Shown here: positions 1 through 29,009 of the stretch, one piece after another
Numbering within the stretch: the stretch's first letter is position 1
Layout of the letters: each line of letters opens with the position of its first letter
Virus record (IMG/VR): IMGVR_UViG_3300021139_000094
Coordinates: 1-29,009 of that record
Strand: one strand, 5' to 3'
Length of the DNA: 29,009 nt
Origin: a virus
The notes under the pieces: generated by a model
What the model saw: the letters and a program-made list of their open reading frames with translations, nothing else
Databases searched by the model: none
What the model was told of the DNA's origin: nothing
Position numbers and translations under genes: made by a program

Positions 1-51
1 AGTGAATTTCATGGCGACTCCAAAAGGGGATTTTTTACTAATTCTACATAA
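1..51 (+). CDS. 3' end of an upstream gene (partial)
   Basis: Frame 1 is open from the first base to a TAA at 49-51 and encodes 16 residues ending GFFTNST. The window starts inside the gene, so only this tail is visible and no family can be named. In phages with this gene order the major capsid gene commonly lies upstream, but nothing here proves that. The same frame reopens after the stop (see next entry), so the true end is not certain. Confidence 0.35.
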   Translation, partial: SEFHGDSKRGFFTNST

Positions 52-172
52 AAAAGATTGCACAAAAATAATAAAGTAGTAAACTACCGATATCTGGGTG
101 ATTACCTGTACCGGACTGCCCCAGCAGACGATGCAACGATTGGTACGGGAACTTTTGCATAAGGATTACAAC
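52..172 (+). other. Leader before the first complete gene
   Basis: An A-rich stretch precedes the gene at 173. It holds a perfect 5-bp inverted repeat, GTAGT at 76-80 and ACTAC at 83-87 with a 2-base centre, that could be a small operator or nothing. Frame 1 is open again from 52 to a TAA at 157-159 and reads like protein (LGDYLYRTAPADDATIGTG), so this may be coding sequence displaced from the upstream gene. The AAGGA at 161-165 serves the next gene. I see no convincing promoter. Confidence 0.3.
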
Positions 173-877
173 ATGGCACGCTCTACCTTTTCCGGCCCGA
201 TTCTATCGGGTGACAACCGTTTTGGCCCACAACGCGACGTTGGCTACACACTTTTAAGTCAAGCAGCTCTTCTTGACTTTTCTGTAACATCTAATGCTAC
301 CGCTGGTTATGGTGGCGCATCTGGTCAGTTTGTTTCTTCAAACAACGTACCTAACATCAATGCAACTATTTATGTACCACAAGCCGGTGTTCCACAAACA
401 CCAACAGTTTCTGCCCCAACTGCAGATGCTACCGGTACTAACTACCGTGGCGTAGTATTTTATTTGCCAGTAGGCTCTTCAATCCAAGAAGTTTTGATTG
501 ATAACATTCTCCAGCCAACTGATGGTACAACTGCTGTTACAGCAATCCAACCATACATTTCTAACAACTTTGCTACCTCTGCTGGTGTATATGCAACCTC
601 TGCATCTATTACTGGTTCTAGCATTGGTCGTACTGCAGCAACATTTACTACTGCTCAATATGCAGCAGCATTATCTACAACTGCTGATGTTCAAAACACT
701 AACTGGCCTAACATTGCTGAGCCAGCATTCTTCTCTCAAGTTGTTGTTACATTGAAAATGACCGTTGCTTTGTTGACATCTGTTAATGCTGGTAAGTTAG
801 CTGTGACTGTTCGTTATGTTCAGCCAGATACCAATATTGGTAATAGTACAACCTACCCATACGGTAACTTTGATTAA
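173..877 (+). CDS. Virion protein, possibly capsid decoration
   Basis: A 234-residue protein beginning MARSTFSGPI. I chose the ATG at 173 because AAGGA lies 7 bases upstream; a GTG at 98 would add 25 residues but has no comparable site. It is rich in Ala, Thr, Ser and Asn, has no signal peptide or membrane segment, and ends with a beta-rich stretch (KLAVTVRYVQPDTNIGNS). Its place just before a terminator and the tail region, and its composition, fit an abundant capsid-associated protein such as a decoration or cement protein. That role is inferred from position and composition; no catalytic motif is visible. It could also be a minor structural protein. Confidence 0.6.
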   Translation: MARSTFSGPILSGDNRFGPQRDVGYTLLSQAALLDFSVTSNATAGYGGASGQFVSSNNVPNINATIYVPQAGVPQTPTVSAPTADATGTNYRGVVFYLPVGSSIQEVLIDNILQPTDGTTAVTAIQPYISNNFATSAGVYATSASITGSSIGRTAATFTTAQYAAALSTTADVQNTNWPNIAEPAFFSQVVVTLKMTVALLTSVNAGKLAVTVRYVQPDTNIGNSTTYPYGNFD

Positions 878-891
878 TTAATCGAATAAAT

Positions 892-951
892 GGGGCGCAC
901 AGCTGAAGGTCGTTGCGCTTAAACGAGTGTCCTTAACACCGCCCTTTTTTT
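892..951 (+). terminator. Intrinsic terminator after the capsid-associated gene
   Basis: GGGCG at 893-897 pairs with CGCCC at 940-944, followed at once by seven T (945-951). The 42-base interior can itself fold, with AAGG at 906-909 against CCTT at 931-934 and TCGT at 910-913 against ACGA at 923-926. A GC closing stem plus U-tract is typical of Rho-independent termination. It would lower expression of the downstream genes relative to the gene at 173, as expected for a high-copy capsid component. Confidence 0.55.
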
Positions 952-970
952 AAAACTTAGGAGATTAATT

Positions 971-1252
971 ATGATGCAAACCGATGTTTCAGCTTCGTAT
1001 AACACAACTTCGCCAGCTAATATTACGTCTAATAGACAACGCTTAAAAGGTTTTGCTTATTTAGGCGCAGGTTCAGCTGGAATGATTACATATACAGATA
1101 CTGTTACAGGCACTATTCTTTACAAAATGGCTGTTTCTGCGGGTGATACATACACTATTAATTTAATTTTACCGGGTGAAGGTATTTTAGCTCTTAATGG
1201 GCTAACACTTACTTTTAGCGGCTTAGTTTATATCACTACTATTTATGGCTAA
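971..1252 (+). CDS. Small beta-rich virion protein
   Basis: A 93-residue protein with AGGAG (959-963) 7 bases before its ATG; a second ATG follows directly. Features are an N-terminal TDVSASYNTT, a central RLKGFAYLG, then alternating hydrophobic beta-like stretches ending with aromatic VYITTIYG. This layout (TDV start, RLKG centre, G-rich LPGEGI and a C-terminal YG) recurs in small structural proteins of environmental phages, as I recall them. No enzyme motif is present. It overlaps the next start by 8 bases, so the two are probably translationally coupled. A minor virion or neck component is likely; the exact role is unknown. Confidence 0.6.
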   Translation: MMQTDVSASYNTTSPANITSNRQRLKGFAYLGAGSAGMITYTDTVTGTILYKMAVSAGDTYTINLILPGEGILALNGLTLTFSGLVYITTIYG

Positions 1253-1511
1253 GAAAAAAAGTGTCTCGCTTGCAGTCGGTCGTGGTGAGAAGTTACCTGT
1301 ATCAAAAGGTGCAGGTTTAACTGCTAAAGGCCGTGCTAAATACAACGCAGCAACTGGCTCGCATCTAAAAGCACCACAGCCCGAAGGAGGGTCTCGTAAG
1401 AAATCTTTCTGCGCTAGAATGTCTGGGATGCCGGGTCCAATGAAAGATGAAAAAGGTCGCCCGACTCGTAAGGCGGCTAGTTTGAAACGATGGAAGTGTG
1501 GAACAAAATGA
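1245..1511 (+). CDS. Basic DUF6321-like phage protein
   Basis: An 88-residue, strongly basic protein. It contains the stretches SKGAGLTAKGRAKYN, SHLKAPQPEGG and RKKSFCARMSGMPGPMK, ending RKAASLKRWKC. I recognise these as the signature of a phage-associated family that I believe is catalogued as DUF6321 (name from memory). Two Cys (residues 57 and 85) are present but no CxxC pair. Its function is not known; the charge suggests contact with DNA or with acidic virion proteins. The start overlaps the preceding gene by 8 bases and the stop overlaps the next start as ATGA. Confidence 0.65.
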   Translation: MAKKKSVSLAVGRGEKLPVSKGAGLTAKGRAKYNAATGSHLKAPQPEGGSRKKSFCARMSGMPGPMKDEKGRPTRKAASLKRWKCGTK

Positions 1512-1756
1512 ACAACATTGATCCAATTTCAACGGCTAGAGAATTAGCTACTCATGCTAACGACATTGAACATTTGCAGGCTGACATGGACAAGATGGTC
1601 AAAGAAATGCAGGAAATTAAAACTGCTATCCAGTCTATTGAAAAGACTTTGGCTCATGCCCATGGTGGTTGGAAAACAATGATGATGGTAGGCGGCGCAT
1701 TTGCATTAATTGGCGCAATTCTAGCCAATTTGTTTCAAGGTTTTTGGAGTAAGTAA
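1508..1756 (+). CDS. Coiled-coil protein with C-terminal TM, possible holin
   Basis: An 82-residue protein. The ATG at 1508 overlaps the preceding TGA as ATGA, a better start than one 18 bases upstream inside the neighbour. Residues about 10-50 form a heptad-like helix (HANDIEHLQADMDKMVKEM), and residues about 57-78 form one membrane helix (MMMVGGAFALIGAILANLF), followed by a short tail. A soluble coiled coil plus one C-terminal membrane helix matches XhlA-type hemolysin/holin accessory proteins and also some membrane-anchored virion proteins. It sits far from the lysis genes at 19502-20747, so lysis is plausible but unproven. Confidence 0.6.
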   Translation: MNNIDPISTARELATHANDIEHLQADMDKMVKEMQEIKTAIQSIEKTLAHAHGGWKTMMMVGGAFALIGAILANLFQGFWSK

Positions 1757-2178
1757 TGCCAAGTAGTTCGGCTAAGCAACATCGTTTTATGGAAGCAGTG
1801 GCTCATAGCAAGTCTTTTGCTAGCAAAGTAGGGGTTCCACAGTCTGTGGGACAAGATTTTAGTAAAGCCGATAAAGGCAAAACTTTTAAAAAAGGTGGAA
1901 TTATGAAAATGAAAGAAACTATGGGCCCTAAAGGTATGGGTTCTGATGTTGAAAAGGGTTCTAACAAGAACACTAAATTTGGTCAAAGCGCTGTTCAAAA
2001 GCGTGGTCTAACTAAGGGTACAAACCTTGGCGATACAGGCCCGTCTGAAGGCATTATGACTGGTGGTATGAAAAAAGGCGGCAAAGCTAAAGTTAAGAAA
2101 ATGGCTTCTGGCGGTTCTGCTTCTTCACGTGCTGACGGTATTGCTCAAAAAGGCAAAACCAAAGGTAAGTTCTGCTAA
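1756..2178 (+). CDS. Lys/Gly-rich phage protein with KKGG motifs
   Basis: A 140-residue basic protein starting at a TAATG overlap. Residues 1-45 (SAKQHRFMEAVAHSKSFA, then VGVPQSVGQDF) form a recognisable N-terminal module seen in many environmental phage proteins. The remainder is low complexity with repeated hydrophobic-xxGG elements: FKKGGIM at 44-50, MKKGGKA at 105-111 and MASGGSA at 116-122. It ends SRADGIAQKGKTKGKFC, another recurrent phage ending. No enzymatic motif is visible. It is probably disordered and virion- or DNA-associated by charge. The shared motif links it to neighbours at 2181, 2537 and 4522. Confidence 0.6.
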   Translation: MPSSSAKQHRFMEAVAHSKSFASKVGVPQSVGQDFSKADKGKTFKKGGIMKMKETMGPKGMGSDVEKGSNKNTKFGQSAVQKRGLTKGTNLGDTGPSEGIMTGGMKKGGKAKVKKMASGGSASSRADGIAQKGKTKGKFC

Positions 2179-2180
2179 TC

Positions 2181-2537
2181 ATGGCATACCAAGAAACTCC
2201 TGAAGAAAAGCAAAAGCGCCAAGCTAAGGAAGCTGATTGGGCTGCTAAAGGCAAAGCGGCTGAAGCTAAGCAAGACTACGAGGTTGTTGGATCTCGTGGC
2301 GATGCTGCTCGTAAGGGCATGGAAGAAGGTCGCATGGATGCAATGGGCAATGCCTATAAAAAAGGTGGAAAGATTATGGAACATAAACATCATATGGAAC
2401 ACATGAAACAGCACGCTGCTGGTCATAAACATGAGCAAGATAAAGCAGCTGAGCATAAGCAGTCTCATAAGATGCACCATGAGCATGTAAAAGCTATGTG
2501 CGGCGGTGGCATGTCTTACGGTAAAAAGGCTAAGTAA
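2181..2537 (+). CDS. Lys/His-rich small protein
   Basis: A 118-residue protein starting 2 bases after the previous stop. The first half is charged and helical (EEKQKRQAKEADWAAKGKA). A YKKGGKI motif at 59-65 separates it from a His-rich second half: 12 His between residues 68 and 102, often spaced HxxxH or HH. It ends CGGGMSYGKKAK. The His cluster could bind a divalent metal or change charge with pH; that is inference. It resembles no enzyme I know. It ends in a TAATG overlap with the next gene. Confidence 0.55.
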   Translation: MAYQETPEEKQKRQAKEADWAAKGKAAEAKQDYEVVGSRGDAARKGMEEGRMDAMGNAYKKGGKIMEHKHHMEHMKQHAAGHKHEQDKAAEHKQSHKMHHEHVKAMCGGGMSYGKKAK

Positions 2538-2797
2538 TGAGAGCCAGTCGAGGGATGGGCGACATTAACCCGTCTAAGATGCCTAAGGCAAAAACGATTG
2601 TTCGTAAGGACAATCCAAACGATGTTACTACCTATAAAAAAGGTGGTGAGGTCTGGGATAAGCCACGCCCAAAAGGACTTGGTAAGCCCAAAAAGATGTC
2701 AGCAGCTAAAAAATCTAGTGCGAAAGCAATGGCTAAAGCTGCTGGTAGACCATACCCCAACCTAGTAGATAACATGAGAGCTGCGAGGAAAAAATAA
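2537..2797 (+). CDS. Basic phage protein with YKKGGEV motif
   Basis: An 86-residue protein with about one third Lys plus Arg. It has an N-terminal MRASRGMGDINPSKMPKAKT block, a central DVTTYKKGGEVWDKPRPKG, and a C-terminal AGRPYPNLVDNMRAARKK. All three blocks are familiar from environmental phage genomes as I recall, without assigned function. Its start and stop both overlap neighbours as TAATG, so expression is coupled to the chain. A DNA-binding or virion-packaged role is possible because of the charge, but no fold can be named. Confidence 0.6.
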   Translation: MRASRGMGDINPSKMPKAKTIVRKDNPNDVTTYKKGGEVWDKPRPKGLGKPKKMSAAKKSSAKAMAKAAGRPYPNLVDNMRAARKK

Positions 2798-2973
2798 TGT
2801 CAGAAAAATGGATTCAAAAAGCCATCAAAAAACCCGGTGCGTTGCGTAAATCGCTAGGTGTTAAAGCTGGAGAAAAGATTCCGTCCAGCAAACTAGCTGC
2901 AGCTGCAAAGAAACCCGGCAAGATGGGTAAGCGGGCTAGGCTGGCGGAAACCTTGAAAGGGATGAAGAAATGA
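2797..2973 (+). CDS. 58-residue basic phage protein
   Basis: A short gene between TAATG at its start and an ATGA overlap at its end. The product begins MSEKWIQKAIKKPGALRKSL, continues with a GVKAGEKIP turn and SKLAAAAKKPGKMGKRARLAE, and ends LKGMKK. This small Lys-rich sequence is a recurrent phage protein in my recollection, with function unknown. The spacing leaves no room for another gene, and coupling on both sides supports it being real. The KxGALRKSLG and GKRARLA segments look helical and basic, suggesting nucleic-acid contact. Confidence 0.7.
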   Translation: MSEKWIQKAIKKPGALRKSLGVKAGEKIPSSKLAAAAKKPGKMGKRARLAETLKGMKK

Positions 2974-3152
2974 AAAAGCATATTGTTAAAGCGTTGAAGT
3001 GGGCATTAAGCAAGTTCGAAGATAGAACTGCTGAAATTGCTGCGTGGCCCTTCCCAGCGCCAGAGCCTGTAAAGAAGAAAGTGATAGTTCCTAAGGCTAC
3101 AACCGTAGCCAAAAAAGCTACAGCTAAAAAGACAACTAAAAAGGCTAAGTAA
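2970..3152 (+). CDS. 60-residue Lys/Ala-rich protein
   Basis: It starts within ATGA of the preceding gene and ends in TAATG with the next. The N-terminal half is amphipathic (IVKALKWALSKFEDRTAEIAA) and is followed by a Pro-containing linker (WPFPAPEPVKKK). The C-terminal half is a histone H1-like basic tail (VAKKATAKKTTKKAK). Such tails bind DNA non-specifically. It could be packaged with DNA or be a small accessory of the neck protein encoded immediately after it. No known family is claimed. Confidence 0.55.
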   Translation: MKKHIVKALKWALSKFEDRTAEIAAWPFPAPEPVKKKVIVPKATTVAKKATAKKTTKKAK

Positions 3153-4081
3153 TGTCTACTACAGGAACCACATCGTTTAACCTCGACATGGGGGATTTAA
3201 TCGAAGAAGCCTTCGAGCGTTGTGGTTCGCAATCTCGCACAGGTTATGACTATAGAACTGCTCAGCGTAGCGTCAACTTAATGACGATTGAATGGGCTAA
3301 TAGAGGCATTAATCTTTGGACTGTAGAACAAGGTCAGATTCCAATTAATATCAATGGTGGGCAGATTAGTTACCCTATCCCTGTGGATACTATTGATTTA
3401 TACGATCATGTGATTCGTACTGGCGCTGGACAAAACCAAGTAGATATTAATATCACCCGCATTTCTGGCGATGACTACCTCACCATCCCTACTAAAAATG
3501 CCTATGGTCGCCCTATTCAGATTTGGATTGACCGCCAGTCTGGTAACGTGGATTCTATTCCTACGACTACGCTAGCTGCAAATGCGACCGCTACTGATAC
3601 TACCTTAACTGTTGTAGATGCTTCTAATCTGCGTAGCCAAGGTTTTATTAATATTGGTTCTGAGACCATCCTCTACCAGAATATCTCTGGTAACCAGCTA
3701 TTAAACTGCTACCGGGGGCAAAACAATACAACCGCAACTGCTCATACCAGTACTACAGGGGTATATGTAAACTACCTGCCTAACGTCAATATCTGGCCCA
3801 CTGGCACCCCCGGTACTCAATACACCCTTATTTACTGGCGCATGCGTCGTCTGCAAGATGCGGGCACTGGCGTGAATACCCAAGATATCCCATTCCGGTT
3901 TATACCTTGCCTAGCGGCTGGATTAGCTTTCTATATGTCCCAGAAGATTGTGGGCATGGATTTAACCAGAGTGCCGTTTTTAAAAGCTGAATATGAGGAA
4001 CAGTTTAAGTTAGCTGCAGACGAGGACCGTGAAAAGGCGGCGCTTCGTTTTGTGCCACGCAATTTGTACTATTCTAGGTAA
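3152..4081 (+). CDS. Head-tail connector protein, P22 gp4-like
   Basis: A 309-residue protein. The N-terminal helices (DMGDLIEEAFERCG at 12-25, then RTAQRSVNLMTIEWANRGINLW at about 35-56) resemble ring-forming neck proteins of short-tailed phages of the P22 gp4 type, which close the portal after DNA packaging. Residues about 135-205 look like an inserted beta domain (TTLTVVDASNL, INIGSETILYQNI, CYRGQNNTTATAHTS). The C-terminus returns to helix (IPCLAAGLAFYMSQKI, YEEQFKLAADEDREKA). Assignment rests on remembered family patterns; another adaptor, the 5083 gene, lies 1 kb downstream. The start overlaps the preceding stop. Confidence 0.6.
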   Translation: MSTTGTTSFNLDMGDLIEEAFERCGSQSRTGYDYRTAQRSVNLMTIEWANRGINLWTVEQGQIPININGGQISYPIPVDTIDLYDHVIRTGAGQNQVDINITRISGDDYLTIPTKNAYGRPIQIWIDRQSGNVDSIPTTTLAANATATDTTLTVVDASNLRSQGFINIGSETILYQNISGNQLLNCYRGQNNTTATAHTSTTGVYVNYLPNVNIWPTGTPGTQYTLIYWRMRRLQDAGTGVNTQDIPFRFIPCLAAGLAFYMSQKIVGMDLTRVPFLKAEYEEQFKLAADEDREKAALRFVPRNLYYSR

Positions 4082-4083
4082 CC

Positions 4084-4512
4084 ATGCCAAGTAAGTTTTC
4101 CTCTGGTAAGTTTGCAATCGCCGAGTGTGACCGCTGCGACCAGCGGTACATGCTTAAAGACTTGCGTATCCAGACTTTAAAGACCAAACCCTACAGAGTT
4201 AAGGTTTGCAAGACTTGCTGGGACCCAGATCATCCTCAGTTACAACTAGGTATGTACCCTGTAAACGACCCACAAGCTGTACGGGAGCCTCGTCCTGACG
4301 TATCATATTACTCTGGCGGATCTACTGGGTTATATACGTCTCAAACTGCTAGCAATAATGTTAACAATGCGGGATATCCTTCGGATGGTAGTAGGCAGAT
4401 TCAGTGGGGGTGGAACCCTGTGGGCGGGGCAAGTGCTTTTGATAGGTATTTAACACCAAATAGCTTGATCCCAGTTATAACAGTCGGTACAGTAACAATA
4501 GTAACTACTTAG
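4084..4512 (+). CDS. Zinc-ribbon virion-associated protein
   Basis: A 142-residue protein. CDRC (Cys15, Cys18) and CKTC (Cys42, Cys45) make a four-Cys zinc ribbon in the first 50 residues. Next comes a conserved-looking WDPDHPQLQLG, then PVNDPQAVREPRPD, and a Ser/Asn/Gly-rich, probably extended, C-terminus. I recall this arrangement in many phages next to neck genes; its role is unassigned, but position suggests a neck or tail accessory. It starts 2 bases after the connector gene and ends 9 bases before an AGGAG-led gene. Confidence 0.65.
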   Translation: MPSKFSSGKFAIAECDRCDQRYMLKDLRIQTLKTKPYRVKVCKTCWDPDHPQLQLGMYPVNDPQAVREPRPDVSYYSGGSTGLYTSQTASNNVNNAGYPSDGSRQIQWGWNPVGGASAFDRYLTPNSLIPVITVGTVTIVTT

Positions 4513-4521
4513 GAGTTTAAA

Positions 4522-4830
4522 ATGGCAATGCAAAAACAACGCGGTATTAAAACTGGCGAACCCTTTGAACCAAAAAATGTAGAAGACAATATGAAAAAAG
4601 GCGGTAAAGTTATGAAAAAAGAATCTAAATCAGAAACAAAGAAAGAAATGGCTGCTGATAAGAAGCAAGATATAGCTATGATTAAAAAGGCATTTAAAGA
4701 ACACGATAAGCAAGAACACAAGGGCGGCAAAGGCACCAAGATTACCCTTAAAAAGGGTGGTGTAACTGGCAAGGCTATGCGTGCTGTTGGTCGCAATATG
4801 GCTCGCGCCAATAACCAAAGAGGTCGTTAA
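4522..4830 (+). CDS. Lys-rich protein with KKGG motifs
   Basis: A 102-residue very basic protein, with AGGAG just upstream and its ATG at 4522. MKKGGKV is in the first third and LKKGGVT is near the end. Between them is a charged helix (KKEMAADKKQDIAMIKKAF) and a KEHDKQEHKGGKGTKI block that I know from other phage genomes without a function. It ends RAVGRNMARANNQRGR. It shares the short hydrophobic-KKGG element with genes at 1756, 2181 and 2537, which sets it in one group of small accessory proteins. DNA or scaffold binding is inference from charge. Confidence 0.6.
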   Translation: MAMQKQRGIKTGEPFEPKNVEDNMKKGGKVMKKESKSETKKEMAADKKQDIAMIKKAFKEHDKQEHKGGKGTKITLKKGGVTGKAMRAVGRNMARANNQRGR

Positions 4831-4831
4831 T

Positions 4832-5083
4832 ATGGCTATCAATAACAAACCAGCTAGCGATTACGCTAAGCCCCACACAATGTCTGGAAGCACTGATATT
4901 GATTTAGGTGTTTCAGTTGATAAAGACCCAAACACTTTACGTGCTGATGAAGTTAATCCTTCTACTGTTGCGATGACTGTATCTATTGGTAACAAGGTTC
5001 GTGGTCCTAAAACTGACGGTATTGAAACCCGCGGTAATGGTGCTGCAACTAAAGGTCGTATTGCTAGAGGTCCGATGGCTTAA
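4832..5083 (+). CDS. Small phage protein with AATKG-GPMA ending
   Basis: An 83-residue protein. I chose the ATG at 4832, one base after the previous stop; an upstream in-frame extension to 4781 would lie inside the neighbour. The N-terminal part is acidic and polar (SGSTDIDLGVSVDKDPNTL). The C-terminal part is basic, ending GIETRGNGAATKGRIARGPM, an ending that I recall repeatedly from environmental phage genomes. No domain or membrane segment is visible. Its stop overlaps the adaptor start as TAATG, so it may be made in step with that neck protein. Confidence 0.55.
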   Translation: MAINNKPASDYAKPHTMSGSTDIDLGVSVDKDPNTLRADEVNPSTVAMTVSIGNKVRGPKTDGIETRGNGAATKGRIARGPMA

Positions 5084-6030
5084 TGAATTACGAAACGTTA
5101 TATAACTCAATTCAGTCTTACGCTGAGAACACCGAAGCGCTGTTCGTAGCTAACATTCCTGTGTTTGTGCAGGAGGCTGAAGACCGTATATATAACTCAG
5201 TAAACATTCCAGCTTTAAGGAAAAACGTTACTGGCACATTAACTGCTGGAAACCAATACATTTCCTTACCTACCGATTGGCTTGCTAACTATTCCATTGC
5301 AGTTGTAGATACTACAGTTACGCCTAACGCTTATAACTTCTTGATTAATAAGGATGTTAACTTCCTACGGGCAGCATATCCTACAGTGGTAACTACCTCT
5401 GGTACATATCAAGGAACCCCCGGAACTTTGCCTAAGTATTACGCATTGTTTGGCTCCCAGTACACCAACGTCAATCAAATGACTTTAATGGTAGCCCCTA
5501 CTCCAGACTCTAGCTACCCTGTGGAAATGCACTATTTCTACTACCCACCTACTATTGTTCAAGGGCAAATTAATGGCTTAAGTGCTATTACTCCCGGGGC
5601 GCTATATACCAATGGTGTATACCAAAACGTTCCATTAACAGGTGGTTCAGGTGCTAATGCAGTTGCTGATATTGTAGTTTCTGGGGGAGCAGTTACTAAT
5701 GTTACCCTTACTTTTGGTGGCAATTTCTACGTTGTAAATGACGTACTTTCTTGCTCTTCTTTGGGTTCTACTGGTACAGGGTTTTCCATTAATGTAACTT
5801 CTGTATCAAATGCAACTGGAACTAGCTGGCTTGGCAATAACTATGACCCAGTATTGTTCTATGGCGCTATGCGTGAAGCTATGCTCTTTATGAAGGGCGA
5901 ACAAGATTTAATTGGTTATTACGAGAATAAATACCAAGAAGCTATGGCTGAACTTAAACGTCTTGGCGATGGTCTTGAGCGTGGCGATGCTTACCGCGAT
6001 GGTCAAACTAAACTTATGGTTAAAACATAA
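5083..6030 (+). CDS. Head-tail adaptor, SU10-like, with inserted domain
   Basis: A 315-residue protein. The N-terminus (LYNSIQSYAENTEALFVANI, then FVQEAEDRIYNSV) matches the pattern of SU10-type adaptor proteins that join portal and tail in short-tailed phages (family name recalled, not searched). Residues about 163-246 form a Gly/Val/Thr-rich insert (PLTGGSGANAVADIVVSGGA, then FGGNFYVVNDVLS) that I read as a beta decoration domain. The adaptor fold resumes with YDPVLFYGAMREAMLFMKGE and a helical YENKYQEAMAELKRLGDG. It starts and ends in TAATG overlaps. Confidence 0.65.
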   Translation: MNYETLYNSIQSYAENTEALFVANIPVFVQEAEDRIYNSVNIPALRKNVTGTLTAGNQYISLPTDWLANYSIAVVDTTVTPNAYNFLINKDVNFLRAAYPTVVTTSGTYQGTPGTLPKYYALFGSQYTNVNQMTLMVAPTPDSSYPVEMHYFYYPPTIVQGQINGLSAITPGALYTNGVYQNVPLTGGSGANAVADIVVSGGAVTNVTLTFGGNFYVVNDVLSCSSLGSTGTGFSINVTSVSNATGTSWLGNNYDPVLFYGAMREAMLFMKGEQDLIGYYENKYQEAMAELKRLGDGLERGDAYRDGQTKLMVKT

Positions 6031-6488
6031 TGGCTATTGTTCAAGGGTCTACCACTACTTTTGCCCAGAATTTGCTTAATGGTAATGAGGACTTTACCAA
6101 CGGCACTTACTATATTGCACTCTATAACGCTAATGCTAGCTTGGACAATACGACCACAGCCTATACAACTACCAATGAAATTACAGGCACAGGGTATACG
6201 GCTGGTGGGCAACCTTTGACTATTACAGTTACGCCCACAATAGATAATACCTATAACTCTTGTTTTATATCCTTTGCTAACGCTATTTGGAACCCCGCAG
6301 CGTTTACTTGTAGAGGTGCCCTAGTTTATAATTACACGACAAAGGCAGCATGTTTTGTATTGAACTTCGGGTCAGACAAGACTTGTATTAACAGTTTTAC
6401 AGTGCAATTCCCGGTGGCAAGCGCTTCGTCTGCTATTTTATCAATTAGTAGCTATACAAGTGCTACTGTTATCAGTTCTGGTGATTAA
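6030..6488 (+). CDS. Small beta-rich virion protein
   Basis: A 152-residue protein. FTNGTYYIALYNANASLDNT, TNEITGTGYTAGGQPLTI and CRGALVYNYTTKAACFVLNF are hallmarks of a widespread phage structural family whose precise role I do not know. The rest is beta-rich with no catalytic motif. It couples to the adaptor gene by TAATG and precedes another virion protein with its own AGGAG. A neck or tail-base component, or a platform for fibres, is likely from position. Confidence 0.6.
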   Translation: MAIVQGSTTTFAQNLLNGNEDFTNGTYYIALYNANASLDNTTTAYTTTNEITGTGYTAGGQPLTITVTPTIDNTYNSCFISFANAIWNPAAFTCRGALVYNYTTKAACFVLNFGSDKTCINSFTVQFPVASASSAILSISSYTSATVISSGD

Positions 6489-6497
6489 GGAGTTTTT

Positions 6498-7109
6498 ATG
6501 CAAAATGAATTAGTAGGTTCTGGCGATTACGCTATAGCTACATTACAGGCAAATGCCGCCTCTAAAGAAAATTTAAATTCTGATGGCTACTACCACGTAG
6601 TTTGCCGTGATAAAGACGGTAATGTTAAATGGGAAGATGGTTTTGAAAACCAAGTGATGCAGGTTGGTAAGATTCTTGCCATGAATACTTTGTTGTATAC
6701 CGCATCAGGGTATACCCTAGTTGGTCCATATCTTGGTTTGATTACTAGCTCTACTGGTTATTCAGCTACAGATACTATGGCTTCTCACTCTGACTGGACC
6801 GAGTTTACTAACTACACAGTTGGTGGTTCCGCAGTGCGTGGTACAGCTGTGTTTGCAACTGCTACTGGTAATAACGTAACTACTTCTGGCTCAAACGTTG
6901 TTACTAGCTCTGCTTCTGCTATTACTTACACCATCACTGGTGCAGGTGGTACAGTTGCTGGATGCTTCTTGGTAACAGGTACAGGCGCTTCTTCTACTAT
7001 TAGCTCTACTACAGGTACATTGTGGAGTGCTGGTGGATTTGCTGTAGCTAAAGTAACAACTGCTGGTGACACTGTAACAGTTACATATTCGACAACTGCT
7101 ACTAGCTAA
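6498..7109 (+). CDS. Virion protein preceding the fibre genes
   Basis: A 203-residue protein with AAGGAG upstream of its ATG. The N-terminal half contains GYYHVVCRDKDGNVKWEDG followed by NQVMQVGKILAMNTLL and YLGLITSSTGYSATDTM, a pattern that I recall from phage structural proteins. The C-terminal half is Ser/Thr/Gly-rich and beta-like (NNVTTSGSNVVTSSASAITY). The gene lies between a small virion protein and the first large fibre, so a fibre-attachment or tail-surface role is reasonable but inferred. Confidence 0.6.
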   Translation: MQNELVGSGDYAIATLQANAASKENLNSDGYYHVVCRDKDGNVKWEDGFENQVMQVGKILAMNTLLYTASGYTLVGPYLGLITSSTGYSATDTMASHSDWTEFTNYTVGGSAVRGTAVFATATGNNVTTSGSNVVTSSASAITYTITGAGGTVAGCFLVTGTGASSTISSTTGTLWSAGGFAVAKVTTAGDTVTVTYSTTATS

Positions 7110-7119
7110 GGAGTCTTAA

Positions 7120-9903
7120 ATGACTTTCGTAGTTGCAGATAGAGTCCAAGAAAATGGAACTGTAAGTGTTGGTACTGGCTCAGTAACTCTGAGCGGTGCG
7201 GTAAACGGCTATCAGTCTTTTGCCTCTGGTATTGGTAACAACAATACTACGTACTACACCATTTATGATCCTGCTTCCTATGCTTGGGAAGTGGGTCTTG
7301 GCACCGTTACAACTGGACCAAATACATTAGCCCGTACAACCGTATATGCAAATAGTGCGGGTACTGCACCATCTAAGATTAGCTTTAGCACTTCAAATAC
7401 CCTAACTGTATTTGTTACTTACCCAGCTGAAACTGCAATCTACACGGGCTCATCTGCATCACTTAATTCGGTAACAACTACTAAGTCAATTAGCAGCTCA
7501 ACAAATATGGCTCCGTTTAATTACGGAACATTGAGCTATTCAGACACAGGCATATTTGCTTCTTACCAAACTAGCGTAAATAGCTACGCTCAGATGATTT
7601 TGCAGAACTCTTTAAACGGAACTGCAGCTTCTGCTGATTATATTGTTAGCTCAGATGGTGGCACAGCAACCACCAACTATGGTGACTTTGGTATTAACAG
7701 CTCCGCATATACAGGTACTGGCCCATTAAATGCTGCCAGCATGGTGTATTTGTATTCACAAAGCACTGACTTAACGATTGGTACAAATAGCTCTAACGCT
7801 ATTCACTTTACGATTAACAACCAAGCAACAGATGCTATGACTATTAATACGTCTGGCTCTATTGCAATTAACGGTCAGACTGGTTCGTTAGGTCAAGTTC
7901 TTATTTCCCAAGGCTCTAGCAATCCTCCATCATGGGGTAATGCTGGTGGTAACTTAGTTGTAACTGACTTTACTGCAACTGCTGGGCAAACTACATTTAG
8001 CGTAACTTATGTAGTTGGTACTGTATCTGTATATCGCAACGGTATTAAACTTGGGTTGGCAGACTTTACCGCAACTAACGGTACTTCTGTTGTGCTATCT
8101 ACTGGTGCTGTAGCTGGTGATTTGATTGAGATTCAGTCTTTCTCAACCCTAACTTTATATAGTGCAATTACATCTCAAGACTTTAGTGGTACAGGCTCAC
8201 AAACTGTATTTACACTTAATACCAACCCAGCTAACTCAGCATCGCTTTTAGTTGCTATTAACGGTGTTGTACAAGACCCAGCGAACTACACAATATCTGG
8301 CAATACACTAACCTTTACAACTGCTCCAGCAACTGGTACAAATAACATCTCAACCCGTACATTGGGCGTTCCAGCTACCACTGCAGTATCATCATTCTCA
8401 GCTGGTACAACAGGCTTCTCACCAACTTCAGCAGCTTCTGGTGCAGTAACTCTTAGCGGTATTTTGAACGTAGCTAATGGCGGTACAGGCTTAACCACAT
8501 TAGGCTCTGGGTACATCCCTTACGGTAACGGTACATCGGCATTTAACAGCCTGTCTACATTTAACTTTGACGGCTCAACATTATTCTCACCAAATGCTTC
8601 CCTATCTGGTAATTTAACTTTCAGTGGTACTGGGTCAAAAATCCTTGGTGACTTTACCAATACTACTTTAGCTAATCGTACAGTTATCCAAACATCAACC
8701 ACTAACGGTGCTACTGGTGTTTATGTAGTTCCTAATGGCACAAGTACCGCAGCTTCTATTCAAGCATTAAACGCTGCTACCCCTACTAATGCATCTAAGA
8801 TTTTAATTGCAACTAACGGATCAACAGACGTTCAGTTGGTATCAGGTATTAATGGATCAGGCACTTACTTACCACTGACATTTTGGAATGGTGGTGCTGA
8901 ACAAATGCGTCTTACTACTGGTGGTTTATTGGGTATTGGCACTGCTAGCCCATCTGCAACTTTAACTGTTGGTGGTACAGGTATTGCTAATGCTACTTGG
9001 ACTTCTTCTACTCGTCCTGGATCTCCTGTGGCTGGACAACAAGGCTACAACACAACAATTTCAGATTTAGAGTTTTGGAATGGTTCTGCATGGACTCGTG
9101 TACTTAACTTAAATACACCATCTACTTATGCAGTCACTTATTTAGTTGTTGCTGCTGGTGGCTCTGGTGGAACTAACGGAACAGGTTCTGGTACTCCAGG
9201 TGGTGGCGGAGCTGGTGGATATTATTCTGGTACAGCCACAGTATCTTCGGGTACAACATATACTGCATCTATTGGTGCTGGTGGTGCTCAAGTTACTACA
9301 CAAAATGGGAATGGGTTTCAAGGTAGTAATTCATCTTTAATTGGCGGTGCTATTTCTTACACAGCTATTGGTGGTGGATATGGAGCTGGTGCTGGTGGCA
9401 ACGCTGGTGGTAATGGTGGATCAGGTGGTGGCGGCAATAATGGTACAGGTGGTTCAGGTACAACAGGTCAAGGAAATGCTGGAGGTGCTGCATCTGGTTC
9501 GGGTGGTGGTGGAGCTGGTTCTGCTGGGCAATCAGGATCTCCTTCAGGTAATGGTGGTTCTGGATTGCAGTGGGTAGATAATATTTATTACGCTGGCGGT
9601 GGTGGAGGTGGTGGTCCAACTAGTTCCAATTCAAATGGTGGTATTGGTGGCGGTGGAGCTGGTGGTTGGACAGGCAGTTCACAAGGTACAAGCACTCCTG
9701 GTAATGCTGGAGCACCAAACACAGGTGGTGGCGGTGGAGCTGGTGCTTATCTTCCTTCTGGGCCTGGTGGTTCTGGTATTGTTGCTATCGCTTATATTTC
9801 TGATGCTCCTCGTGGACAAGGCGGTCAAGTAAGTTCGTACACCACTGGTGGGGTTACATACCAAATTCATTACTTTACATCTAGCGGTACTTATATAGGT
9901 TAA
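7120..9903 (+). CDS. Large tail fibre with polyglycine-rich tip
   Basis: A 927-residue fibre with AAGGAG upstream. Order: an N-terminal attachment module (about 1-110, with YYTIYDPASYAWEVGLGTV); two beta modules at nt 7957-8370 (DFTATAGQTTFSVTY and FSGTGSQTVFTLNTNP types); a stalk with the shared GGTGL module; an S74-fibre-like QMRLTTGGLLGIGTASPS; then from about nt 9140 a very Gly-rich domain with runs up to seven Gly, ending in a beta-rich VTYQIHYFTSSGTYIG. Gly-rich tips of this kind in other phages (for example the S16 gp38 adhesin) pack as polyglycine helices and carry variable receptor-binding loops. Receptor binding is therefore likely; the receptor is unknown. Confidence 0.8.
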   Translation: MTFVVADRVQENGTVSVGTGSVTLSGAVNGYQSFASGIGNNNTTYYTIYDPASYAWEVGLGTVTTGPNTLARTTVYANSAGTAPSKISFSTSNTLTVFVTYPAETAIYTGSSASLNSVTTTKSISSSTNMAPFNYGTLSYSDTGIFASYQTSVNSYAQMILQNSLNGTAASADYIVSSDGGTATTNYGDFGINSSAYTGTGPLNAASMVYLYSQSTDLTIGTNSSNAIHFTINNQATDAMTINTSGSIAINGQTGSLGQVLISQGSSNPPSWGNAGGNLVVTDFTATAGQTTFSVTYVVGTVSVYRNGIKLGLADFTATNGTSVVLSTGAVAGDLIEIQSFSTLTLYSAITSQDFSGTGSQTVFTLNTNPANSASLLVAINGVVQDPANYTISGNTLTFTTAPATGTNNISTRTLGVPATTAVSSFSAGTTGFSPTSAASGAVTLSGILNVANGGTGLTTLGSGYIPYGNGTSAFNSLSTFNFDGSTLFSPNASLSGNLTFSGTGSKILGDFTNTTLANRTVIQTSTTNGATGVYVVPNGTSTAASIQALNAATPTNASKILIATNGSTDVQLVSGINGSGTYLPLTFWNGGAEQMRLTTGGLLGIGTASPSATLTVGGTGIANATWTSSTRPGSPVAGQQGYNTTISDLEFWNGSAWTRVLNLNTPSTYAVTYLVVAAGGSGGTNGTGSGTPGGGGAGGYYSGTATVSSGTTYTASIGAGGAQVTTQNGNGFQGSNSSLIGGAISYTAIGGGYGAGAGGNAGGNGGSGGGGNNGTGGSGTTGQGNAGGAASGSGGGGAGSAGQSGSPSGNGGSGLQWVDNIYYAGGGGGGGPTSSNSNGGIGGGGAGGWTGSSQGTSTPGNAGAPNTGGGGGAGAYLPSGPGGSGIVAIAYISDAPRGQGGQVSSYTTGGVTYQIHYFTSSGTYIG
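8395..8544 (+). repeat. Fibre stalk module, copy 1
   Basis: Encodes [20 protein letters not shown] through GGTGLTTLGSGYIPYGNGT to SAF. It is homologous at protein level to 10414-10629, 11497-11631 and 23492-23623. It is the most diverged of the GYIP-containing copies at the DNA level. Confidence 0.7.
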
Positions 9904-9916
9904 TGGAGAAAATTAA

Positions 9917-10288
9917 ATGAGTCATTTTGCAAAAGTAGTTGACGGTAAGGTTACACAAGTGATTGTGGCTGAACCTGAGTTTTTTCAAACATTCGTAGAT
10001 TCAAGTCCTGGCACTTGGCTACAAACTTCATACAACACCCGTGGTGGTGTTCATTATGGTCAAGACGGAAAGCCAGATGGCGGTGAAGCATTGCGTGGTA
10101 ACTACGCTGGTATTGGTTTTACATACGACCAAGCCAATGATGTTTTTTATCCACCACAGCCGTTTGCATCTTGGGTATTAAATAAAACCAATTGGACTTG
10201 GGAAGCACCCGTTGCATATCCAACAGACGGAAAAGCATACAGTTGGGATGAAGCAACCAAATCTTGGGTAGAAATTAAGGCTAAATAA
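9917..10288 (+). CDS. Fibre-associated small protein, possible chaperone
   Basis: A 123-residue protein starting [20 protein letters not shown]. The middle has the pattern [38 protein letters not shown] and [19 protein letters not shown], ending in W-rich [14 protein letters not shown] know this pattern from many marine and freshwater phages, including T4-like cyanophages, where it lies near fibre genes and is unassigned. Its place between two fibre genes, with TAATG coupling to the second, suggests a fibre chaperone or tip accessory. Not an enzyme by any motif I see. Confidence 0.65.
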
Positions 10289-11136
10289 TGGCAACGACAA
10301 TCGCATCAACAGACGTAGGCGGAACAGGTCTATCAACCGTAGGAACAAACGGTCAGGTTCTTACGTCTAATGGTACGACCCTATCTTGGCAAACACCATC
10401 TGCTGGTACTTCATTTAGTGCTGGTACAACAGGTTTTACTCCTAATACTGCAACAACAGGAACAGTAACACTTGCTGGTACTCTAAACGTATCTAATGGC
10501 GGTACTGGATTAACCTCCCTCACGACTGGATATATTCCTTTTGGGTCAGGTACAAGTGCTTTTGGAAACTCAGCTAATTTATTTTGGGACAACACCAATG
10601 GTCGTTTAGGTATTGGTACAAGCAGCCCTGCGCAAAAATTAGATGTTGCAGGAAATACTTCTTCATATAACTTTAATATTTCAGCTAACACTGGAACAGT
10701 TGGCATAGGTTCAAACAGTTATGTGCAGTTTGCAAATGGTTCTGGAACACCAGCAAATACAATGATTTTTGTTTCCAATTCTGCGGAACGAATGCGTATT
10801 GATTCTAGCGGAAATGTGATATTAACTGCAGCTGGTAACTTAAATCTAAGTAACTTAAATACTTATTCAGCAAATTCAAGCGGGTATCAAAAACTACCAA
10901 GTGGAATCATTATTCAATGGGGGACAAATAATAATACAGCTGGCTCTTGGACTACATATACATTCCCAATAGCATTTCCTAATAACTGTTATAACGTAAC
11001 TGCATCACAACGATGCGGATATTATGGTGGAATTGTTTCGGGATGCGTACAAAATGGCTCACCTAGTACAACAGGATTTAACTATGCACAAAATGGCGGT
11101 GCAGACACTTTTGCATGGATTGCGATAGGAAATTAA
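10288..11136 (+). CDS. Tail fibre with gp53-like C-terminal domain
   Basis: A 282-residue fibre. After a short N-terminus come the shared stalk module (nt 10414-10629), an S74-fibre-like [15 protein letters not shown], and a C-terminal domain from about residue 200: [34 protein letters not shown], ending [11 protein letters not shown]. That ending matches the gp53-like C-terminal domain of tail fibres (PF21882 from memory), a receptor-binding head. It lacks the N-terminal attachment domain of the 7120 fibre, so it may attach to another fibre or act as an alternative distal segment. A tail fibre assembly-like gene follows 1 base later. Confidence 0.75.
10414..10629 (+). repeat. Fibre stalk module, copy 2
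   Basis: Encodes [11 protein letters not shown] through [19 protein letters not shown] and [18 protein letters not shown]. It shares a perfect 20-base block (10525-10544) with 11527-11546 in the next fibre, and both sides are highly similar. Confidence 0.8.
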
Positions 11137-11137
11137 T

Positions 11138-11431
11138 ATGTTTTATTACTCAAAATCAACTAAAGGGTTTTATACAGAAGACATTCATGGCGATAATATG
11201 CCGTCTGATGTTGTAGAAATTACTGTCGAACAACACCAAAATCTTATGGCTGGGCAAGCTATTGGCAAAGAAATTACCCCCGATAAAAATGGTAATCCAG
11301 TTTTAACTGATCCAGTAGTAACGCAAGATGTATTAGATTTTAAAGAATCGCAAAAATCAGCTATGGAAAAATTAACTGCACTTGGGTTAACACCAGATGA
11401 AATTGAAGCAGTATTGGGAATTAAATCATGA
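11138..11431 (+). CDS. Tail fibre assembly-like protein
   Basis: A 97-residue protein starting MFYYSKSTKGFYTEDIHGD with a PSDVVEITVEQHQNLMAG element. This Y-rich start followed by a 'that-residue-must-be-considered' D/H-rich strand and a helix with LTPDEIEAVLG fits small phage tail fibre assembly chaperones. The middle PDKNGNPVLTDP is typical of the same group. It is placed directly after the gp53-type fibre and overlaps the next fibre start as ATGA, so it probably helps fold or trimerise one or both fibres. Confidence 0.7.
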   Translation: MFYYSKSTKGFYTEDIHGDNMPSDVVEITVEQHQNLMAGQAIGKEITPDKNGNPVLTDPVVTQDVLDFKESQKSAMEKLTALGLTPDEIEAVLGIKS

Positions 11432-12603
11432 CACAAGCCAATAACGTAGCTATTGAAAGCTCACAGATAAACTCTTCAGGTGTATTGACCGTCCCAGGCG
11501 GTGGTACTGGCTTGTCTACACTTACTACTGGATATATTCCTTTTGGTGCTGGCACAAGTGCATTTGGAAGCTCATCTAACTTGTTTTGGGATAACACAAA
11601 CGCTCGTTTAGGTATTGGTACTTCTAGCCCTAGCGTTCCTTTGCAAACTCTTAATAGCTCTGGTGAAATTGGAGTTATAAGTTCTAGTAATGCTGGTACA
11701 AACTATGCTCTTTTAAGAACTTACAATACTAATAACTCATCAAATTTCAATGATTATGGAACAAGAAGTGATGGTAGTGCTATTATTTTTTCTAGAGCTG
11801 CCCCTACTTCTGGAAACAGAACTTTTACATTTAATTACTCTCCAATAGGAGATATATTTTCTACCGATACTAGCGGAAATTTTTCAGTTAGCACTGGAAA
11901 TTTATTTATTAATGATAGCAGTAATGTTGCAAGCAATCCAAAACTTTATGTATTAGCTGGTAATACCACTGGCAAAGCTGGTGCAATTATTCGTAATTCA
12001 AGCGGATCTGCTGGTCCAGCTTACATGGGATTTCAAGGATATGACTGGGTACAAGGTGCTATTTGGCATGATCGTTCAAGTGGTTATGCTTTATCTTTGG
12101 CAACGAACCCAAACACAACAGACTTAACCATAGGTGGTTGTGTAGCAAGAGTAAATATTACCAATGCTGGATATGTAACAATGCCATATCAGCCATGTTT
12201 TCAAGTATATAGAACTACTTCTGTGAATAGTGGGAATATAGTTGTTTTTGATACAGTATGGTCAAATGTTGGCAGTAATTATAACACTTCAAATGGTAGA
12301 TTTACAGCTCCAACAAATGGAATTTATGAGCTAAGTTGGCAACAAATTGGAAATTCAGTTCCAGATGTTTATAGAATGAATTTATATATAAATGGTTCTC
12401 AATATTCTTTAAATGGTGTTAGTGGAATTCAATCTAGGGCTGTAGTGCCATCTGGTGGTCAATATTCATTTGCAGCATCGTTGGTATATGTTTATATGGG
12501 TGCTGGGGATTATGCACAAATATATTTTAATTCTGATGGCGGAAACGCTTTATATGGTGATAACTCTGGTTATTGCAGATTTTCTGGAAGATTAATGAAT
12601 TAA
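11428..12603 (+). CDS. Tail fibre with C1q-like head
   Basis: A 391-residue fibre. It opens with a short N-terminus and the stalk module (nt 11497-11631), then a variable beta shaft. From about residue 256 it resembles a C1q/TNF-like jelly roll: FQVYRTTSVNSGNIVVFDTV, NYNTSNGRFTAPTNGIYELS, LYINGSQYSLNG, and the end DNSGYCRFSGRLMN. C1q-like domains form trimers and bind ligands, and occur at the ends of phage fibres. Compared with the preceding fibre it has the same stalk and a different head. The start overlaps the assembly gene by 4 bases. Confidence 0.75.
   Translation: MTQANNVAIESSQINSSGVLTVPGGGTGLSTLTTGYIPFGAGTSAFGSSSNLFWDNTNARLGIGTSSPSVPLQTLNSSGEIGVISSSNAGTNYALLRTYNTNNSSNFNDYGTRSDGSAIIFSRAAPTSGNRTFTFNYSPIGDIFSTDTSGNFSVSTGNLFINDSSNVASNPKLYVLAGNTTGKAGAIIRNSSGSAGPAYMGFQGYDWVQGAIWHDRSSGYALSLATNPNTTDLTIGGCVARVNITNAGYVTMPYQPCFQVYRTTSVNSGNIVVFDTVWSNVGSNYNTSNGRFTAPTNGIYELSWQQIGNSVPDVYRMNLYINGSQYSLNGVSGIQSRAVVPSGGQYSFAASLVYVYMGAGDYAQIYFNSDGGNALYGDNSGYCRFSGRLMN
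11497..11631 (+). repeat. Fibre stalk module, copy 3
   Basis: Encodes [20 protein letters not shown] and [18 protein letters not shown]. Bases 11527-11546 are identical to 10525-10544, so the two adjacent fibre genes share enough DNA for recombination. Confidence 0.8.
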
Positions 12604-12615
12604 GGAGCTTTAAAA

Positions 12616-12873
12616 ATGACAACATACACAATTACACTTTCAGATGCAGAAGACAAAGCTCTTCATGCTGTTGCCTTATCAGCTCAAGATTGGATTGACA
12701 ACGTAGTTCATGAGCGTTGCCGTGTAGCTATGGAAGAAATAGTAGCTAACTATGTTAAAGAGCAACTTGCTGCTGGCAAACCTCTGGCTGGATCTACTAC
12801 AGAAGAAATAGTATTAGCTGCTAATGTTCAGTCTTTGGCAGAGCGTAGCGCAAATATAGTAAGCCCAGTTTAA
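12616..12873 (+). CDS. Small helical phage protein
   Basis: An 85-residue protein with AAGGAG upstream. It is mostly helical: ITLSDAEDKALHAVALSAQD, WIDNVVHERCRVAMEEIVAN and YVKEQLAAG. The WIDNxVHERCRxAxEEI core recurs in phage genomes near fibre genes as I recall, with function unknown. There is no signal peptide. A hairpin (12880-12901) follows 6 bases after its stop, suggesting that it closes a transcriptional or mRNA-stability unit with the fibres upstream. Confidence 0.6.
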   Translation: MTTYTITLSDAEDKALHAVALSAQDWIDNVVHERCRVAMEEIVANYVKEQLAAGKPLAGSTTEEIVLAANVQSLAERSANIVSPV

Positions 12874-12879
12874 GGGTAA

Positions 12880-12906
12880 GCCACCAGCCCATTTTGGTGG
12901 CATTTT
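12880..12906 (+). terminator. Hairpin with short T-tract
   Basis: GCCACC at 12880-12885 pairs with GGTGGC at 12896-12901 over a 10-base loop, followed by A and four T. The T-tract is short, so it may be a weak terminator, an attenuator or a 3' end stabiliser. It separates the fibre block from the gene at 12919, which carries its own AAGGAG. Confidence 0.4.
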
Positions 12907-12918
12907 AAGGAGATTAGT

Positions 12919-13158
12919 ATGGGACAAGATAAAAAGACCCCTATTACTATTGACGGACGTGCATACGTGTTTGAAGACTTTTCTAAAGAGCAACAGACCA
13001 TGTGCAACCATTGTTTTGACTTAGACCGCAAGATTGATTCGGCTAAGTTCAATTTAGATCAGCTTCTGATTGGCAAACAGGCTTTCATGGACATGCTCAA
13101 AAAGTCTTTGGAAGATAACCCACCAGCTCAGACAGTTGAGCCAATAGAAATTAAGTAA
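12919..13158 (+). CDS. Small DUF6447-like protein
   Basis: A 79-residue protein with AAGGAG upstream. PITIDGRAYVFEDFSKEQQ followed by a long helix (FDLDRKIDSAKFNLDQLLI, then KQAFMDMLKKSLEDN) matches the layout of a small phage family that I believe is DUF6447: an ITIDGxxY strand and an 'LxDxKIxxL' helix. Two Cys (29 and 32, CNHC) are present. Its function is unknown. It lies one base before the 20-residue repeat protein, suggesting a chaperone or accessory role for that protein. Confidence 0.55.
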   Translation: MGQDKKTPITIDGRAYVFEDFSKEQQTMCNHCFDLDRKIDSAKFNLDQLLIGKQAFMDMLKKSLEDNPPAQTVEPIEIK

Positions 13159-13159
13159 T

Positions 13160-14062
13160 ATGTTTGGGTACGCATCGTTTGCACAATCTCCATTTGCAGC
13201 ACTAGGCGGAAATGCTTTTGTATTTTTCCCTACGGAGAATGTAAACTTTGCGGACTCAGCAACAATAGCAGCTCAGTTTGCAACATCAATTACTGAAGAC
13301 GCTATATGGGCGGATTCAAACACCAATACCTTTGCACTTTTAGAGTCAATTACTGAAAACCTTATTTTTACTGACTCTGCTACGATTGCAGCCGCTTTTG
13401 CAACATCTATTACTGAACCATTTAGCTTTGACGACCAGCGGTTTATTAGTGCCCAGTTTGCTACATCAGCTACTGAAAACTTTAGTTTGGCTGATTCCGA
13501 GTCAATTCGTGCTGATTTTTCTACACCTAAAACTGAAAACTTTAACTTTGCTGATACCCCATCTTCTCGCCATGATTTTGTTCAGTCCATTACTGAGCCG
13601 TTTATTTTTGGCGATATTATCAGCGAACAAAACATTTTCCAGTTCACTATTAGCGAAGGCGAAAGATATGCAGACTCTAGCACCCAACGGTCTACTTTCT
13701 TAGAGTCTCTTACTGAAAACTTTACTTTTGCTGATTCCAGCACCCAGCAATCGGTTTATTACGAAAATATTAACGAGGATTACCAACTGGCGGATTCAAG
13801 TGTCCAACGCTCTGCTTTCTTAGAATCCATTTCTGAAAACTTTAAACTGGCTGATACCCCTACAATTACGGCTCAGTTTGCGGTAAGTATTAAAGAAAAC
13901 GTTAATTTCCTAGCTGTAAACACCTATACTGGCTGGTTTAAAATTGATGACACCGACATCATAAACTGGAATAATATCAATAATATGGGTGGGGGCAACT
14001 GGACAACAGTTATAGACACAGAAGACCCAGGTTGGGCACCAATAAATGATTTTCAAGGATAA
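13160..14062 (+). CDS. Virion protein of eleven 20-residue repeats
   Basis: A 300-residue protein. Residues 1-24 (MFGYASFAQSPFAALGG) form a short anchor. Residues 25-244 are eleven consecutive units of exactly 20 residues with pattern T/S-E-N-F-x-F-A-D-S at the start and an F near position 16, then S-I. Residues 245-300 are W/N/D-rich (TGWFKIDDTDIINWNNINN). The exact period with conserved aromatic, Asp and Glu positions suggests a regular solenoid or fibre shaft. There are no Cys and no enzyme motif. It lies between fibre genes. I recall similar environmental phage proteins with no known function. Confidence 0.7.
   Translation: MFGYASFAQSPFAALGGNAFVFFPTENVNFADSATIAAQFATSITEDAIWADSNTNTFALLESITENLIFTDSATIAAAFATSITEPFSFDDQRFISAQFATSATENFSLADSESIRADFSTPKTENFNFADTPSSRHDFVQSITEPFIFGDIISEQNIFQFTISEGERYADSSTQRSTFLESLTENFTFADSSTQQSVYYENINEDYQLADSSVQRSAFLESISENFKLADTPTITAQFAVSIKENVNFLAVNTYTGWFKIDDTDIINWNNINNMGGGNWTTVIDTEDPGWAPINDFQG
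13232..13891 (+). repeat. Eleven tandem 60-bp coding repeats
   Basis: Eleven in-frame units of 60 bases encode residues 25-244 of the surrounding gene. The units are diverged in DNA but keep their length without a single indel. A partial twelfth unit (KENVNF) follows. Selection on protein structure is the likely cause. Confidence 0.85.
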
Positions 14063-14065
14063 ATT

Positions 14066-14884
14066 ATGGCATCTTCATACACAACTAGTTTAAAGATACA
14101 ACAGATAGGTAACGGCGAACAGTCTGGTGTATGGGGTACAACTACCAATACTAACTGGAACTTAATTGAACAGGCAGTAGCTGGGGTAGTCACAATTACA
14201 ATGGCAAATGCCAATTACACCCTATCAAACCTAAACGGAGTGCTAGACGAAGCCCGTAATATGGTAATAGTAGTTGGCGGTACTAACTCTGGCGTGTATC
14301 AAGTCGTTGCCCCCCTAGTTAACAAGTACTACGTTGTATCAAACCAAACTTCTGGCGGATATGCAATCCAAATAGGTGGTGCAACGGGTTCTATCGTATC
14401 TATACCAAACGGTGTTACAGCTCAGGTTTATTGTGACGGCACAAACTTCTTCTCAGCTTTAACTGGTACTGCTGGTAGTTTTAACGTCAACGGAACTTTG
14501 ACTGCTTCTGGTGTTGCTGACACGGGCTCTTTATCTGCTCAGTCTTTAGCAGTATCTGGTAACTCCACATTTACTGGTACTACAACACATACAGGAACTG
14601 CGACCTTTAACGGTACTGCAAACCACAATAGCACAACGACTGTACCTACTGTAGCTACAAACGACAACTCAACTAATGCTGCTTCTACAGCCCTTGTAAC
14701 TAATAAGATTGCTGCTATTACCAGCATACCAAACGCTAATGCTATTACCAACTCTGGTGGTTGGAGCGTCACTCCATCAGGAACAAAACTTTACTTCAAC
14801 TATAACGGTACTAACGTGGGGTCTTTAGATTCAGGTGGTAACTTCACTTGTACCGGCAACGTAACCGCATACGGAAGCCCATAA
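14066..14884 (+). CDS. Tail fibre-like protein lacking an S74 chaperone
   Basis: A 272-residue protein. The N-terminal module (SSYTTSLKIQQIGNGEQSGV, then WGTTTNTNWNLIEQAVAG) is a common fibre attachment module. The middle is a Ser/Thr/Gly shaft. Near the end are VPTVATNDNSTNAASTALV and SGGNFTCTGNVTAYGSP. In related fibres, as I recall, a GNVTAY-type segment leads into an S74 intramolecular chaperone (DERLK-type start), but here a TAA follows at once and overlaps the radical SAM start. It may be a naturally short fibre or one whose chaperone was lost or replaced. Confidence 0.7.
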   Translation: MASSYTTSLKIQQIGNGEQSGVWGTTTNTNWNLIEQAVAGVVTITMANANYTLSNLNGVLDEARNMVIVVGGTNSGVYQVVAPLVNKYYVVSNQTSGGYAIQIGGATGSIVSIPNGVTAQVYCDGTNFFSALTGTAGSFNVNGTLTASGVADTGSLSAQSLAVSGNSTFTGTTTHTGTATFNGTANHNSTTTVPTVATNDNSTNAASTALVTNKIAAITSIPNANAITNSGGWSVTPSGTKLYFNYNGTNVGSLDSGGNFTCTGNVTAYGSP

Positions 14885-16314
14885 TGCTATTTGAAATACA
14901 CGCAGAAAAGAATGCGCTAGATAAAAAAGTATTTCTCTACGACAACCAAACAAACATCCTTAAAGACTTGGATGGGAACGTCTTTAAATTTTTAGACCAG
15001 CAAGAAAGCCTAGACTACCCACCGGCTACTGTGTTTAGCAAAGACGAGCCTTTAAAAAAGTCCAAACATATCCAGCTGCTTAAAATCCAGCTGGGGCTTG
15101 GGTGCAACTACACCTGTGACTACTGCTCCCAAAAGTTTGTTGAGCGTGCTGAGTCTACGACCCATAAAGATGTAGAAACGTTTCTACAAAAGCTAGATAC
15201 CCTAGAGTTCTCTGAAAAAGTTGGGTTGAAGGTGGAGTTTTGGGGTGGCGAGCCTTTGGTTTACTGGAAAACCCTTAAGCCTTTGGCAGAAGCACTGCGG
15301 GAAAGATTCCCATATGCTAAGTTTTCTATGATTACTAACGGTTCTATTTTGACTGAGGAAGTCATTGACTGGCTTATGATGATGGACTTTGCAGTGTCTA
15401 TTAGCCATGATGGTCCCGGTCAGTCTGTGCGTGGTCCAGACCCATTTGATGACCCAGAAAAGAAAGAACTAATATTAGGGTTTTACCGGATGATGAGCCG
15501 CCTAAAAAAAGGCATCAGCTTTAACTCCATGCTGTCCAAAAATAACCAAAGCCGTAAAGCAATCCATGAATGGTTTATGAACTTAACTGGTAACCCTGAG
15601 ATTGTGCTGGGCGAAGGCACACTGGTTGATGCTTATGATGAAGATGGCATTACTAACTCACTTCTAACCCACCAAGACCACTTTAACTTTAGACGCACTA
15701 CATTTAAAGAAATCTTAGCAAACCACGGCTATATTGGGTTCCAAGCAATTATTGACAAGATTGACAACTTTACCCGTGCTGTCCTATCCCAAACCCCAGC
15801 TAAATATCTAGGGCAAAAATGTGGCATGGATGATGAGCATGTGCTGGCTGTTGACCTACATGGAAATGTGATTACTTGCCAAAACGTATCTGCTGCAGAA
15901 ACAGGTAAAAACGGACAACCCCATTTATCAGGAAACCTAGATGATTACGATAACGTATCCATCACCACATCTACTCACTGGAGTAAACGCTCTGAGTGCC
16001 CATCCTGTCCAGTATTGCATCTCTGTAAAGGAGCCTGCATGTTTCTCGATAACAAGTTCTGGGAAGTCTCCTGCGCCAACGCATACTCTGACAATGTCAC
16101 TTTGTTTGCCCTATCCATCCACAACATGACGGGTTATATCCCTTATATGATTAAAGGTGAGGGTTTACCATTAGAACGGCAAGATATATTTGGTACTATT
16201 TACCAACACGAAGAGAGGCCAGCTAAACGCGTTATACCTATTAAAGTAGTTAGCGACGTAGTTGGTAAAATTGATAACGTTGAAGTTTATGGAAAGGCTA
16301 GGGTAGAAGCATGA
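14884..16314 (+). CDS. Radical SAM/SPASM enzyme, peptide-maturase type
   Basis: A 476-residue enzyme. I chose the ATG at 14884 (TAATG overlap); an extension to 14848 lies inside the fibre gene. Cys74, Cys78 and Cys81 form the CxxxCxxC cluster site with Tyr80, and GGEP at 121-124 is the SAM-contacting motif. The C-terminal SPASM domain is complete: Cys313-x13-Gly327-x4-Cys332, then Cys372-x2-Cys375-x5-Cys381-x3-Cys385 and Cys397, enough for two auxiliary iron-sulfur clusters. This is the layout of sulfatase maturases and RiPP cross-linking enzymes, which act on Cys, Ser or nearby side chains of peptides. I see no separate leader-recognition (PqqD-like) domain. The stop overlaps the Cys-rich gene as ATGA, making its product the most likely substrate (inference). 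Confidence 0.9.
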   Translation: MLFEIHAEKNALDKKVFLYDNQTNILKDLDGNVFKFLDQQESLDYPPATVFSKDEPLKKSKHIQLLKIQLGLGCNYTCDYCSQKFVERAESTTHKDVETFLQKLDTLEFSEKVGLKVEFWGGEPLVYWKTLKPLAEALRERFPYAKFSMITNGSILTEEVIDWLMMMDFAVSISHDGPGQSVRGPDPFDDPEKKELILGFYRMMSRLKKGISFNSMLSKNNQSRKAIHEWFMNLTGNPEIVLGEGTLVDAYDEDGITNSLLTHQDHFNFRRTTFKEILANHGYIGFQAIIDKIDNFTRAVLSQTPAKYLGQKCGMDDEHVLAVDLHGNVITCQNVSAAETGKNGQPHLSGNLDDYDNVSITTSTHWSKRSECPSCPVLHLCKGACMFLDNKFWEVSCANAYSDNVTLFALSIHNMTGYIPYMIKGEGLPLERQDIFGTIYQHEERPAKRVIPIKVVSDVVGKIDNVEVYGKARVEA

Positions 16315-17192
16315 CACTACCATCTTCAGGTCCGATAGCAGTAAGCAATATTAATACCGAGATAGGACAATCTCCTACCTTTACGGATAACCTGTCATTT
16401 TTAAATGGCTTGCTTTTATCACCAGCTAGTTCGCCTAATATGAGTGCGTTCTACAGCAAAGCGTATTTCCAAAACACTACGCAAGGTAACTGCTCAAACG
16501 GCAACTGTACCAACAACTGTAACTGTGGAAACATTCAGTGTAATAACTGTTTTATCTCTGGCTACACCAACTGCGTAAACTGCCAAAGCCAAGCGTACTT
16601 ACAAAATAACTGTAACTGTGGCCCTGCTGGGTATAACTGTGTAACATCACAAACTGCATCTTATAACTGCAACTGCGCATGCAACTGTTCCAAAATTATT
16701 TGTGCCAAGCTTTATGAACAAGGCAATATGGACCCAAATGTATGGGCAGCTGACCAGAAGTATGGCAAATGGTTACGTCAAAATGATAGACGTGTATACC
16801 GAGGCTATATACGTTGGGCTCGTACTGTAACTGCTTGGATGGATGGCAAAGGTCCAGATTGTTTCCTATGGATAAGAAAGGAAGATCGTGCACAAGCTCA
16901 AAAAGAAGCAATTAACAAAATGGCGCTACGGATTGGTATTCCATGGTCTGAACATATGGCTTTCCTCATGGGAGCCCGTCCTCATGACAACTTGCGCGGT
17001 CGCGTACTTATGACTATTGGTGTACCTATTAGCCGTTTGATTGACCATATCCCACATCGTCGTGGACACCGCATTTTGACTTTATGGACTATGTGGGCTT
17101 TGTTCTGGATGAGCCATTGGACCGCATCTGCTATCGTTGCTATTAATAAAAAATTTAGTTTTGAAGGAGTGAAAAAATGGATGAACATATAA
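16311..17192 (+). CDS. Asn-Cys repeat virion-type protein with TM
   Basis: A 293-residue protein. Residues 1-52 (LPSSGPIAVSNINTEIGQ and MSAFYSKAYF) resemble an N-terminal module of marine phage tail proteins. Residues 61-131 hold 16 Cys, 13 of them directly preceded by Asn. After it comes CSKIICAKLYEQG and a W/R-rich domain (AADQKYGKWLRQNDRRVYRG, WMDGKGPDCFLWIRK, IPWSEHMAFLMG) that I recall from other phage virion proteins. About residues 254-279 form a membrane helix (LTLWTMWALFWMSHWTASAI). One more Cys is at 184. Start and end overlap neighbours. A surface or membrane-contacting protein, and a likely substrate for the adjacent modifying enzymes, is inferred; disulfides or metal binding are alternatives. 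Confidence 0.7.
   Translation: MTLPSSGPIAVSNINTEIGQSPTFTDNLSFLNGLLLSPASSPNMSAFYSKAYFQNTTQGNCSNGNCTNNCNCGNIQCNNCFISGYTNCVNCQSQAYLQNNCNCGPAGYNCVTSQTASYNCNCACNCSKIICAKLYEQGNMDPNVWAADQKYGKWLRQNDRRVYRGYIRWARTVTAWMDGKGPDCFLWIRKEDRAQAQKEAINKMALRIGIPWSEHMAFLMGARPHDNLRGRVLMTIGVPISRLIDHIPHRRGHRILTLWTMWALFWMSHWTASAIVAINKKFSFEGVKKWMNI
16491..16703 (+). repeat. Asn-Cys repeat region
   Basis: Codes for residues 61-131 of the gene at 16311. Cys at 61, 66, 70, 72, 77, 80, 88, 91, 101, 103, 110, 120, 122, 124, 126 and 131. All but those at 77, 124 and 131 follow Asn. Gaps are irregular (2 to 10), so it is a dipeptide bias and not a fixed-period tandem repeat. Confidence 0.9.
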
Positions 17193-17587
17193 TCCAACAA
17201 ATCCCCCCAGTAGAGGAAATTATCCCCGACGCACTAAAGGAAAAGGTTTCTCCTTATAAAAATATTAAGCCCGAAGAAGTGGCTGCGTATAGAGATTTTG
17301 TCGTCCATTACTTTGATAACCAGATGAACCGTGACATTTTGATGTTGCCAGAAACTGACAAAGTGCGGATGTTCCAGATGCTGCAAGACTATGCTGATGT
17401 GCTAGAGAAGATTTTTCACCCCGGCATTCCTATCCTTGAGCATATTTTAGGTAAACGCTGGGCAGCGGCAAATGCAAACCCACACGCAGGTATTAACTAC
17501 GACTACGACTGCGAGATTATTCGTCAATATGATGCTTGGAAAGCAGTACAAGAAACAGCTAAAGTAGATGACGAACCTCAAAGTTAA
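17177..17587 (+). CDS. Unknown acidic protein in the modification block
   Basis: A 136-residue protein with GAAGGAG 7 bases upstream, overlapping the previous gene by 16 bases and the next by 20. It is mostly helical: PEEVAAYRDFVVHYFDNQM, ETDKVRMFQMLQDYADVLEK, HPGIPILEHILGKRWAAANA and YDCEIIRQYDAWKAVQETA. It contains no Cys cluster, cofactor motif, signal peptide or membrane segment that I can see. I do not recognise the family. Its fixed place between the Cys-rich protein and three oxygenases suggests an accessory or substrate-presenting partner, or a fibre chaperone. Confidence 0.55.
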   Translation: MDEHIIQQIPPVEEIIPDALKEKVSPYKNIKPEEVAAYRDFVVHYFDNQMNRDILMLPETDKVRMFQMLQDYADVLEKIFHPGIPILEHILGKRWAAANANPHAGINYDYDCEIIRQYDAWKAVQETAKVDDEPQS

Positions 17588-18227
17588 CCCTATATGGGGT
17601 AGCCCTGCTTGGGAAATGTTTCTCCCATTTAATGAAGGCTTTAATGAGGACTTGCTAAAAGAGCTGCATTCTATTGGCTCGGACATTGCTTTTGGTTTAG
17701 ATGACAGACCACAAGATAGCCTTTGGGATTACGACACTCCTTGCTTAAGCCTACTAAAAAAGACAATCGTAGCCCATGTAACTGCGGTGTTGCGTTCTGC
17801 TATTCCAGAAGCTAAAGAGCTTAATATGTCGGTGGAGTCTCATATGTGCTGGCCTAACGTACGGGAACCGGGAGAAACTTTAGAAGTTCATGCGCATACT
17901 GACTCTACTATTGCTTGTACTTACTTTGTTAAAACCCCTGAGAATTGCGGTGACTTAGTATTGTTTGAAAGCCGCGATGCAATTAACTGGGAAAAAGGAT
18001 GCCTTAACCCAGATGCCAGTATGAAGGAAAGACGCATTAAACCAACGGCAAACAAGCTAGTATTTTTTCCATCTTACATTTTGCATACAGTAGAAGAAAA
18101 TAAGTCTGATGATTTGAGGGTAACTATTACTTGCGACCTAAAGAAAGTTATTGATAAAACTGCGCCTAACGCCATCGTGCTTAAAAGTTGGGCAGACAAA
18201 ATGGTGAAGCTATGTTCAGAAAACTAA
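17568..18227 (+). CDS. Fe(II)/2-oxoglutarate oxygenase 1
   Basis: A 219-residue double-stranded beta-helix protein. The iron ligands are visible as His110-x-Asp112 (EVHAHTDSTIACTYFVKTP) and His173 (KLVFFPSYILHTVEEN); Arg184 is placed to bind 2-oxoglutarate. The HxH start, the YFVKTPENCGDL strand and the FFPSYxxHxV strand match putative 2OG-Fe(II) oxygenases of the PF13759 type. Such enzymes hydroxylate proteins or small molecules using O2. The substrate is unknown. It is translated by overlap with the unknown gene before it and with the next oxygenase (16 bases), so they were probably kept as a unit. Confidence 0.8.
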   Translation: MTNLKVNPIWGSPAWEMFLPFNEGFNEDLLKELHSIGSDIAFGLDDRPQDSLWDYDTPCLSLLKKTIVAHVTAVLRSAIPEAKELNMSVESHMCWPNVREPGETLEVHAHTDSTIACTYFVKTPENCGDLVLFESRDAINWEKGCLNPDASMKERRIKPTANKLVFFPSYILHTVEENKSDDLRVTITCDLKKVIDKTAPNAIVLKSWADKMVKLCSEN

Positions 18228-18727
18228 AGCATTTTTTTCACAATTTAGAATACACGCAAGGTCAAGAGAAGATTAACTACAGTGACCTGATTAGATATTA
18301 TGAAACCAATCTTACTCAAGGCGGGGTTTTGAACATATTACCGCTGCGCTACCGCCCAGATTTTCAGTTATCCCTTATGCAAATAGAAGGTGCGGTTCCT
18401 CCGCATACTGACAGTGAAGTTAAGACGTCAATTAACTTTTATATAGACCCAGGTGTTTATATGACTACGTTTTACAGCCCACGACCCGGAGCAAAAACTA
18501 CGCAGGTTGCAGGTCAAACCAACGGTTATGTCTATGAAATGCCAGACCTTTTAAATCGTGGTACGTTTATTGCTAACGCTGGTGATGGCTGGGTTCTTAA
18601 TGTTTCAGCAGTACATGGGGTTCAGCCAGTATCAAAAGTTACTAGACGGACTGCGCTTTGTCTAGCCACAGATAAACATGATTTTGATGCTGTAATTGAA
18701 ATGCTAACTGAGACAGGAAACGTCTAA
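18212..18727 (+). CDS. Fe(II)/2-oxoglutarate oxygenase 2 (small)
   Basis: A 171-residue protein. The ATG at 18212 is chosen; an earlier TTG at 18188 would add eight residues inside the neighbour. His65-x-Asp67 (GAVPPHTDSEVKTSINFYID) and His135 (DGWVLNVSAVHGVQPV) are the likely iron ligands, with Arg145 or Arg146 the 2-oxoglutarate partner. The strands around them fit the beta-helix core; the protein is near the minimum size for the family and has an N-terminal helical segment. I cannot name a subfamily. It ends in TAATG with the third oxygenase. Confidence 0.7.
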   Translation: MFRKLKHFFHNLEYTQGQEKINYSDLIRYYETNLTQGGVLNILPLRYRPDFQLSLMQIEGAVPPHTDSEVKTSINFYIDPGVYMTTFYSPRPGAKTTQVAGQTNGYVYEMPDLLNRGTFIANAGDGWVLNVSAVHGVQPVSKVTRRTALCLATDKHDFDAVIEMLTETGNV

Positions 18728-19518
18728 TGTTTTACGAAGAACTCGATTGCTTAAAGATTGACCATGGTCGTCTTTTGTTTAATTTGCATAACCACGTATT
18801 TCCTTTGGGCAAACAGATCATTCAAGGAGAAGAATATGAAACACCGGCTTATCATGGCTTTGGCGGCTGGTCTATTACTTCCCGTACTGGTCATTGGAGA
18901 GATGGTTGGGATTTTTTCCAGAACGATGAAGGCAAAGCAATGGAAGTTTATTTTCCTAAAAATGACAATAACTTCAAAGCCCTCAAGTTTTTTGACATTG
19001 CTCACTCGATGGAACACAAGAATCCGACAGAGGCATGTGTTGGAGAGTTTGCGTATATCGTTAACCAAATGGAAGATTTAGGGTTATACCCCCGCCGTGT
19101 GCGTGTAACTTGCTTAAAAGCTGGTGCTAAGTCTTTGGTTCATAAAGATGCGGACGATGGAGAGTATATGGCACGTATCCATATCCCCTTGATTACAAAC
19201 AAAAAATGTGTTTTCATATGTGATGGCGTTAACCTCCATATGGAAGTTGGTAAGGTATATGCAGTATGGGTTAATACTTGGCATCAGATTCGTAATGACT
19301 CTAATGAAGACCGCTACCACCTTATATGCGATTTTTACGATACCAAAAAGATTACCAAGACCTTTAAGTACGAAGGTGATATTACCCAGCTAGAAGACCA
19401 TGCAAAATGGATGCGCCAAAAGATTGATGAAGCGGTAATAGAACCAGAATTGCTAGCTAAGTTTGAAGAAGTACGGCAGTCTTTTATTACAAAACCCAAA
19501 CATGAAAAAAATATTTAA
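18727..19518 (+). CDS. Aspartyl/asparaginyl beta-hydroxylase-like protein
   Basis: A 263-residue protein. The core His139-x-Asp141 (SLVHKDADDGEYMARIHIPL), then GKVYAVWVNTWHQIRND with His186, and Arg196 in DRYHLICDFYD match the aspartyl/asparaginyl beta-hydroxylase family (PF05118 type) including its RIHIPL strand. In animals that family hydroxylates Asn or Asp within Cys-rich EGF-like domains; whether this one uses a protein is unknown. It starts in a TAATG overlap, and a holin candidate begins within its last codons. Placed after the Asn-Cys protein and two other oxygenases, it fits a modification cassette. Confidence 0.8.
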   Translation: MFYEELDCLKIDHGRLLFNLHNHVFPLGKQIIQGEEYETPAYHGFGGWSITSRTGHWRDGWDFFQNDEGKAMEVYFPKNDNNFKALKFFDIAHSMEHKNPTEACVGEFAYIVNQMEDLGLYPRRVRVTCLKAGAKSLVHKDADDGEYMARIHIPLITNKKCVFICDGVNLHMEVGKVYAVWVNTWHQIRNDSNEDRYHLICDFYDTKKITKTFKYEGDITQLEDHAKWMRQKIDEAVIEPELLAKFEEVRQSFITKPKHEKNI

Positions 19519-19732
19519 CGACCTTCTTACTGGTAAAGATAATGAAACACACGATATTGTGCGTTGGTCGTTGCTGTACTCTTTAATTCTATTAACTGGC
19601 GGCATAGTTTTTAATGCGTTTAATACAGGCATGTTTGACGTAGAAAAGTTTTATATGGGTGCCGCAGCTCTTGTAGGAGCCCATGGGTTTGGGCTAATGA
19701 TGAAAAAAGATACTGAGCCGGAGGAAAAATAA
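19502..19732 (+). CDS. Holin candidate, two membrane helices
   Basis: A 76-residue protein. The ATG at 19502 overlaps the hydroxylase gene by 17 bases; an upstream TTG at 19463 is less likely. Two membrane helices are predicted by eye at about 20-40 (IVRWSLLYSLILLTGGIVFN) and 50-67 (FYMGAAALVGAHGFGLMM), followed by a charged tail (KKDTEPEEK). Size, two helices and a charged C-terminus fit a class II holin, which opens the inner membrane for the endolysin. It directly precedes spanin genes and the GH19 enzyme. No strong ribosome site is seen, so coupling may drive its translation. Confidence 0.7.
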   Translation: MKKIFNDLLTGKDNETHDIVRWSLLYSLILLTGGIVFNAFNTGMFDVEKFYMGAAALVGAHGFGLMMKKDTEPEEK

Positions 19733-20163
19733 TGTGGTCAACTATTACAGGATTTTTTAGTGAATATGTCAATTACATCAAAATTGGATTATATGTTGTG
19801 GCTGCTTGCGGCATTTTTTATTGTGGTTTTCATATTGGTAATCAAAGATATTTGGATTACAAGCGAGAGAATGATGAACTGGTCGCTCAACAAAAAATCA
19901 AAATCGAAGCAGTCCAAAAAGAACACGAATTAGTTACGAAAGGAATCCAAGATGAATATGATGCGAAGCTTGCTCTTTTGCGCCAGTATTATGCTAACGG
20001 GGTGCGGTCAAATGGTTCCAGCTCCATGCCCGGAATTGCCACAACCCCCAAAATCGCTGATGCAACCGCCGCCTACTCAGTACTTGCTGGACAATGCGCA
20101 GAAACGACCCTCCAATTAGTAGAGCTCCAAAAGTGGATTAACGAGCAAATAGGCATTAAATGA
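19732..20163 (+). CDS. i-spanin (Rz-like inner-membrane subunit)
   Basis: A 143-residue protein. An N-terminal membrane anchor (about 15-35, IKIGLYVVAACGIFYCGFHI) is followed by a charged coiled coil (about 42-88) and a second helix at 108-142 (VLAGQCAETTLQLVELQKWI). This is the architecture of Rz-type i-spanins, which sit in the inner membrane and span the periplasm to an outer-membrane lipoprotein. The gene contains a separate out-of-frame lipoprotein gene (19952-20119), as in lambda Rz/Rz1. It starts by TAATG from the holin and ends by ATGA into the endolysin. Confidence 0.8.
   Translation: MWSTITGFFSEYVNYIKIGLYVVAACGIFYCGFHIGNQRYLDYKRENDELVAQQKIKIEAVQKEHELVTKGIQDEYDAKLALLRQYYANGVRSNGSSSMPGIATTPKIADATAAYSVLAGQCAETTLQLVELQKWINEQIGIK
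19940..19944 (+). promoter_or_regulatory. Ribosome binding site of the nested o-spanin
   Basis: AAGGA lies 7 bases upstream of the ATG at 19952, inside the i-spanin coding sequence. A well-placed site within another gene is good evidence that the nested frame is translated on its own. Confidence 0.75.
19952..20119 (+). CDS. Nested o-spanin (Rz1-like lipoprotein)
   Basis: A 55-residue protein in the +1 frame (relative to the i-spanin) and fully inside that gene. Its signal peptide, MNMMRSLLFCASIMLTGC, ends in a lipobox LTGC with Cys18 as the lipidation site. The mature part of 38 residues is Pro-rich, 10 Pro, including APCPELPQPP and QPPPTQY. Small size, lipobox, Pro-rich tail and full nesting in an Rz-like gene are the defining features of Rz1-type o-spanins. 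It would be exported and lipidated in the outer membrane and bind the i-spanin C-terminus to fuse the membranes at lysis. This implies a Gram-negative host. Confidence 0.85.
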   Translation: MNMMRSLLFCASIMLTGCGQMVPAPCPELPQPPKSLMQPPPTQYLLDNAQKRPSN

Positions 20164-20747
20164 TTGCAGAACAGCTAGAAATCTTGGGTATTGAGGCTAA
20201 ATGGTACGAGCCCCTAATGAAGACGTTTATTAAGTACAATATATCTACAACCCAACGTCAGGCTTGTTTTATAGGACAGTGCGCTCATGAGTCAAAAAAT
20301 TTCAGAACTTTGGAAGAGGACCTTTATTACTCTGCCGCTGGACTTATGCGTACATGGCCCTCAAGATTTCCTAGTCCAGATGTGGCTGAACAATATGCAA
20401 AAAATCCAGAGAAAATTGCTAATAAAGTATATGCAGGACGCCTTGGAAACAATGAAGAAGGTGACGGTTGGAAATTCCATGGCAGAGGCTTAATTCAACT
20501 AACAGGTCGTGATAATTATGAGCGCTGCGGAAAAGCCCTTAGCATTGATCTTATTAGCCAACCTGATCTTTTGGTTGATTGTAATTTTGCTTGTCTGTCT
20601 TCAGGATGGTTCTGGAACAAAGCGGGATTAAATGACTTGGCAGATAGCCAAGATTACGAGACAATGACGAGACGCATCAATGGTGGCTTAGACGGGTTTG
20701 AAGACCGAAAAGCTAAAATAGCACATGCTAAATCTGTATTAGGGTAA
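20160..20747 (+). CDS. GH19-type endolysin
   Basis: A 195-residue enzyme of the glycoside hydrolase 19 (chitinase/lysozyme) fold, which cleaves peptidoglycan glycan strands. Glu44 in CAHESKNF is the likely catalytic acid, with a second Glu at 52 or 53 (LEED). YSAAGLMRTWPSRFP, NKVYAGRLGN and GRGLIQLTGRDNYERCGK form the family's typical core, and TRRINGGLDGFEDRK closes it. There is no signal peptide, so release needs a holin, consistent with the upstream gene. The length is that of a single catalytic domain without a separate cell-wall-binding domain. Start by ATGA overlap. Confidence 0.9.
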   Translation: MIAEQLEILGIEAKWYEPLMKTFIKYNISTTQRQACFIGQCAHESKNFRTLEEDLYYSAAGLMRTWPSRFPSPDVAEQYAKNPEKIANKVYAGRLGNNEEGDGWKFHGRGLIQLTGRDNYERCGKALSIDLISQPDLLVDCNFACLSSGWFWNKAGLNDLADSQDYETMTRRINGGLDGFEDRKAKIAHAKSVLG

Positions 20748-20753
20748 ACCCGT

Positions 20754-23162
20754 ATGCCATTACAAAAACTACAATTTAGACCCGGATTAAACCGTGAAGG
20801 TACTGACTACTCAAACGAGGGCGGTTGGTATGATGGCGATAAAATTCGCTTTCGTTCTGGTTTTCCTGAGAAGATTGGTGGTTGGACGCAAGTATCTTCC
20901 AATACATATAACGGAGTATGTCGTTCTATTTGGGTTTGGGCTGATGGCGATACAGGTACTGGTAACACCTATATTGGGGTAGGTACTAACACTAAGTACT
21001 ACATTTACTACGGTGGTGTTTATAACGACATCACTCCTATTATTCAGACAGACACTCTTACAAACCCATTTACAACAACCAGTGGTTCTAAAATTGTAAC
21101 TGTAACTGATGGCACTTATAACCCAGCACAGGGCGACTTTGTTTATTTTTCTGGCGGTAGTGCAGTTGGTGGATTAACTATTTCTGGCGACTACCAAGTT
21201 ACTTCTATTTTATCTGGTACTCAATACACAATTACAGCTTCTGCAAATGCTTCTTCTTCCGCTACAGGCGGCGGTACAGTAACTGCTCAATATGAATATC
21301 CATCTGGACTAAACGTCTACGCTATTGGTACTGGCTGGGGTACAGGTCCTTGGGGTGGTGTAACAATACCAACTTCAGTTACATTAGGCTCTAACCCTTT
21401 TTCTACAACTAATGGAAGCGCTACAGTTCAAGTTACTCAGACAGCACATGGTCTAGCTACAGGTGCTTGGGTTTCATTCTCAGGTGCTACAACAGTTGCT
21501 GGTATACCCGCTGTTGTTTTAAATACAGATTACCAAGTAACAGTTACAGGCGTAAACACCTACACAATTAGTGTAGCTACAATTAATCCAACATTAACAG
21601 CAAATGCAACTACTACGGGTGGTGGAAGTGCGGTTGTTGCCCTAGACCAGTCTGGTTCTTATGGTTGGGGTACTAGCTACTCTGCTGGTATTGGTCAGCA
21701 GTTGCGCCTTTGGTCTAATGATAACTTTGGTTCTGACCTTGTCATTGCACCTCGTGGTGGTCCTGTTTTCTATTGGCAGGACTCTAACGGCATTTATACA
21801 CGCGCCCAGTATTTAAACTCACTTGCCAACACAACTACGGAATACACTGATTCTGGTACAAGCTTTACTTCTGGTGTTACCACTATTACAGTAAGCGCGG
21901 CTCTTGCGGGTAATTTATACCCATATATGTATATCACTGGCACGGGTATTCCAGCAAATACTTACGTGTCTCCTACTTATATAACTGGGGCTACTACAGT
22001 ACCTATTAACAATACCACCACAGCTAATAGCGCTGGTAACTACACATACTCTTACGCTGGCGCTTACGTGCCTAACAAGACATATCAAGTTATTACTTCA
22101 GCTATACAAGAATTTGTTATTTGCTTTGGTTCCAACCCTTACTCACCGGGTAACCCCAATACTTCATTTAACCCTATGTTGGTTCGCTGGTCTGACCAAG
22201 CAAACCCATATCAATGGATTCCGCAGCTTACAAATCAGTCAGGTGAATACACATTAACTAATGGCTCTTATATTATGGGTGCACGTGCAACCCGTCAGGA
22301 GATATTGGTTTGGACTGATTCTTGTCTTTACACCATGCAGTATTTAGGTGCTCCTTATGTTTGGGGCTTCCAAGTATTGATGGATAACATTTCTGTGATG
22401 TCTCCTGATTCTATGATTACGGTTAATAACGTGACTTACTGGATGGGGCGTGATCGCTTCTACCAATACTCAGGTCGTGTTGAAGTTCTCCCATGCTCAC
22501 TGCGCCAATACATTTTTGATGATATTAACCAAGACCAAGCCTATCAAGTATTTGCAGGTGCTAATGAAGCATTTAATGAAGTTTGGTGGTTTTATGTTAG
22601 CCAGTCCAGTAATAACACTGCCGTAGACAAATACATTATCTATAACTATTTAGACCGTGTTTGGTACTACGGCACTATGGCTCGTTCTGCTTGGAATCAG
22701 ACTGGCATTCAACCCTACCCTATTGCTGCCGACTATAATGGCAGATTGTTGTATCACGAAAATGGTACTGATGACCAATCAACTTCGAGTGTTAAACCTA
22801 TAGATGCGTACGTACAAAGTTCTGATTTTGATATTGGCGATGGGCATAACTTCGGTTTTGTCTGGAGAATACTTCCTGACGTTAATTTCAACGGGTCTAC
22901 TGCTAATCAGCCCTATGTTACGATGACCGTTAAGCCTAGGGAAAACTCTGGTACTCCATATGGTATTGCAGATAATCCTCAGGTAACTAGCGCACAAAAC
23001 TACACGAATACACCCGAATACACAGTTCAGCAATTTACTGGGCAGGTTTATACCCGCCTACGTGGTCGTCAAATGGCATTTAGGATTGAGTCTAATGATA
23101 TTGGAGTTGCTTGGCAGTTAGGCAGCCCACGTATTGATATTCGCCCTGACGGACGTAGATAA
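20754..23162 (+). CDS. Large tail protein, nozzle/stabilisation type
   Basis: An 802-residue beta-rich protein. The N-terminus (KLQFRPGLNREGTDYSNEGG, GDKIRFRSGFPEKIGGW) and later PMLVRWSDQANPYQWIPQ and MSPDSMITVNNVTYWMGRD are family hallmarks I recall from short-tailed environmental phages, where it is annotated as a structural or stabilisation protein. Repeated W/Y strands suggest a beta-propeller-like tail nozzle, as in P22 gp10 or T7 gp12. Residues about 103-180 and 213-297 are two related inserts (NPFTTTSGSK- and NPFSTTNGSA-type starts). Exact role is inferred. It couples to the collar fibre gene. Confidence 0.65.
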   Translation: MPLQKLQFRPGLNREGTDYSNEGGWYDGDKIRFRSGFPEKIGGWTQVSSNTYNGVCRSIWVWADGDTGTGNTYIGVGTNTKYYIYYGGVYNDITPIIQTDTLTNPFTTTSGSKIVTVTDGTYNPAQGDFVYFSGGSAVGGLTISGDYQVTSILSGTQYTITASANASSSATGGGTVTAQYEYPSGLNVYAIGTGWGTGPWGGVTIPTSVTLGSNPFSTTNGSATVQVTQTAHGLATGAWVSFSGATTVAGIPAVVLNTDYQVTVTGVNTYTISVATINPTLTANATTTGGGSAVVALDQSGSYGWGTSYSAGIGQQLRLWSNDNFGSDLVIAPRGGPVFYWQDSNGIYTRAQYLNSLANTTTEYTDSGTSFTSGVTTITVSAALAGNLYPYMYITGTGIPANTYVSPTYITGATTVPINNTTTANSAGNYTYSYAGAYVPNKTYQVITSAIQEFVICFGSNPYSPGNPNTSFNPMLVRWSDQANPYQWIPQLTNQSGEYTLTNGSYIMGARATRQEILVWTDSCLYTMQYLGAPYVWGFQVLMDNISVMSPDSMITVNNVTYWMGRDRFYQYSGRVEVLPCSLRQYIFDDINQDQAYQVFAGANEAFNEVWWFYVSQSSNNTAVDKYIIYNYLDRVWYYGTMARSAWNQTGIQPYPIAADYNGRLLYHENGTDDQSTSSVKPIDAYVQSSDFDIGDGHNFGFVWRILPDVNFNGSTANQPYVTMTVKPRENSGTPYGIADNPQVTSAQNYTNTPEYTVQQFTGQVYTRLRGRQMAFRIESNDIGVAWQLGSPRIDIRPDGRR

Positions 23163-24145
23163 TGGCAACACCCAATATCCAAAACTTTAATGGGGTAACT
23201 GTACCTACAAAAGCCCCTAACTTACCGATTGCACCTGTAGATTACACACAGCAGTATCAAGACCAGCTAAACAATGCATTGCGGTTGTATTTCAACCAAC
23301 TAGATAACTTTTCGCAATCTAGTAATGCACCTGCTTATGGAACAACTGCTCAAAGACCAGTAAGTAATGCGGCTACAAATAACATTCTTCCTGTTGGATA
23401 CCCATACTTTGATACAACTCTTGGATACCCTGTGTATTGGAGCGGTTCTGCTTGGGTTAATGCAGTTCCAGCAACAGCCTCTGTATCTTCGTTTAGTGCG
23501 GGTACAACTGGGTTAACACCTAGTTCTGCAACTACCGGAGCAGTTACATTAGCGGGTACTCTAGCAATAGCAAATGGTGGTACTGGTGCAACTACGGCAG
23601 CTGGGGCTGCAGCTAACTTAGGTATTTCTACCGTTTTAACGGGTGTTATTCAGATGTGGCCCACTACAAGTGCGCCAAGTGGCTACTTACTATGCAACGG
23701 GTCTTCCTATTCCACGACTACATATGCCACCCTTTTTGCAGTAGTTGGCTACACTTTTGGTGGTTCTGGAGGTTCGTTTAATGTCCCAAACTATGTCAAT
23801 CGTATGCCATACGGTACGACTATTGGCGCTACTGGCGGTAGTGCAGATGCTATTGTTGTAAGCCATACCCATACTGCATCAGTTTCAGACCCCGGACACC
23901 AGCACTTATTTGGAGCAGACGATCAAATTGCTCCTCAAGGTGGATATAACGTACAAAGCGGATTTTCTTACGATGCTACATCTACTACTTCAGGTGGTGG
24001 TGTTAACTTGTATACAAAACGCACAGATAATACTAATAACCCCCAAACAACAGGTATCTCTGTTTCTAATAGTACAACTGGTGTAAGCCCTACTGGGGCT
24101 AATTTGCCCCCCTATCTTGGTATTAATTTTATTATCAAAACCTGA
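23162..24145 (+). CDS. Tail fibre with phage tail collar domain
   Basis: A 327-residue protein. The N-terminal helix region is YTQQYQDQLNNALRLYFNQL; a shared stalk module (nt 23492-23623) follows; then comes a tail collar domain (PF07484 type): GVIQMWPTTSAPSGYLLCNG, YATLFAVVGYTFGGSGGSFN, VPNYVNRMPYG, and VVSHTHTASVSDPGHQH. The end NLPPYLGINFIIKT is the usual ending of these short-fibre proteins. The collar domain supports trimeric fibre folding and binding to the host surface. It lies after the nozzle gene, apart from the fibre block at 7120-14884, so it may be a base or side fibre. Confidence 0.8.
   Translation: MATPNIQNFNGVTVPTKAPNLPIAPVDYTQQYQDQLNNALRLYFNQLDNFSQSSNAPAYGTTAQRPVSNAATNNILPVGYPYFDTTLGYPVYWSGSAWVNAVPATASVSSFSAGTTGLTPSSATTGAVTLAGTLAIANGGTGATTAAGAAANLGISTVLTGVIQMWPTTSAPSGYLLCNGSSYSTTTYATLFAVVGYTFGGSGGSFNVPNYVNRMPYGTTIGATGGSADAIVVSHTHTASVSDPGHQHLFGADDQIAPQGGYNVQSGFSYDATSTTSGGGVNLYTKRTDNTNNPQTTGISVSNSTTGVSPTGANLPPYLGINFIIKT
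23492..23623 (+). repeat. Fibre stalk module, copy 4
   Basis: Encodes FSAGTTGLTPSSATTGAVTL, then GTLAIANGGTGATTAAGAAA and NLG. It shares the first half of the module with 8395 and 10414 but has a distinct second half (no GYIP segment). Confidence 0.65.
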
Positions 24146-24189
24146 TATGCCATGTTAAAATCAACCCCAAACAACCCTGAGAGGCAACT

Positions 24190-25962
24190 ATGAGCCTACA
24201 ATTAGCCGCTGAACACTTAGCAAAACACGGTCGTGGAAACGATACTGAGCTCGTCCACATGGATAAAGGCGAAGTGCAAGCCCTCCGGGGGTTAGCGCAG
24301 GCTAATGGGGGTAACTTAACTACTAACCCACATACAGGGTTAACTGAAGCTGGCTTCCTAAGTTCTATTCTACCGACTATCGCTGGCGCTGCTATGGTGG
24401 CACTTGCTCCAGAAACTGGTGGCTTGTCTATGCTTGCCGACCCTATGGTTGCAGGTTTGGTTGTGGGTGCTGGTGACTATGCATTAACTGGTAGCCTTAG
24501 CAAAGGTATTATGGCTGGTCTAGGTGCTTGGGGTGGTGGTTCTATGCTTTCAGGTCTTGAAGGTGTAGGTGCTCAAAACTTAGTACAACAAGGTGGTGAT
24601 GTAGGCAATGCTCTTTGGGAAGGTACACAACAAGCAGTTACTGAGGGCACCCCATCAATAGATATGACCGCTGCTCAAAACGGTCTTAATGCACAAAACT
24701 TCTCTAATTTATCTCCAGAACAACTACAACAGTTCCAAGAAGCGCTTCCAAAAGCCGTTGATCCTTCTCAAATATATAACGCAGCGGGTCAAGCTAATGC
24801 TGCGCAAGCTGGTGCTAGTGGGTTAACTAAATTAGGTGCTTTAAACGCTAGCAGTATTGGTAACTATGCAATGAACAACTTAGGGCAAACAGCTTCTGTG
24901 TTAATGCCGCCACTATTAGATTCTAGATTTGCACAAGCTGGTACAGGTAATATGCCTGCACAAAGCCAAGCTAATAACTACGGCACACCACTTACACGCA
25001 TTTCTCCTAATTTCCAAGGGCAACAGCCTATTCAGCCTAACCCATACCAAGCGCATTACATTAACTATGCACAAGCCCCATATAATTCACAAACAGGATT
25101 ACCAGCAGTAAGTTCGCCCGGTTCTACTGTGTATGCTGCAGGTGGTGGGTTAATGGCATCTGGTCCAGCCCAAACAGACTTTATGAGTGGTGGTGATGTA
25201 TATCCAATGAGTCAGCAACAGACTCCACACTATGCAACTCCAACTCAAATGCCTTTGGGTGCGCAACCAACTGGTTACGAAGTAAAAACAAACCCATTAA
25301 CGGGCGAAGAAATGCCACAGATGGCTGAAGGCGGTATTGCACACTTTGCAAACCAAGGTCAAGTTCTTGCTCAACATCCTGATATTCAAAGCCCTGTTGT
25401 TACTGAAGATGATCCAACCGCAGCTAAGATGGACTCATGGACTGCAGCCCAATATAAATTTGGTAAGTTAGGAAGTGCAGTTGGTGTTCCTACAGCCTCA
25501 TTGCCTACTGGTCGTTTAAAAGGTTTAGGTCAAGTAGGTAGTTTTAAAACTGCAGCACAACAAGATGCGGAAGCTAAGCTAGCTGCAACACAACAAATGG
25601 CAGCGGCTCCTACACAGTCTTCAACAGATACTATTGGTATGGCTTCGGGTGGTTTACCTGTTGCTGGATATGCTGGTGGTGGTCAAGCTTTAGGTTCTTA
25701 TTCTGACGGTGGACAAATGTTGAAAGGACCCGGAGATGGCATGTCTGATTCGATACCTGCGCAAATTGGTAAACATCAACCTGCACGTTTGGCTGATGGC
25801 GAGTTTGTGGTACCTGCTGATGTTGTTTCTCATCTTGGTAATGGGTCTACTGATGCAGGCGCTAGAAAACTATATTCGATGATGGATAAGATTCGTAAGG
25901 CAAGAACAGGAAAGAAAAAGCAAGCTCCACAAGTTAAGGCGGATAAATACCTACCAGTATGA
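24190..25962 (+). CDS. Internal virion / ejection-type protein
   Basis: A 590-residue protein with GAGAGG upstream. Its N-terminus (SLQLAAEHLAKHGRGNDTEL, NPHTGLTEAGFLSS) is a familiar marker. Residues about 60-120 form a Gly/Ala-rich hydrophobic stretch (ILPTIAGAAMVALAP, ADPMVAGLVVGAGDYALTG) that could insert in membranes. The centre is Asn/Gln/Pro-rich with GGG elements (AAGGGLMASG, MAEGGIAHFAN). The C-terminus ARLADGEFVVPADVVSHLGN, KLYSMMDKIRKARTGKK is a shared ending in phage structural proteins, as I recall. Position near the tail end and a membrane-like segment suggest a DNA-delivery role, unproven. Confidence 0.65.
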   Translation: MSLQLAAEHLAKHGRGNDTELVHMDKGEVQALRGLAQANGGNLTTNPHTGLTEAGFLSSILPTIAGAAMVALAPETGGLSMLADPMVAGLVVGAGDYALTGSLSKGIMAGLGAWGGGSMLSGLEGVGAQNLVQQGGDVGNALWEGTQQAVTEGTPSIDMTAAQNGLNAQNFSNLSPEQLQQFQEALPKAVDPSQIYNAAGQANAAQAGASGLTKLGALNASSIGNYAMNNLGQTASVLMPPLLDSRFAQAGTGNMPAQSQANNYGTPLTRISPNFQGQQPIQPNPYQAHYINYAQAPYNSQTGLPAVSSPGSTVYAAGGGLMASGPAQTDFMSGGDVYPMSQQQTPHYATPTQMPLGAQPTGYEVKTNPLTGEEMPQMAEGGIAHFANQGQVLAQHPDIQSPVVTEDDPTAAKMDSWTAAQYKFGKLGSAVGVPTASLPTGRLKGLGQVGSFKTAAQQDAEAKLAATQQMAAAPTQSSTDTIGMASGGLPVAGYAGGGQALGSYSDGGQMLKGPGDGMSDSIPAQIGKHQPARLADGEFVVPADVVSHLGNGSTDAGARKLYSMMDKIRKARTGKKKQAPQVKADKYLPV

Positions 25963-26414
25963 ACACAATAATCTATGAGGATGTAGACGGATTTAAATTC
26001 GTTGATGAGTTTGAAAGACTCTTTCCAGAGCATTACGAAGAGTTGTGTGTAACAAAAGAATTTCCATATGAGCCAGATTATGAGGCTTATAAAAGAATGG
26101 CAGCAGCAGGGATGTTGCGTTGTATTACCTGTAGATGTGACGGTGCGCTAATAGGCTACATCATATTTATGGTTACTCCGCATTTGCATTACAAGTCTTG
26201 TATGACAGCTATAGAGGATTTGTATTTTGTATCTAAAGAGTACCGCAAAGGTAGAGTAGGAATTAAGTTGTTTCAGTATGCTGAAAAGGTATTGAAAGAA
26301 CGTGGTGTACAAAGGATTGTGATGCATACCAAAGTGCATTTAGACAATTCTAGATTGTTTGAGTATTTGGGTTATAAAATGACAGACAAAGTATTTTCTA
26401 AGATGTTAGGATAG
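25959..26414 (+). CDS. GNAT-family acetyltransferase
   Basis: A 151-residue protein. AIEDLYFVSKEYRKGRVGIK at about 84-103 contains the acetyl-CoA binding loop (R96 to G101 region), followed by LFQYAEKVLKERGVQRIVMH and the late RLFEYLGYKMTDKVFSKML typical of GNAT folds. It transfers an acetyl group from acetyl-CoA to an amine; the substrate is unknown. It is placed between two internal virion proteins and starts in an ATGA overlap with the first. That position is common for phage GNAT genes as I recall, and suggests acetylation of a virion protein or a host factor. Confidence 0.8.
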   Translation: MNTIIYEDVDGFKFVDEFERLFPEHYEELCVTKEFPYEPDYEAYKRMAAAGMLRCITCRCDGALIGYIIFMVTPHLHYKSCMTAIEDLYFVSKEYRKGRVGIKLFQYAEKVLKERGVQRIVMHTKVHLDNSRLFEYLGYKMTDKVFSKMLG

Positions 26415-26417
26415 ATT

Positions 26418-28844
26418 ATGAGTTATTCACGCCGCCAGTTATATGCACTAGGAGAACCCCTAGGTGATTCCGTTACCCAGAAAAAGGTAGGCGGGGGTCG
26501 TATTTACGGTGGTGGCGGTGGCGGTGGTGGAAGTGCTCCATCAGCCCCAACTACTTCAACTAACTATACAACTAATATTCCAGACTATGCACAGCCATAT
26601 GTAATGAACATGCTGCAAGCTGGGCAGTCACAGATTTTCCAGCCAGACGGAACAACATTTAATGCGTATCAACCATATAGTACTAACCCAGCAGACTATG
26701 TAGCGGGTTTTTCTCCACTACAACAACAAGCGCAGTCTTCAGCAGCTAACTTACAAGTTCCCGGTCAGTATGGAATGGCTACTGGTTTAACTGCGGGTGC
26801 TGGTATGGGTAGTGGCATTATGGCTAACCAAGAAGCTCAAGCTGGTCAAAATTTGCAAAATACACTGACTAACCCCGGTGCTATGGCTCAGTACATGAAC
26901 CCATACTTGCAAAATACTTTAGCCCCTGCAGAGCAATTATTAAATCAAAATTACGGCATTCAAGGTGCGGGTATGCAATCTGCTGCCACATCTGCTGGAG
27001 CTTTTGGTGGGTCACGTAACGCATTGCAACAAGGGTTAAACCAACAAAATCAAATGTTGGCTCAAAACCAACTAGTAGGTAACGCTTATAACCAAGCCTA
27101 TACTAACGCACAGCAACAAGCACAAAATGTTGCTAATACTGGCTTAGCTGGACAACAAGCTGCAACAGCCGCATTAGGTCAACAAGGTGCAATGGGTAAC
27201 CAACTAGCAAATATTGGTACTCAACAGTTAGGTGCACAGCAAAATATCATAGGCACACAAGCTGCACAAGGTGCAGTTGAACAAGGTCAACAACAAAATA
27301 TCATCAACCAAGCGGTTCAAAACTACGCTACGGCTCAGCAGTATCCATTCATGCAGTTGGGTTTAATGAACTCTTTGTTACGTGGTTTGCCTATGCAGCA
27401 GACTTCTGTTCAATCTTACCAAGCTCAGCCCAGTTCGCTTACAACTGGTATTGGAGCCATCGGTGCTTTGGGTACTGCTAACTCTTTATTTGGTGGTGCA
27501 ACTGGTAAAGCTGAAGGCGGTGAAATTAAAGGTTTAGCTGCGGGTGGTCCAATTGCGTTTTCTACAGGCGACCAAGTAAAAGGTTTGCCTATGGTTGGCA
27601 AAATCAAGATGCAGTTAGATGCAATGCCAGATGACCAGTTGCAAACAATTATGAAGACTTCTAAAAGCGAAGAGATTCGTAAGTTAGCTGCTGAAGTTTT
27701 GGCTGAACACAAAATGGAAGAGCAAGCAGATAAGTCTGTGCAGCCACCTCCTCCACCTCCACCACAACAAATAGCTCAAGCTGCCCCACAACAAGCTCCA
27801 ATGAGTCAAGGTATTGCTGCTGCTCCAGCGCCGGGTATGGAAACTATGGCTACTGGTGGCATTATTGCTTTTGATGGTGGTGATCTAGTTACCGACTTTA
27901 ATAACCCTAAAGCCTATGACTTAAGCAATTTAGTAGGGCAAGAACAACAAGCTCGCCAAGCTGCAGGTGTTACAGGTACACCATATGCTGACTACAGCAA
28001 ATATATTAGCGAGCAAATGGCTAAGCTTCCTGATATGGAAAAGAATGCTAGAGATAGAAGTGCATTCCAATACTTTACTAACCTGATGACTCAGACAGGC
28101 CCATTCTTAAATGCAGCGGGTAAAGCAGCGGTTGCAACCCAACCAGATATTGAAAAGCGTATAGATAAAGCTAAAGAGCTTGGTGCTCAATACCAGAAAG
28201 CGCAAGCTGATATTACTCAAGCTGGTCGCCTTGAAGACCTTGGTTTGGTTAAACAAGCTGAAGATATGCGCGATAAAGGTCTTGACCGCCTTAATAGAAA
28301 AGACGTTGCAGAGATTGGTGCACGTGCAAGCTATGCCGCTTCTACTAAACCTACAGATTTAGATAAAACAACTCAAACTATTTTCCAAGACTTAGTAGCT
28401 AATAAAGGTATGGATCCTAAAAACCCAGCTACTATGGCAGCTGCACGTTCACAAGCATATGAAATGGTTGGTCTTGCTGGTCAAAAAGCTGATACCGCAC
28501 AAGAAGCTGCAATTACTAACCGTATTAAAGCTGACCCATTAATTGGTGATAACGGCACATTGCGTTTGAAACTATTGCAAGCTAAAACTGATGCGGATAA
28601 AGCCGACGTACAAAAGAAAATTGATGATCGTGAAGTTTTAATACGTAAAAACATGTTTGGTAATACTTCAACACCTGCAGGTAATACTTCACCAGCAAAC
28701 CCAGCACCAGCAGCAAATAACGCAGCTTCTACAGGCGCACCCAAAACTGTGCAAAACCCAGACGGTACCGTAACAATTACTGATGGACCTATGCCCGGAA
28801 CATATAAAGTATTACCTGATGGCAAATACCAAAGGGTAAGTTAA
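26418..28844 (+). CDS. Large Gln/Ala-rich internal virion protein
   Basis: An 808-residue protein. The N-terminus is SYSRRQLYALGEPLGDSVT with an eight-Gly run at 31-38. Residues about 80-350 are a long Ala/Gln/Asn-rich helical region (QLLNQNYGIQGAGM, QQAATAALGQQGAMGNQ). GG elements follow (KAEGGEIKGLAAGG, MATGGIIAFDGGD) with a PPPPPPP run between them, then a charged helical section (KLPDMEKNARDRSAFQYF). It ends GTVTITDGPMPGTYKVLPDG. Composition, size and place fit ejection proteins that form the DNA channel, but no domain is conclusive. Coordinates run from an ATG at 26418 to TAA. Confidence 0.65.
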   Translation: MSYSRRQLYALGEPLGDSVTQKKVGGGRIYGGGGGGGGSAPSAPTTSTNYTTNIPDYAQPYVMNMLQAGQSQIFQPDGTTFNAYQPYSTNPADYVAGFSPLQQQAQSSAANLQVPGQYGMATGLTAGAGMGSGIMANQEAQAGQNLQNTLTNPGAMAQYMNPYLQNTLAPAEQLLNQNYGIQGAGMQSAATSAGAFGGSRNALQQGLNQQNQMLAQNQLVGNAYNQAYTNAQQQAQNVANTGLAGQQAATAALGQQGAMGNQLANIGTQQLGAQQNIIGTQAAQGAVEQGQQQNIINQAVQNYATAQQYPFMQLGLMNSLLRGLPMQQTSVQSYQAQPSSLTTGIGAIGALGTANSLFGGATGKAEGGEIKGLAAGGPIAFSTGDQVKGLPMVGKIKMQLDAMPDDQLQTIMKTSKSEEIRKLAAEVLAEHKMEEQADKSVQPPPPPPPQQIAQAAPQQAPMSQGIAAAPAPGMETMATGGIIAFDGGDLVTDFNNPKAYDLSNLVGQEQQARQAAGVTGTPYADYSKYISEQMAKLPDMEKNARDRSAFQYFTNLMTQTGPFLNAAGKAAVATQPDIEKRIDKAKELGAQYQKAQADITQAGRLEDLGLVKQAEDMRDKGLDRLNRKDVAEIGARASYAASTKPTDLDKTTQTIFQDLVANKGMDPKNPATMAAARSQAYEMVGLAGQKADTAQEAAITNRIKADPLIGDNGTLRLKLLQAKTDADKADVQKKIDDREVLIRKNMFGNTSTPAGNTSPANPAPAANNAASTGAPKTVQNPDGTVTITDGPMPGTYKVLPDGKYQRVS

Positions 28845-28845
28845 T

Positions 28846-29009
28846 ATGGCTGAAAAGGTCTTTACGGCTGAAGAGCTGGGGCTTAGCCCACCTAAGCAAG
28901 ATGTTTTTACGGCTGAACAATTAGGAATCGGGAAACCAGCAGAACCCCAAACATTTACTGCAGAGCAGTTGGGGATAACACCGCCTAAAGTTGAAGAACC
29001 AAAACCTGA
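28846..29009 (+). CDS. 5' part of a gene with FTAE repeats (partial)
   Basis: The gene starts one base after the previous stop and runs off the window. The 54 visible residues hold three copies of a short motif: VFTAEELGL at 5-13, VFTAEQLGI at 20-28 and TFTAEQLGI at 36-44, separated by Pro/Lys linkers. The spacing is 15 to 16 residues. I do not recognise the gene. Following two internal virion genes, it may be another ejection protein, with the motifs serving as repeated binding sites for a partner (inference). Confidence 0.65.
   Translation, partial: MAEKVFTAEELGLSPPKQDVFTAEQLGIGKPAEPQTFTAEQLGITPPKVEEPKP

Follow-up and report, generated by a model that had tools for sequence, protein, structure and literature searches.

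A radical SAM/SPASM enzyme beside an alternating-cysteine tag on tail-fibre-type proteins: a candidate maturation cassette in tailed phages

Introduction

Ranthipeptide maturation, as described for PapB/freyrasin, the streptococcal Cys-Asn ranthipeptide and CteB, combines a SPASM radical SAM enzyme with an adjacent Cys-rich substrate. Ranthipeptides provide the precedent for S-C-beta thioether links of Cys-Asp and Cys-Asn, and the intra-protein thioethers made by QhpD are a further one (PMC11002830). QhpD, from quinohemoprotein amine dehydrogenase maturation, is a SPASM radical SAM enzyme whose cross-links join Cys and acidic residues within a subunit of a protein, and anaerobic sulfatase-maturating enzymes (anSME) also act on a protein Cys. 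In the proteusins, radical SAM and 2OG enzymes act on an Asn-rich substrate, which in polytheonamide has alternating Asn. Among viruses, Mimivirus encodes the lysyl hydroxylase L230, with which it hydroxylates its own virion collagen.

The phage locus studied here differs from each of these. Its putative substrate is a fibre or virion-type protein with a usually C-terminal tag and no leader found, unlike that of the ranthipeptides, whereas QhpD acts on a bacterial enzyme subunit without an alternating-Cys run. L230 belongs to a eukaryotic giant virus and is a lysyl hydroxylase, with no radical SAM enzyme involved. No published description of such a phage system was found in a literature search that covered few subscription papers and preprints. 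We propose, at a probability of roughly 60%, a dedicated maturation cassette in which the SPASM enzyme would thioether-link the Cys of a fibre tag, with 2OG hydroxylation in aerobic hosts.

Results and discussion

The radical SAM enzyme

The window is the whole 29,009-nt stretch of the IMG/VR record IMGVR_UViG_3300021139_000094, and all features described below lie on the plus strand. The open reading frames of the cassette (14884-19518) were found as given in the original prediction. The radical SAM/SPASM enzyme (rSAM, 14884..16314, 476 aa) starts with ATG at 14884 and stops at 16314, and its predicted stop/start coupling to the following Asn-Cys (NC) protein was confirmed as an ATGA overlap at 16311-16314. 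It matched PF04055 (Pfam, E=2.2e-11) and phrog_1802, the PHROG profile of a radical SAM domain-containing protein (E=4.5e-61), which rSAM copies of gut phages matched at 2.5e-35 and 4.8e-32. A complete set of cluster Cys had been claimed, and in 16-19 diverse homologues the core CX3CX2C and the seven SPASM Cys indeed varied little or not at all; the SPASM motif CX9-15GX4C...CX2CX5CX3C...C was present in 99/103 enzyme loci. Judged by sequence, the window enzyme is a member of the radical SAM/SPASM superfamily.

The alignment for structure prediction did not include the row of phage JWF. The predicted structure (AF2, pLDDT 85) was matched in Foldseek by anSMEcpe (best), TigE, ChlB, CteB and SuiB, and the NCBIfam neighbours of rSAM included PapB and QhpD, both thioether formers. 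All NCBIfam matches were far below their cut-offs (71.9 bits vs a curated cut-off of 340 for the PapB ranthipeptide maturase NF047865, 54 bits vs 349 for the anSME model TIGR03942), so the chemistry of rSAM cannot be read from its family.

With anSMEcpe as the closest solved fold, and with the JWF copy of rSAM carrying the annotation 'sulfatase-maturating enzyme', the enzyme might instead oxidise the tag Cys to formylglycine, producing a run of aldehydes that could bind host-surface amines covalently. We consider this unlikely. The position following the second SPASM Cys is occupied in anSMEcpe by Asp277, the proposed catalytic base; of 99 phage enzymes, 92 have Gln there, six have His, one has Pro and none has Asp. 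The extra Cys that anSME has between the first two SPASM Cys is missing in all 99 (0/99, as in CteB). Auxiliary cluster I has a smaller number of Cys ligands here than in anSME, and no CxPxR-type motif is present.

Apart from the core and SPASM ligands, no Cys was conserved in the 16-19 diverse homologues. This bears on a second alternative, in which rSAM would epimerise alternating Asn or Cys into an L/D strand (beta-helix) that is then 2OG-hydroxylated, forming a proteusin-like tip or pore. The strict Asn alternation resembles polytheonamide, and 2OG enzymes are encoded alongside, but the radical SAM epimerases known so far rely on an extra Cys to donate the hydrogen, and epimerisation leaves the strict retention of Cys unexplained, which makes this reading very unlikely. 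The proteusin model of the original prediction was found weak: the enzyme has a 7-Cys SPASM domain, and its nearest named families are PapB, QhpD and other SPASM peptide maturases. In contrast to proteusins, the Cys-rich tag sits on a structural protein, and the NC protein gave no Pfam or NCBIfam match to a proteusin (NHLP, nitrile-hydratase-like) leader.

The Asn-Cys protein

The NC protein, the inferred substrate (16311..17192, 293 aa), has 17 Cys and, as the original prediction had counted, 13 NC dipeptides. This is above the shuffled counts, both when the whole protein was shuffled (mean 1.8, maximum 8) and when only the NC region was (mean 4.0, maximum 9). The 13 dipeptides lie in residues 59-126 (16485..16688), a stretch predicted to be disordered, and are followed by a C-terminal all-helical domain with the sequence CSKIICxKLY (SKIIC domain, 16686..17189).

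In comparison with six relatives, the amino acid at Cys codons was altered in only 3/102 comparisons, while about half of these codons differed synonymously, and the Asn preceding Cys was altered in 5/78; the remainder of the NC region was altered in 96/232. Selection acts on the Cys and Asn of the tag at the protein level. A DNA microsatellite as the source of the repeat was ruled out by the synonymous variation at the Cys codons.

The original prediction called the NC protein virion-type. The window protein itself had no Pfam, PHROG or NCBIfam match, and in a fold search nothing in the PDB reached an E-value below 0.5. In other clades the tagged proteins do match PHROGs for tail fibres, and the window protein may, like these same-tag relatives, be of tail-fibre type. 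Neither a leader peptide nor an RRE was recognised. As to RiPP precursors, the tagged proteins are mostly structural with no leader seen, and cleavage is possible in versions with a Hint domain.

Enzyme-tag pairing across phages

The NC protein is the conserved partner of rSAM in 35/37 near-clade loci, and a 136-aa protein of unknown function (17177..17587) is present in 17/37. In a blind scan, DNA was searched for coding NCNCxCNC with the enzyme ignored, and a real ORF was counted if the sequence continued for 4 kb or more downstream of it. A same-strand rSAM lay within 5 kb in 28/28 real ORFs, against 1/27 where the string did not lie in a real ORF (Fisher p 8e-15); the non-redundant version gave 25/25 vs 1/27. 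In the opposite direction, a tagged protein was found at 97/103 non-redundant enzyme loci, with no tag within 4.5 kb at the other six. A few tagged ORFs lacked rSAM in long records (L142, 47 kb; L235, 132 kb). The enzyme and the Cys-rich gene occurring apart in homologues had been named as the refuting outcome; the pairing held in both directions.

When the tag was masked, the tagged proteins, which span about 75-620 aa, split into six mutually unlike groups, so the tag is their shared feature. The conserved unit is thus not one Cys-rich protein, as first supposed, but a tag broader than NC, of the form xCxC with x mostly N, then A and D, on diverse tail fibres. In most cases it forms the very C-terminal end or immediately precedes a Hint domain, where it sits just before the Hint Cys; this is consistent with Hint self-cleavage exposing the tag. 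The fibre of Achromobacter phage JWF is one that bears a Hint domain. Many tailed phages carry such an Asn-Cys repeat, be it on a tail fibre or on another protein of virion type, and rSAM is almost always encoded next to it, often along with oxygenases.

The CxCxC pattern is rich in thiolates and fibre tips can bind metal, so that at the trimer axis the tag could hold a metal or Fe-S cluster, or form a disulfide knot, while rSAM acts elsewhere in the tail or host. We regard this as quite unlikely, for nearly every testable locus with the tag also has the enzyme, and the neighbouring proteins have nothing in common but the tag.

All the genes sit together in an operon-like block, and the enzymes of the SKIIC clade cluster in the rSAM tree, as would be the case if rSAM and the oxygenases were moron genes travelling with the tail module and not acting on the tag. 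Such hitch-hiking is highly improbable. Enzyme and tag are paired again where the tagged proteins are unlike, where the gene order is reversed, where the hosts belong to other groups and where the enzymes are as divergent as 27% identity; and where NC has been lost, rSAM and the oxygenases are missing too. SKIIC domains with NC had rSAM in 28/28 cases, and those with a poly-Gly linker in its place in 0/3; the poly-Gly versions occur without oxygenases as well. These versions also rule out the SKIIC domain as the cause of the link to the enzyme. A Synechococcus phage with the SKIIC domain and no NC had no rSAM in 190 kb, and in a Providencia phage with an LPSSGPI start and Hint, also without NC, the rSAM search gave no match.

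2OG oxygenases

Three oxygenase-like genes complete the cassette. The first (ox1, 17568..18227; phrog_81) matched the 2OG-Fe(II) oxygenase family PF13759 above the cut-off (E=1.4e-17), the second (ox2, 18188..18727, start TTG at 18188 or ATG at 18212) matched PF03171 only at 0.008, below the cut-off, and the third (ox3, 18727..19518) matched the Asp/Asn beta-hydroxylase family PF05118 above it (E=1.6e-11). Intact HxD...H residues had been reported for all three; the families of ox2 and ox3 do conserve them, but in the ox1 family the conserved pair reads HxH, and its Asp does not reach 95% conservation.

Genes resembling ox3 were found only together with enzyme and tag (21/21 testable loci), and 2OG-like genes lay near 73/103 enzyme loci vs 8/103 control contigs. 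Both results rule out the 2OG genes as unrelated passengers. A viral scan for ox2, with overly strict search words, gave four loci. The three oxygenases mark the clade of the window; other clades carry different 2OG genes or none, and the oxygenases are therefore accessory. An earlier view that far clades have no 2OG genes was corrected, as other 2OG families sit there between fibre and enzyme. Among 80 backbone relatives, rSAM, NC, ox2 and ox3 all occurred in the same three. These gene contents support rSAM, the NC protein and the oxygenases as a co-inherited cassette.

Proposed chemistry and implications

Substrate relationship, thioether chemistry, hydroxylation and fibre-tip function, as we infer them, would combine as follows. 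The substrate would be the alternating-Cys tag xCxCxC (x being Asn or, more rarely, Ala or Asp), usually at the extreme C-terminus of the fibre or ahead of a Hint or SKIIC domain. rSAM may bind the tag Cys, auxiliary cluster I appearing to have an open site, and a 5'-deoxyadenosyl radical would abstract H, joining the Cys sulfur to a carbon of a neighbouring residue (Asn/Asp C-beta or C-alpha). A run of thioether cross-links could result, within one chain or among the three chains of the fibre tip. Where the host is aerobic, the tag would in addition be hydroxylated by 2OG-Fe(II) oxygenases, with Asn/Asp as plausible sites. The outcome would be a host-contact tip that is rigid and withstands reduction.

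By analogy, thioether formation on the tag Cys is most likely. It is supported by PapB and QhpD as sequence neighbours, by the ranthipeptide synthase CteB as a structural neighbour and by the lack, as in CteB, of a further Cys between the first two SPASM Cys. Against it, the top Foldseek match is an anSME, a formylglycine former and no thioether synthase, and alternating CxC permits only tiny rings if adjacent residues are linked.

Phages probably remodel their own host-contact tip chemically. A tentative, though quite possible, extension is a widespread phage system in which rSAM, with 2OG hydroxylases in aerobes, would build a cross-linked, hydroxylated Cys fibre tip, possibly stapling three chains, so that infectivity would hinge on radical chemistry in the previous host. 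If true, radical-made cross-links on host-contact proteins would add a so far undescribed level to virion maturation, and a function could be assigned to phrog_1802 and to some of the 2OG oxygenase genes that environmental phages commonly carry. The enzyme-substrate pair, with its simple repeat substrate, would be usable for peptide engineering, and receptor-binding studies may overlook the active tip if they express a fibre but not its partner enzyme. Cultured examples are the Achromobacter phages JWF and 2-1.

Gene organisation in the window

The window is an IMG/VR virus record of 29,009 bases, which is possibly incomplete. ORF reading placed six head-to-tail genes in the reported interval. 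The first (14884–16314) encodes a radical SAM enzyme of 476 aa, on which Pfam, PHROG and NCBIfam agree, and the second (16311–17192) an Asn-Cys (NC)-rich protein of 293 aa without a family match in these three databases. The coupling of a radical SAM gene to a protein with 13 NC dipeptides, as originally predicted, was borne out: the second start overlaps the first stop (16311/16314), and all 13 dipeptides are present, compared with about 2 after shuffling. A gene for a 136-aa unknown protein separates this pair from three 2OG-Fe(II) oxygenase-like genes, the last ending at 19518. Three oxygenases had been predicted, of which two are supported by Pfam, PHROG and NCBIfam; the middle one gave a weak profile match and was retained through the HxD...H kept in its family.

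Elsewhere in the window, the protein at 11428–12603 has a C1q domain at its C-terminus (PF00386, E=5.9e-10), which is a trimerising fold and unusual for a phage, and a protein at 13160–14062 is made up of repeated TENFxFADS-like units.

Pairing of tag and enzyme

IMG/VR was scanned for DNA encoding NCNCxCNC, without using the enzyme as a criterion. All collection scans rest on exact short words, and the counts are samples, not totals. Among strings that fell in a real ORF (100 aa or longer) and had 4 kb or more downstream, 28/28 (25/25 non-redundant) had a phrog_1802-type enzyme on the same strand no more than 5 kb away, compared with 1/27 for the same string outside a real ORF, the single case (L144) being cut by the contig end. 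With the requirement relaxed to at least 3 kb downstream, the figures were 35/36 and 1/37. For fourteen ORFs with the tag, a run of alternating Cys (xCxC), the stretch retrieved around them lacked the enzyme; whole-record search recovered it in 7 of their records, and 3 of the remaining 7 stop at a contig edge. The enzyme was absent from the longer records of L142, L235 and L139, and from the 10.9-kb fragment of L196. Conversely, of the 103 non-redundant enzyme loci flanked by 3 kb or more in both directions, 97 had a tagged protein within 4.5 kb. The co-occurrence that the original prediction proposed to look for among homologues was thus found in both directions, and the pairing is general beyond the window. 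L196 also encodes a phage protein of 2081 aa (3914–10156) with a NCNCACNCACDC stretch inside.

The all-helical C-terminal domain of the window NC protein (SKIIC domain) was also seen after a poly-Gly or proline/arginine stretch in place of NC. For non-redundant SKIIC loci that retained 4 kb or more upstream, the enzyme was found in 28/28 with NC versus 0/3 without, and the non-NC versions also had no 2OG match nearby. In Synechococcus phage SynMITS9220M01 the SKIIC domain occurs without NC, and the enzyme is absent from the whole 190-kb genome of this phage. Providencia phage PSTNGR1, with the LPSSGPI N-terminal start and a Hint domain without NC, gave no match in a search with the enzyme.

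Comparison of the NC region with six relatives showed the amino acid altered in 3/102 comparisons of Cys codons, about half of which carried a synonymous change, and in 5/78 for the Asn before Cys, versus 96/232 for other residues. The repeat is under protein-level selection.

Tagged proteins and tag position

Once their Cys-dense parts had been masked, the tagged proteins fell into six groups with no match between groups, so the tag is their common factor. The groups include tail-fibre types (collagen-bearing and others), the LPSSGPI-SKIIC type of the window, Hint-bearing fibres and short proteins of gut phages (L143, L181). The residue preceding Cys in 422 positions of alternating runs was Asn (290), Ala (78) or Asp (36), among others. 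In 50/88 no more than 12 residues separated the end of the run from the stop codon; the run lay directly before a SKIIC domain in 25/88 and a Hint domain in 8/88. Where the run lies directly before Hint, established Hint biology suggests that self-cleavage might free the tag and leave it as a new C-terminus.

A very divergent phrog_1802 enzyme of gut phages (L143:2386–4173, minus strand; L181; L242) pairs with a CQxCQ-repeat protein that terminates in NCNCDCNCNCSDDS. These repeats are a parallel Cys-periodic tag in anaerobes.

Oxygenase partners

Among 80 relatives of a neighbouring structural gene, the enzyme, the NC protein and the second and third oxygenases all occurred in the same 3, and none in the other 77. 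Searching with the third oxygenase only, the enzyme and NC protein were found in 21/21 loci with enough upstream DNA. The trio is typical of the window's own clade (38 enzymes); distant clades carry other 2OG-like genes, placed between the fibre gene and that of the enzyme. A 2OG-like gene lay within 6.5 kb in 73/103 enzyme loci versus 3/43 and 5/60 control contigs, a somewhat favourable comparison with HMMs partly built from the same loci. Loci without such genes include gut phage L143 and Parasutterella prophages L322–324, a pattern that fits an oxygen-dependent step limited to aerobes. The oxygenases are therefore a frequent yet dispensable partner.

Proposed enzyme mechanism

An AlphaFold2 single-chain model of the enzyme (pLDDT 85) matched anSMEcpe, TigE, ChlB, CteB and SuiB. 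The nearest NCBIfam models, among them PapB, QhpD and the geopeptide and Cys-rich-peptide maturases, all scored far below cut-off. Unlike in anSME, the residue after the second SPASM Cys in 99 enzymes was Gln (92), His (6) or Pro (1), never Asp, and the first two SPASM Cys enclose no further Cys. Without such a Cys, an auxiliary cluster should have an open site, like that of CteB, a ranthipeptide synthase; a site of this kind can hold a substrate thiolate. Known epimerases use an extra Cys as hydrogen donor, and comparison of diverse homologues found no extra conserved Cys for this role. Cys-Asp, Cys-Asn and intra-protein thioethers have precedents (PMC11002830). On this basis, we favour a reading in which the enzyme would join tag cysteines as thioethers, with hydroxylation following or accompanying. 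Alternating Cys on a beta-strand would face one side, which might, speculatively, allow the chains of a trimeric tip to be linked to one another.

The proposed phage system would be a variant within a known kind, in which a dedicated SPASM enzyme acts on a Cys-rich substrate encoded beside it. Judged from the genes, its novelty appears to lie in the class of substrate (phage fibre tips), in the tag of alternating Cys and in the recurrent 2OG oxygenase coupling; a cross-linked tip, if demonstrated, would be categorically new biology.

Distribution and additional genes

Prophage-like relatives were found in Limnohabitans, Polynucleobacter, Paraburkholderia, Burkholderia, Rhodospirillales, Magnetospirillum, Thalassobacter and Parasutterella, among others, and cultured relatives include JWF and 2-1, both phages of Achromobacter. 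Close to the enzyme, loci of Parasutterella muris contain CSYCSYCTYCSQC repeat ORFs (L324:4662–6058), and several SPASM-like genes stand in tandem in L321 and L322. In L214 (5734–6456), L280, L303 (4361–5428) and L320, the tagged fibre and the first enzyme are separated by another SPASM or radical SAM gene. In the same position, L140 (3448–4260) and about 50 other loci encode a protein of about 270 aa (cluster 'cla') that matches no known family, occurs in most distant clades and is possibly an adaptor or chaperone.

Follow-up and report, generated by a model that had tools for sequence, protein, structure and literature searches.

What is the function of a dense run of Asn-Cys dipeptides in a protein encoded by a virus? 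This question is raised by the window analyzed here, the whole 29,009-base stretch of a virus record, in which tail and virion structural genes are present by PHROG. An ORF at 16311-17192 (293 aa) contains an Asn-Cys (NC) stretch, and the 71 residues encoded by 16491-16703 include 16 Cys and 12 internal NC dipeptides. The first array Cys (codon 16491-16493) is preceded by an Asn codon at 16488-16490, so that 13 of the 16 Cys follow Asn; the other contexts are QC, AC, and IC. An earlier note on this DNA had described a bias toward the Asn-Cys dipeptide with irregular spacing and no tandem repeat. The bias was confirmed when the 71 residues were shuffled 200,000 times, with a mean of 3.83 NC, a maximum of 11, and no shuffle reaching 12, and the irregular spacing and lack of a tandem repeat were both borne out. 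Over the full ORF, Asn precedes 13 of 17 Cys; the baseline in the remaining ORFs of the viral loci bearing NC and radical SAM genes was 53 of 1320 Cys (4.0%). Across 74 distinct NC regions, 884 of 1202 Cys followed Asn and the other 318 followed A (121), Q (75), I (61), D (47), V (10), T (2), or F (2); this set was restricted to ORFs with at least 7 NC, which inflates the NC percentages. All four synonymous codon pairs were used for NC across the relatives (AACTGT 310, AATTGT 253, AACTGC 231, and AATTGC 90), indicating that the dipeptide is kept at the protein level and not as a DNA repeat.

A query of IMG/VR with the NC protein yielded 49 loci. Among these homologues the NC array varied in length and number and NC was retained. 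In an alignment of 45 sequences (A2), we used the 14 columns that were at least 40% Cys and had Asn as the commonest preceding residue. The mean modal frequency was 0.953 at position -1, compared to 0.711 at -3, 0.709 at -2, 0.730 at +1, 0.736 at +2, and 0.790 at +3, a favorable outcome for the proposal that Asn before Cys would be conserved more than other positions. Asp replaced Asn at two columns (4 of 42 and 7 of 38 sequences), and in 21 cells of the alignment Asn preceded an aligned column without a Cys.

The coordinates of the NC gene and its neighbors are collected in the table.

Features of the Asn-Cys locus, in window positions
Feature	Position	Strand	Evidence
Radical SAM/SPASM maturase, likely start ATG 14881	14848..16314	+	PF04055 2.2e-11; phrog_1802 4.5e-61; PapB, QhpD, and CcpM models ~1e-20, far under cutoffs
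Radical SAM CxxxCxxC motif (C75, C79, C82)	15103..15126	+	Invariant in 37 of 37
SPASM auxiliary-cluster cysteines C314, C333, C373, C376, C382, C386, C398	15820..16074	+	Invariant in 37 of 37
NC-array protein, putative substrate, 293 aa: N-terminus that we take to be of phage structural type, NC array, C-terminal helical domain	16311..17192	+	49 related viral loci
N-terminal region (MTLPSSGPIAVSNINTEIG...FYSKAYFQN)	16311..16487	+	Conserved start and FYG/FYSK motif in alignment A2
Asn-Cys array, Asn60 to Cys126, proposed modified region	16488..16688	+	Composition, A2 alignment; pLDDT <50 across most of 58-127
C-terminal domain after invariant SKI(I/V)C junction; predicted all-helical; missing from short forms	16689..17189	+	Alignment, structure model
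136-aa ORF, function unknown, travels with C-terminal domain	17177..17587	+	Co-occurrence
2OG-Fe(II) oxygenase (PF13759/TIGR02466)	17568..18227	+	Profile match; in 38 of 51 sources
Weak 2OG-Fe(II) oxygenase-like ORF	18188..18727	+	PF03171 0.0083, below cutoff
Aspartyl/asparaginyl beta-hydroxylase-like ORF (AspH-like, PF05118)	18727..19518	+	1.6e-11; travels with C-terminal domain

The NC gene starts within the last 4 bases of the gene immediately upstream, in the order radical SAM and then NC, and this upstream gene encodes a radical SAM/SPASM enzyme. Its membership in this class was met by a PF04055 match over cutoff and by the invariance of all ten Fe-S Cys in 37 relatives, and TIGR04085 was over cutoff in all six of the enzyme relatives scanned. 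The NCBIfam matches comprised many radical SAM peptide maturases, of which the best by E value were QhpD (2.1e-20), geopeptide, PapB, and CcpM, none near its own cutoff. Among the matches listed, the curated-family cutoffs for seven enzymes of the group were not reached, with the exception of that of the generic SPASM domain. An AlphaFold2 model of the enzyme had a mean pLDDT of 81.7, with the segment around the cluster motif (73-88) below 50. The closest solved fold to this model was CteB (5why; Z 19.7, rmsd 4.4, 343 aligned), followed by ChlB (Z 17.6), anSMEcpe (16.9), and TigE (15.6). No helical RRE-type leader-binding domain was evident at the N-terminus of the model, which contained strands only, as judged by secondary structure alone and without RRE models.

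We observed linkage of enzyme and array in whichever direction the search was made. A radical SAM relative was present in 48 of the 49 loci found by the NC protein, and in the exception (L042) the contig begins inside the NC gene. A search starting from the enzyme kept 80 of 128 relatives, 79 of them new (L053-L131). Of these 79 viral loci, 76 hold a nearby ORF with at least 8 NC, and in the other three (L074, L109, and L129) the contig edge lies 259, 0, and 1 bases from the enzyme. For a search starting from the array, a degenerate DNA scan of IMG/VR for NCNCxCNC gave at least 119 stretches, among which 47 had a credible array ORF, defined as the longest ORF over the site with at least 80 aa, a rule blind to the enzyme. 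Among the matches listed, the enzyme was in the locus of 38 of the 47 credible ORFs, including all 18 that had 3 kb or more on both sides and all 29 that had 2.5 kb or more downstream; the nine without it all had less than 2.5 kb of downstream DNA and so count as undecided, not as positive, and L147 and L201 may be unrelated. Among the matches listed, 72 stretches failed the credibility rule, of which 11 had the enzyme, ten with an NCNCxCNC ORF dropped by the rule and one (L149) without, a result that blurs the pattern. By construction, the 27 distal proteins described below contain NCNCxCNC, which inflates their NC percentages and leaves the enzyme-first locus counts unaffected. The RiPP criterion of a dedicated substrate beside its maturase was thus met by the enzyme-first search (76 of 79) and, among the matches listed, by the array-first search (29 of 29).

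The pairing extends to bacteria and to isolated phages. Bacterial searches at E <= 1e-60 found the enzyme in 3 of 398, 1 of 369, and 1 of 398 genomes, three distinct genomes in total, and in all three an NC-tail ORF adjoins it (L132, L261, and L262, one of them Polynucleobacter). Close relatives among annotated phages were the isolated Achromobacter phages JWF and 2-1 (43.5% identity), which also have an NC-tail protein and in which the cluster is placed between the tail-tip hub gene and the lysis genes. Variations in gene content were seen at some loci. In L254 (2578-3496), three consecutive short ORFs, each with its own NC tail, lie upstream of a single enzyme. At L148:2386-2784, L186:214-600, and L247:9360-10013, Cys-rich ORFs with CQxCQ-type arrays and then an NCNCDCNC tail adjoin more distant radical SAM relatives (~1e-38 to 1e-41), and these ORFs are a possible Gln-Cys variant of the system. 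In loci not of the window type, helper ORFs recur beside the enzyme, between it and the NC gene, in L134, L137, L145, L151, L159, L173, L178, L191, L208, L215, L218, L239, L242, L250, L251, and L254; most have a common C-terminal motif, GD..K.K.GF..YSG-like, and L134 has instead an ORF that by eye resembles the 240-aa ORF of JWF. No copy is evident in the window. In the Polynucleobacter locus, a large asparagine-synthase-like ORF and next a cupin-like ORF (both by eye) lie downstream of the enzyme (L132:8501-10331).

The arrays were found on otherwise different proteins, several of them of tail fiber type. In a PHROG scan of ten NC proteins from elsewhere, six matched tail fiber families (L134, L145, L179, L208, L242, and JWF) and four had no match, and the NC proteins of L179 and L242 contain collagen repeats. 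The NC protein of the window itself had no match in Pfam, NCBIfam, or PHROGs, and a Foldseek search of its model against the PDB, with the C-terminal helical domain included, gave nothing at E <= 0.001; its description as virion type in the earlier note fits, the relatives of the system being tail fiber-like. N-terminal clustering of 56 NC proteins gave 9 clusters by single linkage, a procedure that lumps 34 of the proteins together and leaves as singletons L147, L170, and L201, which have no enzyme in view. In 27 distinct proteins not of the window type, the chain continues for 0 to 8 residues beyond the last NC, and in 11 of them it stops there, and short forms of the window-type protein in other phages likewise terminate at the array. 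In L088 and L203 a Peptidase_S74 domain immediately follows the array, and in JWF the array NCNCDCNCNCSC continues into a Hom_end Hint domain (3e-12). In known systems, modules of both the S74 and the Hint type cleave themselves, and such cleavage would make the array terminal again. Taken together, these results indicate that a dedicated phage maturase very probably uses NC arrays as its portable substrate.

Other proteins in and around this set were recorded as well. The window also encodes a virion-type protein of 927 aa whose C-terminal part is rich in Gly and which has a phrog_2295 match (7120-9903) and a protein with degenerate repeats of ~30 residues (TENFTFADSSTQ-like; 13160-14062). 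Synechococcus phage SynMITS9220M01 (L052:4669-6516) encodes a relative of the window C-terminal domain (32% identity, 4e-17) in which the domain comes after a Gly-rich segment, an extended run of Pro, and eight Arg; the IIC junction is retained and there is no NC array.

We take the array to be a dedicated enzyme substrate on two grounds: the linkage is two-way, and the array passes from one protein to another with the enzyme remaining in place. The model that we prefer, and consider probable without being secure, is that a phage radical SAM/SPASM maturase uses the Asn-Cys array as its substrate and forms crosslinks from Cys sulfur to Asn carbon at a tail fiber-type tip. The enzyme would modify successive Asn-Cys pairs before or during virion assembly, most likely by joining the Cys sulfur oxidatively to an Asn carbon, probably that of the preceding Asn, each coupling costing 2 Da. 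Attack at the alpha-carbon would give a six-membered thiomorpholinone and attack at the beta-carbon a seven-membered ring. The array would finish at or near the mature C-terminus of the tail fiber-type protein; crosslinking there could make the tip stiff and redox-proof, so as to lock the fiber end or form the receptor contact. Bonds of this kind are favored because thioether-forming enzymes are among the closest matches to the maturase by fold or sequence, and the substitution of Asp for Asn fits a carbon-centered chemistry beside a carbonyl. The 318 Cys without a preceding Asn suggest that some Cys may stay free or that the enzyme may tolerate other residues. Related bonds have been described: enteropeptins contain a six-membered thiomorpholine made from Cys and N-methylornithine, and Asn16 of ruminococcin C1 is a sactionine acceptor (PMC12395415); PapB joins Cys to the beta-carbon of Asp, and zero-spacer Cys/Asp peptides partly react, with a loss of 2 Da (PMC9413430). 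The action of the enzyme on the array, the thioether chemistry, the type of ring, and the role at the tip are all inferred, in the absence of mass, NMR, or structure data, and the carbon attacked, the number of reacting Cys, and the choice of intra- or interchain bonds are likewise matters of inference. The fiber-tip location is itself deduced from sequence, for an NC protein that has no PHROG match of its own. The fullest form of the model, which we put forward tentatively and would not call probable, is that tailed phages of many lineages have in common a so far undescribed system of virion modification, a radical SAM-made ladder of fused thioether rings, built on Asn-Cys runs at the mature tail fiber C-terminus; this ladder would provide a covalently locked, reduction-proof tip or a new receptor-binding surface and act as a portable tag on different fibers, collagen-like ones included, exposed by S74 or Hint self-cleavage.

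Other readings have to be weighed against these crosslinks. The enzyme could act on the array through a different chemistry, namely, conversion of Cys to formylglycine as in anSME, epimerization of Asn or Cys, or addition of a group, which we consider unlikely but deserving of attention. The fold similarity of the predicted model leaves the reaction unfixed, since anSME folds (Z 16.7-16.9, with the best at Z 16.9) and the epimerase EpeE (Z 10.9) match it too; the JWF homologue bears the database name anaerobic sulfatase-maturating enzyme, and some Cys can follow Ala or Asp instead of Asn. However, CteB ranks first by fold, and oxidation of Cys alone would leave the retained Asn unexplained. 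Formylglycine formation in particular is weakened because Asp277 of anSMEcpe (the residue after Cys276), which we take to be its catalytic base, aligns in a profile alignment with Gln334, which is invariant in 37 relatives. Sulfatases are modified at a CxPxR-type motif, and the NC arrays contain no such motif.

A reading in which the enzyme has a different target altogether, and the array is a tail that binds metal or Fe-S clusters or is rich in disulfides, Asn being favored for turns or for the second shell, accords with the 351 occurrences of CxC in the 74 NC regions, a spacing found in metallothioneins, and with the predicted disorder of the array in isolation. We regard it as improbable, because enzyme and array co-occur in both search directions, because the number of Cys in full-length window-type relatives ranges from 16 to 25 and is both odd and even, and because Asn is conserved far above its neighbors, which ligand geometry alone would not require. 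The preference of the earlier note for a reaction of Asn and Cys side chains over disulfides or metal is accordingly supported by the conservation of Asn, the adjacent SPASM maturase, and the two-way co-occurrence; the chemistry was not demonstrated and no modified residue has been observed. Still harder to sustain is the proposal that Asn is retained for hydroxylation by the downstream AspH-like and 2OG oxygenases and that the radical SAM enzyme is incidental. These ORFs do lie downstream of the array in the window, and sub-threshold 2OG-FeII_Oxy_5 matches occur beside the enzyme in L134, L191, L215, and L254. However, when distinct NC proteins with 3.5 kb or more to their right were compared, the AspH and 136-aa ORFs accompanied 28 of 28 with the C-terminal domain and 0 of 7 without it, and those seven retain both array and enzyme, so AspH follows the domain rather than the array. 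Phage JWF lacks AspH.

Crosslinking by radical SAM enzymes is known for small peptides of bacteria and for a few enzymes. Here, in phages that differ widely in composition, this class of enzyme appears linked to the region of the virion that would contact the host. We found no description of Asn-Cys arrays or of radical SAM modification of a phage fiber in the PMC papers searched, subscription papers and preprints being outside the scope of the search, and the system would be categorically new if fused Asn-Cys rings were confirmed. If our preferred crosslinking model is true, fibers carry a chemistry that is invisible to structure predictors and that bears on adsorption, fiber stability, and engineering, and the Asn-Cys tag would offer a short portable substrate for the production of crosslinked peptides.

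Compared to known systems, the closest parallels are the ranthipeptide and SCIFF maturases PapB and CteB, which likewise combine a radical SAM core with SPASM and have a Cys-rich substrate encoded adjacent. The PapB model matches the enzyme over 66-388, but its NF047865 cutoff was not met (71.9 versus 340 bits), nor was that of the SCIFF maturase TIGR03974 (44 versus 425 bits), even though CteB is the best fold match. The ranthipeptide and SCIFF substrates are short peptides with CX3D or with six Cys in 45 residues, whereas the substrate proposed here is a large fiber-type virion protein with NC arrays. In enteropeptin-type sactipeptides the acceptor is N-methylornithine and the product is a secreted peptide antibiotic, and no homologous precursor was seen here. 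Anaerobic sulfatase-maturating enzymes share the SPASM architecture, but TIGR03942 was not met (54 versus 349 bits) and Gln stands at the Asp277 position. QhpD, the quinohemoprotein amine dehydrogenase maturase, has the best NCBIfam E value without meeting the TIGR03906 cutoff (72.9 versus 453 bits). It crosslinks Cys within a functional protein and not a peptide antibiotic; its substrate is an enzyme subunit, whereas here it would be a virus fiber. We class the system as radical SAM peptide maturation, in a form inferred to act on a tail fiber-type virion protein.

Follow-up and report, generated by a model that had tools for sequence, protein, structure and literature searches.

Three consecutive genes of a virus record of 29,009 bases, referred to here as the window, code for proteins resembling 2-oxoglutarate (2OG) oxygenases, and the question arises of what a phage may oxidise with three such enzymes encoded side by side. 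A preliminary description of the locus had reported the tandem trio, with the same boundaries and product lengths (219, 171 and 263 aa) as found here. It had passed over two neighbouring genes, one for a cysteine-rich protein, CysR, which does occur in the same cassette, and one for a radical SAM enzyme (rSAM), as constant in the set as the second and third oxygenases. The cassette probably modifies part of the virus tail.

The three oxygenases

All window features described below lie on the plus strand. The first gene of the trio, oxA (17568..18227; 219 aa), an optional member of the set, codes for a 2OG-Fe(II) oxygenase matching phrog_81, PF13759 (E 1.4e-17; 64.3 bits, cut-off 27) and TIGR02466 (66.8 bits, cut-off 62.5), as expected for a 2OG-FeII_Oxy_5 protein. 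By its score and its iron- and 2OG-binding residues, the third, oxC (18727..19518; 263 aa), is a 2OG-Fe(II) oxygenase of the aspartyl/asparaginyl beta-hydroxylase family PF05118 (Asp_Arg_Hydrox; E 1.6e-11; 44.7 bits, cut-off 22.6), the family to which it had already been ascribed.

The second gene, oxB (18212..18727), encodes a compact protein, 171 aa long from its ATG, whose sequence barely matches any named family: PF03171 alone was detected, with an E of 0.0083, under the family cut-off. Its AlphaFold model (pLDDT 90.9, pTM 0.87) was compared with known structures, and the top matches were mostly 2OG oxygenases, with Z between 8.6 and 10.5. They include proline 3-hydroxylase (Z 10.5, rmsd 3.2, 137 residues aligned), YcfD (Z 10.1, rmsd 3.4, 144 aligned), a nucleoside-antibiotic hydroxylase (Z 10.1) and human AspH (Z 9.0, rmsd 3.4, 129 aligned); in a search by Foldseek alone, mixed cupin-type folds ranked first. 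Structure prediction had been proposed earlier as a check on the fold, and according to the model oxB is a member of the 2OG-Fe(II) oxygenase superfamily, with a double-stranded beta-helix, the HxD...H motif and a distal Arg.

A common HxD...H(R) layout had been attributed to all three proteins. It is strict in oxB, where H65, D67, H135 and R146 are invariant in 55/55 distinct sequences, and in oxC, where the same holds for H139, D141, H186 and R196 (55/55), but oxA shows the different pattern HxHx(D/E/G): H108, H110, H173 and R184 are found in 49/49 distinct sequences, while position D112 varies, with D in 33 of them, E in 11, G in 4 and a gap in the remaining sequence. Since different families are matched, recent duplication among the trio is ruled out, in agreement with the preliminary description. 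None of the three matches an AlkB-type nucleic-acid oxygenase family in Pfam, PHROGs or NCBIfam; AlkB homologues are found among the many 2OG enzymes aligning with the oxB model, and the fold alone is no argument against an AlkB type.

Among proteins of solved structure, oxC comes closest in sequence to L-proline cis-4-hydroxylase (E 0.0015) and to a beta-hydroxylase annotated for nucleoside-antibiotic biosynthesis (E 0.0043), and no AspH chain is present among the four solved-structure sequence matches at E up to 0.1. AspH itself is not known to possess the Asp ligand that oxC retains. A function of oxC as an Asn/Asp hydroxylase of Cys-rich domains, suggested earlier, is plausible, and because of its PF05118 membership the beta-carbons of Asn/Asp may be taken as a first guess for its target, in spite of the proline hydroxylase being its closest solved relative.

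No tblastn match to oxC was found in 50,697 phage records, and relatives of oxB were detected there only in Roseobacter phages CRP-738 and CRP-3; in CRP-738, whose record contains no match to the window rSAM, the oxB relative is located near primase and helicase genes. A viral scan seeded with oxB returned only 3 loci, at 33% identity, all lacking the cassette.

A conserved cassette of six genes

The trio closes a cassette in which the genes follow the order rSAM, CysR, g136, oxA, oxB, oxC. Reading frames overlap by 20 nt between g136 and oxA and by 16 nt between oxA and oxB, and the TAA of oxB shares 1 nt with the ATG of oxC. The small gene g136 (17177..17587; 136 aa) has no family match in Pfam, PHROGs or NCBIfam, and its product is possibly a partner of CysR.

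The rSAM gene (14884..16314) encodes a radical SAM/SPASM enzyme of 476 aa, counted from the ATG at 14884; in the ORF list its start is placed at an upstream TTG, 14848. The protein matches PF04055 (2.2e-11, over the cut-off) and phrog_1802 (4.7e-61). SPASM domains are characterised by a pattern of seven cysteines, CX9-15GX4C...CX2CX5CX3C...C, which, along with the CX3CX2C motif of the SAM cluster, is present in 60/60 distinct cassette rSAMs, that of the window included. Among the NCBIfam matches listed (25 of 58), the top relatives include TIGR03906, a model for quinohemoprotein amine dehydrogenase maturation (2.2e-20), PapB (5.7e-20) and CcpM (7.1e-19), all maturases of Cys-containing peptides and proteins; no PoyD-type epimerase model is found among the same listed matches. 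The scores are under the family cut-offs (72.8 of 453 bits for TIGR03906, 71.8 of 340 for PapB, 68 of 500 for CcpM) and, as no specific model is reached, the type of bond formed by the enzyme is a guess. The related gene of Achromobacter phage JWF is named for an anaerobic sulfatase-type enzyme, and formylglycine chemistry was hence considered for rSAM as well.

Conservation of the cassette was evaluated by viral scans. A scan seeded with oxC identified 33 loci in which the order of genes recurs, and one seeded with CysR produced 111 relatives, the best 80 of which, near-identical contigs included, are the basis of the following counts. The rSAM gene is visible in 79 of the 80 loci, the exception, L016, being cut by the contig start, and it lies upstream in 59/59 loci having more than 3 kb upstream of CysR. 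Similarly, oxB, oxC and g136 are found downstream in 57/57 loci with more than 6 kb on that side, and an oxA-type gene in 49 of these 57; the coupling of the oxygenases, claimed from the window alone, is thus borne out, and one common pathway for the three is the natural reading. Variants of the order include absence of oxA, exchange of oxA and g136, doubling of oxB or oxA, so that tandem paralogues of either are present in other phages, and insertion of extra genes.

Contigs carrying the cassette range from 4 kb to 357 kb and their flanking genes vary between groups, which indicates that the linkage is not confined to one phage species; the recurrence of the gene order in many other phage contigs is not due to chance. 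A scan of genome contigs with oxC yielded 53 pattern matches and one confirmed locus, a 7.2-kb contig from a Bacteroidetes MAG bearing the same cassette. An origin of the cassette from host chromosomes was rejected, this sole confirmed locus being probably phage.

The oxygenases could also act on host lipids, sugars or small metabolites and be merely kept beside tail genes, with a role of oxC similar to that of LpxO, a lipid hydroxylase, and with fatty acids as the substrates of the desaturase-like gene products. Such an explanation gains from the presence of genes of the fatty-acid desaturase family within the cassette in 21 of the 57 loci (best 80 of 111), from the free-proline and antibiotic-pathway hydroxylases closest to oxC among solved structures, and from PF05118 itself, which includes lipid hydroxylases too. 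Most loci, the window among them, have no desaturase-like gene, however, and wherever enough sequence is available among the best 80 of the 111 relatives, oxB and oxC invariably accompany CysR and a SPASM-type rSAM, so that we consider this alternative improbable, if slightly less so than the two further alternatives discussed below.

The Asn-Cys stretch of CysR and the NCNCxCNC motif

Action of the enzymes on CysR, the reading preferred here, directs attention to the composition of this protein. CysR (16311..17192; 293 aa) is made up of a short N-terminal part, an Asn/Cys-rich middle and a helical C-terminal domain, and has no match in Pfam, PHROGs or NCBIfam. The Asn/Cys-rich stretch (16488..16688, aa 60-126) contains, within 67 residues, 15 Cys, 18 Asn and 13 Asn-Cys pairs, and ends with YNCNCACNC followed by S. 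The number of pairs compares with a mean of 4.0 in shuffled sequences, none of 20000 shuffles being as high. In 60 distinct CysR proteins (those of at least 280 aa, that of the window included) Asn accounts for 24% of the residues of the region and precedes 78% of its Cys; several Asn-Cys pairs and many Cys are invariant.

In the predicted structure of CysR the C-terminal domain (approximately residues 130-282) is mostly at pLDDT 70-84, while the N-terminal and middle parts, with pLDDT below 50, have no confident structure. Comparison of the fold pointed to four phage proteins (E up to 0.001), uncharacterised or unnamed, one of them named for a DUF4815 domain; the N-terminal part has only insignificant matches among phage proteins, the best at E 0.4. 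With a possible C-terminal membrane helix in mind, hydropathy was measured as a 19-residue mean over the last 70 residues; it reaches 1.2 or more in 27/60 proteins, and 1.15 in that of the window. The sole protein found with the C-terminal domain of CysR and no Asn-Cys stretch belongs to Synechococcus phage SynMITS9220M01, where the domain follows a Gly-rich and poly-Pro tract and the gene is located beside a fibre gene; no such rSAM is present in this 190-kb record.

The terminal part of the stretch was used to define a motif, NCNCxCNC, and IMG/VR was scanned for DNA encoding it. At least 119 stretches were detected, of which 80 loci were examined. When the ORF bearing the motif is at least 80 aa long, a PF04055 gene is present in 35/39 records, as opposed to 3/41 otherwise (Fisher p 1.5e-14), and two of these three exceptions may be true cases, namely L084, with a tail ORF of 67 aa, and L057, at a contig end. 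Within the same 80 loci of at least 119, rSAM and motif ORF (60 aa or more) are on the same strand in 31/31 cases, with a median gap of 943 nt, and in 28 of the 39 ORFs no more than 11 residues separate the motif from the C-terminus. Tail or tail-fibre PHROGs match 8/10 of the motif proteins examined; of the other two, L063 is without a match and the matches of L109 are to families of unknown function. The SPASM pattern is found in 29/30 rSAMs from these loci.

Oxygenases are scarce in the simpler records combining rSAM and NCNC motif: PF13640 is present in 4 of 32, in 3 of them within about 2 kb of an rSAM gene, and PF05118 in 1 of 32. Weak 2OG-like genes are located between tail gene and rSAM in L063 (PF13759, 1.2e-5) and L116 (0.057), and the genes in this position in L067 and L074 have no match. 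The oxygenases are thus an addition to the wider set and not one of its fixed parts. When 91 rSAMs were placed in a FastTree phylogeny, the 65 cassette enzymes formed one clade, with support 0.88, adjoining the rSAMs of L111, L098 and L118, whose NC-rich proteins have no long C-terminal domain and which are not accompanied by oxC; this topology suggests that the cassette grew out of a simpler system of rSAM and NC tail. A shared partner gene located between the NCNC tail gene and rSAM was likewise sought and rejected, one family covering 9 of 30 intervening ORFs, a number that includes overlapping and spurious frames; two members of this family have no significant Pfam match, and no relatives of the JWF gene product PJWF_00029 occur among the intervening ORFs.

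It could be argued that the Asn/Cys stretch binds a metal or an Fe-S cluster, in the manner of a metallothionein, and that the enzymes modify few sites or another protein. Cys-X-Cys spacing does resemble that of metal-binding Cys clusters, and many Cys of CysR are invariant; nevertheless, a bias placing Asn before 78% of the Cys is unexpected from metal binding alone, and the link to rSAM is common to many different NCNC-motif proteins. We regard this explanation as unlikely.

Proposed pathway and relation to known systems

The reading preferred here, to which we give a better than even chance as a whole, is that the enzymes mature the Asn-Cys stretch of CysR, which would be a tail protein of the phage. 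The cassette would constitute a post-translational modification pathway encoded among the tail genes of a tailed phage, in which rSAM and the 2OG oxygenases act on CysR, its middle forming an Asn-Cys ladder. CysR is the likely target of the enzymes. In the ladder, rSAM would connect the sulphur atoms of Cys with neighbouring carbons; SPASM maturases of Cys-rich peptides and proteins suggest by analogy that such bonds may be thioethers, an assignment that we make only tentatively. Residues of the stretch would be hydroxylated by oxB, oxC and, where present, oxA; that Asn/Asp are the residues concerned is a conjecture, somewhat firmer than the preceding one. The product of g136 may aid folding or delivery.

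The outcome would be a covalently stapled and oxidised tip or segment of the tail structure. That the modified product is a part of the virion seems fairly probable; the genomic place of the cassette, the relatives with the same C-terminal domain and the NCNC-tail proteins hint at a position of CysR itself in the particle. The role of CysR as substrate, the kind of bonds, the sequence of steps, the location within the particle and the advantage to the phage are all inferred.

A third explanation, no likelier than metal binding, sees in CysR the precursor of a modified peptide released against competitors or host, a RiPP proper whose C-terminal recognition domain is cut off: the enzyme set resembles a RiPP cluster and in phage JWF the NCNC motif directly precedes a self-processing Hint domain, but comparison of the six genes of the window cassette with Pfam, PHROGs and NCBIfam revealed no leader-removal protease, exporter or other transporter (g136 having no match), and in simpler systems the motif is mostly at the end of fibre-like proteins.

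Maturation of a tail protein, as preferred here, would have broader implications. Many phage 2OG oxygenases and radical SAM enzymes are without known targets, and here a clear candidate substrate adjoins them; moreover, NCNCxCNC is a simple motif tracking rSAM across many phages. It is conceivable, at slightly less than an even chance, that a RiPP-like maturation of tail-fibre parts is widespread among tailed phages, with SPASM rSAMs stapling Asn-Cys ladders which, in the lineage of the window, unrelated oxygenases oxidise further, the oxidising battery comprising 2OG oxygenases, joined in some phages by enzymes of the desaturase type. This would amount to a previously unrecognised chemistry of virion proteins. 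Covalently stapled and oxidised tail parts would have consequences for adsorption to the host and for the stability of the virion, the enzymes would make up a new peptide-modifying set, including a compact oxygenase of 171 aa, and the pathway could bring new chemistry to phage particles.

Several known systems share elements with the cassette. QhpD (TIGR03906), PapB and CcpM maturases are among the top NCBIfam matches of rSAM, which has the SPASM Cys pattern and a Cys-rich protein encoded nearby; QhpD and PapB form thioether bonds, and the substrate of QhpD is a protein subunit, not a short peptide. Differently from these systems, the window rSAM scores far under the cut-offs, its candidate substrate is encoded by a phage and features Asn-Cys pairs, and the set includes several oxygenases. 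RiPP clusters combining a radical SAM enzyme with a 2OG-type hydroxylase exist, as in the case of polytheonamide, whose substrate is Asn-rich. The likeness extends to a ribosomal substrate, to the presence of both enzyme types in one set and to the abundance of Asn; a putative precursor, CysR, lies beside rSAM in all 59 informative loci (best 80 of 111). In contrast to such clusters, the cassette is located in a phage tail-gene region, with a candidate substrate of 293 aa bearing a large C-terminal domain and with three unrelated oxygenases.

Among phages, Achromobacter phage JWF is the nearest parallel: its rSAM, PJWF_00030, is 43.5% identical to that of the window, and two genes upstream the fibre-like protein PJWF_00028 carries NCNCDCNCNCSC directly before the Hint domain. 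Unlike in the window, no oxygenase is found among the annotated products within 6 kb of PJWF_00030. Asparaginyl beta-hydroxylases and many 2OG-FeII oxygenases have been reported in cyanophages (PMC3037559), and a core aspartyl/asparaginyl beta-hydroxylase in pelagimyophages (PMC7029224); these enzyme families are shared with the window, whereas the parts of those reports consulted do not describe them beside genes for an rSAM and a Cys-rich protein. Likewise, the consulted portions of papers mentioning phage 2OG oxygenases, Asp/Asn hydroxylases or radical SAM genes (PMC7824862, PMC3037559, PMC5332604, PMC7029224) make no mention of the cassette, and no description of an oxygenase, an rSAM and an Asn-Cys-rich phage protein together was found in the literature searched, which comprised few subscription papers or preprints. 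The parts belong to known enzyme families, and only their combination with an Asn-Cys-rich phage protein is apparently new; the system is probably of the kind in which radical SAM and oxygenase enzymes mature a ribosomal product, here a phage tail protein.

Genes between NCNC-tail proteins and radical SAM enzymes

In the loci collected by the viral scans (L plus a number, with coordinates counted within each locus), fibre-like proteins with a NCNCxCNC motif (NCNC tail) accompany, as a rule, a radical SAM gene (rSAM, PF04055). Genes with HxD...H or HxH...H patterns are found between the NCNC-tail protein and its rSAM in L063 (4003-5549), L067 (7005-7637) and L116 (7720-8346). Their PF13759 scores are weak at best; therefore Pfam may under-report the 2OG partners of such loci, which are perhaps commoner than it indicates. 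The same position is occupied, in nine loci, by members of one protein family, roughly 270-410 aa in length (L053 3433-4260, with relatives in L063, L067, L081, L086, L099, L102, L107 and L116), a possible partner protein; the two members searched had no significant Pfam match.

Other cysteine-motif proteins

In Achromobacter phage JWF, the fibre-like protein PJWF_00028 (L040 3793-5244) carries a Hint self-processing domain directly after NCNCDCNCNCSC, which suggests that the modified end may undergo cleavage or ligation; the rSAM is located two genes after it. Small proteins made up of CQxCQG-type Cys repeats, terminating in NCNCDCNCNCSDDS, are encoded in L056 (2386-2784) and L094 (214-600), and each of these records contains two PF04055 genes. 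A 2086-aa protein of L109 (3899-10156; phrog_358, a family of unknown function) contains TNCNCACNCACDCG internally. No PF04055 gene was found within this 10.9-kb fragment, which is either a cut contig or an exception to the rule.

Fibre-like and structural proteins

The C-terminal domain of CysR, the Asn/Cys-rich proposed substrate, is also carried by SynMITS9220M01_028 of a Synechococcus phage (L038 4627-6519), where it is preceded not by an Asn-Cys stretch but by a Gly-rich tract and a long poly-Pro run; a fibre gene adjoins.

Inspection of translations by eye revealed a module around 'SAGTTGFTP...GGTGLT' common to several fibre-like genes of the window (7120-9903, 10288-11136, 11428-12603 and 23162-24145). 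Small, very Lys-rich proteins are encoded in a row in the structural region (1245-2797 and 4522-4830), several with KKGG motifs and one also His-rich.

Additional and altered oxygenase-type genes

Fatty-acid-desaturase-family genes (PF00487), one or two per rSAM-CysR-oxygenase cassette, lie close to rSAM, CysR and the PF05118 oxygenase gene oxC in L011 (9293-9988), L012 (8124-8825), L013 (6767-7477) and L027 (6133-7573). Genes of this type are present in 21 of the 57 loci with more than 6 kb downstream of CysR.

The PF13759 oxygenase oxA of L027, L029 and L030 has Gly (HGHGG) at the position where an Asp or Glu is presumed to act as ligand. A replacement of this kind is known in 2OG halogenases, but it could also be a family trait.
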